64,000 nucleotides of DNA from Aurantimonas marina. GTDB taxonomy: Bacteria > Pseudomonadota > Alphaproteobacteria > Rhizobiales > Rhizobiaceae. The stretch is taken from positions 1 through 64,000 of the forward strand of contig NZ_JADDXW010000009.1 of assembly GCF_017183135.1 (NCBI RefSeq). Reading direction: 5' to 3'. Both the position numbers and the translations under genes were made by a program. The first letter of the stretch is position 1. The number at the start of each line of letters is the position of its first letter. Positions 1 to 64,000 of this stretch are shown here, piece after piece. The notes beneath the pieces are model-generated. The model was given only the letters and a program-made list of their open reading frames with translations, had not been told where the DNA came from and searched no databases.

Positions 1-1
1 A

Positions 2-148
2 CTCATCGTCGGAGGGACGGCCGCCGCGGCTTTTCAACTCCAGCCTTTCACCGACTTCGCCAGCTTCACCCGCCGCCTCGCCGAGGCGCTTTACGCCGCG
101 CTCGGCATCGACGTGCTGGCAACGCGCCTGCACCTTCAAAAACAGTAG
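2..148 (+). CDS. C-terminal 48 codons of an unidentified protein, cut by the window edge
   Basis: An open frame runs from the first bases of the window to a TAG at 146-148. It reads a small-residue stretch (IVGGTAAAAFQ), then a segment rich in Phe and Arg, and ends LHLQKQ. I do not recognise the family; the visible part has no catalytic motif. The next gene starts 11 bases after the stop on the same strand and belongs to an export operon, so this is probably the preceding cistron of that operon. Codon use matches the neighbours. Confidence 0.5.
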   Translation, partial: LIVGGTAAAAFQLQPFTDFASFTRRLAEALYAALGIDVLATRLHLQKQ

Positions 149-159
149 GAGACCATCCG

Positions 160-762
160 ATGACCTGCAATTCCGGGCTTGTAGGAACCACGCTGTGGGC
201 GATCGTTGCCACGACCGCCGTCACCGCTCCGGCGAATGTCTTCGCCCAGTCCAGTCCCGTCACCCAGCGTGAAACCGCGGTCGCGCCGGAAATCAATCCT
301 CCCGGCGACATCCCCGACGATCAGGTCTTCATCACCTACAAGTCCCCGGGCGGATTCTCGATGCAAGTTCCGGAGGGCTGGTCGCGCAGCGACGCGGCGA
401 ATGGCGTCAGCTTCGCCGATAAATACGGTCGCATCGTCATCGACGTGACCCCGGCGGAACAAGCGCCAACTGCCGCGAGCATCAAGCAGAAGGAGGTCGT
501 CGGCCTTGTCGCTAGCGGTCACGCCGTCGACGTCAAGGATATTCGCACGATGCCGTTGCCGGCCGGGGAGGCAGTCGCGGTCGATTATCTGTCGAATTCC
601 GCGGTGAACCCTGTCACCGACCGCAAGATCCGCCTGGAAAACCGCCGGATCTACTATTTCAGGAATGGCAAGAAAGCAGTCCTGACATTGTCGGCGCCGG
701 CCGGCGCCGACAATGTCGACCAGTGGAAGATGATGGCCGAATCCTTCCGGTGGTCGTCGTGA
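160..762 (+). CDS. Exported periplasmic protein of unknown function, first visible complete gene of an ABC export operon
   Basis: The 200-residue product starts with a probable Sec signal peptide: a short N-region, a hydrophobic stretch (AIVATTAVTAP) and a likely cleavage after VFAQ near residue 30. The mature part contains a YKSPGGFSMQVPEGW segment, which resembles PsbP/DUF1795-type folds that start with a peptide of this kind. I infer a soluble periplasmic protein. It lies directly before an ABC ATPase and an FtsX-type permease; its stop overlaps the GTG start of the ATPase by four bases (GTGA), which suggests translational coupling. It may assist the transporter, for example as a substrate-binding or accessory factor. 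Its last third contains a perfect 34-base palindrome. No enzyme motif was found. Confidence 0.75.
   Translation: MTCNSGLVGTTLWAIVATTAVTAPANVFAQSSPVTQRETAVAPEINPPGDIPDDQVFITYKSPGGFSMQVPEGWSRSDAANGVSFADKYGRIVIDVTPAEQAPTAASIKQKEVVGLVASGHAVDVKDIRTMPLPAGEAVAVDYLSNSAVNPVTDRKIRLENRRIYYFRNGKKAVLTLSAPAGADNVDQWKMMAESFRWSS
684..717. repeat. Perfect 34-bp palindrome inside the end of a coding region
   Basis: Bases 684-700 (GACATTGTCGGCGCCGG) are the exact reverse complement of 701-717, with no spacer. The palindrome encodes part of the last 30 residues of the exported protein and ends about 40 bases before the GTG start of the ABC ATPase. As RNA it would fold into a very stable hairpin. It could act as an intra-operon attenuator or RNase barrier, or be a mobile palindrome remnant; the sequence alone does not decide. 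Confidence 0.9.
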
Positions 763-2153
763 TACTGCTTGATGCCCAAGACCTGTTCCGCTTCTATCAC
801 GTTGGCGATGCGGAGATCCGGGCGCTCAAAGGCGTGAGCCTCAATGTGAGCGCCGGCGAGATCATCGCCCTGACCGGTCCGTCCGGAAGCGGCAAGTCGA
901 CACTGCTTTCGTGTCTGTGCGGCCTCGACGAACCCGACGGCGGAACGGTGGACATCGGCGGTCGGCGGATGACCCGCCGGCCGGAGACCGAGAAGGCAGC
1001 AATCCGGGTGTCCACGCTTGGCATTCTGGCACAACGCGACAATCTGTTCCCGCATCTGACCGTGGCCGAAAACATCGCCTTCGCGTTGTGCCGCCGAAGC
1101 GGCGGCGATCCCGTCGATATCGAGCAGATGCTCCAATCCGTCGCCTTGAGCGAGCGCGCCAACGCCTATCCAGCCACGCTGTCGGGCGGCGAAATTGCGC
1201 GGGCGGGCCTGGCGGTCGCGCTGGCTCTCGAGGCGCCGCTGATCGTTGCGGATGAGCCGACCGCGGAAGTCGACGAGGCGACCGAGCGGATGATCCTCGC
1301 CATTCTGGCCGATAGAAGCCGGCGGGGGAAGGGCGCTTTGATCGCGACCCACAGCCGCGCCGTTGCGGCGATCGCCACGCGAACCCTTCATCTGCGGGAC
1401 GGTCGTCTCGTCGAAAGACCGCTTGTCGAAACGCTCGACGAGGCCGAGCATCTGTTTGAAGACGCGACGCGTCCCATGCTTCGCAACGATCGCGAGACGC
1501 TGATCGAAGCGCGGGGCCTCGGACGGAATTACGATCTGGGCGATCTCACAGTTCACGCCGTGGAAAATGCCGACATCGTGATGCGCCAAGGCGACCGCAT
1601 CGCCGTGACCGGACCATCGGGAAGCGGCAAGTCGACCCTTTTGAAGATGCTGGCCGGAATCGTGCGGCCGTCATCAGGGCTGTTGGCATGGTTTGGTGCC
1701 GGGACCGCCACCGGGCTCCGCCCAGGCCGGATCGGGGTCGTGTTCCAGGAACCCAGCCTGATTCCCTCGCTGACCGTTCGGGAAAACGTGGCATTGCCGC
1801 TGCAACTGGCGGCCCGTTCGTCCCAAGGTCGGGCTCATATGAGCGCCGACGACGCCCTGGCGCTTCTGTCGCTTGCGGACCTGTCGGACAAGTTGCCGGA
1901 CGAAATCTCCGGCGGCCAGATGCAGCGTGTCGCCTTCGCCAGAGCCCTCGTCACCAATCCCGAGATCATCCTGGCCGACGAGCCGACCGGGCAGCTCGAC
2001 CAGCCGACCGGACGAGCGGTGATGGAGGCGGTCCTCGATGCCCTCGGTGAGAATGAGACCGCTCTCCTGCTCACCACCCATGACGAGCGGCTGGCGAGGA
2101 CCATGGCAACGCAATTGCGCATGGACCACGGTCGGCTGGCCGAGGTCGCCTGA
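759..2153 (+). CDS. ABC transporter ATP-binding protein with two fused nucleotide-binding domains
   Basis: This 464-residue protein holds two complete NBDs in tandem. The first has Walker A GPSGSGKST at residues 40-48, signature LSGGEIARA near 141 and Walker B IVADEPTAEVD. The second has Walker A near 285, signature ISGGQMQRV near 383, Walker B ILADEPTGQLD near 405 and a THDE switch His near 440. Both are closest to the LolD/MacB/FtsE class that energises FtsX-type permeases, and such a permease follows 13 bases downstream. The start chosen is GTG 759, which overlaps the upstream stop by four bases. Fusion of two LolD-like NBDs is less common than a homodimer; with one large permease it would give a complete 1:1 transporter. 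The first signature has E instead of the usual Q, so the two ATP sites may not be equal. Confidence 0.88.
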   Translation: MILLDAQDLFRFYHVGDAEIRALKGVSLNVSAGEIIALTGPSGSGKSTLLSCLCGLDEPDGGTVDIGGRRMTRRPETEKAAIRVSTLGILAQRDNLFPHLTVAENIAFALCRRSGGDPVDIEQMLQSVALSERANAYPATLSGGEIARAGLAVALALEAPLIVADEPTAEVDEATERMILAILADRSRRGKGALIATHSRAVAAIATRTLHLRDGRLVERPLVETLDEAEHLFEDATRPMLRNDRETLIEARGLGRNYDLGDLTVHAVENADIVMRQGDRIAVTGPSGSGKSTLLKMLAGIVRPSSGLLAWFGAGTATGLRPGRIGVVFQEPSLIPSLTVRENVALPLQLAARSSQGRAHMSADDALALLSLADLSDKLPDEISGGQMQRVAFARALVTNPEIILADEPTGQLDQPTGRAVMEAVLDALGENETALLLTTHDERLARTMATQLRMDHGRLAEVA

Positions 2154-2166
2154 AAGGATCTCCATC

Positions 2167-4800
2167 ATGTTCGGTCTTTGGATCAAAGGCATTTTCAAGC
2201 GTCGCGCCGTCCAGATCGCGCTGGCCTATTCCGGTGTCGCGCTCGCCACCGCGCTGATCGCGCTGATCGGCGTGTTCTCGGTGATCAGCGCGTCGACGAT
2301 GACCGAGCGCGCCGTCGCTCAAGTCGTGGTCGACTGGCAGGTCCAGCCCAAACCCGGCGCCGACGCGGGATCGGTCAAGACCGCGCTCGAGGCGCTGCCC
2401 ACGGTTCGCGCCGTCACCCAGGTCGGCTATGCGGACGTGCCGGCGCTCCAGGCGACCACCGGCGGGACCGTCCAGACGACGGGTGCCGCGAAAATTCTCG
2501 GCATCGATGCCGGTTACCATGCTGCTTTCCCCGAACAGATGCGGCTTCTCCTCGGGGGCCTGGACGGTCCGCTGCTGGCGCAGCAGACCGCGGCGAACCT
2601 TCATGCCGGTATCGGCGACACCATCCAGATCCAACGGCGGAACGGCGCTCCGAGCGCGATCACCGTCGCCGGTATCGTCGAACTTCCCAATGCCGATGCC
2701 CTGTTCCAATCGATGGGAGCGCCGGCCGGCGCCGGGCCGACGGCGCCCCCGGACAATGTCGTTATCCTGCCGGCGTCGCAATGGTCGGCACTTTTCGCGC
2801 CCGATCCGCCACGGTCGATGATCCAGTTTCACGCCGCCTTCAACCGGGTCACGCTGGCGAGCTATCCCGACACGGCCTTTATCGAGGAAGCGCGACAGGT
2901 CCGTAATTTTGAGGCGTCGGTTGCCGGTCAGGCGCTCGTCGGCGACAATCTCGGCGCTCGTCTGGACGCGGTCCGCGGCGATGCGATCTACGCCCGGGTC
3001 ATCTTCCTGTTTCTCGGTCTGCCGGCGGCTGTGCTCGCCATCCTGCTGACCGTTTCGCTGCTCCTGGCCGACCGCGATCGCAAGAGCCGGAACGAAGCGC
3101 TGCTGCGGATACGCGGCTTCGATCGCTCGACGATACTGCGTTTGATCGCCTCTGAGGAAGCCATCGGAGCGGCTGGGGCCGCTATCGTTGGCTCACTGGC
3201 GGCGTTGATCCTGTCGGCCCTGCAATTCGGGACTGCCTCGCTGTCGTCCTCGGCGCTTGTGTGGATCGCCCTGTCAGGCATTGGCGGTTTCGCCGTCGCG
3301 CTTCTCTGCGGCGTCCTGCCGGCGCTTCGGCGGTTGCGCGGCGAAACCGTGCTGCGCGGACGAACATCCATGAGCCGTGGCCGTGATCCGCTGTGGCAGC
3401 GGCTCTGGCTCGATCTCATCTTCCTGGCCGGAGCCGCGGTGATTTTCCTGCAGTCGGCCAGTTCCAACTATCAGGTCGTGCTGGCGCCGGAGGGCGTGAC
3501 CGCGACCGCCGTCGACTACACCGCGTTCCTGTCGCCGCTGCTGTTCTGGGTCGGGAGTGTGCTGCTGACGATCCGGCTGGCGTCCTGGTGGATCGGCCGT
3601 TCCGCCGGGACCATGGAGGGGATGGCGACTCGGATTGGCCTGGCCAAGGCCACCGCTCCGAGCGTCGCAGCCGGCCTGTCACGGCAGCATCGGCGGACTG
3701 CCGGCGGCATCGCGCTGGTGTCGCTAGCCTTCTCCTTCGCTGTCGCCGCGTCCATCTTCAACCTGACCTACAATGGCCAGACGCGCGTCGACGCGATGCT
3801 GACCAACGGCGCCGATGTGACCGTCACCGGCTCCACCGCGACGCCCGTCGGGCCGATTGTCCAGAAGATCCAGGCGATGCGGGATGTCGCGGCCGCCATC
3901 CCGATGCAGCATCGCTTTGCCTATGTCGGCAACGATCTCCAGGATATCTACGGCATCGATCCAACGCGGATCGGCGAGGCGACGGCAGTCGAGAATGCCT
4001 ATTTCGCCAACCAGGACGCGGCGGCAACGCTGAAAGCGCTGGAAACGACGCCCGACGGGGTTCTTGTCTCCCAGGAGACCGTCAACGACTTCCAGCTGGC
4101 GCTCGGCGACCCGATCAAGTTGCGGCTGCAGGATGCCACGACGCACCAATACAAGGCGGTCCCCTTCAAGTTCGTGGGTGTCGCCCTGGAATTTCCGACC
4201 GCCCCGAAGGATTCCTTCCTCGTCGCCAATGCGAGTTACCTCTCGACTGAGACCGGCTCGCCGGCGCATGAGCTCTTGCTTGTTCGTTCGCTCGGCGACC
4301 CGAAAGCCTTGGCTGCGGCGATCCGCCAAGACCTGGGCTCGACATCAGGCTATACGGTCACCGATCTGGAATCCGCCTTCCACGTCATTGCCTCGAGCCT
4401 GACCGCCGTCGATCTCGGACGGCTCACCACGGTCGAAATCGCCTTCGCGGTCGTCCTGCTGGCCGCCGCGACCGGCCTGATGCTGTTCCTCGGCTTTGCC
4501 GAGCGCAAACGCACTGCCGAAATTCTCGCCGCGCTCGGGGCTTCTGGCGCCGAAATCGGCGGCTTCCTGTGGAGCGAGGCGTTGCTGATCCTGGTGCCGG
4601 GCGCGGTCATCGGCTCGCTGATTGGCGTCGTGGCCGCCGACATGCTGGTGAAGCTTCTGTCCGGCATCTTCGATCCGCCACCGGATGCGCTCTCCTATCC
4701 GCTGATCCAGCTGATCGGCTTCGCCTTGGTCGGCGTCGTGGCGACGGTCGCGGCCGTTCAGATCGCCAGGCTGCGGCTCGCGCGACAGGTGGAAGCCTAG
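2167..4800 (+). CDS. Large FtsX-type ABC transporter permease
   Basis: The product has 877 residues and an ATG start preceded by a GAAAGGA ribosome site. A first membrane helix (about 15-40) is followed by a large extracytoplasmic domain (about 40-275), then helices near 280-305, 335-360 and 370-390, further helices near 425-440 and 475-490, a second N-terminal-type helix near 520, another periplasmic domain and three closing helices near 760-860. This is the duplicated FtsX/MacB-like arrangement of MacB_PCD plus FtsX domains occurring twice. Such permeases do not pump a substrate through a channel in the usual way; they transmit force to periplasmic partners, as in LolCDE or MacB. The neighbour is the tandem-NBD ATPase. 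The substrate (lipoprotein, peptide or toxin) cannot be read from sequence. Confidence 0.87.
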   Translation: MFGLWIKGIFKRRAVQIALAYSGVALATALIALIGVFSVISASTMTERAVAQVVVDWQVQPKPGADAGSVKTALEALPTVRAVTQVGYADVPALQATTGGTVQTTGAAKILGIDAGYHAAFPEQMRLLLGGLDGPLLAQQTAANLHAGIGDTIQIQRRNGAPSAITVAGIVELPNADALFQSMGAPAGAGPTAPPDNVVILPASQWSALFAPDPPRSMIQFHAAFNRVTLASYPDTAFIEEARQVRNFEASVAGQALVGDNLGARLDAVRGDAIYARVIFLFLGLPAAVLAILLTVSLLLADRDRKSRNEALLRIRGFDRSTILRLIASEEAIGAAGAAIVGSLAALILSALQFGTASLSSSALVWIALSGIGGFAVALLCGVLPALRRLRGETVLRGRTSMSRGRDPLWQRLWLDLIFLAGAAVIFLQSASSNYQVVLAPEGVTATAVDYTAFLSPLLFWVGSVLLTIRLASWWIGRSAGTMEGMATRIGLAKATAPSVAAGLSRQHRRTAGGIALVSLAFSFAVAASIFNLTYNGQTRVDAMLTNGADVTVTGSTATPVGPIVQKIQAMRDVAAAIPMQHRFAYVGNDLQDIYGIDPTRIGEATAVENAYFANQDAAATLKALETTPDGVLVSQETVNDFQLALGDPIKLRLQDATTHQYKAVPFKFVGVALEFPTAPKDSFLVANASYLSTETGSPAHELLLVRSLGDPKALAAAIRQDLGSTSGYTVTDLESAFHVIASSLTAVDLGRLTTVEIAFAVVLLAAATGLMLFLGFAERKRTAEILAALGASGAEIGGFLWSEALLILVPGAVIGSLIGVVAADMLVKLLSGIFDPPPDALSYPLIQLIGFALVGVVATVAAVQIARLRLARQVEA

Positions 4801-4801
4801 C

Positions 4802-5182
4802 ATGGATGGATTCCGACCAACCCCGGACTTCCCGCATCCCCGGCATGCCGCCCAGGACGTTTCAAACCCTGACGCCTTCACATCCACAGCGACCAACCAG
4901 TCTCCGTCGACCGTGGCTCGGAAGGTCGGAACCGGCAGGGCCTTCGCTCTTGTGAGCGTTGTCGTTCCAGCACGCAACGAGGCGGCAAATCTGGCCGTAT
5001 TGCTGCGCGAAATCGAGGCAGCTCTCGCCGCTCGCGCCCATGAGATACTCGTCGTCGCCGACGGCTCAACCGACGCGACGGCAGCTACCTTGGTGGAACT
5101 TTTCACCGATGGCCTCGTCGACATTTTTGAGAACGCGAGAACGACGCGTGTCGATCAAGCGGCGGCGTGTCGCGGATTTTGA
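4802..5182 (+). pseudogene. Truncated family 2 glycosyltransferase (N-terminal part only)
   Basis: The ATG lies one base after the permease stop. After a Pro- and Ser-rich leader of about 48 residues, the frame reads a typical GT-A start: SVVVPARNEAANL, then EILVVADGSTDATAATL, where VVADGSTD corresponds to the nucleotide-sugar binding VDDGSxD motif. After about residue 97 the similarity stops and a short unrelated tail follows to a TGA. The family is normally 230-380 residues long, so the DxD acceptor region and all of the C-terminal half are missing. I read it as a decayed or recombined gene, although a 126-residue product could still be made. Confidence 0.65.
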
Positions 5183-5206
5183 CAGTTATTCTAAGGAGGT
5201 CGGCAG

Positions 5207-6238
5207 ATGCAGTTGGGAATGATCGGACTCGGCCGGATGGGGTCCAACATGATCCTCCGACTTTTGCGGGCGAACCACGAATGCGTGGTCTATGACCTGT
5301 CCGAAAAGGCGGTTGCGGCGATGGTCGTCGAAAATGCCATCGGCAGTGGTTCTCTCGAGGAATTCGTCAAGGCGCTGACCAGGCCCCGTGCAATCTGGTT
5401 GATGGTTCCCGCCGGCGTGGTCGACGCAACCATCGAAGAACTACTGCCTCATCTGGAGCACGACGACATCCTGGTCGACGGCGGCAACTCCTACTACATC
5501 GACGATATTCGGCGGGCCAAGGAACTCGCTGACGCCGGCATCCGCTATCTCGACGTTGGTACCAGCGGTGGCGTCTGGGGCCTGGAGCGGGGTTACTGCA
5601 TGATGATCGGCGGTGACCAGGAGTCCGTGGCACAGATGGACCCGATCTTCGCGACGCTCGCGCCCGGCCGGTGCGACATACCCGAGACCCCCGGCCGCAC
5701 GTCGGAAGGAACGTCCGAGAACGGATATCTGCATTGCGGGCCGAGCGGTGCCGGTCATTTCGTCAAGATGGTCCACAACGGCATCGAATACGGCGTGATG
5801 GCCGCCTACGCCGAGGGCTTGGCGATCCTCAAGGCCGCCAATATCGGCAAGAACGCCGGCACGGTGGATGCCGAAACCACGCCGCTTCGCGATCCCGAGC
5901 ACTATCGGTATGATATCGACCTTCCCAACGTGACCGAGGTCTGGCGGCGCGGCAGCGTGATCGCGTCGTGGCTGCTCGATCTCTCCGCCGCTGCCCTTGC
6001 CGAGGATCCCATCCTCGCAGAATTCGAGGGGCGCGTTTCGGATTCGGGCGAAGGGCGTTGGACGGTCAAGGCCGCCGTCGACCTCGGCGTACCGGCGCAC
6101 GTACTGTCCGCGGCGCTTTATGAGCGATTCAGCTCGCGCGGCGAGGCGGATTTTGCCGATAAAGTGCTTTCGGCGATGCGGCACGGCTTTGGCGGACACG
6201 TCGAGAAAGCCGCGAAATCCGTAGACGTCGGGCCATAA
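5207..6238 (+). CDS. gnd: 6-phosphogluconate dehydrogenase, decarboxylating (short type)
   Basis: This enzyme oxidises 6-phosphogluconate to ribulose 5-phosphate and CO2 in the cytoplasm. The N-terminal dinucleotide-binding fold begins at once (MIGLGRMGSNM), followed by the substrate motif LVDGGNSYYIDD near residue 89, the DVGTSGGVWGLERG segment with catalytic neighbours near 120, and FVKMVHNGIEYGVM near 185. At 343 residues it belongs to the short, tetramer-like gnd-related family rather than the 470-residue E. coli type. ATG 5207 is supported by an AAGGAGG ribosome site seven bases upstream. zwf follows, giving the oxidative pentose phosphate branch in reverse order of reaction. The strong ribosome site after the truncated glycosyltransferase suggests it starts its own unit. 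Confidence 0.93.
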   Translation: MQLGMIGLGRMGSNMILRLLRANHECVVYDLSEKAVAAMVVENAIGSGSLEEFVKALTRPRAIWLMVPAGVVDATIEELLPHLEHDDILVDGGNSYYIDDIRRAKELADAGIRYLDVGTSGGVWGLERGYCMMIGGDQESVAQMDPIFATLAPGRCDIPETPGRTSEGTSENGYLHCGPSGAGHFVKMVHNGIEYGVMAAYAEGLAILKAANIGKNAGTVDAETTPLRDPEHYRYDIDLPNVTEVWRRGSVIASWLLDLSAAALAEDPILAEFEGRVSDSGEGRWTVKAAVDLGVPAHVLSAALYERFSSRGEADFADKVLSAMRHGFGGHVEKAAKSVDVGP

Positions 6239-6254
6239 ACGGAGGAACGACAAA

Positions 6255-6341
6255 ATGCCCGCATCCACCGACAAAAGTGTCGCCCGATCTCCGGACAGCG
6301 TATTCAGAACATCATGGAGGCAGCGATGCGGGAGCGACTGA
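6255..6341 (+). CDS. Possible 28-codon leader ORF between gnd and zwf
   Basis: An ATG at 6255 has a GGAGG ribosome site (6241-6245) and opens a 28-residue frame (MPASTDKSVARSPDSVF...) that ends at TGA 6339-6341, 16 bases inside zwf in another frame. The overlap would allow translational coupling with zwf, or this may be the start of a lost gene. There is no recognisable peptide motif and no run of a single amino acid. Confidence 0.25.
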   Translation: MPASTDKSVARSPDSVFRTSWRQRCGSD

Positions 6342-7897
6342 CGCCGATAAGGAGCGTCGAGCGCGAGGACAGCCTGACCGCCACGCCCGAAGCGCCCCCC
6401 TGCGCCATGGTGATCTTCGGCGCCGCTGGCGATCTGACCAGACGGCTGGTGGTGCCGGCGCTCTACAATCTGGTCGTCGCAAAATGCCTTCCCGAAGGGT
6501 TCCGCCTGGTGGGCGTCGATCTAGCCGAAAAGTCCGTCGACGACTGGCGCAGCGGTCTGACCGCCGCGATGGACGGCTTCGTCAAGGGCGGCGGAGGCGA
6601 GTTCCAGCCTGACAAGATCGATCCGGGCTCCTGGAAGTGGCTCACCGGGCGGATGTCCTATCTTCAAGGCGATCTGAACGATCCTGGCACGTTTCAGCGT
6701 CTGGGCGCGCATTTGGACGATCTCGACAAGACGGCTGGAACGGCCGGCAACCACCTGTTCTACCTTGCGGTTGCTGACCGCTTCTTTGGCACGGCTGTGG
6801 ATGGGCTCGGTGCAGCGAACCTGGTGCAAGAGGCGGACGGCCAGTGGCGTCGCGTGGTGATCGAAAAGCCTTTCGGCCACGACTTGGCATCGGCCAAAGC
6901 CCTTAACACCCGGATTCTCAAGACACTCGACGAGAGTCAGATCTACCGCATGGACCATTTTCTCGGCAAGGAAACGGTCCAGAACATCATGGCGCTGCGC
7001 TTCGCCAACGGCCTCTTCGAGCCCTTGTGGAATCGCCAGCACATCGATCACGTCCAGATTACAGCGGCCGAAACGGTCGGCGTCGAAGGTCGGGGAAAAT
7101 TCTACGAAAGGACCGGCGCGCTGCGCGACATGGTCCCGAACCATGTCTTCCAACTGCTCGCAATGACGGCGATGGAGCCGCCGCTGTCTTTCGCCGCCGA
7201 CGCCGTCAGATCCAAGAAGGCGGAAGTGATCGAAGCCATTCGGTCGCTGGATCGGGACACCGCGCTCCGCGACGCGGTGCGCGGTCAATACGGCGCCGGC
7301 GTCGTTCTGGGAGAGGCCGCGAACGCCTATCGCACCGAGCGGGACGTGGCACCGGACTCAGCGGCCGAGACCTACGTCGCGATCAAGCTGGCCATCGACA
7401 ACTGGCGGTGGTCCGGCGTTCCGTTCTACCTGCGCACCGGCAAGTATCTGGCCCGCCGCACGACCGAGATCGCCATCCGCTTCCACCAGGCGCCCTATGC
7501 ACTGTTCCGCAGCACGGATGTCGAGCGGATGAACCCGAACTGGATGGTCCTGCGTATCCAGCCGGACGAGGGAGTGGCATTGGAATTCGCCGCAAAGCAT
7601 CCCGGACCCCGGGTCCGGCTTGAAAACGTCACGATGGATTTCGCCTATGAGACCTTTTTCAAGATGGCCCCCAACACCGGTTACGAGACGCTGATCTATG
7701 ACTGCATGTCGGGCGATGCCTCGTTGTTCCAGCGGGCCGACAACATCGAAGCCGACTGGCAGGCAGTGCAGCCCATCCTCGATGCCTGGGCTGCAACGCC
7801 GCCGGGGGACTTCCCGAACTATGCCGCCGGAGGGACGGGCCCGGCGGCCGCGGACGATCTGCTGGCGCGCGACGGGCACGCTTGGCGGCCACTTTGA
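6326..7897 (+). CDS. zwf: Glucose-6-phosphate 1-dehydrogenase
   Basis: Zwf oxidises glucose 6-phosphate to 6-phosphogluconolactone with NADP or NAD. The N-terminal Rossmann motif is MVIFGAAGDLTRR; the substrate and catalytic segment is RMDHFLGKETVQN with the preceding RVVIEKPFGHD; the C-terminal domain contains VPFYLRTGKYL. The length of about 523 residues fits the family. Two ATG codons compete: 6314 and 6326. I chose 6326 because a TGGAGG site lies five bases upstream, while 6314 has none. The gene follows gnd by 87 bases and a small ORF overlaps its start. No pgl gene for the lactonase step is next to it; downstream sequence is decayed. Confidence 0.95.
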   Translation: MRERLTPIRSVEREDSLTATPEAPPCAMVIFGAAGDLTRRLVVPALYNLVVAKCLPEGFRLVGVDLAEKSVDDWRSGLTAAMDGFVKGGGGEFQPDKIDPGSWKWLTGRMSYLQGDLNDPGTFQRLGAHLDDLDKTAGTAGNHLFYLAVADRFFGTAVDGLGAANLVQEADGQWRRVVIEKPFGHDLASAKALNTRILKTLDESQIYRMDHFLGKETVQNIMALRFANGLFEPLWNRQHIDHVQITAAETVGVEGRGKFYERTGALRDMVPNHVFQLLAMTAMEPPLSFAADAVRSKKAEVIEAIRSLDRDTALRDAVRGQYGAGVVLGEAANAYRTERDVAPDSAAETYVAIKLAIDNWRWSGVPFYLRTGKYLARRTTEIAIRFHQAPYALFRSTDVERMNPNWMVLRIQPDEGVALEFAAKHPGPRVRLENVTMDFAYETFFKMAPNTGYETLIYDCMSGDASLFQRADNIEADWQAVQPILDAWAATPPGDFPNYAAGGTGPAAADDLLARDGHAWRPL

Positions 7898-7943
7898 GAG
7901 GGATCAGCATGGCGGGGAAAACCACAGCGATCGGCGTGGAACA

Positions 7944-8107
7944 ATGACGGGGAAAGACATTCGATTTCTGTCTCGGACATTGATGGGACGCTGGTGGGCG
8001 ACGATAAATCGTTGAGCGCATCTGTCGCCGACGCCGTACGCCGACTTCGGTCCGCCGGCATCGGAATCTCGCAGATCAGCGTTAGACCGGTATGTCTTCA
8101 CTCGTGA
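7944..8107 (+). pseudogene. Frameshifted and truncated HAD-superfamily phosphatase (Cof-type)
   Basis: An ATG at 7944 starts MTGKDIRF. One base appears to be lost near 7968, because the family's next residues, VSDIDGTLVGDDKSL, follow in the next frame from 7970 on, with the nucleophile DxD motif intact. The frame continues VADAVRRLRSAGIGISQISVRP, typical of the first 50 residues of Cof-type sugar-phosphate phosphatases, and then runs into unrelated sequence at about 8090, ending at TGA 8107. The full family is about 270 residues. Both damage types are visible, so this is a dead gene that was once next to zwf, cut by the insertion-sequence remnants that follow. Confidence 0.75.
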
Positions 8108-8400
8108 AACGGCTGGAACTCGCAGGTCCGTTTGGAACGTTCGGACTGTCCGTCGTCCGAACATTTGGCGCAGATTTTTGGCGTCGAATTGAGAAGCCAC
8201 GGCCTTGTCTGGGTATGGCTTCTTGAGTGGCGATCCGGCGGTGCTGCAAGCGCCGATGTTCGATGACCTTCCGCTTGATCCTTTCGCGCTGTTTGATGAT
8301 GGTCGTGGCTCTGCTGGTGTGACGTTGCCCAGGCAATCGTGATAGCGCTGGTGGTTCTAGTGCTCGACGAAGGCCTCGATCTGTCCCTCGCGGTCGGCCG
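8098..8400 (-). pseudogene. Remnant of an IS3-family transposase OrfB, C-terminal part
   Basis: On the minus strand one frame reads IEAFVEH, a stop, then NHQRYHDCLGNVTPAE; this matches the end of the IS3-family DDE integrase domain, where the stop replaces the Tyr in the EHYNHxRYHE motif. A second frame then continues IKQRERIKRKVIEHRRLQHRR, the usual basic C-terminus of these transposases, so there is also a frameshift or small deletion. Catalytic Asp residues are missing because the N-terminal two thirds are absent. This copy cannot transpose. Confidence 0.75.
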
Positions 8401-8480
8401 GCCATCCATTTCTGAAATGGCTGTTTGGAGTTCCCCCGGTTTGATGGACACAATCCGATTTGTGAGAGGAGAGTGTCGCT

Positions 8481-8621
8481 ATGCCGAGAACGAGGAACCC
8501 ATACCCGTCTGAATTCAAGGAGCAGATCGTTGCCCTGGCGCGAGCGGGACGGGGCGTCGGAGTGAGACAGTGGTTCAGCGGTTGTCGATCGACGGGTGCG
8601 GCTGTGACAGGCCGGCCGTGA
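8481..8621 (+). pseudogene. Remnant of an IS3-family OrfA, N-terminal 28 residues
   Basis: After a GGAG ribosome site, an ATG at 8481 reads MPRTRNPYPSEFKEQIVALA and ARAGRGV, the start of the helix-turn-helix OrfA protein of IS3-type elements. Similarity then ends and the frame stops at 8621. The sequence just upstream (8420-8450) looks like the terminal part of such an element. A 15-base inverted repeat, CCATTT-CTG-AAATGG, lies at 8405-8419 at the junction with the oppositely oriented OrfB remnant, so two elements or an inverted rearranged element met here. Confidence 0.7.
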
Positions 8622-8640
8622 CGCTACGCGGCTGTCATGG

Positions 8641-9372
8641 TCACTGGTCGGTGGCCACGACCGCAAGGGCGCCATTCTCGTTCGCGGGTTCCTCGATCGT
8701 CGACAGAAAACGAAGCTTGGCACGCTGAACGTGCCGGAAGAAGGCTTCATGTGCCCGGTTGATGTTTCCCGAAGCCAGCGCATCGACCATCTCGCGATGC
8801 TCGTAATTCGAGACCGAAAGCCCCTTCGCCTGCACAAGAGTGCGGGTGCGGCAGAGATGCAGACGATCGACAAAGCTCTGATACTCGCTGACCAGCGTTT
8901 TGTTGCCTGTTGACGTGACGAGGAACGCGTGGAACGCGAGGTTGACAGGGTAATAGGCGTCGAAGTCGCCATTGGCGGCGTGCCCGTCCATCGTCTTCAG
9001 GAACGCCTTCAACTTCAGCAGCATTTCGTCTGTCAGCCGGTCGGCGAGCAGGCGTCCCGCCAGCCCGAAGATCGCGGACCGCAGGTCGTAAATTTCCAAG
9101 GCCTCCTCGACCGGAATCTGCCGCACGAAGACACCACGGTTGCGGACGACATCGACGAGCCCCCTTGCGTTGAGGCTTCGCATCGCCTCTCGCAGTGGTC
9201 CGCGACTCATGCCGAAGCGGTTGGCGAGCTGGAACTCGTTCAGCCGTTCGCCTGGCTGCAACTTGCCGCCGAGGATCAGGCGTTCGATCTCCTTCTCGAC
9301 AACGCTGGTCAGGGACGACGTCTTCAGGGTCACGAGTTCGCTGCTCTCGCCGGGACCTTCAATTGTCGACAT
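8641..9372 (-). CDS. GntR family transcriptional regulator, FadR/FCD subgroup
   Basis: The product has an N-terminal winged helix-turn-helix (EKEIERLILGGKLQPGERLNE, shortened here to its first part, then RFGMSRGPLREAMRSL) and a C-terminal all-helical FCD ligand domain with metal-binding type residues (Asp in FDAYYPVN, His in NLAFHAFL, His in RHVQRAK). FCD regulators usually repress catabolic operons and are released by a carboxylic acid effector. The start at 9372 has a GAGGAAG site; an upstream ATG at 9435 is less likely. It is the last gene of a minus-strand run behind an IMDH-like dehydrogenase. Three TTGTyAACAr sites in promoter regions up to 7 kb away (12627, 16191, 16328) are good candidates for its operators. 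Confidence 0.88.
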   Translation of the reverse strand: MSTIEGPGESSELVTLKTSSLTSVVEKEIERLILGGKLQPGERLNEFQLANRFGMSRGPLREAMRSLNARGLVDVVRNRGVFVRQIPVEEALEIYDLRSAIFGLAGRLLADRLTDEMLLKLKAFLKTMDGHAANGDFDAYYPVNLAFHAFLVTSTGNKTLVSEYQSFVDRLHLCRTRTLVQAKGLSVSNYEHREMVDALASGNINRAHEAFFRHVQRAKLRFLSTIEEPANENGALAVVATDQ

Positions 9373-9472
9373 TGCTTCAACTTCCTCGACCGCTTTAATT
9401 TCGCGATCTTCTACGCGAAGTGCTCGCGATTTCAAAAAATCGGTCCTTACCGGTCGATTGCCGACAATTCGA

Positions 9473-10597
9473 TCAAGATATGTCAGCGCCTAGGGAACCA
9501 AGACTGGATCTGCCTCCCGCCGATTTCTGCCGGATGGCGGCCAGAATGGCCCCGACCATGTCGCGCTGCGTTCCGGTTCCCCGGATATCCTGTGTGCGGG
9601 TCGCCGGGGTCGAGAGTGCGTGGTCGATGCCCCGCTTCATCAACGCAGCCGCCTCGACGGCAGCGGGAATGTCGCGCCGCCGGCCGAGCCAGTCGAACAG
9701 CATGCGTGTCGATTCGACCATGGCGAAGGGATTGGCGATTCCCTTCCCGGCGATGTCGGGAGCCGAGCCATGTGTCGCCTGAGCCATCGCGATCGAGCCA
9801 CGGCCGATGCAAAGGCCCGGGGCCATGCCGAGGCCGCCGACGAGACCGGCCGCTTCGTCGGTCAAAATATCGCCGAACATGTTGGTCGTGACGACGACGT
9901 CGAAGCTTTGCGGATCGCGGACGAGGCGCATCGCCATGGTGTCGACAATGACCTCGTCGACCGCGATGTCAGGAAATTCCTTGGCGACCTCGTAGCAGCT
10001 GTCGACGAACATGCCGCAGCCCAGCTTGAAGACCGTGTTCTTATGCACCAGCGTCAGTCGTTTCTTGCGGGAGCGGGCGATTTCCAGCGCAGCTCGCGCC
10101 ACCTTGCGGCTTCCCTCCTTGCTGATCACCCGCACGGAAATCGTGACATCCTCGGTGGGGCGGAACTCGCCCGACCCCATGACGACGTTGCGGTCCGGCT
10201 GAAACCCTTCATTGTTCTCGCGCACGATGACGAGGTCGATGTCGTCGCGAAGGCACCCGATGTCGGCAAAGGAGCGGGTCGGGCGGACGTTGGCGAAGAG
10301 ATCGAAGTGTTTGCGCAGGATCGGATGCGGGTTGATGGCTTCGGACACCTTGGGATATTCGCGATGGCCGATTGGACCGAGAATCCATCCGTCGAGACGA
10401 CCGAGGGTGTCCAGGGTTCCGTCGGGCATGGTGTGACCGTGCGTGTCGAGCGCACGCCGGCCGATTGGGACCTCAGTCCAGTCTATGGAGAGACCGGCGC
10501 GATCCGCCGCCGCACGGGCAACCTCGACGGAGGCGGGTACGACTTCGTGGCCAATGTCGTCGCCTTCGAGGATGCCGATCTTAAGGGTCTGGCTCAT
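9473..10597 (-). CDS. Isocitrate/isopropylmalate dehydrogenase family enzyme
   Basis: The 374-residue protein belongs to the beta-decarboxylating hydroxyacid dehydrogenases. It begins KIGILEGDDIGHEVV (the family GDGIG motif with D for G), has the substrate Arg in FANVRPTRSF, VIVRENNEGF, a catalytic Lys in LVHKNTVFKLG, Asp ligands in VDTMAMRLVRD and TNMFGDILTDEAAGL, and the NAD site HGSAPDIAGKGIANP. These enzymes oxidise and decarboxylate (2R,3S)-3-substituted malates. It is probably not leuB or icd because it sits in a catabolic run 18 bases after a MmgE/PrpD gene and before a GntR regulator. It has a GGGAGG ribosome site. Substrate unknown; the pairing suggests that a dehydratase or isomerase product feeds it. 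Confidence 0.87.
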   Translation of the reverse strand: MSQTLKIGILEGDDIGHEVVPASVEVARAAADRAGLSIDWTEVPIGRRALDTHGHTMPDGTLDTLGRLDGWILGPIGHREYPKVSEAINPHPILRKHFDLFANVRPTRSFADIGCLRDDIDLVIVRENNEGFQPDRNVVMGSGEFRPTEDVTISVRVISKEGSRKVARAALEIARSRKKRLTLVHKNTVFKLGCGMFVDSCYEVAKEFPDIAVDEVIVDTMAMRLVRDPQSFDVVVTTNMFGDILTDEAAGLVGGLGMAPGLCIGRGSIAMAQATHGSAPDIAGKGIANPFAMVESTRMLFDWLGRRRDIPAAVEAAALMKRGIDHALSTPATRTQDIRGTGTQRDMVGAILAAIRQKSAGGRSSLGSLGADIS

Positions 10598-10615
10598 CCG
10601 CGTCGTGCCTCCCGA

Positions 10616-11983
10616 CTACTCTGCCGCCGAGCAGACCGGCTCGACAACCGCTTGGCGCGCGACATCGCCGGCATCGGCCAGAGTTTCGATCCGCCAGGCG
10701 GCGTCAAGGATCGCGCGGGTCTGTCCCTCTCCAACGACGAGTTCCGACTGGCGCGTGAACTTGGCGTCGAGCTGCTCGTCCGTCAGTGGCCGCTCGCGGC
10801 TGCCGATGGCGCGTTCGATGTGCTTGCGCAGGGTCGACCCGTCGGTGAAGGTCACGTCGATGGTGACGGAGGCCTCGTGGATGCTCGGATCCGAAGCGGC
10901 CTTCACCTTATCGCGAAGGGCAATGATGTCGGCCCGGTTCACCATCTCGTCGGTGAAGGCGGTGGGTGATCCGTCGCCCTCGATGAGAGCGCTGGCCGCG
11001 GCGTGATAGACGCTGAATTTGCCCTCGAGCCCGGTCTTCGGGCTGGTCTTTCCAGTCAGTTCCAGCACCAACGGATGCGTCGTCAGTTTCACGGACTGGA
11101 TGTCACCGACCTTGTCGCCGATCTCGTTTCGGATCTGCTGGCAGCCGTCGATGGTCGGATGGATGACGATACCGCAGGCGAAGGGCTTGTAGCTGTTGAG
11201 CGCGGCTTCCCAGCTTGTGCCGAGGCCGTCGAGAATCTCGCTATAGTCCTGCTTGTCGGAGAGGACGTTGGCGAAGCCCCGTGGTGCCTCGATGCCCTGC
11301 AACGAGCTGTCGAATCCGGCTTCCGCCAGGAAGGCCGACATGGCGCCATTCTGCGCGGCCCGGCCAGGGTGGAAGCTCTTGGTCATCGTTCCGAACATTT
11401 CGCGAAGGCCGGCGGATTGCGTCGCCGCGAGACCCAGGGCCCACTGCATCTGCATCTTGTCGAGACCGATTGCGTGGCCAACCGCCGCGGCGGCGCCGAA
11501 GACGCCGGTGGTTCCGGTGATGTGCCAGCCGCGGTCGTAATGCTGGGGGTACACGCAGTTGCCGATCCGGCACTCGACCTCGATCCCGACCAACATCGAG
11601 GTGATCAGGTCGCGGCCGCTCATGGGCCGTGCCTCGGCAAGTGCCAGCAGGGCGGAGGCCACCGGCCCGGCGGGATGGATGATGGTTTTCAGGTGGGTGT
11701 CGTCGTAATCGAGGACGTGCGAGGAAATGCCGTTCACCAGCGCGGCATGAAGGACGTCAAGACGCTCCTTGCGGCCGAGGACGCCCGAGGTCCGCGGACC
11801 CGAGAACGCGTCGACCGCCCTGAGCGCCGCGTCGACGGTTTCGTGGCTGGCGCCACCGACGGCGCAGCCGACCCAATTGACGAAGGTGCGCACGCCTTCT
11901 CGGCGAACGTCCTCCGGAATGGCGCGGTCCTGAACGCCCACGATCCATTCGGCGAGAGTGCTGGTGACATGTGGTGCGGTCAT
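10616..11983 (-). CDS. MmgE/PrpD family protein (copy 1)
   Basis: This 455-residue protein belongs to the family of 2-methylcitrate dehydratase (PrpD) and cis-aconitate decarboxylase. Visible family segments are the N-terminal NWVGCAVGGASHETVDAAL, the substrate-proximal HVLDYDDTH near residue 85, AGPVASALLALAEA, and SFHPGRAAQNGAMSAFLA near 205. The family is cofactor-free and dehydrates, decarboxylates or isomerises branched or tricarboxylic acids. The gene is cotranscribed with the dehydrogenase 18 bases downstream. It has a GGAG site before its ATG. A decayed SDR lies upstream on the same strand. Two more members of this family occur in the window. Confidence 0.88.
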   Translation of the reverse strand: MTAPHVTSTLAEWIVGVQDRAIPEDVRREGVRTFVNWVGCAVGGASHETVDAALRAVDAFSGPRTSGVLGRKERLDVLHAALVNGISSHVLDYDDTHLKTIIHPAGPVASALLALAEARPMSGRDLITSMLVGIEVECRIGNCVYPQHYDRGWHITGTTGVFGAAAAVGHAIGLDKMQMQWALGLAATQSAGLREMFGTMTKSFHPGRAAQNGAMSAFLAEAGFDSSLQGIEAPRGFANVLSDKQDYSEILDGLGTSWEAALNSYKPFACGIVIHPTIDGCQQIRNEIGDKVGDIQSVKLTTHPLVLELTGKTSPKTGLEGKFSVYHAAASALIEGDGSPTAFTDEMVNRADIIALRDKVKAASDPSIHEASVTIDVTFTDGSTLRKHIERAIGSRERPLTDEQLDAKFTRQSELVVGEGQTRAILDAAWRIETLADAGDVARQAVVEPVCSAAE

Positions 11984-12048
11984 TGCTTAGGTCTCCGTAA
12001 GATACTTGCGGCCGGCCGCGGTTTGGACGTCCGGCGAGGTGAGCGGGC

Positions 12049-12528
12049 TTAGGGCAACCCTCGGGCGATGCCGTCGTCGACATTGACGGCTTGTCCCGTG
12101 ACGTAGGAGGCGAGGGGGCTGGCAAGCCAGGCGATCATGATCGCAACCTCGCCCGGATCGGCGAAGCGTCCGAGCGGGATCTCGTGGGAAAACTCGGCCA
12201 GAATTGTCGAGCGGTCCGTGCCGCGCTCTGCCGTCATCTTGTCGGCGCGTGTCGTTCATAGGGGCGCCAACGTGCGGCCGGGGGCGACGCAATTGACGCG
12301 AATACCGGCCTCGGCGAATTCGGTGGCCAGCGTGTTTGTCAGCCCGAGCAGCCCGGCCTTGTGGATGAAGGGACGCCCGCTATCGTCGGGGCGATCGTTC
12401 ACGTTGGGGTCAGCCAAGTCGGTCTCGACAAACAGGTCGGTCCCGATAAATCGTCCGGCGAAAGCCGCAAGGCCGCATCCTTGGCTGTGGGGCACCGGGA
12501 AAGTTCGTCTCGATCCGTTGGATGCTCA
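12049..12528 (-). pseudogene. Decayed short-chain dehydrogenase/reductase
   Basis: A start (MSIQRIETNFPG) is visible at 12528, then a frame change and loss of the whole GxxxGxG nucleotide motif. The later frame reads AAFAGRFIGTDL, HKAGLLGLTNTLATEFAEAG, RVNCVAPGRT and LAPL, an in-frame TGA at 12256-12258, and continues in the same frame TTRADKMTAERG, IPLGRFADPGEVA, then the SDR end SYVTGQAVNVDDG. The catalytic YxxxK region is reduced to the Lys. The gene therefore has at least one internal deletion, one frameshift and one nonsense codon. It was probably the first gene of the operon with MmgE/PrpD copy 1, so the pathway may have lost or replaced an oxidoreductase step. Confidence 0.75.
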
Positions 12529-12626
12529 TCACGTGTCTCGCCGTCTGTCTTGCGATCTGCAAAAGTCGACCCGTCCCGGCGCGGTCGCGGGGAGGTCGAC
12601 GATCTATAGACAGGCGCATCTTAAAA

Positions 12627-12636
12627 TTGTCAACAG
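12627..12636. promoter_or_regulatory. FadR-type operator candidate TTGTCAACAG
   Basis: The site matches TnGTnnACnA except the last base and shares TTGTCAACA with the site at 16192. It lies about 100 bases upstream of the SDR pseudogene start, so in the promoter region of the operon that holds MmgE/PrpD copy 1 and its dehydrogenase. A weaker version, TTGCTAACAC, occurs at 12759-12768. Confidence 0.5.
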
Positions 12637-12649
12637 AAGACAGGACCTC

Positions 12650-12778
12650 TTAAGCCACGGACTCCATGCGGATTTCCTCGTCTCTTCGCACGCTCAACGA
12701 GTTGACCTCCCAATCAGTCGGCTTGGGCGGTAGATTGGGTGGAAAGCCGGGATGCTTATTGCTAACACCGGGCGTCAT
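12650..12778 (-). CDS. Doubtful 42-residue ORF
   Basis: The minus frame from ATG 12778 reads MTPGVSNKHPGFPPNLPPK and continues with a charged segment ending RMESVA. The composition is protein-like and about two thirds of third codon positions are G or C, but the start has no proper ribosome site and no family is recognised. It may be the tail of a decayed gene, since open reading continues a few codons upstream of the ATG. Confidence 0.2.
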   Translation of the reverse strand: MTPGVSNKHPGFPPNLPPKPTDWEVNSLSVRRDEEIRMESVA

Positions 12779-12888
12779 CCCCGAAATCGGCTCATAACCA
12801 TTGCAGAGTCAGGGCGAGCAGAGTGGACTGTCCGCTGCGGCTCTCCCGCCATCGTCCTGGGAAAGATCCATGCCGCTGCGGGCTTCAG

Positions 12889-14475
12889 CTATGGGGGACG
12901 GGCTGGCGACAGTTGAAATTCGTTCCGCTCCGCCTCGTCAAGCTGCCCTACGAGCCCCATCTCCCAGGCCAGGTATCGGCGGGAGGCGTCGAGATTGCCG
13001 TCGTGGCGATCGTGGACGAAGCGAGCAAAGTCGATCGCTTCCGCGTCGCTCGGGATCGAGGGGGACGCCGCCTTCTTCGCACCGGCGTCCAGCAGCGCGG
13101 CATGCCCGCCGGCGACCACCGCGAAGTCCGAGCGAGCGAGGGCGTCGAGGTCGCGCGCCGCTCCGATGAGAACCGCGTCGTCGTCGACGATTAATAGTAT
13201 CTGTCTTCGGTCCCGTGCGACTGTTCCCGACAAGTTTGACCGGGTCGCCCAGACGGCGCCTTCCGCGTGGCTCTCACGGTAAGCCAGCGACGACCGGAGA
13301 TCGATCAACAGCGCCCGACCTGAACCCGTTGCATCGAGCGCCGCGCGGGCTTCGACGAATTTCGGCGAAACGGCCGTCGATGGTTTCGGTGCGCCATCCT
13401 GCTCTAATGCCCGCAACGCATCGTCGATCAAGGCAATTACCGGTTCGAAGCCGAGCTGACGCAGCCAGAATGCCGCAAGGCCGGCGCGGATGCCGAGATC
13501 ATCACAGAGAACCAGCCTGGCATGCCGGACGCCGACATATTGGTCGGTCGCCTGAACCAGTTGGCCGCTCGGCGCATGCGGTGCGAAGGCGAGGGGGTCG
13601 GCGAGCGCTTCCGCTTCGGATCGGACGTCGAAGGCGAAAGTCGTCCGCGCCGGATCGGCCAGAAGGCTTTGCACGTCAGCAGACGACACGACGGGAATAC
13701 GCCATCGTTCGAGAAAGCTTTCCGCTCGCTCGCGACCCGCGGCCCGCGATGCCTCGTCGAGGGAAGGAAAGGCGGTCGCCGTCACGCCACGTACTAGGTC
13801 ATGGCCGGCCAGCGCCCAGCCTTGCGTACCATTTTCGAGCGCGTAGACCGGTCCCACGTGACCCGTCAATCGCAGTCCGATCGCGCCGACGATGCCGCGA
13901 GTCCGCCCGGCGCAGCTGATGACGACCGGCTTGTCTTCCGGCAATTCCAGGGCGGCGACACGATGGGCCAATTCTCCATTCGGAAGGCAGACGGCTCCGG
14001 GGACGTGCATCTTGCGAAACTCGGCCGGCGGCCTTGCGTCGAACAGCGCGACGTTGCCGGCGCCATGCCATGCAACCAAGGTCTGCGGCGCAACAACGTC
14101 CGGCCGCCACTCATGCTCGGCAAGTTCGCCGAGCGTCTTGGACGGCACGTTGACGCCTTTGAACAGCGTGAAACCGGCCTGGAGCCAGCCGGGCGCACCG
14201 CCGGCGACGAGGTTCAGATCGGTATAGCCAAGGGCCGAGAGATGGTGCGCCGCCACTACGGCAACGCCATCGCCGGCATCGATCAATAGCACGGGCACAT
14301 CGCGCCGCGGCACCAGCCGAGCCGCCTCCCGCTCGAGGCGGCTATAAGTGCAAGGGGCGGCGAAAAGCGGGTGCCCCTCGCAGAACTGGCCGGCCTCCCG
14401 GATGTCGAGAAACGCGATTTCGTCGCCGGAATGGACCAGAGTCTTCGCGGCTTGCGCGGTGATCGTGCGGATCAT
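12889..14475 (-). CDS. Four-domain rhodanese-related protein with one active-site cysteine
   Basis: The product (528 residues from ATG 14475) is built of four rhodanese-like repeats. Repeat 1 (about 1-110) reads AFLDIREAGQF and has LLIDAGDG where the active loop should be. Repeat 2 (about 125-245) reads ALFDARPPAEF and has the intact loop ISCAGRTRG with the catalytic Cys. Repeat 3 has FDVRSEAEA and loop LCDDLGIRA with Asp at the Cys position; repeat 4 has LIDLRSSLAYRESHAEG and an Asp-rich loop. So only repeat 2 should carry persulfide. The cytoplasmic protein lies between two MmgE/PrpD genes, 190 bases after copy 2, on the same strand. A sulfurtransfer step in a carboxylic acid regulon is unusual, so it may serve an organosulfur branch. 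Start 14475 is preferred over 14625 because repeat 1 begins right after it. Confidence 0.82.
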   Translation of the reverse strand: MIRTITAQAAKTLVHSGDEIAFLDIREAGQFCEGHPLFAAPCTYSRLEREAARLVPRRDVPVLLIDAGDGVAVVAAHHLSALGYTDLNLVAGGAPGWLQAGFTLFKGVNVPSKTLGELAEHEWRPDVVAPQTLVAWHGAGNVALFDARPPAEFRKMHVPGAVCLPNGELAHRVAALELPEDKPVVISCAGRTRGIVGAIGLRLTGHVGPVYALENGTQGWALAGHDLVRGVTATAFPSLDEASRAAGRERAESFLERWRIPVVSSADVQSLLADPARTTFAFDVRSEAEALADPLAFAPHAPSGQLVQATDQYVGVRHARLVLCDDLGIRAGLAAFWLRQLGFEPVIALIDDALRALEQDGAPKPSTAVSPKFVEARAALDATGSGRALLIDLRSSLAYRESHAEGAVWATRSNLSGTVARDRRQILLIVDDDAVLIGAARDLDALARSDFAVVAGGHAALLDAGAKKAASPSIPSDAEAIDFARFVHDRHDGNLDASRRYLAWEMGLVGQLDEAERNEFQLSPARPP

Positions 14476-14665
14476 CCTACGTATGGCTCCGGCTCGTTGC
14501 CCTGGAAGAATGTCCGAAACGCAGGCTCGATCAGGTCCGGACGGTATGGCCGCGATGGCAGTCGGAAATCGCCGCCAAGGGTCGGATCTGCGATCGCGTT
14601 CGCGAAAAGACCGGCCGGCCCGCATTCGCTCGCCCGGCCTTCAGCTGATGTCGATCCGCCTTTCG

Positions 14666-16102
14666 TCAGGCCGCGAGCGCGGCCGCCAGCTTGCCCATGT
14701 CAGTCGCCGTTTCCAGCGTTGCGACCATGTCGATGATCGCTTCGCTCTTGTCTTTCGGCCAGCGGGCGAATTCGGTGCAACCGCGGAACTTGTCCGCCAC
14801 CTCCTCGTAGCTCATCGGATTGGCCGGCGAGCCCTTGCCGAAATCGGCGCGGCCGGAAATCCTGCTTCCGTCCTTCATCTGGATGTCGAGGATCGTCGTC
14901 ATCTTGGCGTAGCCGGCGGCTTCCGCATCTGGGTGATTGTGAAAGTTGACGCGCTCGATCATCGCCCGCACGTCATCGCGCAACACCGTCTCGTCGGTGA
15001 ATTCGGGAAGGTTAGCGCGGCCGTCCAGCAGGAGGATCGCCATGCAGAACTCCATCGAGAACTTCGCCTGGAGTTCGTTCTGCGGGCGATGATGGATCAG
15101 GGCGTTCAGCATGTTGTGGTTGGTGCCGACGTCGATGCGTTCCACATCCTCGGCCTTGATACCGTGCTTGGCGATCAGCGACAGCATCTCGGTCATGCCT
15201 GGATGGGTGAGGGAGCCCGATGGATGCGGTTTGATGGAGATACCCGGATCGGCGAAGCTCCAGGGCGAGCCGAGCTTGCCGCGAATGGCGTTGAGGTCGT
15301 AGCCGCCGCCATGGGCCTGGAAGAAACCGCGCGGCGCCTCGAGGATCTTGTCGGTCGCGCTCCAGCCCATGCCGGCAAGATCGCAGGCGACGACGCCGGA
15401 TTCGGACGACCGGCCGGCATGGAACGGCTTCGTCATCGTCCCGAAATTCTCGCGCAGCCCGGCGCTCTGGCTGCCGGCGATCGATAGCGCGCGCTGCAGG
15501 GTCTCCTGGTCGAAGCCTCTCAGCTTACCGGCGGCCGAGGCCGCGGCGAATGTCCCACAGGTGGCGGTCGCGTGGAAGCCGTGCTGGTAATGCCTCGGCG
15601 AGATCGCCTCGGCGATCTTGCACTCGACATCGACGCCGACGAGATAGGCGGCGAGGAGATCGCGGCCGGTAAGGGACCGCAGTTCCGTTTCTGCGAAGGC
15701 CGCCGGCAGGCAGGGCGCCGTCGGATGGGTCAGCAGGCCGTAGACGCGATCCTCCGCGACGGCGAGCTGGGTATCGTCGTAATCGTCGGCATGGATGCCG
15801 ACGCCGTTGGCGAAGGCCGCGAAGCGCGACGGCACCTTGAGGCCGGTGCCCATGACCGTCGCTTTTCCAGCGCCGGCGACGTCCGAGACATGCTGCTGCA
15901 CATATTTGCCCGACATCGCGACCGAGCCGGACAACGCTAGCCCGAACCCGTCGAGGATCGATTTCTTGCCCAACTCCACGACACTGGTGGGAATGGCGTC
16001 GAAGCTGGTATCTAGAACGAAGGCCGCAACCTCGGCCGTCAGCCCTTCGCCGACGGACTGGTCGCTCTGCGGTGTGAAGTGGGTCGGTGCGCGCTGTTCC
16101 AT
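14666..16102 (-). CDS. MmgE/PrpD family protein (copy 2)
   Basis: A second member of the 2-methylcitrate dehydratase/cis-aconitate decarboxylase family, about 478 residues. It shows FGLALSGSVAMSGKY, the family's GIHADDYDDTQ segment, LTHPTAPCLPAAFAE and PFHAGRSSESGVVACDLA. I place the start at ATG 16102, which has a GAGGG site, rather than at 16168, which has none. The divergent neighbour is a tartrate dehydrogenase-like gene, and two operator-like palindromes lie between them. The pair mirrors the arrangement of copy 1 with its own dehydrogenase, so the two sets may act on related substrates or on two steps of one pathway. Confidence 0.88.
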   Translation of the reverse strand: MEQRAPTHFTPQSDQSVGEGLTAEVAAFVLDTSFDAIPTSVVELGKKSILDGFGLALSGSVAMSGKYVQQHVSDVAGAGKATVMGTGLKVPSRFAAFANGVGIHADDYDDTQLAVAEDRVYGLLTHPTAPCLPAAFAETELRSLTGRDLLAAYLVGVDVECKIAEAISPRHYQHGFHATATCGTFAAASAAGKLRGFDQETLQRALSIAGSQSAGLRENFGTMTKPFHAGRSSESGVVACDLAGMGWSATDKILEAPRGFFQAHGGGYDLNAIRGKLGSPWSFADPGISIKPHPSGSLTHPGMTEMLSLIAKHGIKAEDVERIDVGTNHNMLNALIHHRPQNELQAKFSMEFCMAILLLDGRANLPEFTDETVLRDDVRAMIERVNFHNHPDAEAAGYAKMTTILDIQMKDGSRISGRADFGKGSPANPMSYEEVADKFRGCTEFARWPKDKSEAIIDMVATLETATDMGKLAAALAA

Positions 16103-16190
16103 GCCTGGGCCCTCGTTTTGGATGCTCTGGGTGGTGTCCGCCTGGATGTCCGGCCGATGAGTCTGCATCAGCTATCAATTACATTTGCTT

Positions 16191-16202
16191 ATTGTCAACA
16201 AT
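16191..16202. promoter_or_regulatory. FadR-type operator candidate ATTGTCAACAAT
   Basis: Five-base arms ATTGT and ACAAT flank a CA centre; the core TTGTCAACAA fits TnGTnnACnA fully. The site is 89 bases before the chosen start of MmgE/PrpD copy 2, in the divergent promoter region with the tartrate dehydrogenase-like gene. The nearby GntR/FCD regulator is the likely binder. Confidence 0.6.
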
Positions 16203-16327
16203 TTTGCCTCGAAGCCGGTGCCGCTCCCGATTAGCTCTTATCAGGTGCGGATCGACGGTGTAGAGGCGAATCTGGAGGGGACGCGCGACTACGCCGCCGC
16301 CGGCGATTTGATTCATAACCGAGCCTG

Positions 16328-16337
16328 TTGTTAACAG
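16328..16337. promoter_or_regulatory. FadR-type operator candidate TTGTTAACAG
   Basis: The inner eight bases TGTTAACA are a perfect palindrome. The site lies 86 bases before the ATG of the tartrate dehydrogenase-like gene and about 130 bases from the companion site at 16191. Two sites in a divergent promoter would allow joint control of both directions by one dimeric regulator. Confidence 0.55.
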
Positions 16338-16423
16338 TATTCCGATGCGGTAACGCCCTCGAAGGCGAAATCGGCGAAGTACCCGGCGAGGAGGCCGGAC
16401 GGCAGCGAGGAGCGCGGGGAACG

Positions 16424-17500
16424 ATGAAGCATTACAAGATCGCTGCGATCCCCGGGGATGGCATCGGGGTGGAGGTGATTAAGGCCGGGGTCGAAGTGCT
16501 GAACGTGCTCGCCAAGCGCGACGGAAGCTTCGCGCTGGACTTCGAGAGCTTCGATTGGGGCTCGGACTACTATCGCCGGAACGGCGTGATGATGCCGGCG
16601 GGTGGTCTCGAACAGATCGCCGATTTCGATGCACTCTACTTCGGAGCCGTTGGCGCGCCGGACGTACCCGACCATGTGACGCTCTGGGGGCTTCGCCTGG
16701 CAATCTGCCAGTCCTTCGACCAGTATGCCAATTTGCGGCCGACCCGCATTCTGCCGGGGATCGAAAGCCCATTGCGCGGCGTCGGCCCCGATCGGCTCAA
16801 TTGGGTCATCGTGCGGGAAAACTCGGAGGGTGAATATGCCGGGCAGGGGGGACGCTCACACCGCGGCCTGCCGGAGGAAGTCGCAACGGAAGTCGCGATC
16901 TTCACCCGGGCGAGCGTCACGCGGATCATGCGTTTTGCTTTCGACCTCGCCCGCTCGCGCCCCCGCAAGAAGCTGACCGTCGTCACCAAGTCCAATGCCC
17001 AGCGGCATGGCATGGTGATGTGGGACGAGATCGCTGCCGAGGTGGCTGCCGACTATCCCGACGTCGACTGGGGCAAGGAACTCGTGGACGCCATGACCAT
17101 GCGCATGACGCTGCGGCCGGAGACGCTCGACACTATCGTCGCCACCAACCTCCATGCCGACATTCTGTCGGATCTGGCAGCCGCCCTGGCTGGATCGCTG
17201 GGTATCGCGCCGACCGCCAACCTCAACCCCGAGCGGCGGTTTCCCTCGATGTTCGAGCCGATCCACGGCTCGGCCTTCGACATCACCGGCAAAGGCGTCG
17301 CCAATCCCATCGGGACCTTCTGGACGGCGACGCTGATGCTCGACCATCTCGGTGAGCCTGAGGCGGCCACTCGGTTGATGCGGGCGGTCGAACGGGTCAC
17401 GGCCGACCGTGCGTTTCATACGCCGGATCTTGGCGGCGAGGCGACGACGCGCAAGGTCACCGACGCGGTGATCGCCGCTATCGATGGTGACAACGAATAG
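16424..17500 (+). CDS. ttuC: Tartrate dehydrogenase/D-malate dehydrogenase family protein
   Basis: The 358-residue enzyme starts at ATG 16424 behind a GGAGCGCGGGGA site. It has IPGDGIGVEV, the adenine-proximal PDHVTLWGLRLAICQ segment, YANLRPTRILPG, WVIVRENSEGEYAG, catalytic Lys in VTKSNAQRHGM, and Asp ligands in DAMTMRMTLRPET and ATNLHADILSDLAAAL. PDHVTLWGLRL and RENSEGEYAG are typical of the tartrate/D-malate branch rather than LeuB. The reaction would be NAD-dependent oxidation with decarboxylation of D-malate, meso-tartrate or a related hydroxyacid. The next gene, a PdxA-like dehydrogenase, follows 42 bases downstream. The exact substrate is not certain. Confidence 0.85.
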   Translation: MKHYKIAAIPGDGIGVEVIKAGVEVLNVLAKRDGSFALDFESFDWGSDYYRRNGVMMPAGGLEQIADFDALYFGAVGAPDVPDHVTLWGLRLAICQSFDQYANLRPTRILPGIESPLRGVGPDRLNWVIVRENSEGEYAGQGGRSHRGLPEEVATEVAIFTRASVTRIMRFAFDLARSRPRKKLTVVTKSNAQRHGMVMWDEIAAEVAADYPDVDWGKELVDAMTMRMTLRPETLDTIVATNLHADILSDLAAALAGSLGIAPTANLNPERRFPSMFEPIHGSAFDITGKGVANPIGTFWTATLMLDHLGEPEAATRLMRAVERVTADRAFHTPDLGGEATTRKVTDAVIAAIDGDNE

Positions 17501-17542
17501 GCCGAGCGTCGCGCCGCCGTGACTTTCGCAGAGAGGAAAGCG

Positions 17543-18580
17543 ATGACCAACCGCGATGACGAACGCCCGCTGATTGCCCTGGTGCCAGGCGATTGCACCG
17601 GGATCGGGCCGGAGCAGATCGCGCGCATCCTGAGCGATAGGCGGATGGCGAGCGTGGCGCGGCTGGTCGTCGTTGGTGATCGCCGGGTGGTCGACCGCGG
17701 CGCACGTCAGGCCGGCGTGACACTCGATCTCGTCGAGGTGGATTCGCCGTCGGCGGCGCGGTTCGACGGTGGCGCGATCCCGATCGTGGACCTGAAGAAC
17801 ATCGATCCGGACGCCCTCCCCGTCGGTGAAATGAACCCCGAGTCCGGTCGCCTGACGGGGCAGACGCTGGCGCGCGCTGTCGATTTCGCCAAAGCCGGTG
17901 CGGTCGACGCGATCAGCTTCGCGCCGCTCAACAAGCAGGCCATGTACAAGGGCGGCTGGAAATTTCCCGATGAGCACAAGATGTTCGCGCATCTTCTCGC
18001 GCATGTCGGTCCGTTCTCCGAGATGAATGTCCTGGACGGGCAATGGATGACCCGCGTCACCTCGCACGTCTCGCTTCGCGAGGCGATCGATCAGATCAGT
18101 TTCGACTCGATCTGCCGGGCGTTGCGACTGGCAGACGCGACGATGCGACATGCCGGAATCGCGAAGCCCCGGATCGCGGTCGCGGCGCTGAACCCTCATG
18201 CGGGCGAGGGCGGCCTGTTCGGACGCGAGGAAATCGAGATCATCGCGCCGGCGGTGAAGGCGATGCAGGCCGAGGGGATCGACTGCAAGGGACCGTATCC
18301 CTCCGACACGGTTTATCTAAAGGCCTTCGCCGGTGAATTCGACGGCGTCACGGCGATGTATCACGACCAGGGGCAGATCGCGACCAAGTTGAAAGGCTTC
18401 AACAAGGGGGTGACCGTGACGGCAGGCCTCGCCACGATTTTCACGACGCCAGCGCACGGCACGGCCTATGACATTGTCGGTCAGGGCATTGCCGACGTTG
18501 GCGCGTTCGAGAGCGCGATCTCGCTCGCTGCGGTGCTGGCGAGACGCCAGAAGGCCGGTGTGGCGCCCGGCGCCCATTGA
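17543..18580 (+). CDS. pdxA2: PdxA-family 4-hydroxythreonine-4-phosphate dehydrogenase-like protein
   Basis: This 345-residue protein has the PdxA fold: ALVPGDCTGIGPEQ at the start, a metal His in DEHKMFAHLLAH near 155, RVTSHVSLREA, VAALNPHAGEGGLFGREE near 215 and the metal motif MYHDQGQIATKLK near 278. PdxA enzymes oxidise and decarboxylate 4-phospho-hydroxythreonine; the paralogue group PdxA2 does the same to 4-phosphoerythronate or phosphothreonate in four-carbon sugar acid catabolism. Since it sits behind a tartrate dehydrogenase and not near vitamin B6 or ksgA genes, I favour the catabolic role. No DUF1537 kinase, the usual partner, is in the window. ATG 17543 has an AGAGGAAAG site; GTG 17519 does not. 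Confidence 0.83.
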   Translation: MTNRDDERPLIALVPGDCTGIGPEQIARILSDRRMASVARLVVVGDRRVVDRGARQAGVTLDLVEVDSPSAARFDGGAIPIVDLKNIDPDALPVGEMNPESGRLTGQTLARAVDFAKAGAVDAISFAPLNKQAMYKGGWKFPDEHKMFAHLLAHVGPFSEMNVLDGQWMTRVTSHVSLREAIDQISFDSICRALRLADATMRHAGIAKPRIAVAALNPHAGEGGLFGREEIEIIAPAVKAMQAEGIDCKGPYPSDTVYLKAFAGEFDGVTAMYHDQGQIATKLKGFNKGVTVTAGLATIFTTPAHGTAYDIVGQGIADVGAFESAISLAAVLARRQKAGVAPGAH

Positions 18581-18696
18581 ATGCGCGGGCTGAGTCTCTG
18601 CCCAGCTTGACGGGCCGATCGGCAGCGCAAAGGGTCCAAACGGTGGGGCAAGCAAGGATGGCTGGTAGTCACCCTCGTCTAAGTCATTGAAAGGAT

Positions 18697-18771
18697 TGGT
18701 GGGCGCGACAGGGATTGAACCTGTGACCCCCTCGGTGTGAACGAGGTGCTCTCCCGCTGAGCTACGCGCCC
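18697..18771 (-). tRNA. tRNA-Val, anticodon CAC
   Basis: The minus strand folds as a full cloverleaf: acceptor GGGCGCG with CGCGCCC, D-arm GCTC-AGCGGGA-GAGC, anticodon stem CCTCG/CGAGG with loop TTCACAC, a five-base variable region, T-arm ACAGG-TTCAATC-CCTGT, discriminator A and an encoded CCA. The anticodon CAC reads GUG valine codons. Its 3' end points at accessory block 1. Confidence 0.95.
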
Positions 18772-18863
18772 CGCCGACGCGACCGCAGCCGCCGGGAAGG
18801 TGCCGCGATATAGAGCCGCCGGGCCGTGCTCGTCAATATCCCGCATCGCGGCCATGCCAGTAT

Positions 18864-19550
18864 TCAGGATAGATGCGTCGGCTCGCCGATCAGACGCCCG
18901 GCGAGCGCTGCGTCCAGATGCGCGTAGTCGTCGAGAATGAAGCTGGCACGGGCGCGGGCCTTTGCATCGGGCGCATAGCCGAAATCCACGAGAATCGACG
19001 GAATGCCGGCCGCAGCAGCGGCGTCGATGTCGGTCGACGTGTCGCCGATCATGATCGACGCATCGCTCCGTCCCCCGGCCCGTTCGATGGTCCCGGTCAA
19101 ATGTGAGGGATCGGGCTTGCGCCGCGCAAAGGTATCGGACCCGCAAATTGCCGCGAAACGATCGGCTAGGCCGATTTCGGACAGAAGCAGGCGGGCAAAG
19201 CGTTCGTATTTGTTGGTGCAGACGGCGAGCCTGAAGCCGGCCTCCACCAGCCGGTCCATCGCTGCGACAGCACCGGGAAACGACGCCGAGGCGACGGCGA
19301 TATTCGCCTCGTAATGCGCCAGGAACCGGGCCGTCTGCTCTTGCAATTCAGCCTCGGGAAGGGGCCGGCCGTCCCGTCGATAGGCTTCGTGCAGCATGAT
19401 GCGGGCGCCGTGTCCGGCGTGCGGGCGGACCATATCGAGGGACATACCCGGCATCCGCGCCGCGGCAAGGCAATGGTTGAGGCTCGCGGCGAGGTCCGGC
19501 GCCGTGTCGACCAGCGTTCCATCGAGATCGAAGACAGCGACTTTCGCCAT
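18864..19550 (-). CDS. gph: Phosphoglycolate phosphatase, HAD superfamily
   Basis: Gph hydrolyses 2-phosphoglycolate, formed by oxidative DNA damage repair or by Rubisco. The product of 228 residues has motif I VFDLDGTLVDT at residue 5, motif II CTNK near 108, motif III KPDP near 145 and motif IV MIGDTSTDIDAA near 168. The cap lies between motifs I and II, as in subgroup I. Length and motifs fit Gph, though other HAD phosphatases cannot be excluded. The ATG at 19550 is preceded by GGGAG. It is transcribed away from rpiA. Confidence 0.85.
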   Translation of the reverse strand: MAKVAVFDLDGTLVDTAPDLAASLNHCLAAARMPGMSLDMVRPHAGHGARIMLHEAYRRDGRPLPEAELQEQTARFLAHYEANIAVASASFPGAVAAMDRLVEAGFRLAVCTNKYERFARLLLSEIGLADRFAAICGSDTFARRKPDPSHLTGTIERAGGRSDASIMIGDTSTDIDAAAAAGIPSILVDFGYAPDAKARARASFILDDYAHLDAALAGRLIGEPTHLS

Positions 19551-19722
19551 GAGAATGAACGACTCCCTTTGCCCTCCCGGTTCTGACGTTGCCATCGCCG
19601 GGCCCGCAGTTCCTTCGCCCGACACGCACCCTCGGTCAACTGGCTGCGCCACGCCCGGTTGATCGACAGCCGCGCCGATTGAGGCTAGAGCAGCGGCGTA
19701 ACCAGGGAGGGACCCAAGGCTG

Positions 19723-20418
19723 ATGACGGACGCGGCGAAACTGAAGACCATGGCGGGCGAGGCGGCTCTTGGCCATGTCGAGGACGGCATGCGGCTGGGT
19801 ATCGGCACGGGATCGACGGCGGAGGCCTTCGTCCGCGTTCTTGCCGATCGTGTGCATGCCGGACTTGACGTGATCGGCGTGACGACATCGGACCGCACAG
19901 AAGCGCTTTGCCGCGAACTCGGCGTGCCGACCGCAACGCTGGAGACCGTGCCTCAGCTCGATCTGGCGATCGATGGCGCCGATGAAATCGACGGCCGGCT
20001 GCGGCTCATCAAGGGCGGCGGCGGTGCGCTGCTGCGCGAGAAGATCGTCGCGGCCGCTTCCGACCGGATGCTGGTGATCGCCGACGCTTCCAAGAAGGTC
20101 GAAACGCTCGGCGCCTTTCCGCTACCGATCGAAATCAACGGCTTCGGAATGATGGCAACCTATCTCGCCATCCGGAAGGCCGCCGCCAGCCTTGGGCTCG
20201 AGGGAGAGATGATCCTCCGGCGACGGGGCGAGGATCCCTTCATCACCGATAGCGGGCACCTGATTCTCGACGCATCTTTTGGCCGCATTCCCGATCCAGA
20301 AGCGCTTTCGCAGGCGCTGCACCAGGTTCCGGGTGTCGTCGAGCACGGCCTCTTCATCGGTCTGGCGAGCGAAGCGATCCTTGCATCCGAACGCGGGATC
20401 GAGACCGTGACCGCGTGA
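19723..20418 (+). CDS. rpiA: Ribose-5-phosphate isomerase A
   Basis: RpiA interconverts ribose 5-phosphate and ribulose 5-phosphate. The 231-residue protein shows the phosphate-binding [11 protein letters not shown] near residue 27, [13 protein letters not shown], the catalytic IDGADEIDG near 84 and [15 protein letters not shown] near 95 with the catalytic Glu. Length fits exactly. An AGGGAGG lies upstream of the ATG. The gene continues the pentose phosphate theme of gnd and zwf, 12 kb away on the other side of accessory block 1. Confidence 0.95.
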
Positions 20419-20540
20419 GTCGTCTTGCCGTGCGGCCGGTAGCCGACCCTTGCCAGAACGAGTTGAAATCCAATACTCAAGCGCCGGATGCCATAGTGCG
20501 GATCGGCGTGCGAGAGAAATCGAACGGAGACATAGGTTTC

Positions 20541-21095
20541 ATGATCTTCAGCCAATTGACGCGTCGGACCCGCCTGATGGTCGCGGCCATGGTCTTGATG
20601 CTGCCGGCAACGGCGCTTGCGCAAGAAATCTCCGACTCGCACCTCGCGGCCGCTCACACGGCGATCGAGGCCATCGGCGCGACGGATCAGTTCGACAATA
20701 TCCTTCTCAACGCCGCGACGCAGATCAAGTCCGAACTGATCGGCAACAGTCCCGACCGCCAAACCGAGATATCCGACATGGTGGACGAGAGGGCGCTAGC
20801 GCTCGCGCCGCGCCGCGGCGATCTCGAAAACGAAGTCGCGCGCGTCTATGCCAAGTTGTTCACCGAGGAGGAACTGCAGCAGATCGGCCAGTTCTACAAC
20901 TCGGAAGCCGGCAAGAAGCTGTTGGCGCAGGGGCCCTTGGCGACGCGCGAAATGCTCGGCGCCGCCGAGGTCTGGAGCAATGGCATCGTGCGGGATCTGC
21001 GCGAGAGTGCGATCGAAGGTATCCGCCAGATAGCTCCGGCGGCGAGTGCGGCACCGGCCGCAGCGGGGGCGGATGCCGCTACCCCGGCCCAGTAA
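20541..21095 (+). CDS. DUF2059 exported protein
   Basis: A signal peptide is visible (RTRLMVAAMVLMLPATALAQ, cleavage after ALA). The mature 155 residues are mostly helical and contain the DUF2059 core: LFTEEELQQIGQFYNSEAGKK followed at some distance by ATREMLGAAEVW (core shortened here to its key segment FTEEELQQ and FYNSEAGKK). The tail is Ala- and Pro-rich. Function of the family is unknown; it is usual in rhizobial genomes between rpiA and gor, as here. A strong terminator follows 56 bases later. The ATG at 20541 is chosen since the signal peptide begins there. Confidence 0.85.
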   Translation: MIFSQLTRRTRLMVAAMVLMLPATALAQEISDSHLAAAHTAIEAIGATDQFDNILLNAATQIKSELIGNSPDRQTEISDMVDERALALAPRRGDLENEVARVYAKLFTEEELQQIGQFYNSEAGKKLLAQGPLATREMLGAAEVWSNGIVRDLRESAIEGIRQIAPAASAAPAAAGADAATPAQ

Positions 21096-21150
21096 CAGGC
21101 CAACGTCTTTCCGGCGCGCTTCACGAAAACGGCAACCGGCCGATGATGCG

Positions 21151-21179
21151 AAAAGGGTGGTCATTTGGCCGCCCTTTTT
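21151..21179 (+). terminator. Rho-independent terminator after the DUF2059 gene
   Basis: A nine-base stem, AAAGGGTGG (21152-21160) with CCGCCCTTT (21169-21177, one G-U pair), encloses an eight-base loop and runs directly into a T run ending at 21179. It closes the rpiA-DUF2059 unit about 100 bases before gor. Confidence 0.8.
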
Positions 21180-21280
21180 GCTAACGCCAAAGCTCGACGA
21201 GGCTGTGGCCGGCCGCATCTTTTCCCGCGCCGGCTGGTGACGTTCGACCCCGCAATGCTCGCAACAGACGGAATCCATGC

Positions 21281-22681
21281 GTGACTCAGACATCATATGA
21301 CTACGACCTCTTCGTCATTGGCGGTGGCTCGGGCGGCGTCCGCGCCGCGCGCCTTGCCGCCCAGATGGGGCGTCGGGTAGCCGTCGCCGAATATGACGAT
21401 CTCGGCGGAACCTGCGTCAATCGCGGCTGCGTGCCGAAGAAGCTGATGGTCTATGCCGGCGAATACGCCGAACATTTCGAGGACGCCGCCGGCTATGGTT
21501 GGACGGTCGGGGAGACGACGTTCGACTGGGACGTGCTGAAGCGCAATCGCGATGCCGAGGTCCGCCGTCTCAACGGCATTTACGGGGCCAATCTGGAGAA
21601 AGCCGGCGTCGACATTTTCCGCGACATCGCTGTTTTCGACGATGCCCACACGATCCGCCTGGTCAATGCGGATCGCACGGTCACGGCCGACAAGGTCTTG
21701 ATCGCGGTCGGCGGCTATCCGAATCCGCATGGGGCGCTGGAAGGACACGAACTCTGCGTCACCTCGGACGCGGCCTTCGACCTCGCCGAACTGCCGAAGA
21801 AGATCATCATTGCCGGCGGCGGTTATATCGCGATCGAGTTCGCATGCATATTCAACGCCCTCGGCGTCGATGTGACAGTCCTTTATCGCGGCTTGGAGAT
21901 TCTGCAGCACTTCGACATGGATGTGCGCCGCCTGTTGCACGCCGAGCTCGAGAACAAGGGCATCAAGATCATCACCAAGACGGTCTTCGAAAAGGTGGAA
22001 CGCAAGGACGGCGGCGGGCTTCGCGCAGCCTTGTCGGATGGGTCCTTCTGGGAGGGCGACCAGATCATGCTGGCTCTGGGACGCTTGCCGAATACGGAGA
22101 AGATCGGCCTCGACAAGGCCGGCGTCCAAATGGACAGAAAAGGCTGCGTCCTCGTCGATGAGCACCTGAAGACCAGCGCCGACAATATCTACGCGCTCGG
22201 CGACGTGATCGACCGGGTTCCGCTGACGCCGGTGGCGATCCATGAGGCGATGTGCTTCATCGAAACCGTCTTCAAGGGCAATCCGACTCAGCCGGACTAT
22301 GTGAACATTCCCACCGCCGTCTTTTCGCATCCGCAGATCGCGACCGTCGGCATGCCCGAAGACGAGGCGCGAAAGAACCTCGAGAATTTCGACGTCTATA
22401 AGACGATCTTCCGGCCGATGCGGAACATCCTGGCCGGCCGACCCGACCGGATGCTGATCAAGCTGGTGGTGGACGCGGACGACGACACCGTGGTCGGGGC
22501 GCACATTCTGGGGCCGGAAGCAGGCGAGATGGCGCAGTTGATCGGCATCGCCATCAAGGCATGCGTGAAGAAGGCTCAGTTCGATGCGACCATGGCTGTG
22601 CATCCAACGGCGGCCGAGGAACTGGTGACCATGTACGAGCCGAATTACCGGTTCCGCAAGGGCGAAAAGGTCGCCGCCTGA
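21281..22681 (+). CDS. gor: Glutathione-disulfide reductase
   Basis: Gor keeps glutathione reduced with NADPH. The 466-residue flavoprotein has the FAD motif VIGGGSGGVRAAR near residue 12, the redox disulfide GGTCVNRGCVPKK near 46, the second dinucleotide motif IAGGGYIAIEFA near 178, the FAD-ribityl motif YALGDVIDR near 305, and the active-site base at the C-terminus, VHPTAAEELVTM. Arg residues for NADPH phosphate binding occur after the second motif (LYRGLEIL). The start is GTG 21281; the nearby ATG 21277 is out of frame and stops soon. A gamma-glutamylcyclotransferase follows, which fits glutathione metabolism. Confidence 0.94.
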   Translation: MTQTSYDYDLFVIGGGSGGVRAARLAAQMGRRVAVAEYDDLGGTCVNRGCVPKKLMVYAGEYAEHFEDAAGYGWTVGETTFDWDVLKRNRDAEVRRLNGIYGANLEKAGVDIFRDIAVFDDAHTIRLVNADRTVTADKVLIAVGGYPNPHGALEGHELCVTSDAAFDLAELPKKIIIAGGGYIAIEFACIFNALGVDVTVLYRGLEILQHFDMDVRRLLHAELENKGIKIITKTVFEKVERKDGGGLRAALSDGSFWEGDQIMLALGRLPNTEKIGLDKAGVQMDRKGCVLVDEHLKTSADNIYALGDVIDRVPLTPVAIHEAMCFIETVFKGNPTQPDYVNIPTAVFSHPQIATVGMPEDEARKNLENFDVYKTIFRPMRNILAGRPDRMLIKLVVDADDDTVVGAHILGPEAGEMAQLIGIAIKACVKKAQFDATMAVHPTAAEELVTMYEPNYRFRKGEKVAA

Positions 22682-22711
22682 TCCACCGCGCGGACCGATA
22701 GAGCCGTTCCT

Positions 22712-23347
22712 ATGGACATACACGAAGATCATCCGGACCTTGCGCGCCTCGCAGCCGAGGGGCGTATCGTCGCCTATTTCGGCTATGGCTCATTGGTCAA
22801 CAGGCGCACGTTGCGCACCAGGTTTCTCGGCATTCGACGCGCTCGGGTCGAGGGCTGGCGGCGGTTCTGGCTCCCGCGCGAAGCGAGCGCGGCGATGGCG
22901 CTCTTGTCGGTCCATCCTTCCGACACCCACGTGGTCGAAGGCGTAGTGGTCTATGATCTCGCCGACCATCTGCCGTCGGTGGACGAACGCGAGGCGGGCT
23001 ACAGTCGGCGCATCGTCGATCTCGCCTGCCTTGAAATCGAGGCGCCGCCGGTCACCGGCGTGCCGCTTTACATCTACGAGGCGCATCGCGGCGCGGCGGA
23101 TGCCAGCGATATGCAGGCGGCTATCCTGCAGAGCTATCTCGACGCGGTGATGCAAGGCTTCCATACGCTCTACGGTGCGGCCGGATTGCGGCGTTTCGTC
23201 GATGAGACGCATGGTTTCGAGACAGCCGTTTTGCGTGACCGGGCCGAGCCGCGTTATCCGCGCGCTGTTCGCCTGGACCGGCACGAGGCGGATCTTTTCG
23301 ACCGCCTGGTGGTCGATCGCGGCGCCCGGTTCGTCGATCTGGATTGA
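22712..23347 (+). CDS. Gamma-glutamylcyclotransferase-like protein
   Basis: The 211-residue protein has the family hallmark YFGYGSLVN near residue 25, which binds the gamma-glutamyl group, and an acidic residue in VDEREAGYSR near 95 at the place of the catalytic Glu. Members split gamma-glutamyl peptides or amines to 5-oxoproline. It follows gor by 30 bases, so a part in glutathione turnover is reasonable, but AIG2-like relatives differ in substrate. No signal peptide. Confidence 0.75.
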   Translation: MDIHEDHPDLARLAAEGRIVAYFGYGSLVNRRTLRTRFLGIRRARVEGWRRFWLPREASAAMALLSVHPSDTHVVEGVVVYDLADHLPSVDEREAGYSRRIVDLACLEIEAPPVTGVPLYIYEAHRGAADASDMQAAILQSYLDAVMQGFHTLYGAAGLRRFVDETHGFETAVLRDRAEPRYPRAVRLDRHEADLFDRLVVDRGARFVDLD

Positions 23348-23385
23348 AGCCGCCGCGAGACAGGCGCCATGCAAAGGATGACAAA

Positions 23386-23411
23386 GCGGCGTAGAAATGT
23401 TTAAACGCCGC
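23386..23411 (+). terminator. Hairpin between the cyclotransferase and DAHP synthase genes
   Basis: GCGGCGT (23386-23392) pairs with ACGCCGC (23405-23411) around a 12-base A/T-rich loop. There is no T run after it, so it is a weak terminator or a leader structure of the DAHP synthase mRNA, which starts about 95 bases downstream. Confidence 0.4.
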
Positions 23412-23504
23412 CGGCGTGTTGGGGCGAGCGAGCCTGACAACCGGGATCTCGGATCACGACAAGACAAGAGACGATCGGGAAGTGCCCGGTCAGGAGATAT
23501 GGTT

Positions 23505-24884
23505 ATGGCGAAGGACTGGACACCATCGAGCTGGCGCTCAATGCCCATCGAGCAGGTGCCGGACTATCCGGACCCGAACGCGCTGGCCGAGACCGAAAAG
23601 CGGTTGGCGAGCTTTCCGCCGCTGGTTTTTGCAGGTGAAGCCCGCAAGCTGACACGCGCCCTCGGCGAGGTTGCCGAGGGCCGGGCCTTCCTGCTGCAGG
23701 GCGGGGACTGTGCCGAGAGCTTCGCCGAACACGGTGCCGATAACATCCGCGATTTCTTCCGTGCCTTCCTGCAGATGGCGGTGGTGCTGACCTTTGCCGC
23801 ATCGCAGCCGGTGGTGAAGATCGGACGTATCGGCGGCCAGTTCGCCAAGCCGCGTTCCTCCGGCAGCGAGACCAAGGACGGAAAGACGCTTCCGTCCTAT
23901 CGCGGCGACATCATCAACGGCATTGAGTTCGACGAGGCCTCGCGCATCCCCAACCCCGAGCGGCAGGTGATGGCTTACCGCCAGTCGGCCGCGACGATGA
24001 ACTTGCTCAGAGCCTTTGCGCAGGGCGGCTATGCCAATCTCGACAATGTCCACCAGTGGATGCTCGGCTTCGTCGCCGACAGCCCCGAGGCCGAACGCTA
24101 TCGCCAGCTCGCGGATCGCATTTCCGAGACGATGAACTTCATGCGCGCGATCGGCATCGACGCGGAGAGCCATCCCTCGCTGCGCGAGACCGATTTCTTC
24201 ACCAGCCACGAAGCGCTGTTGCTTGGCTATGAAGAGGCGTTCACGCGCGTCGATTCTACCTCCGGCGACTGGTACGCCACCTCCGGCCACATGATCTGGA
24301 TCGGCGACCGCACGCGCCAGGAAGATCATGCGCATGTCGAATTCTGCCGCGGCATCAAGAACCCGATCGGCCTGAAATGCGGCCCCTCGATGGAAGCCGA
24401 TGGGTTGCTGCGGCTGATCGACAAGCTGAATCCGGAGAACAAGGCGGGCCGGCTGACGCTGATCACGCGCTTCGGCCACGAAAAGGTCGAGGCGCATCTG
24501 CCGAAGCTGATCCGCGCGGTCGAGAAAGAGGGACGCAAGGTGGTCTGGTCGTGCGATCCGATGCATGGCAACACCATCACGCTCAACCATTACAAGACGC
24601 GGCCGTTCGACCGGATTCTCGCCGAGGTGCAGGGATTCTTCGACGTTCACCGGGCCGAGGGAACCCATGCCGGCGGCATCCATATCGAAATGACCGGCAA
24701 GGACGTGACCGAGTGCACCGGCGGTGCGCGGCCCGTGCTCGCCGAGGATCTGTCGGATCGCTACCACACCCATTGCGACCCGCGGCTCAACGCCAATCAG
24801 GCGCTAGAACTCGCTTTCCTGGTCGCAGAGCTTCTCAAGAAGGATCAGGCCGCGAACGCGCCAAAGCAGGCGGCGAATTTCTAA
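23505..24884 (+). CDS. 3-Deoxy-7-phosphoheptulonate synthase, class II
   Basis: DAHP synthase makes the first compound of the shikimate pathway from phosphoenolpyruvate and erythrose 4-phosphate. This is the plant-like class II enzyme (459 residues): [11 protein letters not shown] near residue 65, [14 protein letters not shown] near 108, [22 protein letters not shown] near 265, [14 protein letters not shown] near 285, [11 protein letters not shown] near 348, [15 protein letters not shown] near 390, with metal-binding Cys, His, Glu and Asp in these motifs. ATG 23505 has a CAGGAGA site; the ATG two codons earlier is too close to it. Rhizobial class II enzymes are named aroG or aroF in different genomes, so no symbol is given. 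Confidence 0.94.
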
Positions 24885-24920
24885 AGCGCAGCCGGAGACT
24901 GGAGCTCAGGTTGATGGCCA

Positions 24921-25352
24921 ATGCAGACGGGTGAGACCATTCGTACCGGACGCTGTCTCTGCGGCGGCGTGCGGTTCGAGACCCGGGGATCGGTCAGACC
25001 GGTCATCTTCTGTCATTGCGATCAATGCCGCCGGCAATCCGGGCTGCATTATGCCGCGACAAGTGTCGCCGACGACCATCTGTCGGTCACCGGCGATACG
25101 CTCGCCTGGTACCGGTCGTCGCCTGACGCGCGGCGCGGCTTTTGTTCCACCTGCGGTACGCTGCTGTTTTGGAAGCACAACGGTCTCGACCGGACCTCGA
25201 TCCTGGCCGGCGCGTTCGACCAGCCGAGCGGCCTCGTCCCGTCGCATCATATCTTCACCGCCAGCAAGGCCGATTTCTACGACATCGGTGACGGGCTCGA
25301 GCAGTTTGCCGAACGTGATGGCCGAACGGCGGTCGGCTCCAAGAGTAGGTGA
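24921..25352 (+). CDS. GFA/CENP-V family zinc protein
   Basis: The 143-residue protein carries the zinc-binding cysteines of the family: GRCLCGGVRF near residue 10, FCHCDQCRRQSG near 30 and FCSTCGTLLFW near 73. The name comes from glutathione-dependent formaldehyde-activating enzyme (Gfa), but most members have no proven activity; some bind glutathione. It follows the DAHP synthase gene after 36 bases. No membrane segments. Confidence 0.85.
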   Translation: MQTGETIRTGRCLCGGVRFETRGSVRPVIFCHCDQCRRQSGLHYAATSVADDHLSVTGDTLAWYRSSPDARRGFCSTCGTLLFWKHNGLDRTSILAGAFDQPSGLVPSHHIFTASKADFYDIGDGLEQFAERDGRTAVGSKSR

Positions 25353-25448
25353 GGGAACCGCGAACGGTAAACGCTGCGTCGGCTTTCAGGTGGCTGACTT
25401 TGATGCCGGCTCGGCGTTAGCTTCACGGTGATCAACGGAGTTGCCGTG

Positions 25449-26246
25449 ATGACGTCTTTTCCCAGCCTCTTCATTTCCCACGGATCCCCCGATATCGCGA
25501 TTGCCGAGACCGAAGCCACGCAGTTTCTGCGCAGTCTGGCCGCGGACCTGCCGCGCCCCAAGGCAATCGTCGTCGCCAGCGCGCATTTCGAAGCGGAAAA
25601 CAAGATCCTCGTGTCAGGCGGCGAACGGCCGGAGACGATCCACGATTTCGGCGGTTTCGATCGGCGCCTCTACGAGATGCGCTATCCGGCGCCGGGCGAT
25701 CCGGCGCTCGCCGGTCGCATCGTAAAGGCACTGACGGATGACGGCTTTGCGGCGGAGATCGCGATCGGACGCGGCTTCGACCACGGCACCTGGGTGCCGC
25801 TGATCCTCGCCTATCCGGATGCGGATATCCCTGTCGTGCAGGTCTCGGTCGATCCGACGCAAGGACCCGCGCATCACCTCGCGCTCGGCGCGGCATTGAA
25901 GCCGCTCCGCGATGACGACATCCTGATCATCGGTTCGGGCTCATTTACCCACAATCTGCGCGAGGCGTTCGGGCGGATGCAGCAAGGCGAGCGTCCGGCT
26001 GAAACGCCGGCCTGGGTTGCCGATTTCGCCGACTGGATGAGCGAACATCTCCTGGCCGGAGACCGCGAGGCGCTGACGGATTACCGGGCGAGGGCGCCCT
26101 TTGCCGTTGAGAACCATCCCACCGACGAACATCTGATGCCGCTATACGTGGCGATGGGCGCAGTGGGAGCGGATGCGACGGCGAGGAAGCTGCACGGCAG
26201 CCGCGATTTCGGCGTCCTCTCCATGGAGGCATTCGCCTTCGCCTGA
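25449..26246 (+). CDS. LigB-like class III extradiol dioxygenase family protein
   Basis: The 265-residue product has the metal-binding pattern of the DODA/YgiD type: FISHGSPDIA near residue 10, VVASAHFE near 42, GFDHGTWVPL near 112 and GSGSFTHNLR near 167. Homologues open aromatic rings or form betalamic acid-like products from catechols; the bacterial role is mostly unknown. ATG 25449 has GGAG nine bases upstream. It ends the plus-strand run; the next gene is convergent. Confidence 0.8.
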   Translation: MTSFPSLFISHGSPDIAIAETEATQFLRSLAADLPRPKAIVVASAHFEAENKILVSGGERPETIHDFGGFDRRLYEMRYPAPGDPALAGRIVKALTDDGFAAEIAIGRGFDHGTWVPLILAYPDADIPVVQVSVDPTQGPAHHLALGAALKPLRDDDILIIGSGSFTHNLREAFGRMQQGERPAETPAWVADFADWMSEHLLAGDREALTDYRARAPFAVENHPTDEHLMPLYVAMGAVGADATARKLHGSRDFGVLSMEAFAFA

Positions 26247-26248
26247 GG

Positions 26249-26271
26249 GGCTTCGCCGCACCGCCGAAGCC
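26249..26271. terminator. Hairpin between convergent genes
   Basis: GGCTTCG (26249-26255) pairs with CGAAGCC (26265-26271), just after the stop of the LigB-like gene. No T run is present. In a convergent gap it could slow transcription from either side. Confidence 0.4.
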
Positions 26272-26415
26272 GGCGGGCACTTGTGGATCGCCCGCCGCGG
26301 CATCCCCCCGACGAGGAGGATCTGATCATTCCTCTGATTCTCGACCGTGGAGAGGCTGCGATCGAAATTTGAGCGGATTGAAAGCGTCGAGCCAAACCGC
26401 GATGAGCGGTTCCGA

Positions 26416-27060
26416 TTATCGCAGGTCGGGATCGGTGGGGTGACGCTTCGAGCCGGGCGCCAAGCGCTCACCGCGCCGGTTCCGCGCACGCCGCATGAAA
26501 ACCGGACCCCACTGGCGCCATGCGAACCAGCCGGCAAGCGCCACCGCGATGACGATCAGCAGGATTCCGACGCCACGCTCCATCACCTGGAGATGGGCGA
26601 AGACCGAACCAATCGAATAGCCGAAGACATAGCCGACCGTCGTGAAGATGCCGGCCCAGAGTGCCGCGCCGAACAGGTTGAGCAGGACGAAGCGCGTGAT
26701 CGAGATCCGCGACAGGCCGAGGGCGATGAGACCTGGCATTCGTAGGCCGTAGATATACCGGTTCACGATGACGAAATAGGCCTGGTAGCGCTCGACCAGT
26801 TCGAGCGCCTTGGCGAATTTCCGCCGGCTGCGCCACCGCGCCACCCAACGGTGATTCGATGAAAAGCGTGCGAACAGGAAGACTGAGAGATCGCCGACGA
26901 AGGAGCCGGCGAAGGCCAGGGCGATCATCATCTCGAACGGATAGGATCCGCGATAGGCCAGAAAGCCGCCGATGATCGCGAAGACCTCGCCCTCGAAGAA
27001 GGTTCCGGCCAGGACGATGATCGGTCCGAACTGTCCGATGAGGCTCAGGATTTCGTACAC
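26416..27060 (-). CDS. DedA/VTT-domain membrane protein
   Basis: A 214-residue inner membrane protein with five to six hydrophobic segments. The family core is visible: GTFFEGEVFAIIGGFLA near residue 20, GSFVGDLSVFLFAR near 52 and VNRYIYGLRMPGLIALG near 100 with the conserved Arg, followed by a GYVFGYSIG segment. DedA proteins act as flippases or recycling transporters for undecaprenyl phosphate and phospholipids in several bacteria and need proton motive force. Start is a GTG behind GCGGAG. The last 25 residues are a charged cytoplasmic tail. Confidence 0.87.
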   Translation of the reverse strand: MYEILSLIGQFGPIIVLAGTFFEGEVFAIIGGFLAYRGSYPFEMMIALAFAGSFVGDLSVFLFARFSSNHRWVARWRSRRKFAKALELVERYQAYFVIVNRYIYGLRMPGLIALGLSRISITRFVLLNLFGAALWAGIFTTVGYVFGYSIGSVFAHLQVMERGVGILLIVIAVALAGWFAWRQWGPVFMRRARNRRGERLAPGSKRHPTDPDLR

Positions 27061-27333
27061 AGCGGCTCCGCGCGTCCGGATGGTGACGGCCGCAAGCGCG
27101 ATCGACCATCCCGTCGCAGTTCGACGTGGCGCGCTTGTCGCAGAGTTTTGAGGCGCAAAAAAGTGGAAATTCGCAACGACCGGCGTCGCCCGCGGGCCAT
27201 TTCCTCCTCATGTTGCCTCGTGCGAACGGGCTCGCGCCGTCGAGCGCGGCTTGTTATGAGGCCAGTTAACGGTTTCGGAAATGCCATCCGTCCGTTTGCA
27301 TGATGATTTGTCACAGGGGAGCCGGGCAAGGCC

Positions 27334-29007
27334 GTGAAAGCTATCGACGACCATTTGAAGCTGGCCATCGCCCAGTTGAACCCCACCGTTGGCGATGTGT
27401 CGGGCAATCTCGCGATGGCCCGCAATGCCAGGGCAGAGGCGGCGGCCAAGGGCTCCGACTTGATCCTCTTTACAGAGCTCTTCATCGCTGGTTATCCGCC
27501 CGAGGATCTCGTCCTCAAGCCGGCCTTCATCGAGGCGTGCATGGAGGCGATCGAGGCTCTGGCGAGAGACACGGCGGATGGCGGCCCCGGCATGGTGATC
27601 GGTTGTCCGCTGCGCACCGGGGAAGGGCTGTTCAACGCCGTGGCCGTCCTCGATCAGGGCCGTGTCGTCACTTGGCGCTCCAAGGTGGATTTGCCGAACT
27701 ACGGTGAGTTCGACGAAAAGCGCGTGTTCCAGGCCGGCGAGATGCCGGGACCGGTGAATTTTCGTGGCCTCAGGCTTGGCATTCCGGTCTGCGAGGATAT
27801 CTGGGGTGACCTTGACGTCGGCGAGACACTGGCCGAATCGGGCGCCGAGATCCTGCTCGTTCCGAATGGTTCGCCGTTTTATCGCGGCAAGATGGACGTT
27901 CGGCACCAGGTGGCGTTGCGCCAGGTGATCGAGACCGACCTTCCGCTGGTTTACGCCAACCAGGTTGGCGGGCAGGACGAGCTCGTCTTCGACGGTGGCT
28001 CCTTTGCCTTCAATGGCAACCGAAGCTTGGCCTTCCAGTTGCCACGGCTGGAATCCGGCGTCTACCTCACCGAATGGCGAAGAAGAGCCGAGGGTTGGGC
28101 TTGCCAGAACGGCGTGACGGCGGCGATGCCCGACGCGGACGAGGCGGTATGGCGGGCATGCGTGCTGGGCCTGCGCGACTATGTCGACAAGAACGGCTTC
28201 AAATCCGTCGTTCTGGGCCTGTCCGGCGGCATTGATTCGGCGATCGTCGCTGCGCTCGCCGTCGACGCGTTGGGCGCGAGCCGCGTCCATTGCGTCATGC
28301 TGCCCTATCGCTACACGGCCGAGACCAGCCTGGAGGATGCGGCGGCCTGTGCCGAGGCGCTCGGCGTTCGCTACGACATCGTGCCGATCTCCGAGCCGGT
28401 CGAAGGCTTTACCAGTGCGCTCGCAAAGATGTTCGCCGGCCGGCCGGCCGACATCACCGAGGAAAACCTCCAAAGCCGCACGCGCGGGACCATCCTGATG
28501 GCGATCTCTAATAAGTTCGGCTCGATGGTCGTCACCACCGGCAACAAGAGCGAGATGAGCGTCGGCTACGCGACGCTCTATGGCGACATGAACGGCGGCT
28601 TCAATCCGATCAAGGATCTCTACAAGACCGAGGTGTTCCGCCTGGCGCGCTGGCGCAACATGCACCGGCCCAAAGAATGTCTGGGTCCGGACGGCATCGT
28701 GATTCCCGAGCGGATCATTGATAAGCCGCCCTCGGCGGAACTACGCGAGGATCAGAAGGACGAGGATTCGCTGCCGCCCTACGATGTCCTCGATGCGATC
28801 CTTCAGCATCTCGTCGAGCATGATGGCGGCGTCGACGAGCTGGTCGAGCGCGGCTTCGACCGGGACACCGTTCGCCACATCGAGCGATTGCTCTACATCG
28901 CCGAATACAAGCGCCGGCAATCGGCGCCGGGGGTGAAGGTGACGCGCAAGAATTTCGGCCGCGACCGGCGCTATCCGATCACCAACCGATTCCGCGATGG
29001 TGCGTGA
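27334..29007 (+). CDS. nadE: Glutamine-dependent NAD+ synthetase
   Basis: NadE amidates nicotinate adenine dinucleotide to NAD+. The 557-residue protein joins a nitrilase-type amidase (about 1-250) with the Glu-Lys-Cys triad seen in LILFTELFIAGYPPEDL (Glu), TWRSKVDLPNYGEFDEKR (Lys) and GIPVCEDIWGD (Cys), and an ATP pyrophosphatase domain (about 270-557) with the P-loop GLSGGIDSAI near 295 and TTGNKSEMSVGY near 405. It can therefore use glutamine as nitrogen source. GTG 27334 is the start, since the nitrilase domain begins right there. A small membrane protein gene overlaps its end by 11 bases. Confidence 0.95.
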   Translation: MKAIDDHLKLAIAQLNPTVGDVSGNLAMARNARAEAAAKGSDLILFTELFIAGYPPEDLVLKPAFIEACMEAIEALARDTADGGPGMVIGCPLRTGEGLFNAVAVLDQGRVVTWRSKVDLPNYGEFDEKRVFQAGEMPGPVNFRGLRLGIPVCEDIWGDLDVGETLAESGAEILLVPNGSPFYRGKMDVRHQVALRQVIETDLPLVYANQVGGQDELVFDGGSFAFNGNRSLAFQLPRLESGVYLTEWRRRAEGWACQNGVTAAMPDADEAVWRACVLGLRDYVDKNGFKSVVLGLSGGIDSAIVAALAVDALGASRVHCVMLPYRYTAETSLEDAAACAEALGVRYDIVPISEPVEGFTSALAKMFAGRPADITEENLQSRTRGTILMAISNKFGSMVVTTGNKSEMSVGYATLYGDMNGGFNPIKDLYKTEVFRLARWRNMHRPKECLGPDGIVIPERIIDKPPSAELREDQKDEDSLPPYDVLDAILQHLVEHDGGVDELVERGFDRDTVRHIERLLYIAEYKRRQSAPGVKVTRKNFGRDRRYPITNRFRDGA

Positions 29008-29308
29008 GATGTTCGAGATCCCGCCGCTCGACACCGTCGCGACCGCCACGCTTGCGGTCGGCGCGCTGTTTCTGCTGCGCTATTTCCTGGCGATGCGGCG
29101 AATCTGGAAAGTCGCCGGGCACCGGCCGAGCTTCCAGTTCGGCGATCATTTTCGGGCGATGAAGCGCCATGCGTTTGGCGCGGAGCTGGAACCCGAGCGG
29201 CGCTACGCCGCGCGGCAGCTCGTTTTCGGTGTCGTGCTCATCGCGGTCGGGCTGTTGCTGTTCGGCTGGCTGTTGGGGACTGGCTCTCCCGTCGGCTTGG
29301 CTGTCTGA
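28997..29308 (+). CDS. Small membrane protein with two helices, unknown function
   Basis: The 103-residue product has a first hydrophobic segment (about 15-33, ATLAVGALFLLRYFLAM) and a second near 75-95 (VFGVVLIAVGLLLFGWLLG), joined by a basic loop with FGDHFRAMKRHAFGAELE. The basic loop suggests a cytoplasmic hairpin. Its ATG overlaps the nadE stop by 11 bases, which points to coupling. I do not recognise the family. Confidence 0.6.
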   Translation: MVREMFEIPPLDTVATATLAVGALFLLRYFLAMRRIWKVAGHRPSFQFGDHFRAMKRHAFGAELEPERRYAARQLVFGVVLIAVGLLLFGWLLGTGSPVGLAV

Positions 29309-29339
29309 TCCGCTTGGAGTTAGCCCCTGGAACAGTGAT

Positions 29340-30641
29340 ATGGCAGGTGAAGGGATCGTTGCGGCAGGGGCCGCCCCGCCCACGCCGTTCGGATCGTCCA
29401 TGACCTTTCTCTCGTTCATCGGTCGCAATGGGCGCTGGCTCGGCGGCGGTTTCCTGCTCTGCTTCTTCTCGTCCTTCGGCCAGACGTTCTTCATAGCGCT
29501 GTCGAATGGTGAGATCCGCCGCGAGTTCGACCTGACCAACGGCGAATTCGGCCTGATCTACATGGTGGCGACACTCGCCAGCGCGGCGACGCTGCCGTTT
29601 CTCGGCCGGGTGCTGGACAGGTTTCGCACCTCGCTCGTCGCCGCCGGGACGATCGCCAGCCTCGCCGCTGCGACCCTTGTGCTGTCGTGGTCGACGTCTG
29701 TACCGTTTCTCATTCTTTCGATCTACCTGTTGCGCCTGTTCGGGCAGGGCATGATGAGCCAGACGGCCTTCACCGCCACCGGTCGCTGGTTCGTGGCCAA
29801 TCGCGGCCGGGCGATCTCGCTCGTCACGCCCGGTTTCCAGGCCGGCGAAGCGCTGTTGCCGCTTCTCTTCGTGATCATCGCGGGAATGGTCGGTTGGCGG
29901 GGCGCATGGGTGGCAAGCGCGATCGTCTTGCTGCTCGTGGCGCTGCCCGCTACCACGCTGCTGACCAATCGTGAGCGCGACCCGCATTCGCTGGAGCCGG
30001 CAGGCGCGCCGCAATCGGATGTACCCGACTGGACTGTCGCGGAGGTTCTTCGGAGCCCGACCTTCTATCTTCTCGCGATGGGCGTCGTGGCGCCGTCCTT
30101 CATCGGCACGACGCTGTTCTTCCACCAGGTCTATCTGACCGAATTGCGCGGTTGGCCGCTGGAGTTGTTCGCCTCAGGCTTCGCGGTGATGTCGGCGACG
30201 ACGGTGGTGTTCGCGCTCGTCTGCGGTTGGCTGATCGACCGCTATTCGGCGGTGCGGCTGCTGCCGTTCTTTTTGATCCCGATGACCTTCGCCACCCTGG
30301 TCGCCGCCAATTTCACCGCCGAGGCCTCGATCTTCGTCTTCATGATGTTTCTCGGGGTATCGCAGGGCTTCGCGGCGACGCTCTTCGGCGCTTTGTGGCC
30401 CGAAATCTATGGTGTGCGCCATCTCGGCGCGGTCCGCTCGCTGGTTCTGGCGGTCATGGTTTTCGGCAGTGCCCTCGGGCCGGGGCTGAGCGGCATCCTG
30501 ATGGATCTCGGCGTTCCCTATCCGCTCATGATCAATCTCATGGCGGTCTTTTGTGCCGCGATCACGCTGGTTCTGACTGGCGTCTCCCGCCGGCTTCGCC
30601 GATTGCCAGCGGCGTCCCGGTTCAGTAGGGCAGAGCCATGA
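29340..30641 (+). CDS. Major facilitator superfamily transporter
   Basis: About 433 residues with twelve hydrophobic segments. The loop 2-3 motif of MFS appears as [12 protein letters not shown] near residue 100, and its second-half copy as [12 protein letters not shown] near 298. Relatives include oxalate/formate-type and monocarboxylate-type antiporters; the substrate cannot be assigned. Two ATG codons (29340, 29400) fit; neither has a clear ribosome site, and I give the longer form. The stop overlaps the gltX start by four bases (ATGA). Confidence 0.8.
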
Positions 30642-32011
30642 CCGTCACCGTTCGTTTCGCCCCGTCGCCCACCGGGCATCTTCACATCGGCAATCTGCGC
30701 ACGGCGCTGTTCAACTGGCTGTTCGCGATGAACCAGGGCGGCCGTTTCGCCCTGCGTTTCGACGACACCGACAGGGAGCGGTCGCGCCCCGAATTCGCCG
30801 ACATGATCGAGACCGATCTCGCCTGGATCGGGATCGCGCCGCATGCCGTGATCCGGCAGTCGGAACGGCTCGATCACTATGCCGCCGCGGCCGAGCGGCT
30901 GAAGCAGGCCGGGCTTCTCTATCCCTGCTATGAGACCCCGGACGAACTCGACCGCAAGCGCAAGCGGCTGGCCGCGCGCAATCTGCCGCCGGTCTACGGC
31001 CGCGAGGCGTTGCGACTGTCCGACGCGGAGAAGCAGGTCGTCGAGGCGGAGGGGCGTCGTCCGCACTGGCGGTTCCTGCTGCCGAACTTCACATCCGACC
31101 CGCACGCGCCGCAGCGCACCGACATCCACTGGGACGATCTCATTCGCGGCCCGCAGACCGTCGACCTCGGCTCGTTGTCCGATCCCGTCCTGATGCGCGC
31201 CGACGGCAGCTATCTCTATACGCTTCCCTCGATCGTCGATGACGGCGAAACGGGTGTCACCCATGTCATTCGCGGTGACGATCACGTCACCAACACCGGC
31301 GTCCAGATCGCCATCTTCCGTGCATTGGGCCTCGATGCGCCGGTCTTCGGTCACCACAATCTTTTGACCGCGATCGGCGGCGAGGGGCTATCGAAACGCA
31401 CCGGCGCCTTGTCGCTCAAGTCATTGCGTGAGTCCGGCTACGAGCCGATGGCCGTCGCCTCGCTGGCGGTTCTGGTCGGGCTGTCCGGTTCGATCGAGGC
31501 GATGCCGGATCTCGCCGCCTTGGCCAAACGACTGCGTTTCGAGGACGTCTCGCCGTCCGCCTCGAAATTCGATCCCGCCGAACTCGACCGGCTGAATGGC
31601 GAGATCGTCCATGCGCTGTCTTACGCGGTGGTCGCCGACCGGCTCGCGGCCATGGGCGTGCCGGGCGATCGGGGCGACATGTTCTGGCAGGCCGTGCGCG
31701 GCAATTGCGCGAAGCTGGCCGATGCTGCCGAGTGGGCGCGCGTCGTCTTCGGCGATTTGGCGGACAAGCCGGCCCTGTCCGGCGAGGACCGGGTCTTCGT
31801 CGAAGCCGCGTCCGAGCTTTTGCCGGAGGGCGACTTCGGCTCCGAGACCTGGCGCGAATGGACGGGGCGGCTGAAACAGGCGACAGGGCGCAAGGGCAAG
31901 CCGCTGTTCATGCCGTTGCGGCTGGCACTCACCGGTCTGGACCATGGGCCGGAACTGGCCGCGCTGCTGCCACTTATTGGCCGCGAGAAGGCCGTCGCCC
32001 GGCTCTCCTGA
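30638..32011 (+). CDS. gltX: Glutamate-tRNA ligase (class I)
   Basis: GltX charges tRNA-Glu. The 457-residue protein has the HIGH motif [16 protein letters not shown] near residue 9, [10 protein letters not shown] near 42, [14 protein letters not shown] near 208 and the KMSKS equivalent [11 protein letters not shown] near 248, then a helical anticodon domain. Many alphaproteobacteria have two GltX enzymes, one charging also tRNA-Gln; this looks like the second type by its short and divergent insert, but one copy in a window does not settle it. It overlaps the MFS gene by four bases and converges on maeB after 27 bases. Confidence 0.92.
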
Positions 32012-32038
32012 TCAGCCCTTTCGTCGCGTCTTCGGCTC

Positions 32039-34345
32039 TCAGCCGCCGCGCTGCACGGCCTCGGCCGTGGCGATCGCCGCCATGTTGACGATACCGCGCG
32101 AGGTGACGGATGGCGTCAGGACGTGGGCGGGCGAGGCGGCGCCGAGCAGGATCGGCCCGACATGCAGCGAATCGGTCATCGTCTTCACGACGTTGAGGGT
32201 GATGTTCGCCGCGTCGAGACTGGGGAAGATCAGGAGGTTGGCTTCGCCTTTCAGGGTCGAGTCGGGCATGATGCGCTGACGCGTCGCCTCGCTGAGCGCC
32301 GCGTCGCCGTGCATTTCGCCGTCGACCTCGATGTCCGGTGCCAGCCGCCGCAAGATCGCAACGGCTTCGCGCATTTTCCGCGTCGACTCCGTGTCGTCCG
32401 AGCCGAAGTTGGAATGGGAGACGAGAGCCCCTTTTGGATCGATGCCGAAGCGCCGGATTTCGGCCGCCGCGAGCATCGTCATCTCCGCCAAATCCTCCGC
32501 TGACGGATCGCGCTGGACATAGGTGTCGACAAAGAACTTCGTGCCCATCTGGGAGATGAGGATGCTCAGCGCCGCGAACTTCCTGACGCCGTCTGTGACG
32601 CCGAGAACTTGGCTGATGTCGCGGACATGGTGTGGAAACCGGCCCTCGAGGCCGCAGATCAGCGCATCGGCCTCACTGCGTGAGACGGCGATCGCGCCGA
32701 TCACGGTCGTATTGGTGCGCACGATGGTGCGGGCGCTATCCGGGTTGACGCCCTTGCGACCGACCGTGCCGAAATAATGGTCGACATAGTCGCGGTAGCG
32801 CGGATCGTCTTCCGGGTTGACCACCTCGAAGTCCTCGTCGGGCCTGATGCGTAGCCCGTAGCGCTCGAGGCGTGACGCGATCACACCTGGTCGTCCGATC
32901 AGGATTGGGGCGCAGAGCTTTTCCTCGAGCAGAACCTGCGCGGCCCGCAGCACCCGCTCGTCCTCGCCGTCGGAAAAGATCACCCGCTTGCCCGACTCCC
33001 TGGCGATCCGGAAGATCGGCTTCATGATCAGGCCAGAGCGAAAGACGAAGCGGTTCAGCCGGTCGACATAGGCCGGCATGTCGACGATGGGCCGCGTGGC
33101 GACGCCGTCGACCTCTGCCGCCCTGGCGACGGCCGGAGCGATCTTCAGGATCAGCCGAGGGTCGAAGGGCGCCGGGATCAGATAGTCGGGTCCGAACACC
33201 GGCGTCTCGGAGCCGTAGGCCTTGGCCGCGACTTCCGAAACTTCCTCGCGCGCCAGCGCCGCGATGGCGTCGACGGCGGCGGTCTTCATGCCTTCGGTGA
33301 TGGCGGTCGCGCCACAGTCGAGCGCGCCGCGGAAGATATAAGGAAAGCAGAGAACGTTGTTGACCTGATTGGGGAAATCCGACCGCCCGGTGCAGATCAT
33401 CGCGTCGGGCCGGATCTCTCTGGCAAGGTCTGGCATGATCTCCGGCGTCGGATTGGCCAGCGCCATGATCATCGGTTTGGCGGCCATCGTCTTCAGGTAG
33501 TCCGATTTGAGCACGCCGCCGGCCGAAAGACCGAGGAAGACGTCGGCGCCCTCGATGACCTCCTCCAGCGTGCGCTTGTCGGTCTTCCTGGCGTAGACCG
33601 CCATCCACCGGTCCATGCGCATTTCGCGTCCCTCATAGACGACCCCCTCGATATCGGTGCAGGTGATGTTCTCGCGCCTGGCGCCGAGTTCGACCAACAG
33701 GTTGAGGCAGGCGATCGCCGCGGCACCGGCGCCCGACGTGACGATTTTCGCATCCTCCAGTGTCTTGCCTGCGAGCATCAAGCCGTTGCGGATCGCGGCG
33801 GCGACGATGATCGCCGTGCCGTGCTGGTCGTCGTGAAAGACAGGGATCGCCATGCGCTCGCGCAGCTGTGCCTCGACCTCGAAGCACTCTGGCGACTTGA
33901 TGTCTTCCAGATTGATGCCGCCGAAGGTCGGCTCCAACGCGGCGACGACATCGCAGATATGCTCGATTTCCCTGGCGTCGATTTCGATGTCGAAGACGTC
34001 GATGTCGGCGAACTTCTTGAACAGAACCGCCTTGCCCTCCATTACTGGCTTGGAGGCGAGGGGGCCGATATCGCCGAGACCGAGCACGGCGGTGCCGTTG
34101 GAGAGCACGGCGACAAGGTTGGCGCGGCCGGAGTAGATGGCGGCAAGCGAGGGATCGCGCTCAATTTCCAGGCAGGGTGCGGCGACACCCGGGGAATAGG
34201 CCAATGCCAGATCGCGCTGGTTGCCGAGTGGCTTGGTCGCCTGGATCGCCAGTTTCCCGGGCTTGGGATAGCGGTGATAGAACAGCGCCTGTTCGTCGAG
34301 ATCGCCGGTCGCCGCCCGCTCGGCGCCGGATTCGGTTTCGGACAT
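32039..34345 (-). CDS. maeB: NADP-dependent malic enzyme with C-terminal phosphotransacetylase domain
   Basis: MaeB decarboxylates malate to pyruvate with NADP+. The 768-residue protein has the malic enzyme half (about 1-430) with [13 protein letters not shown] near 25, [14 protein letters not shown], the Lys in [26 protein letters not shown] near 170 and the NADP fold [16 protein letters not shown]; the second half (about 440-768) is phosphotransacetylase-like ([15 protein letters not shown] near 460, VSHSNFGS near 655). This long form is the standard one in rhizobia and the PTA part is regulatory rather than catalytic. ATG 34345 is preceded by AGGGAGA. Confidence 0.95.
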
Positions 34346-34549
34346 GATCTTCTCTCCCTAACAGCCGCCGGATGGTCCCCGGCACGATCCCGACCTTGCC
34401 CGACCGATGCTTGTTCTACCCGATCGCCCGCGCCCCGCAACCAGCCGGCGGCGGCTGGCCGTGCGCACAGACAGAGCTTTCGGGCGCCCGTCACATGGAT
34501 GCAATCAGAATCGGTCATTCCCGATGCAGGCAGAGGGAGTAGCCTACGC

Positions 34550-35392
34550 ATGCACGGGACGGCAACCATGCACCAACTGACCACCACACGTCATTTCCGG
34601 ACACTGTTTCTGTCGGACGTCCATCTCGGCTCGAAGGCGGCGCAGGCCGAGATGCTGGTCGACTTCCTCCGGGCCCACGACGCGGAAAAGATCTATCTCA
34701 TCGGCGACATCTTCGACGGATGGCGCCTGAAGCGCTCCTGGCATTGGCCGCAGTCGCACAACGACGTCGTGCAGAAACTCTTGCGCAAGGCGCGCAAGGG
34801 CGCGGCGATCGTCTATATCCCCGGCAATCACGACGAGATCCTGCGTGATTTTCCCGGTCAGCATTTCGGCGGCGTCGAGGTCAAGCTGGCGGACATCCAT
34901 ACAATGGCCGACGGGCGCCGGTTTCTGGTGATCCATGGTGACGCGTTCGATGTCGTTGTCCGCAATGCGCGTGTTCTCGCCTATCTTGGCGACTGGGCGT
35001 ATGACGCTGCGATCGCCGTCAATGTCGCATTCAATTTCGTCCGCCGGCGGTTGGGTTTCCCCTATTGGTCGATCTCCTCCTGGGCGAAGCTGAAGGTGAA
35101 GAACGCCGTCAACTTCATCGGCGCTTTCGAGCGCGCACTCGCCGAAGAGGCGAAGCGGAACGGCTGCGACGGGGTTATCTGCGGTCATATCCACCACGCG
35201 CAGATCGCCCGTCACCACGGCATCGAATACGTCAACACCGGAGACTGGGTCGAAAGCTGCACGGCTCTCGCCGAGCACCATGACGGTTCTCTCGAACTGA
35301 TCCGGTGGAGCGAAACCGCGCCGCAGGAAGTACCTGCCCCGGCCCTCGGCGAACTTCGCGGGTCGCCGCGCCGACCGGCGGAGGCCGCCTGA
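34550..35392 (+). CDS. UDP-2,3-diacylglucosamine diphosphatase-like metallophosphatase
   Basis: The 280-residue protein shows the calcineurin-like metal motifs in order: FLSDVHLGSKAAQ near residue 20, IGDIFDGWRLK near 48, IPGNHDEILRDF near 85, VIHGDAFD near 125 and CGHIHHAQIARHHG near 210. It resembles the LpxH relatives (UDP-2,3-diacylglucosamine hydrolase) common in alphaproteobacteria, which use LpxI or LpxH variants. A glycosyltransferase gene begins one base after its stop, a pair seen widely in rhizobia, so it may act in a glycolipid route instead. ATG 34550 has GGGAG ten bases upstream; ATG 34568 is an alternative. Confidence 0.82.
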   Translation: MHGTATMHQLTTTRHFRTLFLSDVHLGSKAAQAEMLVDFLRAHDAEKIYLIGDIFDGWRLKRSWHWPQSHNDVVQKLLRKARKGAAIVYIPGNHDEILRDFPGQHFGGVEVKLADIHTMADGRRFLVIHGDAFDVVVRNARVLAYLGDWAYDAAIAVNVAFNFVRRRLGFPYWSISSWAKLKVKNAVNFIGAFERALAEEAKRNGCDGVICGHIHHAQIARHHGIEYVNTGDWVESCTALAEHHDGSLELIRWSETAPQEVPAPALGELRGSPRRPAEAA

Positions 35393-35393
35393 G

Positions 35394-36431
35394 ATGCGCC
35401 GGATTCTGATCGCGACCGATGCCTGGCATCCCCAAGTCAACGGCGTGGTCCGTACGCTTGCCAACCTCGTCGACCAGCTCCGCGAGCGCGGGATCGAGGT
35501 CCGTGTCGTCACTCCGTTCGACTTTCGCACTGTTGCCTGTCCGACCTATCCGGAAATTCGGCTGGCGGTTGCCACCGCCGATCGGTTGGCCGCGACGATA
35601 CGCGAATTTGACCCGACGGCGATCCATATCGCTACCGAGGGACCGATCGGGCTTGCCACTCGGCGCGCGGCGCTCCGCCTCGGGAGGACATTCACCACCA
35701 GCTTTCACACCCGTTTCCCGGAGTATCTACGCCAGCGCACGCCCGTCCCCGAGGCACTGACCTATGCCTGGCTTCGCCGGTTTCACGCTCCGGCCGCGGC
35801 CTGCCTCGTGCCCACGCAGTCAATGCGCCGCAATCTGGCCGAGCGCAGATTTACGAATCTCGTAACCTGGACGCGCGGCGTCGATCGGCGGCTGTTCCGC
35901 CCGGTTCAGCCGGTCGCGCTCGATTTGCCGAAGCCGATCTTCCTGACAGTGTCGCGTGTCGCGCCGGAGAAGAACCTCCCGGCGTTCCTGGATCTCGATT
36001 TGCCCGGGTCGAAACTGGTGGTCGGCGACGGACCGATGTTGGGCGAGTTGGTGCGCCGTTATCCTGACGTGCATTTCGCCGGGGCGCAGACCGGCGATAT
36101 CCTAGCGCGTTACTATGCCGCCGCCGACGTTTTCGTTTTTCCATCGATGACCGACACCTTCGGGATCGTGCTCATCGAGGCACTGGCCTGCGGGCTTCCA
36201 CTCGCCGCCTTTCCGGAGCCCGGACCGCTCGACGTGATCGGGTCATCGAGGGCCGGGCATATGTCTGATGATCTGCGAGAAGCCTGCGTTGCCGCTTTGT
36301 CGCTTGATCCTCAGGACGCGCTGGATCGCTCGCGGGCCTACAGCTGGGACGCCTGCGCGGACATTTTCTTGAAGGCGGTGGCGGGTGCGATCGAGCCCTC
36401 GGTGGAGCAGGCGTTTCGTCTGGCGGTCTAG
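35394..36431 (+). CDS. Family 4 glycosyltransferase
   Basis: The 345-residue GT-B enzyme opens with IATDAWHPQVNGVVRTL, the usual acceptor loop of GT4, continues with EGPIGLATRRAAL, FTTSFHTRFPEYL, and has in the second domain VSRVAPEKNLPAFL near 185 and the donor-binding EX7E type segment FPSMTDTFGIVLIEALA near 245. This subgroup resembles lipid glycosyltransferases such as those transferring mannose or glucose to diacylglycerol. The gene is coupled to the preceding metallophosphatase (one base apart). Cytoplasmic, peripheral to the membrane by inference. Confidence 0.85.
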   Translation: MRRILIATDAWHPQVNGVVRTLANLVDQLRERGIEVRVVTPFDFRTVACPTYPEIRLAVATADRLAATIREFDPTAIHIATEGPIGLATRRAALRLGRTFTTSFHTRFPEYLRQRTPVPEALTYAWLRRFHAPAAACLVPTQSMRRNLAERRFTNLVTWTRGVDRRLFRPVQPVALDLPKPIFLTVSRVAPEKNLPAFLDLDLPGSKLVVGDGPMLGELVRRYPDVHFAGAQTGDILARYYAAADVFVFPSMTDTFGIVLIEALACGLPLAAFPEPGPLDVIGSSRAGHMSDDLREACVAALSLDPQDALDRSRAYSWDACADIFLKAVAGAIEPSVEQAFRLAV

Positions 36432-36463
36432 GCCGGTGAGGGTGACCGCGTCCCCGCGTCATC

Positions 36464-37444
36464 CTATCCCCACAGCTCCGGACGCGGTGGCGAGACAGTC
36501 GACCGGGAATAGGCAAGGCCACCCGGGCGGTCCTTGGCGAGCAGCAATGGACCATCGAGATCGACGAACTCCGCAGCCTGCGCCAGCAGCACCGCTGGCG
36601 CCATCGCCAGCGATGTGCCGACCATGCAGCCAACCATGACGCCGAAGCCGAGATCGTGTGCGTGTTCGATCAGCCGGATCGCCTCGGTCAGCCCCCCGGT
36701 CTTGTCGAGCTTGACGTTGATGTAGTCATAGCGTCCACGCAGCGACTCCAGATCGTCGGCCGTATGGACCGACTCGTCGGCGCAGATCGGCACAGGATGT
36801 GGCATGTCGGCCAGGATTGCGTCCTTGCCGGCAGGTAGCGGTTGCTCGATCAGCACCGCTCCGGCCGCGGCGGCGGCCAGCATATGCTCGTGAATATTCG
36901 CTTCGCTCCAGCCTTCGTTGGCGTCGAGGATCAGCCTCGCGTCTCGAGCCGCCGCGTGGACAGCTCGGATTCGCCCCACGTCGGAGTCGGTTCCGACCTT
37001 GATCTTCAGCAACGGCCGGTTTGCCGCCCGCGCGGCGGCAGCCATGTCGCCAACGTCCCCCAGCCCAATCGTATAGGCGGTTTCGATCGGCCGGGGCGCT
37101 TGGCCGCACACGAGGCTCGCGACGGTGCGGCCGTTGGATTTCGCTTCGAGATCCCAAAGCGCGCAGTCGAGGGCGTTGCGGGCCGCACCGGCTGGCAGCA
37201 GCGCGGCGAGACGATCACGGGAACCGCCCGCCTCGATCGCCGTCCGCGCGGTTTCGATCTGCTCGCGCACGCTGTCGATGCTTTCGCCGTAGCGCTGATA
37301 TGGCACACATTCGCCGCGGCCTCGGCCATATTCGTCGGCGACCTCGCAGGTCACCACGACCGCCTCGTTCTTGGTCCCACGCGCAATGCGGAATTCCTGT
37401 GCCAGCGGGAAGTGTTCGACTGTGACCGAAAGACGACGCGGCAT
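36464..37444 (-). CDS. dgcA: Enolase-superfamily epimerase, N-acetyl-D-glutamate racemase/dipeptide epimerase type
   Basis: The product of about 326 residues has the MLE-type active site: LLKIKVGTDSD with the KxK lysines near residue 150, metal ligands Asp in LILDANEGWSE, Glu in VLIEQPLPAGKD and Asp in ICADESVHTA, and the second base Lys in INVKLDKTGGL near 258. The family includes L-Ala-D/L-Glu epimerase and DgcA, which with DgcN racemises D-glutamate derivatives in alphaproteobacteria. DgcN is not next to it here, so the exact reaction is uncertain. I start at ATG 37444 with AAGGGAA upstream; ATG 37486 is less likely. Confidence 0.8.
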   Translation of the reverse strand: MPRRLSVTVEHFPLAQEFRIARGTKNEAVVVTCEVADEYGRGRGECVPYQRYGESIDSVREQIETARTAIEAGGSRDRLAALLPAGAARNALDCALWDLEAKSNGRTVASLVCGQAPRPIETAYTIGLGDVGDMAAAARAANRPLLKIKVGTDSDVGRIRAVHAAARDARLILDANEGWSEANIHEHMLAAAAAGAVLIEQPLPAGKDAILADMPHPVPICADESVHTADDLESLRGRYDYINVKLDKTGGLTEAIRLIEHAHDLGFGVMVGCMVGTSLAMAPAVLLAQAAEFVDLDGPLLLAKDRPGGLAYSRSTVSPPRPELWG

Positions 37445-37630
37445 CGGCAAATTCCCTTGCAACCGCCAGCCGGGCGGACATTTCATGACAAGTTGTGAAT
37501 AGACGCCTAATGTTAAGACACTGTAGGGAATCGCGCGAACGCTGCACCCAAATTGGTCGGCGGCGGAGCGGCGGATAGATTCCTTGCGCCCGGTCAGGGT
37601 CGCCTCCGAGGAAGGTCACGACGGACACCA

Positions 37631-38818
37631 ATGCTTGAAGGTTCCACGGCACAGTCGACCGGTGCGTCCGGCCGGCGGCGCACTGTTCAGCCTTCTCTCG
37701 AAGGCGAGAAACGGGATGGAGCGCTCGTGCTACGTGCGTCCGGCGACTGGCTGGTCCGGACGGTCGGTTCACTCGAACGGACGGTCGCCGACACGGCCGG
37801 CGCGGACCTTGGCCGCAGCGTCGTCGTCGATTGCGCGGGGGTCGAGCGGATCGACACGGCCGGCGCCTTCGTCCTGGAGAAAATGACCCGCGACATCGCC
37901 GCGAGCGATCGCGATGTGCGGATCGAGGGGGTCGAGGCGCGTGACGAAGCGCTTTTCGCCGCTGTGCGCCAAGCGATGGATCGCGAGCGCCCGCAACCAG
38001 CGATGCAACGCGCCAATCGTCTGGTGAAGGTACTCGCCGGAACCGGCGGCGGCGTCATCGCCATGAAGGACGAGATCGTTTTCGCTCTCCATATCATTGG
38101 CGGATCGATCTTCGGTGCCAGTCGCCGCCTGACCGGCAAGACCCAGTTCCGCCCCGCAGCGATCTTCAATCAATTAGACCAGATGGGCGTAAAGGCGGTG
38201 CCGATCATCGTCTTGATGAGCTTTCTCATCGGCGGGATCATCGCCCAACAGGGCGCCTTCCAGCTTCGCCGCTTCGGCGGCGAAGTCTACGCCGTGAATC
38301 TGGCGGGCATCCTAGTGCTGCGCGAGATCGGCGTCCTGCTCACCGCAATCATGATTGCCGGCCGCTCGGGCAGCGCGATCACCGCCGAGATCGGCTCGAT
38401 GAAGATGCGCGAGGAGGTCGATGCGCTACACGTCATCGGCCTCAACCCGATCAGCGTGCTGATCTTCCCGCGCCTAGTGGCACTGACGATCGCGCTGCCG
38501 CTGCTGACGTTTCTCTCCAATCTCGCTGCCTTGCTCGGCGCGATGCTGACGCTGCGGCTTTATTCGGGGATCAGCTTCGCCAATTTCCTGCAGGGTCTGC
38601 AACAATCCATCGACCTCTTCACGATTTTCGCCGGGCTGATCAAAGCGCCCTTCATGGCGATCATCATCGGCCTGGTCGCTTCGGCCGAAGGCCTGAAGGT
38701 CGGCGGCAGCGCCGAAAGCCTCGGCCTCCATGTGACCGCCGCGGTCGTTAAATCCATCTTCCTCGTCATTCTCCTGGATGGCATTTTTGCGATCTTCTAT
38801 GCGTCCATCGGCCTCTGA
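37631..38818 (+). CDS. mlaE: MlaE-type lipid ABC transporter permease with N-terminal STAS domain
   Basis: Residues about 20-110 form a STAS domain (VVVDCAGVERIDTAGAFVLE), and residues about 150-395 form the MlaE permease with IVLMSFLIGGIIAQQGAFQL, LREIGVLLTAIMIAGRSGSA, the conserved EIGSMKMREEVDALHVIG loop and five membrane helices. STAS fusion with MlaE is usual in alphaproteobacteria, where MlaB is not separate. The transporter moves phospholipids between inner and outer membrane. The three downstream genes complete the system. ATG 37631 is preceded by weak ribosome signals. Confidence 0.92.
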   Translation: MLEGSTAQSTGASGRRRTVQPSLEGEKRDGALVLRASGDWLVRTVGSLERTVADTAGADLGRSVVVDCAGVERIDTAGAFVLEKMTRDIAASDRDVRIEGVEARDEALFAAVRQAMDRERPQPAMQRANRLVKVLAGTGGGVIAMKDEIVFALHIIGGSIFGASRRLTGKTQFRPAAIFNQLDQMGVKAVPIIVLMSFLIGGIIAQQGAFQLRRFGGEVYAVNLAGILVLREIGVLLTAIMIAGRSGSAITAEIGSMKMREEVDALHVIGLNPISVLIFPRLVALTIALPLLTFLSNLAALLGAMLTLRLYSGISFANFLQGLQQSIDLFTIFAGLIKAPFMAIIIGLVASAEGLKVGGSAESLGLHVTAAVVKSIFLVILLDGIFAIFYASIGL

Positions 38819-38819
38819 T

Positions 38820-39644
38820 ATGTCCATGACCAATGGCCGCGTGGCGGCAGACGACGAGATTATCATCCGTGCCCGCGACGTGACGGTTCGTTTCGGCGAG
38901 AAGACGATTCTGGAAAACCTGTCGCTGGATGTCCATCGGGGAGAAATCCTCGGCTTCGTGGGGCCGTCGGGATCAGGAAAGTCGGTGTTGCTGCGCACGA
39001 TTCTCGGCCTCAACCAGAAGCAGGGCGGCACTATCGAGATTTTCGGGATTGACTACGAGACGGCCAGCGATGCGGAGCGGCTCGCGGTGGAGCGGCGCTG
39101 GGGCGTCCTGTTCCAGCATGGCGCGCTGTTTTCCTCGCTGACGGTTCTGGAGAACATCGAAGTGCCGATGCGCGAATATCTCGACCTTTCGCCGGCCTTG
39201 ATGCATGAACTCGCGCGCCTCAAGATCGATCTCGTCGGGCTTGCCCCAGATGCCGCCGACAAATTTCCCTCCGAACTGTCGGGCGGAATGATCAAGCGCG
39301 CCGCGCTTGCTCGCGCACTGGCGCTCGATCCGGACATCGTCTTCCTGGACGAGCCGACCTCGGGTCTCGACCCGATCGGCGCCGCCGATTTCGATCAGCT
39401 GATCATGACCCTGCGCGATACGCTTGGTCTCAGCGTCTATATGGTCACCCACGATCTCGACAGCCTTTTTCAAGCTTGCGACCGCATCGCCGTGCTCGGT
39501 GACCGGAAGGTGCTTGTCGAAGGGCCGTTATCGAGAATGCTCGATTTCGACCATCCGTGGGTGAACTCGTACTTCCACGGCAAACGGGCGCGCACTATTG
39601 CTGCGCCGGAGCATGCCGCCAGCCTCGTCGAGGGAGCCAGGTAA
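38820..39644 (+). CDS. mlaF: MlaF-type ATP-binding protein
   Basis: This NBD of about 274 residues has Walker A GPSGSGKSVLL near residue 48, Q-loop VLFQHGALFSSLTV, signature LSGGMIKRAALARAL near 155, Walker B IVFLDEPTSGLDP near 178 and a switch His in MVTHDLDS. The signature LSGGM and HGALFSSLTV are typical of the Mla/Ttg2A branch. It begins two bases after the mlaE stop and its TAA overlaps the mlaD start, so the three are translated together. Confidence 0.93.
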   Translation: MSMTNGRVAADDEIIIRARDVTVRFGEKTILENLSLDVHRGEILGFVGPSGSGKSVLLRTILGLNQKQGGTIEIFGIDYETASDAERLAVERRWGVLFQHGALFSSLTVLENIEVPMREYLDLSPALMHELARLKIDLVGLAPDAADKFPSELSGGMIKRAALARALALDPDIVFLDEPTSGLDPIGAADFDQLIMTLRDTLGLSVYMVTHDLDSLFQACDRIAVLGDRKVLVEGPLSRMLDFDHPWVNSYFHGKRARTIAAPEHAASLVEGAR

Positions 39645-41881
39645 TGGAAACCAAAGCCAACTACGTTCGTGTCGGTATTTTCACCCTCGTCGTTCTCGCG
39701 CTGTCCTTCGGCTTCGTCTACTGGTCGGTGTTTTCATCGTCGGGGGATTCCCGCGTGCCGCTACTGGTTCGGATCGAAGGGTCGGTCACCGGGCTTCAGC
39801 AGGGTAGTCAGGTCTTGTTCAACGGGTTGCCGGTGGGCAGCGTCAAAGCGCTACGCATCGACCCCAACAATCCGCGCGTCGTGATCGCGACGACCGAAGT
39901 CGATCCAAGTCTGCCGGTCAAGGAATCGACGGAAGCCAACATCGGCTTCCAGGGTCTGACCGGTTTCGCCTTCATTGAGCTCAAAGGCGGTGTGGCCGAG
40001 GAGCCGGGCCTCATCCAGCAGGCTCGCGAACAGGGCACCGTACCCATCATCAAGGCCAACCCGTCCGACGTGACGGACATCTTGGCGACAGCTCGCGACA
40101 TCGCAGAGCGGACCAATAACATCCTCGGCCAGTTCGAGGGTCTTGTCGGCGACGTCGGCCCCGCCGTGGAGTCAACCGCTGACGACATTGCCAAGACTGC
40201 CAAGAACGTCGAGGTCTTCACCGCCAGCCTGGCCGAAAATTCCGACGACATCGACAATTTCCTGCAAAGCCTGAGCGATCTCTCCAAGACCGCCAATACG
40301 GTCGCCGAAGGGTTGCCGGACGCGATCTCGCAGGTGCGAGGCATCCTGGCGGCCGTCGACCCGACGGCAGTCAGCACAGTGGTCGACAACGTCGCGGCCA
40401 TGTCGGATAATCTGCGTGCGCAATCGGAGAACATCGGCAGCGTCGTCGATTCCGTCCGAACAGCTGCTGACAGCGTCGGTTCGGTCGGCGAAGCCATCAG
40501 CCGCAATACCGACGGGATCGATCGATTCCTGACAAATCTCGGTCCGATCTCGGACACGGCCGCGCAGGTTGCGAAGCAGTTGGACACCACGCTCCAGTCG
40601 GCGAACACGGTCATCGCGGCCGTCGATCCGAAGCAGATCGCGACGACGCTCGACGGCATCACCTCGGCGGCGAGCAACGTCTCGTCGCTCGCCGAAACGA
40701 TCGGCGCTCAGAAGGAGGCGATCGACACGGCGATCACTGGGGCGGCCAACGCCGCGCGCAACGTCGACCGAATCACCACGACTATCGCCGAGCGCAGCGA
40801 CGACGTCGATCGTTTCATTGCCAATCTCGGACCGATTTCCGACACTGCGACGCGCGTCGCGGAACGGCTTGACACGACGCTGGAGTCGGCAAGCGGCGTG
40901 ATCGCGGCGATCGATCCGAAGCAGATCGCAACGACACTCGACGGCATCACCTCGGCCGCGACGAACGTCTCTTCGGTGGCCGAAAGCATCGGCACCCAGA
41001 AGGAGGCGATCAACTCGGCGATCTCGGGTACGGCGAAGGCGGCCCAGAACGTCAACCGGATCACCACCACGATCGCCCAGCGCAGTGACGATATCGACCG
41101 CTTCATCGGCAGCCTCGGTTCGATCTCCGACGACGTGAGGCAGGCCAGCGCCCGACTGAACGAGGCGGTGACCTCGGCCAATGATCTCGTCAAGTCGATC
41201 GACTCCACCACCGTCAATCAGGCTATCGGTGACGTGCGCACTATCACCGCGGCACTGAGCGGCAAGACGGAGGAGATTCAGTCGATCATCGACGGCGTCG
41301 ACGAGACGGTGCGGACGCTGGATACGACTCTGACCGGCTTTACCGAGACCCGAACCCAGGTCGACACGCTGATCGCCAGCATCGATCCGGGCAAAGTCAA
41401 CCGCGCCGTTGAAAATGTCTCAGCAGCAACGGACAACGTCGCGCGCGCGGCCGACTCGATTGCAGGCGTCGCAAACTCGGTCGGCGAGCGCAAGGACGAC
41501 ATCAATGGCATCATTACCAATGTCGAACTGACGTCCCAGCGCCTGCGGACCGCCTCTGAGCGGGTCGACAGTCTGATCAGTTCGGTCGACGATACGTTCA
41601 AGGGCGCCGATGACGGCACCAGCCTCGGCAGCGACATCGCCACGACGCTGCGCGCCATCCGCGAGACGGCGGTGTCGATCCGGTCGCAGGTAGCGCCGAT
41701 CTCTGCGAATCTGCAGCGTTTCTCGGGTCAGGGCCTGCGGGAATTCCAGACGCTGGTGCGCGACGTGACCCGGTCGGTCAACCGGATCGAAGGAGCGGTG
41801 AACGATTTCTCGAACAATCCGAGCCGGCTGATCTATGGCGGCGACGAGGTGAAGCAGTTCGACGGCCGGAAGCGGCGGTAG
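39644..41881 (+). CDS. mlaD: MlaD/MCE-domain protein with a very long repeat-bearing periplasmic region
   Basis: After an N-terminal membrane anchor (about residues 10-30, VGIFTLVVLALSFGFVYWSV) comes the MCE domain (about 40-120) with the GSQVLFNGLPVGSVKALRI and GLTGFAFIELKGG segments. From residue 140 to about 720 the protein is predicted mostly helical and is rich in Ala, Ser, Thr, Asp and Ile in a heptad-like pattern. It includes a 96-residue unit repeated in tandem at bases 40520-41095, plus partial copies on both sides. At 745 residues it is much longer than E. coli MlaD (183). MCE proteins form hexamers; long C-terminal helices can form a needle or tube that spans the periplasm, as known for PqiB and LetB. 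I infer a bridge across the periplasm. Confidence 0.9.
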   Translation: METKANYVRVGIFTLVVLALSFGFVYWSVFSSSGDSRVPLLVRIEGSVTGLQQGSQVLFNGLPVGSVKALRIDPNNPRVVIATTEVDPSLPVKESTEANIGFQGLTGFAFIELKGGVAEEPGLIQQAREQGTVPIIKANPSDVTDILATARDIAERTNNILGQFEGLVGDVGPAVESTADDIAKTAKNVEVFTASLAENSDDIDNFLQSLSDLSKTANTVAEGLPDAISQVRGILAAVDPTAVSTVVDNVAAMSDNLRAQSENIGSVVDSVRTAADSVGSVGEAISRNTDGIDRFLTNLGPISDTAAQVAKQLDTTLQSANTVIAAVDPKQIATTLDGITSAASNVSSLAETIGAQKEAIDTAITGAANAARNVDRITTTIAERSDDVDRFIANLGPISDTATRVAERLDTTLESASGVIAAIDPKQIATTLDGITSAATNVSSVAESIGTQKEAINSAISGTAKAAQNVNRITTTIAQRSDDIDRFIGSLGSISDDVRQASARLNEAVTSANDLVKSIDSTTVNQAIGDVRTITAALSGKTEEIQSIIDGVDETVRTLDTTLTGFTETRTQVDTLIASIDPGKVNRAVENVSAATDNVARAADSIAGVANSVGERKDDINGIITNVELTSQRLRTASERVDSLISSVDDTFKGADDGTSLGSDIATTLRAIRETAVSIRSQVAPISANLQRFSGQGLREFQTLVRDVTRSVNRIEGAVNDFSNNPSRLIYGGDEVKQFDGRKRR
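40520..41095 (+). repeat. Two tandem 288-bp (96-codon) repeats inside mlaD
   Basis: Units 40520-40807 and 40808-41095 are in register and of equal length. Each begins with DRF, holds NLGPISDTA, LDTTL, AAxDPKQIATTLDGITSAA and ends RNVDRITTTIAxRSDD or the like. DNA identity is high, e.g. around CTCGACGGCATCACCTCGGC in both. A third unit starts at 41096 but diverges after 15 residues, and an older 89-codon copy precedes (40253-40519). Confidence 0.88.
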
Positions 41882-41972
41882 AATAGTGCGCGAAACGACG
41901 GCCTCGTTGACAGCTTCGGTTGTGGATGCGAGCAACCGCGCGTGTGGCGAGCGGGACGGGAAACAGGAAATC

Positions 41973-42560
41973 ATGCGGGCAATGTTCAAACCGGTGCTGA
42001 TCGCGCTTCTCACGCTCGGGCTGTCGGCCTGCGTGACGTCCGCTCCCCCAGACACATTTGAAATCTCCGCGCCGCCGCTCGTGCCAAACGTCGCGGGAAG
42101 GACGCGGGCGCAGATCCTGATTCCGGAGCCGACGGCGATCAAGACGCTGGACAGCGAGAAGATCGTCGTCAAGCCGACGCCCTATTCGGTCGAGTATCTG
42201 GCCAACAGCCAGTGGAGCGACCGGCTGCCGCGCATGGTGCAACTTCGGCTGCTGCAGGCGTTCGAGAACAGTGGACGCGTCGGCGCCGTGGGCGTGCCGG
42301 GGCAGGGACTCGCTATCGACTATCAGCTGGTCATGGAAGTGCGGAAGTTCGAGATCAACGCGGCGAACGCGGCCCGGGCGACGATCGAGATTTCGGTGAA
42401 GGCGCTGAACGACCGGAACGGCAGTGTGGTCCGCACGCGGGTTTTCGGTACGGAGGTGCCGGTGGCTGGCGCCGCGAATGCCGATTATGTGGCCGCTCTC
42501 GACCGGGCGTTCGACAGGATATCAGCGGAGATCGTCAGCTGGACCCTGGCGCTGATCTGA
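41973..42560 (+). CDS. ABC-type transport auxiliary lipoprotein, Mla/Pqi type
   Basis: The 195-residue protein has a lipoprotein signal peptide: LIALLTLGLSAC with the lipobox LSAC at residues 17-20, so Cys20 would be lipidated. The mature part carries features of the auxiliary lipoprotein family (PqiC/DUF330 type), e.g. ILIPEPTAIKTLDSEKIVV and YLANSQWSDRLPRMVQLRLL. It would sit at the outer membrane and receive or pass lipids from the MCE tube. AACAGGAAATC precedes the ATG. The gene closes the mla-type operon. Confidence 0.87.
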   Translation: MRAMFKPVLIALLTLGLSACVTSAPPDTFEISAPPLVPNVAGRTRAQILIPEPTAIKTLDSEKIVVKPTPYSVEYLANSQWSDRLPRMVQLRLLQAFENSGRVGAVGVPGQGLAIDYQLVMEVRKFEINAANAARATIEISVKALNDRNGSVVRTRVFGTEVPVAGAANADYVAALDRAFDRISAEIVSWTLALI

Positions 42561-42866
42561 GGATGCATCGCCCGATGGCTCTGGTGTCGAGTCGATGTCG
42601 AAAGCGTCTGCTGACGCAGGTCACGGCAGGAGCTTTACTACCGAGTATTTCGACGATCGCGACGTCCGCGCGGATCGCCAAAAGCGGCCTTGCAGAGGGC
42701 ATCTGTTCGTACAGGCGTATAATGATCTGGCTTTGGGACCGCGAAAGACGCGGAAGCTTTGATCGCCCCCGCGTCTGAAGACCCTCGCATTCCGCTGAAA
42801 CGACGGGGTCTCACCCGGCCTGACTGTCGCTCTGTCGTAAGCTAGGAACTTCGGCTCTGGCAGACG
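42561..42866. other. 306-base stretch without a recognised protein gene
   Basis: It lies between the transport lipoprotein gene and a small minus-strand gene. The only structure I see is a TATAAT at 42718-42723 followed by two hairpins (see the candidate RNA). Frames are short and shadow-like. Confidence 0.5.
42718..42811 (+). ncRNA. Candidate small RNA or leader structure
   Basis: A perfect -10 like hexamer TATAAT (42718-42723) precedes two hairpins: AGACGCGG (42746-42753) with CCGCGTCT (42769-42776), and AGACCC (42779-42784) with GGGTCT (42806-42811). No convincing -35 box is found at 17 bases; a TTGCAG is 22 bases away. There is no T run at the end. Confidence 0.2.
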
Positions 42867-43031
42867 TCAGCGGTACATTCCGTTGAAGATGCTGTCGTCG
42901 AGGCCGAGCGTGCGAAGCGCACGTTCCGGAGGCCGGCGACCGGCTTCCATGGCGGCGGCGACAGAACGGGCAGCTCGAAATTCATCGAACATCGTTCCGA
43001 GGGTATTAGCGAATTTTCTTGCGTGGCTCAT
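42867..43031 (-). CDS. Small conserved-looking protein of 54 residues, unknown function
   Basis: The minus frame from ATG 43031 reads MSHARKFANTLGTMFDEFRA, continues ARSVAAAMEAGRRPPERALR and ends with SIFNGMYR. A GGAG site lies nine bases upstream. The pattern (Arg-rich amphipathic helix, then a Pro-Pro or Pro linker, then a short LGLDDSIF segment) is that of the small rhizobial proteins related to DUF1127. It probably is a real gene. These proteins are small, basic and often bind RNA or act in stress and phosphate regulation, but for this one that is inference. Confidence 0.55.
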   Translation of the reverse strand: MSHARKFANTLGTMFDEFRAARSVAAAMEAGRRPPERALRTLGLDDSIFNGMYR

Positions 43032-43139
43032 GACTTCAACTCCGACGACCTATCCTGCTGGATATACGCTGTTTGCAGTGCAGCAGAAGATGTGGAAGCG
43101 GATGACAGCCATGCAAAAATGAAGGGGCTGGAGGTGCTG

Positions 43140-43565
43140 TCAATCGACACCAAGCATCTTCCAGATGCCTTTGGCGGAGGCGACAGGCCGCTTGCCAACG
43201 AATGCCGTCCCGCTCGCGAAGGTGATCGAGCGCGTGCGTCTGTCGATCTGGCAGCGTGTTTCGACGAATTCACCGATCTGGACAGCGTCGAGAAAATGCA
43301 TGTCCAGTTGGACTGTGGCTTGCGGGCGGCCACCGCTCGCTTCGAACACCGCCATGCCGACCGCGCGGTCGAGGAGGGTGGTCAGCATGCCACCTTGCAC
43401 GACGCCGCGCCGATTGTGATGCTTCGGCTCGGCGATGAATCCGAGCGACAGATCGTCGCCGTCCCGTCGCTGCCAGACTGGCCCTACGCATCCAAAGAAG
43501 CCGGTGTCCTCGACCTGTTCCCAGCCGGATGCGGCCGGGTCGATTGCCGTCTCGCGTGAATCCAT
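43140..43565 (-). CDS. PaaI-type hotdog thioesterase
   Basis: The 141-residue protein has a hotdog fold: HHNRRGVVQGGMLTTLLDRAVG near residue 50 is the acyl-CoA binding helix with the catalytic-type Asn or Gly-Gly turn and Asp, followed by strands (ATVQLDMHFLDAVQIGE) and a closing sheet (key parts shortened). Relatives hydrolyse phenylacetyl-CoA or medium acyl-CoAs. It stands alone on the minus strand before accessory block 2, so it could protect CoA pools in that pathway. Confidence 0.82.
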   Translation of the reverse strand: MDSRETAIDPAASGWEQVEDTGFFGCVGPVWQRRDGDDLSLGFIAEPKHHNRRGVVQGGMLTTLLDRAVGMAVFEASGGRPQATVQLDMHFLDAVQIGEFVETRCQIDRRTRSITFASGTAFVGKRPVASAKGIWKMLGVD

Positions 43566-43735
43566 GAAGCTGCTCCGATCGCTGCGCGCGTCCTTGCCCG
43601 TTGGCGTCCGGTCTAGACGGATGGTCGGCGGGCGGATGGCTCGACCTTATCCATTCGTTCGGCAAGAGACGAGACGTTCCAACCGCGATGTTAGTGACCC
43701 TTCAAGTCAACTTATCCAGAGAGTCGCAGGGAGTG

Positions 43736-43752
43736 GTTGCCAAAGCTGCAAC
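43736..43752. promoter_or_regulatory. Inverted repeat upstream of the TTT operon
   Basis: GTTGC-CAAAGCT-GCAAC is a 5-7-5 inverted repeat about 110 bases before the solute-binding protein gene. The same arms with a four-base spacer occur at 57352-57365 before the biotin carrier gene. It could be a regulator site, but the spacer differs, so support is weak. Confidence 0.25.
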
Positions 43753-43864
43753 TCATGTTACGGTACTCGGGAGCCGCTGTGTTGTTAGGGGGTTTCCTGC
43801 AGGGCGCCGGCCAGAAAATAAGGCGAACAATCGCCAAGCAGCATCCTGGGAGGAGGAGATCATC

Positions 43865-44863
43865 ATGAAATTGCAAAGGACGTCCCGAAACTGTCGGATA
43901 TTGTCGCGCCGCATGGCGCGTGCGCTGGTCGCCGGCATGATAGTCGCCGTTCCATCGGCTGTCGTGGCGCAGGACGCCTTCCCATCGGAGCAGATCGAGA
44001 TCATCTCGCATGCGTCCCCGGGGGGCGGCACGGACCAGACCATCCGCATGTGGATCGATGCTGCATCGAAGATTCTGGGACAGGACCTGGTCGTCGTCTA
44101 CAAGCAGGGCGGCGCGGCCAGGGTGGCGCACGAATATCTGGCGTCCCGGCCGGCGGATGGTCACACGCTCATGGCCACGACCGAGACCCATCTTTATACC
44201 ATGGCGCGCGGTATGTCGCCGATCGGCATCGACGACGTAAAAGGTGTGGCGCGTGCCATGCAGGATCCTTCGGTGATCGTCGTTCGCGGCGACAGCGATA
44301 TCCAGGACTATGACGGTCTGATTGCGGCCTCCAAGGAGAAGGCGCTCAATTGGGGCGTGGCGCAAGTCGGCGGAACCGAGCATATCGGCATCAGCCGCTG
44401 GGCCGATCAGGCCGGGGTCGAATATCGCGTCGTGCCCTTCGGCAGTGGCGGGGAAATGATCACGGCCCTTCGCTCGGGAGCGATCGACGCGACCCTCGCC
44501 AACGTCAGCGAGGCCCTCGGCCCGATCGCGGATGGTGATCTTCGCGCCATCGTCGCCCTTTCGGACGAGCCGATCGCGGACTTGCCGGATGTCCCGACGG
44601 CGGCGTCCAAAGGCCATGACGTCTCGGTGAACACGACACGGGGCTACGTCGTTCGGGCGGACACGCCCCCGGAGCGTGTGGCGGTCCTCGAGGCTGCGCT
44701 GCTGGAGGCGATGGGCGGCGAACAGTTCACCACCTATCTCAAGAACTCCGGTCTCGACCCGGCCACCAGCGTTGCCGGGAGCGAGGCCTGGGACGCGCAG
44801 CTCAAGAAAGCCTATGCCGAGGCGGCCGAAGCCATCGAGAAGCTGGGGCTGGAGAAAAAGTAA
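43865..44863 (+). CDS. tctC: Tripartite tricarboxylate transporter substrate-binding protein (TctC/Bug)
   Basis: The 332-residue protein has a signal peptide (RRMARALVAGMIVAVPSAVVAQ, of which the core is ALVAGMIVAVPSAVVAQ). The mature part has the Bug-family ligand loop IISHASPGGGTDQTIRMW near residue 50, VVYKQGGAARVAHEYLA and a GSGGEMITALRSGAID segment. These periplasmic receptors bind carboxylates such as citrate, glutamate or aromatic acids with the loop that contains PGGGTD. It is the first gene of the transport operon; GGGAGGAGGAG precedes the ATG. A large hairpin follows, a usual way to give the receptor more mRNA than the membrane subunits. Confidence 0.92.
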   Translation: MKLQRTSRNCRILSRRMARALVAGMIVAVPSAVVAQDAFPSEQIEIISHASPGGGTDQTIRMWIDAASKILGQDLVVVYKQGGAARVAHEYLASRPADGHTLMATTETHLYTMARGMSPIGIDDVKGVARAMQDPSVIVVRGDSDIQDYDGLIAASKEKALNWGVAQVGGTEHIGISRWADQAGVEYRVVPFGSGGEMITALRSGAIDATLANVSEALGPIADGDLRAIVALSDEPIADLPDVPTAASKGHDVSVNTTRGYVVRADTPPERVAVLEAALLEAMGGEQFTTYLKNSGLDPATSVAGSEAWDAQLKKAYAEAAEAIEKLGLEKK

Positions 44864-44882
44864 GAGGCTGGACCGCCCAGAG

Positions 44883-44924
44883 CGGGATGAAGGATACGGG
44901 ACTTCGTTGTCCGTCCCCATCCCG
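44883..44924 (+). terminator. Intercistronic hairpin after the TTT substrate-binding protein gene
   Basis: CGGGATG (44883-44889) pairs with CATCCCG (44918-44924); inside, ACGG-G-AC (44896-44902) pairs with GTCCGT (44909-44914) with one bulge and a TTCGTT loop. It is followed by a pyrimidine-rich stretch but no true T run, and lies before the small membrane subunit gene. Partial termination or mRNA protection are both possible. Confidence 0.6.
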
Positions 44925-44991
44925 TTCTCCCTCCGTCAAGCGATCAGGTCGATGAAACCGGTTCGGCCGTTTTCAATCTCACGCTGATCCA

Positions 44992-45540
44992 GTGGGGCTT
45001 TCATTGACCCAAGACAACCAACCAACGCTCCCGGAGCGTGCGGATCATTCCTCGTCCTCCGGCCTCGATCGCTCGGACCTCGTCGTGTCCGCGGTGCTCA
45101 TCGTGATCTGCGTCATCCTCTATTGGGATACGACGCGCTGGCCCGCCGTTCCCGCGTCGCTGGCGCAAAACGCCCCGCCCACAGTTTTTCCGCGTCTGCT
45201 GATCGGCTCGATCGTTGTCATGGCCCTGGCGCTTCCCTTCGAACGGATCATCAAACGGCGGTCCGGCGACGAGTTGGATATAGGCGGTGAGAAGAGACCG
45301 AGACCGGTGGTCTTCATCACCGCAGCGCTCATGACCCTGGCTGTCTATTTCATGCCTGTCTTGGGGGTTGTCCCGGTCATGGTCGCGGCGACAGCCCTGC
45401 TTCCGCTGTTGTGGGGAGAAAGGCGCTACGGCCTGATCGCGGCATTCGCGGTCGGGCTGCCGACCGCCGTCGCGGTTCTGTTCGCGGTCGGCCTCAAGGT
45501 GAACCTCGCTTTCGGTCTCACCGGCGCGCTGTTTCGTTAG
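44992..45540 (+). CDS. tctB: Tripartite tricarboxylate transporter small membrane subunit (TctB)
   Basis: About 180 residues with four hydrophobic segments: LVVSAVLIVICVILYW near residue 30, RLLIGSIVVMALALPF near 70, VFITAALMTLAVYFM near 107 and the Ile/Ala-rich end (GLIAAFAVGLPTAVAVLFAVG). This is the length and topology of TctB. Start is uncertain: GTG 44992 or TTG 45004, the latter with GTGGGG six bases ahead. Nine bases separate it from the large subunit gene. Confidence 0.85.
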   Translation: MGLSLTQDNQPTLPERADHSSSSGLDRSDLVVSAVLIVICVILYWDTTRWPAVPASLAQNAPPTVFPRLLIGSIVVMALALPFERIIKRRSGDELDIGGEKRPRPVVFITAALMTLAVYFMPVLGVVPVMVAATALLPLLWGERRYGLIAAFAVGLPTAVAVLFAVGLKVNLAFGLTGALFR

Positions 45541-45549
45541 GAGACGACC

Positions 45550-47079
45550 ATGGACATCGGCGCGATCCTGGCGGGCATTTCACTCATCCTCAACCCCATG
45601 AGCCTGCTACTGATCCTCGTGTCGGTGGTGATCGGAGTGCTCGTCGGGGCCTTGCCGGGCTTGAGCTCCAGCATGGCGGTTGCGCTGCTTCTGCCCTTCA
45701 CCATCGGCATGGATCCGATCCTGGCGATCTCCATGATGGCGGCGCTCTATGTGGCCGGCACCTTCGGCGGCTCTATTACCGCGATCCTCATCAACACGCC
45801 CGGCGCGCCACCCGCGGTCGCCACGTCCTTCGACGGCTATCCGATGGCGCAACGCGGCGAGGCGGGGCGGGCCCTCGGCATGGCGGCGGTCGCAAGCGTC
45901 CTCGGTGGCTTGTTCAGCCTGGTGATCTTCATCCTGTTCACACCGCTGCTCGCCCGCATCGCGCTCAGCTTCCGGCCGCAGGAATATTTTGCCCTCACGC
46001 TGTTCGGATTGTCGATGCTGGCCGCGATCAGCGGCAAGTCGTCGTTGCGAAATCTGATCGCCGGGGGGCTGGGCGTGCTGACGAGCACGGTCGGCATAGC
46101 GCTGGTCAGCGGGATTGAGCGCTTCACCTTCGGCTTTCCCGTTCTCTATGAGGGAATCAACTTCGTCCCGGTTCTCATCGGCATCTTTGCGATCAGCGAG
46201 CTTTTGAACCAGTCGCAAGCGGGCGACAAAGTAATGAAGCGCGTCAAGTCGCTCGCTCTGAAATTGCCCAGCCGCGAGGATTTCCGCCGTTGCCGGATGA
46301 CGATCCTGCGCTCGTCCATCATCGGCACCGTGATCGGGGTTCTGCCGGCCGAAGGCACGACCGTCGCTGCGATCATGGGCTACAACGAGGCCAAGCGCTG
46401 GTCCAAGAATAAGGAAGAGTTCGGCAAGGGCGCCATCGAGGGTATCGCGGGACCGGAAGCGGCGAACAACGCCGGCACCGGCGGCGCCATGGTTCCGACG
46501 CTCGCGCTCGGCATCCCCGGTAGCGGGACGACGGCGATCATTCTCGCGGCATTGATGATGCACGGTCTGAGGCCGGGACCCTTTCTGATGACCGAAACGC
46601 CCGAGTTTCTCTACGCGATCTTCACCGCTATGTTCCTCGCCAACATCCTGTTCCTGGTCGTGGGACTGGGTGGTGTGAAGCTATTTTCCCTGATCACACT
46701 GGTCCCTCGCACGTTCCTTTGGCCGGCGGTGTTCGTCTTCGCGCTGATCGGGTCGTATTCGTTTCGCCAGGCGCCGGTGGACGTATGGGTGATGCTCATT
46801 TCCGGCGTCATCGGCTTCTTCGCCTTGCGCAAGGGATTCGGTCCGGCGCCGTTCGTGATGGGCTTGGTGCTCGGCGGTTTGCTGGAAAAGTCCTGGTCGC
46901 AGTCGATGATTATTTTCGACAGCAACTGGCTGCGATTTTTCGAAAGCCCGATCTGTCTGTTTTTCTATGCGCTGACGCTTTTGAGCCTTGGCGGACCGCT
47001 GCTGTTCGCGAGCCTGCGCCGTCGACTGCAGGGGCCGATGCGCCGCGCGTTTCCATTCAGATCGAACCTGGAGGAGTAG
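45550..47079 (+). CDS. tctA: Tripartite tricarboxylate transporter large membrane subunit (TctA)
   Basis: The 509-residue permease has the highly conserved first half: VGALPGLSSSMAVALLLPF near residue 36, MAALYVAGTFGGSITAILIN near 62, TPGAPPAVATSFDGYPMA near 83, and in the middle GVLPAEGTTVAAIMGYNEA near 260 and ALGIPGSGTTAIILAALM near 318. There are about twelve membrane helices. It moves the acid handed over by the TctC protein, driven by sodium or proton gradient. Confidence 0.94.
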   Translation: MDIGAILAGISLILNPMSLLLILVSVVIGVLVGALPGLSSSMAVALLLPFTIGMDPILAISMMAALYVAGTFGGSITAILINTPGAPPAVATSFDGYPMAQRGEAGRALGMAAVASVLGGLFSLVIFILFTPLLARIALSFRPQEYFALTLFGLSMLAAISGKSSLRNLIAGGLGVLTSTVGIALVSGIERFTFGFPVLYEGINFVPVLIGIFAISELLNQSQAGDKVMKRVKSLALKLPSREDFRRCRMTILRSSIIGTVIGVLPAEGTTVAAIMGYNEAKRWSKNKEEFGKGAIEGIAGPEAANNAGTGGAMVPTLALGIPGSGTTAIILAALMMHGLRPGPFLMTETPEFLYAIFTAMFLANILFLVVGLGGVKLFSLITLVPRTFLWPAVFVFALIGSYSFRQAPVDVWVMLISGVIGFFALRKGFGPAPFVMGLVLGGLLEKSWSQSMIIFDSNWLRFFESPICLFFYALTLLSLGGPLLFASLRRRLQGPMRRAFPFRSNLEE

Positions 47080-47184
47080 GCGGCAGACGGTCCGCTGGAG
47101 CCTGGCTTAACCGTCTCAGGCTGACCGGTCCTCTTGCCCGCTACCGAGCCAGTGCTTTGCGTCTCGTGTCAAAGGAGGATGTCG

Positions 47185-47937
47185 ATGGGTTATCAGGGTG
47201 CACGTGAACTGGAGGGTTGCGTCGTCATCGTGACGGGAAGTGCCCGGAACATCGGGCGCTGTATCGCGCTGGAATTGGCGGATGCCGGTGCCGCCGTGGT
47301 CATTCATACGAGAACCGATCTCGATGCCGCCCGCTCCGTCGAGCAGGAAATCGTCGGCAGCGGTGGACAGGCCATGACGCATGCGGCGGATGTCGGCGAC
47401 CCAGAGCAGGTTCGCGGTCTGGTCGATGCGGCGCTCGCGAAGTTCGGACGGATCGATATTCTCGTCAACAATGCCGCCTCGCGCGGCGACGCGCCATTGG
47501 AGAACATCTCGCTGGAGGATTGGCGTAAGGTCCACAGCAGCATTCTCGACGGCGCCTTCCTCTGCAGCCAGGCTTGTGCTCCGTATCTTTCGGCCAACGG
47601 ACGTGGCGCGATCGTCAACATCGGCGGCGTCGCGGGCCAGGCCGCCGTCGGAGGCCGGGCGCATGTCGTCGCCGCAAAGGCGGGTATCTCGGGTCTGACA
47701 CGGGCCCTTGCCACCGAACTGGCCGACCGCGACCTCACCGTCAATTGCGTCTCGCCGGGCTATATCGACACCAAGCGGGATCATGTCCCGCCGCATTTCC
47801 GCGATCGGCCGGTCCCGTTGAAGCGTCCGGGGAAGCCGGAGGAGATCGCCGCGGCCGTGCGCTTCATGTGCGGCCCCAATGCCCGCTACATCACCGGACA
47901 GACGCTGGGGGTCAACGGCGGCTGGCACATGAACTGA
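47185..47937 (+). CDS. Short-chain dehydrogenase/reductase with altered catalytic residues
   Basis: The 250-residue protein is a full-length SDR: VIVTGSARNIGRCIALEL near residue 13, DILVNNAASRG near 87, RVNC-like TVNCVSPGYIDT near 185 and the C-terminal RYITGQTLGVNGG. However, the active site differs: where the family has Ser it reads NIGGVAG (Gly), and the YxxxK motif reads HVVAAKAG with Val at the Tyr place, while the Lys stays. Classical hydride transfer at an alcohol would be impaired; the enzyme may act on another group or need a different base. An AAAGGAGG site gives start 47185. It follows the transporter and precedes MmgE/PrpD copy 3. Confidence 0.85.
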   Translation: MGYQGARELEGCVVIVTGSARNIGRCIALELADAGAAVVIHTRTDLDAARSVEQEIVGSGGQAMTHAADVGDPEQVRGLVDAALAKFGRIDILVNNAASRGDAPLENISLEDWRKVHSSILDGAFLCSQACAPYLSANGRGAIVNIGGVAGQAAVGGRAHVVAAKAGISGLTRALATELADRDLTVNCVSPGYIDTKRDHVPPHFRDRPVPLKRPGKPEEIAAAVRFMCGPNARYITGQTLGVNGGWHMN

Positions 47938-48038
47938 TCGAGACTCGCTCGGGGTGGGACTGTCCGGGAGGCAGGACGAGGGAAGGGCGCCGCAGGCAGG
48001 GGCAGTGTCGCGGGCCGTAAGGTGAGGGGAGCGGGTTT

Positions 48039-49412
48039 ATGGGTGCTGGACCGAACGAAATAAGTGCGGTGATGCGGACGGTGAGTGCCCATGTCGCGGC
48101 GGCACTGCAGACTGCAATCCCCCGCGACGTCGCGGCGAAGGGCAAGCATCATCTGCTGGATACCCTGGCGGCGATGATCTCGGGCTCGCGGTTGCAGCCG
48201 GGGAGGATGGCTACAGCCTATGTGCAGGGGCAGGGCGGAATGCCCGAGGCATGCGTCATCGGCAGTGACATCATGACCTCGGCAGTTAATGCTGCGCTGG
48301 CGAACGGCATGCTCGCACACGCCGATGAGACGGACGATTCCCACGAGCCGTCCTTCAGTCACCCGGGCTGCGCCGTCGTGCCGGCGGCGCTGGCGATGGC
48401 CGAGCGGCATGGGCGAAGCGGAACCGATCTGCTGCGCGCTGTCGTGCTCGGCTATGACATCGGCGCGCGGTTCACGCTGGCCCTCGGCCCGCGCAATTTC
48501 TACGCCCGCGGTTTCAGCAGCCACGCCTTTGCCGGGCTTTTCGGCGCATCCGCCGCAGCCTTTGCGCTCGCGGGGCTCGGTGCGGACGCCGTGCGGCAGG
48601 GTTTTTCCTTCACGGCCCAGCAGGCTTCCGGCCTCGCCACCTGGGTGCGCGACGAGGAACATGTCGAGAAGGCCTTCGATTTCGCCGGCATGCCCGCCCG
48701 CAACGCGGTCGCCTCCGCGACGATGATGACCGCAGGGTTCACCGGCGTCGCCGACGTCTTTTCTGGCGACCGCAATGTCTTCGCCACTTTTGCGGCGGAT
48801 CCCGACATCGCGGTGATGAGCCGAGAGCTTGGTCGCAATTACGAGATCATGCGCGCCAACATCAAGAAATGGTCGGTCGGCTCGCCGATCCAGGCCGCGC
48901 TGGATGCGATCGAGCATCTCATGGCGCAAGAGGATCTCACCAGCGGTCAGGTCGACACGATTCTCGTGCGTCTGCCGGACAGCGAGGCACATATCGTCGA
49001 TGGACGCACGATGCCGGACGTCAATCTCCAGCATCTCGTGGCCGTGCTTCTGGTTCGCGGTGGCCTCGATTTCAAAAGCGCCCATGACTATGCACTGATG
49101 GAGGATGCGTCGGTGCACGCGATGCGCAAGCGTATTCGCCTTGTCGCCGATGCCGAACTCGGCGCAGCGGTCCCACGCCGTCAGGCGATCGTCGAAGTGG
49201 CGACGCGGGACGGGCGTCGGCTTCGCCGGCGCACCCGCGCGGTCCGTGGGACAGCCGACAACCCGATGGACACCGTCGAAATCGAGGCCAAGGCGTTCGA
49301 TCTTGCCAAGGATGTTTTCGGCGAACAGACCGCGCACGCATTCGTGAGGCGCATTGGGGAGATCGAAACCGTGGCGGATGTGCGTGAGCTCCGGCCGTTG
49401 CTGCAACCGTGA
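48039..49412 (+). CDS. MmgE/PrpD family protein (copy 3)
   Basis: The 457-residue protein has AKGKHHLLDTLAAMISGSRL near residue 28, GMLAHADETDDSHEPSFSHPG near 88 (shortened here to its acidic-His core HADETDDSHE), the AALAMAERHGRSG segment and YARGFSSHAFAGLFGASAAA near 150. The acidic-His core and PG are the family's active-site region. It follows the SDR by 101 bases and is likely part of the TTT operon, so its substrate should be the imported acid or a near derivative. It differs from copies 1 and 2 in the SHE region, so function may differ too. Confidence 0.87.
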   Translation: MGAGPNEISAVMRTVSAHVAAALQTAIPRDVAAKGKHHLLDTLAAMISGSRLQPGRMATAYVQGQGGMPEACVIGSDIMTSAVNAALANGMLAHADETDDSHEPSFSHPGCAVVPAALAMAERHGRSGTDLLRAVVLGYDIGARFTLALGPRNFYARGFSSHAFAGLFGASAAAFALAGLGADAVRQGFSFTAQQASGLATWVRDEEHVEKAFDFAGMPARNAVASATMMTAGFTGVADVFSGDRNVFATFAADPDIAVMSRELGRNYEIMRANIKKWSVGSPIQAALDAIEHLMAQEDLTSGQVDTILVRLPDSEAHIVDGRTMPDVNLQHLVAVLLVRGGLDFKSAHDYALMEDASVHAMRKRIRLVADAELGAAVPRRQAIVEVATRDGRRLRRRTRAVRGTADNPMDTVEIEAKAFDLAKDVFGEQTAHAFVRRIGEIETVADVRELRPLLQP

Positions 49413-49606
49413 GGCTGTCGGCGGTCAGGCGTTCGAGGCACCCGGTCTGTCACTGCGGTTGACGAACTGAGCGGGGGCTGGGGCCAAGCGCGATCCGTGG
49501 CGCAAGACGGTTGTGTTTCGCCGCCCGAGTGGTGTCTATCGCGTCCACGTCGAGACGGAATACGGGCGGCGGCGTAAGAGCCCGAAAACAGGATGGTGAG
49601 GTTTCG

Positions 49607-50479
49607 TTGGTTGGAAAGATCGCTCCCTCGGACTCTGCGGCTAGTGAGTTCCTGGCGGATTTGAAACGTCTCGGGTTCACCGAGTACGAAGCGCGCATCT
49701 ATGTCCAACTGCTGCGCCAGAGTCCGTCCACCGCCTATGAGATTTCCAAGAGTACCGGCGTGCCGCGGCCGAACGCCTACAGCGCGCTGGAGGCTTTGAG
49801 CCAGCGAGCGGCGGTTCTGCCGGTCAGCGAGAATCCGGTTCGCTATGTGGCGGCGGATCCGCAGACGTTCTTGAATTCGGTGTCCCGCCAGACCAGCGCC
49901 TTGTGCAAGGATCTGGGCGCCAAGCTGTCTGATCTGGCGCCCGCGACCAAGGACCAATATGTCTGGATGTTGTGGGGCGAGGAGGCCGCGCACGACAAGA
50001 TCGACGCGCTGATCAATGGCAGCCTGCATACCCTTCTGATCAAGGCCGCGTCCGACATTCTGCGGCGCCACAAGGATACCCTCCGAACGGCGGCGGAACG
50101 CGGCGTCGAAATGATGATCGTCCTGTTCGGGACGGACGCCGAAGAGTTCCGTTTCAGCGACAAATGCCGTGTCTATCTGCACGAGGCCAATGGCGTGCGC
50201 ATGGGGACGACGGACAATCTGTTCACGATCGCGGCCGACCACGAGGAAATGGTGACGGCCGCCGTCGTCGGTGAGGTGATCGCCGCGCATACGCGGAACA
50301 AGCTGGTAGTCAACATGGCGGAATCGCTCGTCCGGCACGATTTCTACATGGCGGAAATTTTTGAGCGGTTCGGCGATCAGATCGACGCGGCCTTCGGCGA
50401 GCATCTTCGCGATCTGCGGCTCGCCTGTTTCACACCGGAGCAGGTCGCGTCGTTCAAGCAGCGGACCGGTCTGAGCTAA
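49607..50479 (+). CDS. TrmB-type transcriptional regulator
   Basis: About 290 residues. The N-terminal winged helix reads LKRLGFTEYEARIYVQLLRQ and SPSTAYEISKSTGVPRPNAY, the typical TrmB domain; the rest resembles a TrmB-like C-terminal ligand domain with VWMLWGEEAAHDKIDALING. TrmB regulators, best known in archaea, sense sugars; bacterial members sense varied ligands. It lies between the TTT-SDR-MmgE unit and the acyl-CoA carboxylation unit, as would suit the regulator of both. Start is probably TTG 49607, behind GTGAGG; TTG 49511 would add 32 residues without sequence support. Confidence 0.82.
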   Translation: MVGKIAPSDSAASEFLADLKRLGFTEYEARIYVQLLRQSPSTAYEISKSTGVPRPNAYSALEALSQRAAVLPVSENPVRYVAADPQTFLNSVSRQTSALCKDLGAKLSDLAPATKDQYVWMLWGEEAAHDKIDALINGSLHTLLIKAASDILRRHKDTLRTAAERGVEMMIVLFGTDAEEFRFSDKCRVYLHEANGVRMGTTDNLFTIAADHEEMVTAAVVGEVIAAHTRNKLVVNMAESLVRHDFYMAEIFERFGDQIDAAFGEHLRDLRLACFTPEQVASFKQRTGLS

Positions 50480-50665
50480 CCCTGCCCCCTGATCCCTTTT
50501 CGCAATCCGTGCCGGCTCATCCGCACGAGATCAGCGTGCCATATTGAAGCCCGGCCGCATCCATCGGCCATGGATCGGATCGCCGCACCACCGTCCCGAC
50601 CGCGATTCCCGGCTGCCTTGGGGCACCGGGCGAAGGCAGCTCATTGCAATCCTCGCACCGAAGTA

Positions 50666-50682
50666 GTAGTCATAGCAACTAC
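50666..50682. promoter_or_regulatory. Inverted repeat GTAGT-N7-ACTAC before the enolase-superfamily gene
   Basis: A 5-7-5 inverted repeat (spacer CATAGCA) about 90 bases before the ATG. It has the same geometry as the repeat at 43736-43752. It could be an operator for the TrmB-type regulator encoded just upstream, but arm sequences differ. Confidence 0.3.
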
Positions 50683-50769
50683 GTAAGCACCCACGGCTTG
50701 CATCGCTTCTGCGGTCCTACGGGAGAAGGCCCAAGTGACTATGACCGGTGGATGCGGGGGAGGTACGCC

Positions 50770-51843
50770 ATGGCGAAAATTCAACGGGCGACGCTGCGAC
50801 GGCTCGCTCTGCCGCTGATCCGGCCCTATCGGCTCTCCTACCGGACGTTTGAAACCTTCGAGCCATTCCTGGTGGAGGTCGAGGATGAAGACGGTCGCTC
50901 GGGCTTCGCCGATGGCCACATCTCTCCGGGTTCCAGCGCCGAAACGCGGGAGGGCGGCTGGGCATTTCTGTGCGAAAGCCTGCGAGCCGCGATCGGACTC
51001 GAGACGACGGCGGCCAAGGCATCGGTGCTCGACCGGTTTACAACAAGCAAGGTCGCGGCGACGGCCTTTGCGACGGCGATCGAGGTGCTTCAGGCCAATC
51101 CTCTGCTCGATTTGCCGGACGAGATGATTCTGCCGCTGCTCACGCCCCTCAACGCGCTTGAGCCTGCGGCGATCGTCGAGGAAATCGAAGCCTGGCTGGC
51201 GCAGGGATTCGGCACCTTCAAGATCAAGGTCGGCAAGGATGTCGATGCCGATCTTCAGCGCGTCGCGATCATTCAAGAAGCGACGCGGGGACGGGCGATG
51301 CTACGGCTCGACGCCAATCGCGCCTACAGCCGAGAGGAGGGCCAACACTTCGCATCCCGGCTCGACCCCGAAGGCATCGAGCTCTTCGAGCAGCCTTGCG
51401 ACGCCGATGATTGGGACGCCAATGCGGCGGTTGCCGCGGTATCGCGCGTGCCGCTGATGCTGGACGAGCCGATCTGCGCGCTGGCCGACATCGATCGCGC
51501 GGCCACGATCCCGGGCGTCGGCTACTGCAAGCTCAAGCTCAAGCGGTTCGGCGGCCTCGACCGTCTGAAGCAAGGCTTGGACGCGGTGCGACAGAACGGC
51601 ATGGAGCCTGTGCTCGGTGACGGTCTGGGAAGCGAGATCCACGGGTGGCTCGAGGCTTGCGTCGCCAGAACGACGATCCACAACGCCGGCGAGTTCAACG
51701 GGTTCTTGAAACCCCGGGATCGCCTGTTCGTCGAACCGATGCCCTTTCAAGACGGCGCCATTCGGCTTCCAGCCGGCTATCGCCCCCGCCTGGATCGCGA
51801 CGCGGTCGAACGGTTCACCCTCGAGCGGCGCGACTTCGAATAG
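50770..51843 (+). CDS. Enolase-superfamily enzyme, muconate lactonizing/mandelate racemase-like
   Basis: The 357-residue protein has an N-terminal capping domain and a barrel with FGTFKIKVGKDVDAD (KxK) near residue 150, LRLDANRAYSREEG (Asp) near 178, IELFEQPCDADDW (Glu) near 205, LMLDEPICALAD (Asp) near 230 and CKLKLKRFGGLDRL (Lys) near 252. So both bases and all three metal ligands are present. It would take a proton alpha to a carboxylate: racemisation, epimerisation, cycloisomerisation or dehydration. GGGGGAGG precedes ATG 50770. It starts the second unit of accessory block 2, before the carboxyltransferase gene. Confidence 0.86.
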   Translation: MAKIQRATLRRLALPLIRPYRLSYRTFETFEPFLVEVEDEDGRSGFADGHISPGSSAETREGGWAFLCESLRAAIGLETTAAKASVLDRFTTSKVAATAFATAIEVLQANPLLDLPDEMILPLLTPLNALEPAAIVEEIEAWLAQGFGTFKIKVGKDVDADLQRVAIIQEATRGRAMLRLDANRAYSREEGQHFASRLDPEGIELFEQPCDADDWDANAAVAAVSRVPLMLDEPICALADIDRAATIPGVGYCKLKLKRFGGLDRLKQGLDAVRQNGMEPVLGDGLGSEIHGWLEACVARTTIHNAGEFNGFLKPRDRLFVEPMPFQDGAIRLPAGYRPRLDRDAVERFTLERRDFE

Positions 51844-51869
51844 AACTCAGCGAGAAGGCGAGAAGACGC

Positions 51870-53402
51870 ATGGCGCATGAAACGATTTTGGCCGAACTCG
51901 ATCGACGCCGCGAGGCCGCGCGTTCCATGGGCGGCGAGGCGAAACTCGCCAAGCGGCGCGAGAGGGGGCAGCTGAATGCGGGGGAGCGTCTCGACGCACT
52001 CGTCGACAAGGACAGCTTCCTAGAGGTCGGCCTGCTCGGCCAGTCGGTTTTCGAGGCCGATGCCGCCGCTACGCCCCGCGACGGCAAGATAACCGGATTC
52101 GGACGCATCGATGGCCGCGACGTCGGCGTCGTCGTCAACGATTTCACCACCAAGGGCGCCTCGACCAGCGCCACCAATTCCAAGAAGATCGGCTATATCC
52201 GCAAAACCTGCACCGAGAAGGGCATGCCCTTCGTCCATGTCGGCGAGTCGACCGGCGCGCGCCTGCCCGACGCCATGGGCTCCAAGGGCATGGGCGCGAT
52301 GCTCGGCAATGACACCAGCCAGTTTCGGCGGATGCGCGATACGCCGTGGGTCGCGGCTGCCCTCGACACCTCCTTCGGATCATCGGCCTGGCTGTGCTGC
52401 TGTTCCGACTTCGCAGTCATGAAAAAGGGCTCGATCATGTCCGTGTCCAGCCCCCGGCTGGTCTCGATGGCGATCGGCGAGAAGGTGGATCTGGAGGAAC
52501 TCGGCGGCTGGCGTCTTCACGCCGATCAGACAGGGCTCATCGACCACTTTGTGGATACCGACGAGGAGGCGATGGCCGCCATCCGCCGGTTCCTGTCCTA
52601 CATGCCGAGCCATAATGGCGTCCTGCCGCCGGAGACGACGACCTCCGAAGGTTCCGGCGCGGAGCAGGACCGGATTCTGGACGTGCTGCCCGAGAAGCGC
52701 ACGCAGGTCTACAACATCAAGAAGATCATCGAGGTGATCTTCGACCAGGATTCGTTCCTCGAGATCAAGCCGCGTTTCGGCAAGTCCGCCGTCGTCGGGC
52801 TTGCCCGCCTCGCCGGCAAGGTCACCGGCATCATCGCCAACAACCCGCATGTCGGCGGCGGCGCTCTGTCGGCCGAGGCGTGTCGCAAGATCATCGATTT
52901 CACCGTGTTGTGCGACAGTTTCAACATTCAGATCGTGCGCCTGATGGACACCCCCGGCTTCGTCGTGGGGACCGATGCCGAACGCCGGGGAGCGCCCGGC
53001 CAGATCATGAATTTCATGAACGCGACCTGCCTCACGACCGTGCCCCAGATCACCGTGATCTGTCGCAAGGCCTACGGCCGCGCTTATGTCGCCATGGGCG
53101 GCGGGGCGCACAACAGCGCGATGGTGGCCTGGCCCACCGCCGAGGTCAGCTTCATGGACCCGGTCTTCGCCACCAGCATCGTGCACAATCTGCAAGCCGG
53201 GCAGGAGGGGTTCGAGGCCGCGCTGGCCGAGATCCAGAAGGATCTCGAAATATGGGACATGGCGCGCATCTTCTCGGCGCATGACGTCATCAAACCCCAG
53301 GAGACGCGCGGCTTTCTCATCCGCATGTTCGACATCCAGGCGCGGCGCCGCTCCGGCGGCGTTGGCGAGCATTTGATGCGTGCCTGGCCGACCAGCTACT
53401 GA
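51870..53402 (+). CDS. Acyl-CoA carboxylase, carboxyltransferase (beta) subunit
   Basis: This 510-residue crotonase-fold subunit has GERLDALVDKDSFLEVG near residue 35, FVHVGESTGARLPDAMGS near 115, GASTSATNSKKIGYIRK, and in the second half SAVVGLARLAGKVTGIIANNP near 298 with VRLMDTPGFVVGTDAERRG near 350 (a metal-free oxyanion pocket pattern) and FMDPVFATSIVHN. The pattern is of propionyl/methylcrotonyl/geranyl-type carboxyltransferases: it moves carboxyl from biotin to an acyl-CoA. Biotin carboxylase and carrier are encoded 2-4 kb downstream on the other strand. The acyl-CoA used cannot be named with confidence. GGCGAGAAGACGC lies ahead of the ATG. Confidence 0.88.
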   Translation: MAHETILAELDRRREAARSMGGEAKLAKRRERGQLNAGERLDALVDKDSFLEVGLLGQSVFEADAAATPRDGKITGFGRIDGRDVGVVVNDFTTKGASTSATNSKKIGYIRKTCTEKGMPFVHVGESTGARLPDAMGSKGMGAMLGNDTSQFRRMRDTPWVAAALDTSFGSSAWLCCCSDFAVMKKGSIMSVSSPRLVSMAIGEKVDLEELGGWRLHADQTGLIDHFVDTDEEAMAAIRRFLSYMPSHNGVLPPETTTSEGSGAEQDRILDVLPEKRTQVYNIKKIIEVIFDQDSFLEIKPRFGKSAVVGLARLAGKVTGIIANNPHVGGGALSAEACRKIIDFTVLCDSFNIQIVRLMDTPGFVVGTDAERRGAPGQIMNFMNATCLTTVPQITVICRKAYGRAYVAMGGGAHNSAMVAWPTAEVSFMDPVFATSIVHNLQAGQEGFEAALAEIQKDLEIWDMARIFSAHDVIKPQETRGFLIRMFDIQARRRSGGVGEHLMRAWPTSY

Positions 53403-53415
53403 CGGAGCGATTGCG

Positions 53416-55626
53416 ATGACCATTCAGGAGCCACTTGGCCGGGACATCATTGCCGCGGCGCGTGCGCGGGGCCGGCGATCCCTCGACGAAGCCGCCGGCA
53501 AGGAATTGCTCGCGCGTTACGGCGTGTGTTCGCCCCGTTCGGCGCTGGCCCGGGACGCCGCCGATGCCGAAGCCAGGGCGAGGGGGATGCGCGCGCCCTT
53601 CGTCGTCAAGGTCGTGTCGCCGGACATCCTCCACAAATCGGATGCCGGAGGGGTCGCGCTCGGGCTGGACGGCGCCGACGCAGTCCGCGCCGCCGTCGAG
53701 GCGATGGCGATCAAGCCGGAGATTGCCGCCGTGGTGATCGATGGCTGGCTGGTCGAGGAGATGATTCCTTCGGGCCGCGAGATCGTCATCGGTGGCATTC
53801 AAGACCCACAATTCGGGCCGATGCTGATGGTCGGCCTCGGCGGTATCTTCGTCGAGGTCCTGAAGGACGTGGCGTTCCGGCTGTGTCCGATCGATGCGGC
53901 CGACGCCCGCGCCATGCTCCGCGAACTGAGGGGCTTTGCCCTGCTTGGTGACATCCGGGGCGAAGCGGCGGTCGACGAGGAGGCTTTGGTCCAGGCGATG
54001 GTTCGGATCGGCGGTCCGGGAGGCTTTTTGATGGCGCTCGGCGACGATGTCGCCGAACTCGATCTCAATCCCGTCATCGTTTCGGCCTCGGGGCTGATGG
54101 CGGCCGATGCCCGTGTCATTCTCACCGAGCGGGAGAACCGGCCCGTCTCGAAACCTGAGAAGGCGGAATCCGGCGATCCGCTGATCGAATTCAAGCCGTT
54201 GTTCGAACCAAGAACCGTCGCGGTTCTCGGTGCCTCCACCAAGGACGTCGCGATCGCCAATACCTTCATCCGCCGGTTGAAGGATTTCGGCTTTTCCGGC
54301 GCCATCTATCCGATCCATCCTTCGGCGGAGGAGATCGAGGGGCTGAAGGCGTACCCGTCGCTCGGGGAGACGCCTGAGGCGGTCGACTACGCCTATGTCG
54401 CCGTCGGCGCGGGCCGGATCCCCGATGTGCTTGCGGCCGCCAAGGGGCGCTGCCGTATCGCACAGGTGATTTCGTCGGGCTTCGGCGAAGTTGCCGAGGG
54501 CAGGGCGCTTCAGGACGATCTCGTGGCGGGCGCCAGAGCCGGCGGACTGCGTGTCCTCGGACCGAATTGTCTAGGCACCTATTCGCCGCGCGGCTGCCTC
54601 ACCTTTCCGAGCGACGCGCCGCGCGAACTGGGGCGCATCGGTGTCGTCTCCCAGTCGGGCGGGTTGTCGACCGACATCATCAAGCGTGGCCAATGGCGCG
54701 GCCTGCGCTTCAGCGGTCTGGTGACCATCGGCAACAGCGCCGACGTCGAGCCGCATGAGCTCGTCGCCTATTATCTTGCGGACGAACAGACCAAGGCGAT
54801 CGGCGTCTATATCGAAGACATCAAGCGGGGTAGGGCCTTCTTCGACCTGCTTCGCGGCGCCCAGCCGACAAAGCCTGTGGTGATCTTGAGGGGTGGACGC
54901 TCGGCCCAGGGGCGCCTCGCCGCCGCGTCGCATACCGGCGCCTTGGCCGGCGACGGGAGGGCGTGGGAGGCGCTCGCCGCGCAGCTTCCGGTCGCGCTCG
55001 TCGACACGGTGGACGAATTCATCGACGTCCTTCTGGCCCTGCAGCATCTCGACCTGCGGCCGGAAAAGCCGACGAAGAACGTCGCGCTGTTCGGCAATGG
55101 CGGCGGCTCCAGCGTGCTGGGCACGGACATCTTCGCCAGCATGGGGCTCGATGTCGCCCCGTTCGGCGAAGCGGCCCGCGAGCCGCTCGAAGCGCTCGGG
55201 CTTCCGCCGGGCACCAGCGTCGTCAACCCGATCGACACGCCGGTGCGAACCCTGCAGGAAAAGGACGGCTGGGTGGCGGGTGAAATTCTCGACATCGTCT
55301 ACCGCAATGCGAAGCCCGACGTCGTGGCAATGCATCTGAACCTTGCCGCCTTCGTCGGGCGGGGGGCGATCGATCCGGTCGGCAATTTGTTCAAGGTGAT
55401 CGAGCAGACACAGGCGAAGTGGCCGGGAATCGCGCATTTCGCGCTGGCGCTGCGCACCGACGGTTCGCCCGAACTCGATGAAAGCCGCCGCCATTACCGG
55501 GAGAAGGCGCGCAAGATCGGTGTGCCGGTTTTCGACGAAATTCCCGCAATGGCCCGCGCCCTTGCCACCATCGCGCATCTGGAGCGTCGACTGCGGTCAC
55601 GCGATACGTCCGCGCCGCTCGGGTGA
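53416..55626 (+). CDS. ADP-forming acyl-CoA ligase (acetate-CoA ligase family), ATP-grasp first
   Basis: The 736-residue enzyme has, from the N-terminus, an ATP-grasp domain (about 1-225) with FVVKVVSPDILHKSDAGGVA near residue 70 and the acidic end ELDLNPVIV, then a CoA-binding Rossmann domain from about 255 (RTVAVLGASTKDVAIANTF), and a succinyl-CoA-ligase-like module with VVSQSGGLSTDIIKRG near 415 and SHTGALAGD near 508, which has the phosphohistidine-type His. It makes an acyl-CoA from an acid with ATP to ADP + phosphate. In the reference archaeal and E. coli Pat type enzymes the CoA-binding part comes first; this order is a known variant. Starts 13 bases after the carboxyltransferase, so it supplies its CoA substrate. 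Confidence 0.87.
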   Translation: MTIQEPLGRDIIAAARARGRRSLDEAAGKELLARYGVCSPRSALARDAADAEARARGMRAPFVVKVVSPDILHKSDAGGVALGLDGADAVRAAVEAMAIKPEIAAVVIDGWLVEEMIPSGREIVIGGIQDPQFGPMLMVGLGGIFVEVLKDVAFRLCPIDAADARAMLRELRGFALLGDIRGEAAVDEEALVQAMVRIGGPGGFLMALGDDVAELDLNPVIVSASGLMAADARVILTERENRPVSKPEKAESGDPLIEFKPLFEPRTVAVLGASTKDVAIANTFIRRLKDFGFSGAIYPIHPSAEEIEGLKAYPSLGETPEAVDYAYVAVGAGRIPDVLAAAKGRCRIAQVISSGFGEVAEGRALQDDLVAGARAGGLRVLGPNCLGTYSPRGCLTFPSDAPRELGRIGVVSQSGGLSTDIIKRGQWRGLRFSGLVTIGNSADVEPHELVAYYLADEQTKAIGVYIEDIKRGRAFFDLLRGAQPTKPVVILRGGRSAQGRLAAASHTGALAGDGRAWEALAAQLPVALVDTVDEFIDVLLALQHLDLRPEKPTKNVALFGNGGGSSVLGTDIFASMGLDVAPFGEAAREPLEALGLPPGTSVVNPIDTPVRTLQEKDGWVAGEILDIVYRNAKPDVVAMHLNLAAFVGRGAIDPVGNLFKVIEQTQAKWPGIAHFALALRTDGSPELDESRRHYREKARKIGVPVFDEIPAMARALATIAHLERRLRSRDTSAPLG

Positions 55627-55687
55627 TTTGACGGCCCGCACCATCGCCCAGGCAAGCGCCATGGCGCCGGACCTTGCCGTGGCCTGA

Positions 55688-57064
55688 TCACGCCGCCAGG
55701 ATTGCCTTGGCGTGCTCGTCGAGAAAGCCGGTATGCACATCGCCCGCGCGGAACGCGTCGTTGCGAAGGCACCCAATCAGAAAGTCCCGATTGGTGCGAA
55801 GACCATCGATCGACCAGTTTCGCAAAGCCTGCTCGGCGCGTTCGCAGGCTTCCAGGCGGTCGCGGCCATGGACGATCAGCTTGGCGATCAGCGGATCATA
55901 GAACGGCGTCATCACGTCGCCTTCGCGGTAGCCGCTGTCGACCCGCACATGCTCGGTTTCCGCAGGGGGCTTGAAAATCGTCAAGGGGCCCGGCGCCGGC
56001 ATGAACATCTTCACCGGATTTTCGGCATAGAGCCGGCATTCGATGGCGTGTCCAGCAGACCGGATGCCCTCCTGCTCGGCGCCGGTCAGTCGACCGCGGG
56101 CAAAGTCGATCTGCATGGCGACGAGGTCGACGCCGGTCACCATTTCCGTCACTGGATGCTCGACCTGAATGCGCGTATTCATCTCGAGGAAGAAGAAGTC
56201 GAAGCTGGTCGCATCCACGATGAATTCGACTGTTCCCGCGCCGCCATAGCGGGTGTGGGCGCAAAGCGACACGGCCGCCTCGCCCATACGCCGGCAAACT
56301 GCCTCGGGTAGGCCGGGCGCGGGACTTTCCTCGATGACCTTTTGAAACCGCCGCTGGACGGAACAATCCCGCTCGAAGAGATGGATTGCCTCGCCGTTGC
56401 CGAAACCGAAAACCTGGATTTCAATGTGGCGCGCACGGGGAACGAACCGCTCGAGAAAGATCGCGCCGTTGCCAAAGGATTTCTCCGCCATTGACTGGGT
56501 AGCGGTAACGGTCGACGCGAGTTGGGATTCCTCGTCCACCCGGCGCATCCCGATGCCGCCGCCGCCGCCGACCGCCTTGACCAGCAGAGGAAAGCCGACC
56601 GCTCGCCCGGCCACTTCGAGATCGTCGGTGTCTCCCATATCGAACGTCCGGCTGCCCGGCACGACAGGAACGCCGGAAGCCTGCGCAATCTCGCGGGCGC
56701 GTTGTTTGTCGCCCATCTGCCGAATGATGTCGGCGGTCGGACCGATCCAGTTCAGGCCTTCCGCCGTCACAAGCTCGGCGAACGCGGCATTCTCCGCGAG
56801 AAAGCCGTATCCGGGATGGATCGCGTCCGCGCCGACCCGGCGCGCGGCCTCGAGGATATTACTGGCGTTCAGATAGCTTTCGCGGGGTGAGGATGGCCCG
56901 ATGGCAACCGCTTCATCTGCCGCGTCGACGTGAAGGCTCGCCGCGTCTGCCTCCGAATAGACGGCAACCGTGGACAGGCCGAGCGCTCGCGCGCTGCGGA
57001 AAACACGGCAGGCGATCTCGCCGCGGTTCGCGACCAGGACTTTGTTGATCCCGGCCACGGTCAA
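55688..57064 (-). CDS. Biotin carboxylase subunit
   Basis: The 458-residue protein has the biotin carboxylase fold: VLVANRGEIACRVFRSAR near residue 10, IHPGYGFLAENAAFAE near 83, the ATP-grasp glycine loop KAVGGGGGIGMRRV near 163, ARHIEIQVFGFGNG near 205, FLEMNTRIQVEHPVTEMVTG near 292 and the C-terminal EGDVMTPFYDPLIAKLIVHG near 395. It carboxylates biotin on the separate carrier with bicarbonate and ATP. Its length equals stand-alone AccC, so the biotin carrier is not fused. Start is TTG 57064, overlapping the carrier stop by four bases; GTG 57058 is an alternative. With the carboxyltransferase it makes a three-part acyl-CoA carboxylase apart from the fatty acid enzyme. Confidence 0.9.
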   Translation of the reverse strand: MTVAGINKVLVANRGEIACRVFRSARALGLSTVAVYSEADAASLHVDAADEAVAIGPSSPRESYLNASNILEAARRVGADAIHPGYGFLAENAAFAELVTAEGLNWIGPTADIIRQMGDKQRAREIAQASGVPVVPGSRTFDMGDTDDLEVAGRAVGFPLLVKAVGGGGGIGMRRVDEESQLASTVTATQSMAEKSFGNGAIFLERFVPRARHIEIQVFGFGNGEAIHLFERDCSVQRRFQKVIEESPAPGLPEAVCRRMGEAAVSLCAHTRYGGAGTVEFIVDATSFDFFFLEMNTRIQVEHPVTEMVTGVDLVAMQIDFARGRLTGAEQEGIRSAGHAIECRLYAENPVKMFMPAPGPLTIFKPPAETEHVRVDSGYREGDVMTPFYDPLIAKLIVHGRDRLEACERAEQALRNWSIDGLRTNRDFLIGCLRNDAFRAGDVHTGFLDEHAKAILAA

Positions 57065-57282
57065 GCCTCGATGCGGGCCACGACCGTGCCTTCCGTGACG
57101 GTCTCGCCTTCGGCGGTGAGAATTTCGACCAGGCGGCCATCCTCGGGCGCTGTGATCGGGATCTCCATTTTCATCGATTCAAGGATCATGATCGGGTCAT
57201 CCTCACTGAGGTCCTGGCCGATCTCGGCGATGATCTTCCAGAGATTGCCGGTAATTTCCGTCTTGACGTCAATGATGGTCAT
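57061..57282 (-). CDS. Short stand-alone biotin carboxyl carrier protein
   Basis: Only 73 residues long: a bare biotinyl domain with the biotin Lys in ILESMKMEIPI near residue 35, ITGNLWKIIAEIGQDL before it and EGTVVARIEA at the end. Standard AccB is about 150-160 residues with a flexible Ala/Pro linker, which is absent here, as in other biotin/lipoyl-carrier proteins of minor carboxylases. CGGGAGGG lies before ATG 57282. Next gene downstream: biotin carboxylase. Confidence 0.9.
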   Translation of the reverse strand: MTIIDVKTEITGNLWKIIAEIGQDLSEDDPIMILESMKMEIPITAPEDGRLVEILTAEGETVTEGTVVARIEA

Positions 57283-57650
57283 CGCCGCTAAAGCCCTCCC
57301 GTTCGATGTCGCGCCTCGCGAAAGGCAACGGTACAGGAATGTCAGATAGTTGTTGCGAACGCAACGTCGATTCGAAGGGGCATGCGGCGGAGCGACCGTC
57401 CCCGACTTGCCCAATGCGGGCAAAGTTGCGACCAGTTCGTTGATGGAACGGCCGATTTCCGGCGATTGCGAGGATTGACGGGATTCGCCGTCCTTTATGA
57501 GTGTTCGCAAGGGGTTGCGCCGTTCGATGCGGCGGAGCTACCTGCCGCAAGGCGCGACCTTGTGAGCCGGGCGGTGCTTCGATAAAGGTCGTGTAACATC
57601 TCTCGAATTCTTCGATCCGGCGACGTTGAACCGGCGAAGATGGTGTGATC
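57283..57650. other. 368-base divergent intergenic region
   Basis: It separates the minus-strand carrier/biotin carboxylase unit from the plus-strand LysM gene. It holds an inverted repeat GTTGC-GAAC-GCAAC (57352-57365) about 70 bases before the carrier start, a candidate regulatory site. I see no gene in the rest. Confidence 0.5.
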
Positions 57651-59921
57651 ATGCAGCGAAAAGCCCTCGGAATCGTCTTCCTGTGCCTGGTTCTCCTGGT
57701 CGCGATCGTGCTCGGATACTGGGACATGCTGAGCAGCGAGAAATTGCGCATCGCGCAAACGGAAAATTTGCCGACTTTCGAGGAAGTCGCGCCGCCGCAG
57801 GACGGTGCGTCGGTCTTGCAACCCGATCCGGATCAGCCATCGACCAGCAGTTCTGGCGAGACGGAAAGGATGAACGTACCCGCGACATCGTCCGAGCAAT
57901 CTGCAACGCCGGATGAAGTGGCACGGATCGTGCCAGATCCCACCGGTGCTGCGCCGCGCCCGGACGTCTCCGCAAAGCTCGAAGCCGTCGACGCGACGAC
58001 TGCGGAGAAGCAGCCTGCATCGCCGTTGGAATCCGCCAGTTCAGTTCCCCCGGCAGAAAGCGAGACGATGGACGGCGACCGGCCACTATTCGACCTCCTG
58101 CGCGTCGAGCCGGACGGTTCGACCCTCATTGCCGGACGGGCCGCGCCGGGAAGCCGGGTCACCCTGCACGCGGGCGAGACGCTGGTCGGTGAAGACACCG
58201 CCAATGAAGCGGGCGAGTTCGTCATCGTTCTGCCTGAGCCGCTGACGCCGGGCGAGCACGCGATCTCGATGATCGCGATAACGCCGGAGGGCGCGACCAC
58301 CGGATCAAGTGAGACCGCAGTCGTCAGCGTGCCGCAGCCGGGACGGGGAGACGACGTGCTCGCGATGGTGGAAGCACCGGACGAGGCGTCGCGATTGATG
58401 GCAGTCCCGGTGTCGCCATCGTGGCAAGCAGCCGGGTCGGATGGCCCGAATACCGGAACGACGGCGGCCGACAGATCCGCGACAGCGATTTCGCAAGACG
58501 AGTTGCCGACGCCTGCACCTGCTGCCGGATCGGGAAAACCGGTTGATACGAATGCCGGGGTCCCGCCGATGCCGGGAGCGACGGGTGAGAAGGACAAGGC
58601 AGCGGAGCCCGGGACCCTGCCAAGGCTGCGGATTGAAGCCGTCGAAGTCGAGGGCGAGCGGATCTTCGTCGCGGGAGTCGCGGATGCAGGCGCCTCGGTC
58701 CGCATCTATCTCGACAACACTCTGGTGGCCGAGGAAAGGGCGACCGCCGACAATCGCTTTCTGGTGGCCGGCGAGCGCCCGGTTGCGGTTGGCGACCACC
58801 TTGTGCGGGCCGATCAGGTGGCGGTCGATGGGAATGTAACGGCACGGGCGGAGGTGCCCTTCACGCGGCCCGAGGGGCAGGCTGTCGCGGCGATTGCGCC
58901 GGAACCGGCCATCGCTCCGGAAAAGGTTCGTCCGTCTCCCGCCGCGTCAGTGGCTGACGGATCGGGGGCTGAAACACGGGTCGCCGCGGCGTCGGCGCTG
59001 GTTGAGGACAGCACTTACGTGGAAGGCCGCGCTGACGACCCGGCAAGCGGAGCCGCTGATATACCGGAAAGCGGTTGGCGGCCGGATACGAAGACCGGCG
59101 GCTCTCCACAGGAACAGGGCGATGCGAGCACGACGAACGAGGGGCCGGCCGCTGGCCTCTCGCCGGGTGTTGAACCAGCGGCCAAGCCAGAGGAAACGGT
59201 ATCCGAAACAGCTGGTGTTTTGGGAACGGCGGAAGGTGGCGCGGAGTCGTCCAAATCCACCGAGGCGAGCGCCGCGCCGGCTTCCGGACCGGCGGACGGC
59301 GCGCTCCCGATCGTAGGCAATCAGCCGGGCGAGCTTACAAGGGAGGCGACTGATCCGACCGCTTCGACCAACCGGACCTCGGGTAACCGGCCGGTGCAAA
59401 TGGTGGAGCCTCGGTCGCAGACGGGCGTCGGGACACCTGAAAAGGGGGAGGACGGCACCCGCGCCGACGCTCCGGTGCTGCCCGAGCCGGCCGACACGCA
59501 ATCGTCGACGCTGTCGACGGCTTCGCGCACCGAGACCAAGGACTTCCAGCCGACGACACCACCTCAGCCGGGGTCCGGTACTGTTGGCGAGCGGCAGGTG
59601 TCCGCGACGCCGCCGGAGAAGTCCTCCGCTGGCACGACCGAAAGCGAGGCGAATGGCACGCCAGCGCTCGACGTTCCAATCAACCACCAAGCCCCCCTCG
59701 CGACGGCAGCCGGACGGGTGATTATTCGCAAGGGCGATACGTTGTGGGGAATTTCCCGCGACACCTACGGCCAGGGCAGCCGCTACACCGTGATCTACTT
59801 CGCCAACGGCAATCGCATTCGCGATCCCGACCTGATCTATCCGGGGCAGGTCTTCCGATTGCCCGCGGCGCAAGACGACGCGCGGGAAGCGGACGCAGCC
59901 GAGCCGGGACAACGCAATTAG
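57651..59921 (+). CDS. LysM-domain envelope protein with Ig-like repeats
   Basis: The 756-residue protein has an N-terminal membrane anchor (LGIVFLCLVLLVAIVLGYW), then long acidic, Ala/Pro/Glu/Thr-rich linkers, two Ig-like beta domains (about 148-225: FDLLRVEPDGSTLIAGRAAP and about 320-405: ERIFVAGVADAGASVRIYL), another disordered stretch, and a C-terminal LysM domain (about 690-745: RKGDTLWGISRDTYGQGSR, NGNRIRDPDLIYPGQVFRL). LysM binds peptidoglycan. Proteins of this layout occur before the Atm1-like transporter gene in many rhizobia; function is unknown, perhaps anchoring or spacing between membrane and wall. Start: ATG 57651 or GTG 57645. Confidence 0.85.
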   Translation: MQRKALGIVFLCLVLLVAIVLGYWDMLSSEKLRIAQTENLPTFEEVAPPQDGASVLQPDPDQPSTSSSGETERMNVPATSSEQSATPDEVARIVPDPTGAAPRPDVSAKLEAVDATTAEKQPASPLESASSVPPAESETMDGDRPLFDLLRVEPDGSTLIAGRAAPGSRVTLHAGETLVGEDTANEAGEFVIVLPEPLTPGEHAISMIAITPEGATTGSSETAVVSVPQPGRGDDVLAMVEAPDEASRLMAVPVSPSWQAAGSDGPNTGTTAADRSATAISQDELPTPAPAAGSGKPVDTNAGVPPMPGATGEKDKAAEPGTLPRLRIEAVEVEGERIFVAGVADAGASVRIYLDNTLVAEERATADNRFLVAGERPVAVGDHLVRADQVAVDGNVTARAEVPFTRPEGQAVAAIAPEPAIAPEKVRPSPAASVADGSGAETRVAAASALVEDSTYVEGRADDPASGAADIPESGWRPDTKTGGSPQEQGDASTTNEGPAAGLSPGVEPAAKPEETVSETAGVLGTAEGGAESSKSTEASAAPASGPADGALPIVGNQPGELTREATDPTASTNRTSGNRPVQMVEPRSQTGVGTPEKGEDGTRADAPVLPEPADTQSSTLSTASRTETKDFQPTTPPQPGSGTVGERQVSATPPEKSSAGTTESEANGTPALDVPINHQAPLATAAGRVIIRKGDTLWGISRDTYGQGSRYTVIYFANGNRIRDPDLIYPGQVFRLPAAQDDAREADAAEPGQRN

Positions 59922-60158
59922 GCTGTCCTCGTCCGCTTGAATCGGGACGTCTTTGACCGATGTTCGGCCATGAAAGTGTTTTGCGCTTCGGCTATCTGTC
60001 CACTTCGATGACGTGATTGCGGCCGACGTGCATGCATCGAGCGGGGCGCGGCGGCGACTGCCTCGCTCTCACTGGGGCACTGACCGTCCCGAACCAACTT
60101 CAGAACGTCGACGGCGCGCCGGCCCCCCCGTCGCGCCGCTTCGTTGGAAAGGACCATC

Positions 60159-62051
60159 TTGGCGCAAAAAGCCGGGAAACGAATATCGGGCGACAGCGGG
60201 TCGACGCTGACGACACTGGCCAATCTCTGGCCCTATATGTGGCCGTCGGACCGGCCGGATCTCAGGATGCGAGTCGCCTATGCGACGTTCTTCCTGGTAC
60301 TGGCCAAGCTGCTCACAGTTCTGGTTCCGTATTTCTATAAATGGGCCACAGACGCCCTGGATGGGGCCGATTCGGCGCGCGAATGGCTGCCGCTGGCGCT
60401 GACCGGCGCCATTACTCTGGTGGTGTCCTATAATGTCGCGCGGGTGTTTTCGGTCGGGCTGAACCAGCTTCGCGACGCGCTGTTCGCGCGGGTCGGTCAA
60501 TATGCCGTGCGCCGGCTGGCCTATCGCACGTTCGTCCATATGCATCGGCTGTCGATGCGTTTTCATCTGGAGCGACGGACCGGCGGCCTGTCGCGCATCA
60601 TCGAACGCGGCACCAAGGGCATCGAGTCGATCGTGCGATTTACGATCCTCAACACGCTGCCGACCATCTTGGAGTTCGCCCTGGTGGCGATCATCTTTGG
60701 CTTTGCCTACGGCGTCAGCTACCTTGCCGTCATCGCCACCACGGTGGGGCTCTACAGCTGGTTCACCATCAAGGCGAGCGACTGGCGGATCGGCATTCGC
60801 CGCGACATGAACGATTCCGACACCGACGCCAGCACCAAGGCGATCGACTCGCTGTTGAACTTCGAGACGGTCAAATATTTCGGCAACGAGTCCATGGAAG
60901 CGGAGCGCTTCGACAAGGCGATGTCTCGCTACGAGATCGCGGCGACGCGAATCTGGACGTCGCTCGGATGGCTGAATTTCGGCCAGGGGCTGATTTTCGG
61001 AGCCGGCATGGCGGTGGCGATGGTGATGTCGGCGCTCGAAGTCCGCGCCGGAACCCAGACGCTCGGTGACTTCGTCTTCATCAACGCCATGCTGATGCAG
61101 CTGTCGATTCCGCTCAACTTCATCGGTTTCATCTATCGCGAAATCCGACAGGGGCTGACCGATATCGAGGCGATGTTCGATCTGCTCGAGGTCGAGGCGG
61201 AGGTGAAGGATCCGGCGGACGCCCCGCCGCTGGAGGTCAGCGAAGGCGCGATCCGCTTCGAGGACGTGCGCTTCGGCTATGATTCGGCGCGCGAAATCCT
61301 CAAGGGGATTTCCTTCGACGTTCCGCCTGGCAAGTCGGTCGCGATCGTCGGCCCCTCTGGAGCCGGCAAATCGACCATCTCGCGACTGCTTTTCCGGTTC
61401 TACGACATACAGTCAGGTCGCATATTGATCGACGGTCAGGATATTGCCGGCGTGCGCCAGGAATCAGTGCGCGCCGCGATCGGCATCGTGCCGCAGGACA
61501 CGGTGCTCTTCAACGATACGATCACCTACAACATCCGCTACGGGCGCATCGGGGCGAGCGAGGCGGAGGTCCGGCGGGCCGCCGAACTGGCGCAGATCGC
61601 CGGGTTCATCCAGGAATTGCCGGATGGCTTCGATTCGATGGTCGGCGAGCGCGGGCTGAAATTGTCCGGAGGTGAGAAGCAGCGGGTGGCGATCGCCCGC
61701 ACGATCCTCAAGGCCCCGCCGATCCTGGTACTCGATGAGGCGACTTCCGCTCTGGATACGCACACCGAACAGGAAATCCAGGCGGCGCTTGACCTGGTGT
61801 CGCAGGAGCGCACGACGTTGACCATCGCGCATCGGCTTTCCACGATCATCGACGCCGACGAAATCATCGTGCTGAAGTCGGGTGAGATCGTCGAGCGGGG
61901 ATCGCACCGCGAACTCCTCGAGGCGGCGGGGCTATACGCGGAGATGTGGGCGATGCAGCGCGAGGCGACCGAAGCCGAAGAGGCACTCCGGCGTGCCCGC
62001 GAGGCGGACGAGTTCGGCGTAATCGAACGGCGGAGGACCGAGGAAGTGTAG
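60159..62051 (+). CDS. Atm1/HMT1-type ABC exporter (ABCB family)
   Basis: The 630-residue half transporter has six membrane helices (about 40-320) and an NBD: Walker [22 protein letters not shown] (core GPSGAGKS) near residue 400, Q-loop [12 protein letters not shown], signature [16 protein letters not shown] near 510, Walker [16 protein letters not shown] near 530 and [13 protein letters not shown]. The [12 protein letters not shown] segment near 235 and [21 protein letters not shown] near 335 are hallmarks of Atm1/HMT1 exporters, which export glutathione conjugates or glutathione-complexed metals (iron-sulfur related in mitochondria). TTG 60159 is chosen, with GGAAAGGA six bases upstream. 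psd and pssA follow. Confidence 0.9.
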
Positions 62052-62247
62052 CGCCGGCGGCGCGGTGGCGCCTTGTCGGCGGTGCAGTCCCGCCACATCT
62101 GTCGAGGCGGGCCCGGGTATCGAGCGCGGGTGCCATTTTTTACCGTTGAGGATCGCCGGCGGCATTTCGCTCCTGCTTGCCTCTCCTCTTGTCCATCCCT
62201 ACCGCAAGGGTCGGGATAACCGAGATCAGGAAGGAAGAAGACACACC

Positions 62248-62946
62248 GTGGATATCATCGCCTCGATCCGAAACGCGTTCGTGCCGATCCACCGGGCGGG
62301 CTATCCGTTCATCGCCGCGTTCTTCGTAGCCGCCGTCGTGCTCGGTTTTTTGTGGGAGCCGCTGTTTTGGATCGGCCTCATCCTGACCGCCTGGTGTGCC
62401 TATTTCTTTCGTGATCCCGAGCGTGTGACGCCGATCGCCGATCATCTGGCCGTCAGCCCCGCGGACGGTCGCGTGTCCCTCGTCGGTCATGTCGTGCCAC
62501 CGGCTGAACTCGATCTCGGTACCGACCCGATGCTGCGCATTTCGGTGTTCATGAATGTCTTCGATTGTCATGTGAATCGCGCGCCCATGCGGGGCCGTAT
62601 CCGGCACATCACCTATCGTGAGGGCGAGTTCAAAAATGCCGAGCTGGACAAGGCGAGCGAAGTCAACGAGCGCAGCTCGATGGTCATCGAAGGGCCGAAA
62701 GGCGAGATCGGCGTCGTACAGATCGCGGGGCTCCTAGCGCGTCGAATCATCTGCTGGGCCAAGGTCGAGGATCGGATCGAGGCGGGCGAGCGCTTCGGAC
62801 TGATCCGCTTCGGCTCGCGCCTCGACATTTATCTGCCTGACGGAGCCCGGCCGCGCGTCGCCGAAGGACAGATCGCCACTGCCGGCGAAACCGTCATCGC
62901 CGAGTTCGGCGACAACTTGCCCGTATGGCCGTCGAGGCGCGACTGA
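62248..62946 (+). CDS. psd: Phosphatidylserine decarboxylase, short form
   Basis: Psd makes phosphatidylethanolamine from phosphatidylserine at the inner membrane. The 232-residue proenzyme has a membrane segment ([19 protein letters not shown]), [11 protein letters not shown] near residue 52, [12 protein letters not shown] near 70, [14 protein letters not shown] near 98 and the self-cleavage motif [11 protein letters not shown] near 190: chain break between Gly and Ser gives the pyruvoyl group on the small subunit. This short form is typical of alphaproteobacteria. GTG 62248 has AAGGAAG ahead. The pssA start overlaps its stop by one base. Confidence 0.94.
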
Positions 62947-63785
62947 TGCCGATCGAATCTCCCTTTCCCCCATTTGATCCCGGCAAGCCCGACATTGAAG
63001 ACGGGCCGGTCCGCCGTCGTATTCCATTTCGCCACATCGTGCCGAACCTCATCACCATCTTGTCGATCTGCGCCGGGATGACCGGCATCCGGCTGGCTTT
63101 CGAGGGTCAGTTCGAGTTCGCCGTTGGAATGGTGCTCGGCGCGGCGTTTTTGGACGGCATCGACGGCCGTGTCGCACGGCTTCTCAAAGGTCAAAGCCGC
63201 TTCGGCGCCGAAATGGATTCCCTCGCCGACATCGTCAATTTCGGCGTCGCGCCAGGTCTCGTGTTGTATGCTTATATGCTCAACGAAGCCGGAGCCTTCG
63301 GCTGGATCGCGGCATTGCTCTATGCAAGCGCCTGCGCACTCAGACTCGCCCGCTTCAACACCATGCTCGACGACCCGAAGCGTCCCAAATGGCATTCGGC
63401 GTTCTTTGTCGGCGTTCCGGCACCGGCCGGTGCCGGCCTCGCCATGTTTCCCGTATATCTGAGCTTTTCCGGTCTGGATCTCGGCTTTCCCGAGATCACG
63501 GCGACGATCGCGTCGGTCTATCTCGTGTTCATCGGACTGTTGATGTCGAGCCGCTTGCCGACTTGGTCGGGCAAGGGTGCCGGCCTTCGGGTGCCGCGCG
63601 ACTACGCCATTCCTATCATCCTCGCCTTTGTTCTCTACGTCGCGCTTTTGCTCAGCTTCTTCTGGGAGACGCTGTCGGTCACGGCGATCGTGTACTTCGT
63701 CTCGATCGGCTTTTCGGTTCGGGCGTTCGGCAAGCGGGCGAAACGCGAGACTCGCTCGGCGGCGGATCAGGCGGGGTCGCGGTAG
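62946..63785 (+). CDS. pssA: CDP-diacylglycerol-serine O-phosphatidyltransferase
   Basis: PssA makes phosphatidylserine from CDP-diacylglycerol and serine, supplying Psd. The 279-residue membrane protein has eight hydrophobic segments and the CDP-alcohol phosphotransferase motif FLDGIDGRVARLLKG-QSRFGAEMDSLAD near residue 65-90 (D..DG..AR........G...D...D). ATG 62946 overlaps the psd stop by one base (TGATG); ATG 62925 would add seven residues. The 3' end overlaps a convergent SDR gene by 19 bases. Confidence 0.94.
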   Translation: MPIESPFPPFDPGKPDIEDGPVRRRIPFRHIVPNLITILSICAGMTGIRLAFEGQFEFAVGMVLGAAFLDGIDGRVARLLKGQSRFGAEMDSLADIVNFGVAPGLVLYAYMLNEAGAFGWIAALLYASACALRLARFNTMLDDPKRPKWHSAFFVGVPAPAGAGLAMFPVYLSFSGLDLGFPEITATIASVYLVFIGLLMSSRLPTWSGKGAGLRVPRDYAIPIILAFVLYVALLLSFFWETLSVTAIVYFVSIGFSVRAFGKRAKRETRSAADQAGSR

Positions 63786-64000
63786 TCCAGGAAGCGGTCT
63801 TCGCGCACATCGAACAGCTTGCCGGTCTCGACGACGTTCGGGAAGGCGAGGGGCACGATCTTCGCCGCCACCTCGCGGGCGGTCGGCAGCGTCTTCGGAT
63901 CCTCGCCCGGCATCGCCTGCGCCCGCATGGCGGTGCGCGTCGCGCCCGGATTGACCGAATTGACCCGAAGCGGCAGGTTCATCGTTTCGTTCGCCCAGGA
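63767..64000 (-). CDS. Short-chain dehydrogenase, C-terminal part, cut by the window edge
   Basis: The minus frame is open to the window end. It reads RVNSVNPGATRTAMRAQAMP, the typical SDR region after the catalytic Lys, then VPLAFPNVVETGKLFDVRED and ends RFLDYRDPA. Members with this tail are about 240-residue SDRs close to YciK and to oxidoreductases of rhizobia. The N-terminal NAD site and the active site lie outside the window. Confidence 0.8.
   Translation of the reverse strand, partial: SWANETMNLPLRVNSVNPGATRTAMRAQAMPGEDPKTLPTAREVAAKIVPLAFPNVVETGKLFDVREDRFLDYRDPA

Follow-up and report, generated by a model that had tools for sequence, protein, structure and literature searches.

A likely catabolic regulon for an imported organic acid, with CoA activation and a biotin-dependent carboxylase, in Aurantimonas marina

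The gene block

Eleven genes lie next to each other in the window, the whole 64 kb stretch of DNA analysed here, and their order and positions, as given in a preliminary description, were borne out by profile searches of the window:

43865–44863, plus strand: TctC, solute-binding protein of a tripartite tricarboxylate transporter (TTT); PF03401, 97.5 bits; ATG at 43865 preceded by GGAGGAGG
44992–45540 (start approximate), plus strand: TctB, small membrane subunit; PF07331, 49.6 bits
45550–47079, plus strand: TctA, large membrane subunit; PF01970, 511.8 bits; 82% in L007, 83% in L106
47134–47937 (start approximate), plus strand: atypical SDR; PF13561, 188.8 bits; HxxxK for YxxxK and Gly for Ser
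48039–49412, plus strand: MmgE/PrpD protein; 159.4 and 84.7 bits; nearest solved relative IDS-epimerase, 114.5 bits
49511–50479 (true start possibly inside the ORF), plus strand: TrmB-type regulator; PF01978, 70 bits, cut-off 25.6
50770–51843, plus strand: enolase-superfamily enzyme, muconate-lactonizing (MLE) subgroup; PF13378 C-domain, 112.3 bits
51870–53402, plus strand: carboxyltransferase (CT) subunit of a biotin-dependent acyl-CoA carboxylase; PF01039 Carboxyl_trans, 305 bits
53416–55626, plus strand: ADP-forming acyl-CoA ligase, single chain; ATP-grasp_5, 209.8 bits; Succ_CoA_lig, 141.5 bits
55688–57064, minus strand: biotin carboxylase (BC) subunit; N, D2 and C domains, PF00289, PF02786 and PF02785
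57061–57282, minus strand: biotin carboxyl carrier (BCCP), 73 residues; PF00364, 59.6 bits; ESMKM

All three components of the TTT importer are encoded, and the combination of BC, CT and a BCCP with the biotinyl lysine motif is that of the biotin-dependent acyl-CoA carboxylase superfamily. The block is confirmed as described, and it is not a product of chance, as the neighbourhood recurs elsewhere and three copies of one operator join its parts.

The flanks are housekeeping in appearance, with Mce/Mla-type genes on the left and LysM, ABC, phosphatidylserine decarboxylase and CDP-alcohol transferase genes on the right. Two congeners without the CT keep the right flank, and the Mla-type genes do not adjoin it there, so only the right border of the block can be roughly placed (from operator copy 3 to about 57559). 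Base composition gave no island signature across the region, which has 61–67% G+C.

The operator and the TrmB-type regulator

The palindromic operator, TAGTAGTTGC-N4-GCAACTACTA, was searched for with a weight matrix learned from other loci; the window, L005, L080 and L106 were left out of the training, and for one tenth of the training sites the score does not exceed 13.3. Three copies were found in the window:

43727–43758, no strand assigned: operator copy 1; 19.5 bits, second best in the 64 kb; about 106 bp before TctC
50657–50688, no strand assigned: operator copy 2; 25.4 bits, best in the 64 kb; about 81 bp upstream of the MLE-type gene
57343–57374, no strand assigned: operator copy 3; 17.0 bits, third best in the 64 kb; about 60 bp upstream of the biotin carrier gene

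The next independent match in the 64 kb scores 3.8, and the maximum over 60 shuffles was 12.5. At up to 2 mismatches the pattern occurs at 7 places in the 4.03 Mb genome, 3 of them in the block, compared with 80 for a backwards-pattern control; the four places outside the block have matrix scores of 2.8 or less, and copy 2 is the only match with 0 mismatches among the matches listed. As these three strong matches stand before TctC, the MLE-type gene and the biotin carrier gene, the importer and carboxylase parts very probably form one regulon.

The operator is present in 31 of 32 loci with TrmB and in 2 of 14 without it, counted largely in the same loci that trained the matrix, and the three exceptions (L041, L009 and L028) are truncated by locus ends. 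Operators also occur in two loci outside the training: L106, on another contig of G357, has one of 19.8 bits before TctC, and L080, the sole outer locus found with TrmB, has several. The genes nearest to operators are MLE (33), BCCP (32), TctC-type (32), MaoC (13), CitE (9), TrmB (5) and others (12), with none in 3 cases. The TrmB family is best known from archaea; in the window regulator its winged-helix domain scores well above the cut-off. From the co-occurrence we infer that the most likely reader of the operator is the TrmB protein encoded in the block. An overlap of operator and promoter was considered and rejected: a -10-like hexamer follows TTGCAA by 17 bp in 20 of 166 oriented sites, against 11 of 166 at the next spacing, which is a mild enrichment, and at the window operators no such hexamer stands at that spacing.

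The conserved core and its distribution

A CT search with six short peptide patterns, which reaches near relatives only, found 44 loci. Of 46 loci, 35 reach a length of 18 kb or more, and 30 of these 35 are core loci with MLE, CT and ligase; genes were counted by tblastn (E 1e-8, matches of at least 150 bp). The conserved core consists of six recurring and co-evolving genes, namely MLE, CT, the ADP-forming CoA ligase, TrmB (27 of the 30 long core loci), BC (28) and BCCP (28). CT and ligase occur together in 35/35 long loci, while five of the 35 have no MLE gene, and the same five have neither TrmB nor operator. TrmB and operator are both absent from the core loci L044, where the MLE match is short, and L047. 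In the 28 loci with all six genes, window included, MLE, CT, ligase, TrmB and BC have pairwise distances that correlate with rho 0.83–0.92, and those of BCCP with each other core gene at 0.47–0.56; all of these values exceed the maximum of 300 permutations.

Importer genes recur with the core. Within about 10 kb of the CT, TctA was found in 23 of the 30 long core loci and a TctC-type protein, in a count that takes in distant relatives, in 27. TctA genes are common in the background (10 in the window's own 4.03 Mb genome; 10, 18, 31 and 18 in four others), and at a background of up to 15% the binomial probability of 23/30 is about 8e-14 or less, uncorrected for relatedness. The carboxylase/ligase part and the TTT part, which the preliminary description had joined from a single locus, are therefore found together in other loci too. 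TctA distances, on the other hand, do not follow those of the CT (rho 0.28, within the null maximum of 0.42; 25 loci). The importer is therefore exchangeable, and its substrate may differ.

An itaconyl-CoA-hydratase-like and/or a citramalyl-CoA-lyase-like gene occurs in 17 of the 30 long core loci and both in 11, with the CitE-like lyase in 16 and the MaoC-like hydratase in 12. Neither was found within the window. Relatives elsewhere in the genome show 44–45% (contig C2) and 37.5% (contig C23) identity, and no operator was found near them. The single pathway-like unit that the preliminary description had proposed is thus supported by the recurring core and by the operators common to all three units. 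Its exact set of nine families, on the other hand, does not hold as a unit: the core is six genes, the importer has a history other than that of the CT, the SDR and MmgE are found in 15/30 and 3/30 loci, and the hydratase and lyase of the relatives did not figure as such in its scheme.

BioY is present in 12 and an AcnA-like gene in 10 of the 30 long core loci. YeiH, AbrB and metK occur in 12, 9 and 4 of the 30, an observation which prompted the idea of a link to sulfur.

In a sample of 397 genomes of the order, inner MLE and inner CT orthologues each occur in 4, and these are the same genomes. A Sulfitobacter plasmid, predicted to be conjugative, carries the core together with importer, hydratase-like, lyase-like and BioY genes. 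The route is rare, yet the regulon appears to be mobile, patchily spread and transferable.

The carboxylase

The genome has PCC-like and MCC-like CT genes on other contigs, labels which rest on motifs that we take to be diagnostic. Identity between the window CT and the PCC-like CT is about 33%. In a quick tree without the MCC-like row (<400 residues), the 44 inner CTs that were more than 95% covered, out of 47, form a clade with support 100, apart from the single long-branched PCC-like row. The private carboxylase of the preliminary description is accordingly not the PCC-like or MCC-like one of the genome, and the result named there as refuting, a known propionyl- or methylcrotonyl-CoA enzyme, was not obtained. 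Among solved structures, the window CT is nearest to PCC-type chains (268–224 bits), ahead of the best MCC chains (150–144 bits) and geranyl-CoA carboxylase (142 bits). Arg 404 is present in at least 43 of the 44 inner CTs, where all 15 outer CTs have Gln and the PCC-like CT of the same genome has Gly. Loss of the Asp at the PccB Asp422 position was rejected as a trait of these CTs: the window has Ser there and several orthologues have Asp.

The accessory enzymes

The SDR carries HxxxK and Gly in place of YxxxK and Ser, which we take to be the usual SDR active-site motifs, so that the exception noted earlier is confirmed. The same changes are found in all 13 other SDRs of an alignment of 14 sequences including the window (at least 44% identity, about five distant SDRs left out), so that they are a family trait and no sign of decay. 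The count of 15 loci for this gene includes some only distantly related SDRs.

A close homologue of the window MmgE/PrpD protein is found only in L005 (93%). The catalytic residues of IDS-epimerase are listed as H85, D88, H99, H150, K198 and K266 (PMC12290011). Four of these six positions are identical in the window protein; D88 is replaced by Glu, and H150 faces a Ser in the alignment, where a His stands two positions further on. With IDS-epimerase as its nearest solved relative, the protein is a probable proton-shifting epimerase or isomerase of a polycarboxylate.

In the MLE-type enzyme, numbered from 50767, one codon ahead of the ATG, the KxK motif, D182, E208, E234 and K257 are invariant in 24/24 aligned rows, as expected of the KxK, metal ligands and opposite lysine of the superfamily; D233 differs in L035. 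The AlphaFold2 model (pLDDT 93.2) reaches Z 39.9 to chloromuconate cycloisomerase. The candidate reactions are those of a cycloisomerase, a racemase or a dehydratase, and the structure search does not favour one, as cycloisomerases score level in Z with N-acylamino-acid racemases. Motif residues and the predicted barrel fold assign the enzyme to the MLE subgroup. The nearest solved relative of the ligase is a 3-hydroxypropionate-CoA ligase (328.7 bits).

Proposed pathway and alternatives

Gene content, conservation, the common operator, co-evolution and the separation from the PCC-like and MCC-like genes together make it likely that the block is one catabolic regulon for an imported acid, with CoA activation and carboxylation. 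We infer the following steps, their order and their chemistry. The genes fall into three units that are probably transcribed separately, tctCBA-SDR-mmgE(-trmB), MLE-CT-ligase and the convergent BCCP-BC, and each has an operator copy in front. The TTT system would import a polycarboxylate or similar acid, and the MLE-type enzyme and/or MmgE may shift a proton beside a carboxylate to racemise, epimerise, cyclise or eliminate. Next, the ADP-forming ligase would form a CoA thioester, to which the private biotin carboxylase would add CO2. In the relatives, itaconyl-CoA-hydratase-like hydration may follow, and then citramalyl/malyl-CoA-lyase-like cleavage to central metabolites. With neither enzyme encoded in the window, its genome would need to draw the last steps from the homologues on C2 and C23, or take different steps.

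As a tentative specific version, the imported acid could be a branched or unsaturated dicarboxylate, and its CoA ester the substrate of a new class of biotin enzyme, in which Arg 404 of the inner clade would hold the extra carboxylate. Carboxylation would yield a tricarboxylyl-CoA, and hydration and cleavage, as with citryl-CoA, would turn this into two central metabolites, with TrmB controlling the whole route through its private operator.

Some findings weigh against the proposed pathway in general. The CT is nearest to PCC-type enzymes, whose known chemistry, the alpha-carboxylation of saturated acyl-CoA, leads awkwardly into hydration. The importer does not track the CT, the window has no hydratase or lyase, its MmgE is close only to that of L005, and some loci lack MLE, TrmB or the operator.

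It is also conceivable, if doubtful, that the hydratase and lyase first cleave an imported branched unsaturated dicarboxylate and that the carboxylase, as a second inducible enzyme acting on propionyl-CoA or another short acyl-CoA like it, takes only the acyl-CoA released. The likeness of the CT to PCC-type chains among solved structures fits this, as do partners of the itaconate pathway type, which releases an acyl-CoA. PCC-like and MCC-like CTs are, however, already encoded elsewhere in the genome, the window CT differs from the former in clade, low identity and the distinctive Arg 404, and CT and ligase are never separated in the long loci, although 13 of 30 core loci have no hydratase or lyase nearby.

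A variant of the itaconate/methylsuccinate degradation cluster, with the ADP-forming ligase in place of the CoA transferase and the carboxylase as an accessory, is unlikely. Many loci have hydratase-like and lyase-like partners, which speaks for it, as does the MmgE/PrpD protein of that cluster, a methylsuccinate isomerase, but the pathway as described has no biotin carboxylase (PMC12290011). Furthermore, it is the carboxylase that is conserved (BC 28/30) while hydratase (12/30) and lyase (16/30) vary, and the lyase-like partner scores 128 bits against the RipC model, with a cut-off of 375.

A TTT/SDR/MmgE uptake operon and an unrelated carboxylase/ligase operon that are merely adjacent would explain the separate history of TctA in a genome with 10 TctA genes, but this is very improbable given one operator on all three units that is nearly absent elsewhere in the genome and TctA near the CT in 23/30 core loci.

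The regulon is sharply defined, so that induction by itself offers a way to find its acid. Naming this acid would assign a function to three groups that so far carry broad family names only: a CT clade, a family of MLE-type enzymes and an SDR family with a conserved atypical active site. To our knowledge, few routes of organic-acid catabolism include a carboxylation. No publication on this gene set was found among the matches listed, which were mostly titles and abstract openings, with preprints and most subscription journals outside the scope.

Comparison with known systems

In the itaconate/methylsuccinate degradation cluster, as described, an MmgE/PrpD isomerase acts on the free dicarboxylate and a CoA transferase carries out CoA activation (PMC12290011). 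The window shares the MmgE/PrpD protein and CoA activation, and only its relatives share the hydratase-like and lyase-like enzymes. In contrast to the cluster as described, the window has a CoA ligase instead of the transferase and, in addition, a biotin carboxylase set, the MLE-type enzyme, TrmB and the operator, with no acyl-CoA dehydrogenase among the six core genes. The pair of itaconyl-CoA hydratase and citramalyl-CoA lyase by which such a cluster is recognised is not encoded in the window.

Propionyl-CoA carboxylase shares the CT fold family and the BC and BCCP functions; in the window, however, BC and the 73-residue BCCP are separate, and the CT belongs to a distinct clade and does not group with the PCC-like CT of its own genome.

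The clusters of the nearest outer CTs (46–53%; L050, L051, L078–L090) also have a CT, and many have BC and BCCP. Among the 13 searched, a second CT is present in 8 and a CaiB-type CoA transferase in 7, whereas the window-type ligase is found in 3, MLE in 0 and TrmB in 1; by annotation, L050 and L051 combine two or more CTs with a CoA transferase.

The leucine route uses 3-methylcrotonyl-CoA carboxylase, a hydratase and HMG-CoA lyase. The window regulon, with the partners of its relatives, would follow the same logic of activation, carboxylation, hydration and cleavage. It differs from this route in that its CT is nearer to the PCC type (268–224 bits) than to the best MCC chains (150–144 bits), the lyase-like partner belongs to the CitE family, and the MCC-like CT of the genome is a separate gene.

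Gene block and its recurrence

All eleven genes that the preliminary description had listed for the block are present in the genome of Aurantimonas marina (4.03 Mb, 66 contigs):

Plus strand, in this order: TctC, TctB, TctA, SDR, MmgE/PrpD, TrmB, enolase-superfamily enzyme (muconate-lactonizing type, MLE), carboxyltransferase (CT) and ADP-forming CoA ligase
47134-47937: the SDR, with an atypical active site
Minus strand: biotin carboxylase (BC) with a 73-residue biotin carrier (BCCP)

Mce/Mla-type genes flank the block on one side and a LysM/ABC/phospholipid block on the other. Two more MmgE/PrpD genes lie in the window, both on the minus strand (10616-11983 and 14666-16168; family scores of 259 and 194 bits).

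A CT scan of one genome per species gave 44 distinct loci (CT identity 62-98%), titled mainly Alpha- and Betaproteobacteria, plus one gammaproteobacterial and one SAR324 bin; with a Sulfitobacter plasmid (L049) and a locus of genome G042 (L077) the total is 46. The closest, L005 from an Aurantimonas coralicida bin, has a CT 98% identical to that of the window and shares its block and flanks. Among the 35 loci that are 18 kb or longer, 30 have MLE, CT and ligase together, accompanied by TrmB (27 of these 30), BC (28), BCCP (28), TctA (23) and a TctC-type gene (27). The SDR is present in 15 and MmgE in three; a CitE-like lyase occurs in 16 and a MaoC-like hydratase in 12, with either or both in 17 and both in 11. 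The five long loci that lack the MLE gene lack TrmB and the operator, a shared palindromic element and candidate TrmB site, as well. The nearest more distant ("outer") CTs, at 46-53% identity, are found in different clusters, with a second CT in 8 and a CaiB-type CoA transferase in 7 of the 13 searched.

BioY (12 of the 30) and an AcnA-like gene (10) are further recurrent neighbours, as are YeiH, a putative sulfate exporter (12, e.g. L010, L014, L015 and L049), and an AbrB-type membrane protein (9, e.g. L016, L023 and L049); the latter two may point to a substrate or by-product that contains sulfur. A metK-type gene lies inside or close to the cluster in L014, L015, L046 and L049; in L049 it separates the operators from the MLE-CT-ligase genes. 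In a congener without the window-type CT (G137, locus L131), other MaoC-, CitE- and MmgE-like genes stand at about 5600-10000, several kilobases ahead of a right flank shared with the window, which may make the region a catabolic-gene hot spot.

The block is rare. CT matches (E<=1e-100 for the family, 1e-150 for the higher ranks) were found in 5/151 genomes of the family, 10/397 of the order, 5/385 of the class and 2/398 of the phylum, and orthologues more than 75% identical in two, four, one and one, the window's own genome included each time. The same four order genomes carry an MLE orthologue (at least 64%), and eight further ones carry MLE relatives at 41-46%.

Operator and exchangeable importer

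Counting inverted repeats upstream of genes led to GTAGT-N10-ACTAC. A matrix trained, without duplicates, on 111 upstream sites taken from loci other than the window and L005 has the consensus TAGTAGTTGCAATTGCAACTACTA. Its top three matches in the window precede MLE (25.4 bits), TctC (19.5 bits) and BCCP (17.0 bits); the next independent match scores 3.8 bits and the best among 60 first-order Markov shuffles 12.5. Genome-wide, the IUPAC pattern with up to two mismatches occurs at seven places (80 for the reversed-pattern control), three of them in the block and four outside scoring 2.8, 2.7, 1.4 and below 0 bits. A single regulon that spans importer and carboxylase is therefore very probable. 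The relatives' operators adjoin chiefly MLE, BCCP, TctC-type, MaoC-like and CitE-like genes, and three have no known gene within reach. Across the 46 loci the operator is present in 31/32 with TrmB versus 2/14 without (Fisher p 3e-8, kinship ignored), the three exceptions being loci truncated at their ends.

Two loci outside the training set also carry the operator. L106, on a separate contig of G357, has one (19.8 bits) before a TctC, with 65% (TctC), 69% (TctB), 83% (TctA) and 66% (SDR) identity to the window. L080 (G067) has two operators in another kind of CT/ligase cluster, with a CT at 48% and a TrmB at 43% identity. It is the sole outer locus with TrmB (13 searched) or operators (15 scanned); the TrmB-operator pair seems to extend past the acid pathway.

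In the 28 loci with MLE, CT, ligase, TrmB, BC and BCCP, distances among the first five correlate at 0.83-0.92 and those of BCCP with each of the others at 0.47-0.56, all exceeding 300 permutations, so these six genes form a single unit. TctA distances do not track those of CT (0.28, within the null maximum of 0.42; 25 loci), so the importer is an exchangeable cartridge under the same operator.

Enzymes of the block

The window CT is closest to PCC-type chains, with about 33% identity to the CT of its own genome that we label PCC-like; genes that we likewise label PCC-like, MCC-like and (two) ACC-like lie on other contigs. Its close relatives, the inner CTs, form one clade (support 100, quick tree) in which Arg 404 is conserved in at least 43 of 44 sequences, the position being Gln in 15/15 outer CTs, Gly in the PCC-like and Ala in the MCC-like CT. 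This arginine may contact an extra carboxylate. The ligase is closest to 3-hydroxypropionate-CoA ligase.

The MLE-type enzyme retains KxK, D182, E208, E234 and K257 in 24/24 aligned rows, and its predicted fold (pLDDT 93.2) matches chloromuconate cycloisomerase with a Z of 39.9, racemases scoring within 1. The usual SDR active site comprises YxxxK and a Ser; in the window SDR and 13 aligned relatives HxxxK and Gly stand in their place, and the family probably does not use the textbook reductase mechanism. The window MmgE is closest to IDS-epimerase (114.5 bits), and an MmgE/PrpD-family member of an itaconate cluster is described as methylsuccinate isomerase (PMC12290011).

The hydratase of one relative (L012) is closest to itaconyl-CoA hydratase (208 bits) and the lyase of another (L022) to human CLYBL (119.5 bits). 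The window's own genome has counterparts on other contigs: C2 carries a hydratase relative at 44-45% identity and C23 a lyase relative at 37.5%, and the stretches examined there contain no operator. A second TTT cluster is also found on contig C2 (L116, roughly 82000-94000); it has CaiB-type, MmgE and MaoC-type genes and, judged from its sequence, an acyl-CoA dehydrogenase.

Proposed pathway and comparison with known systems

We infer the following order and chemistry: the acid would be imported, a proton beside a carboxylate shifted by the MLE enzyme (in the window's lineage also by MmgE), the CoA thioester made and then carboxylated, with hydration and cleavage following in many relatives. 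Hydration would fit poorly, in chemical terms, after a PCC-type CT if the acyl group were saturated, and this is the scheme's weakest point. Every protein family in the block is already known. No paper listed in the literature search describes the gene combination, its operator, or the CT and MLE clades.
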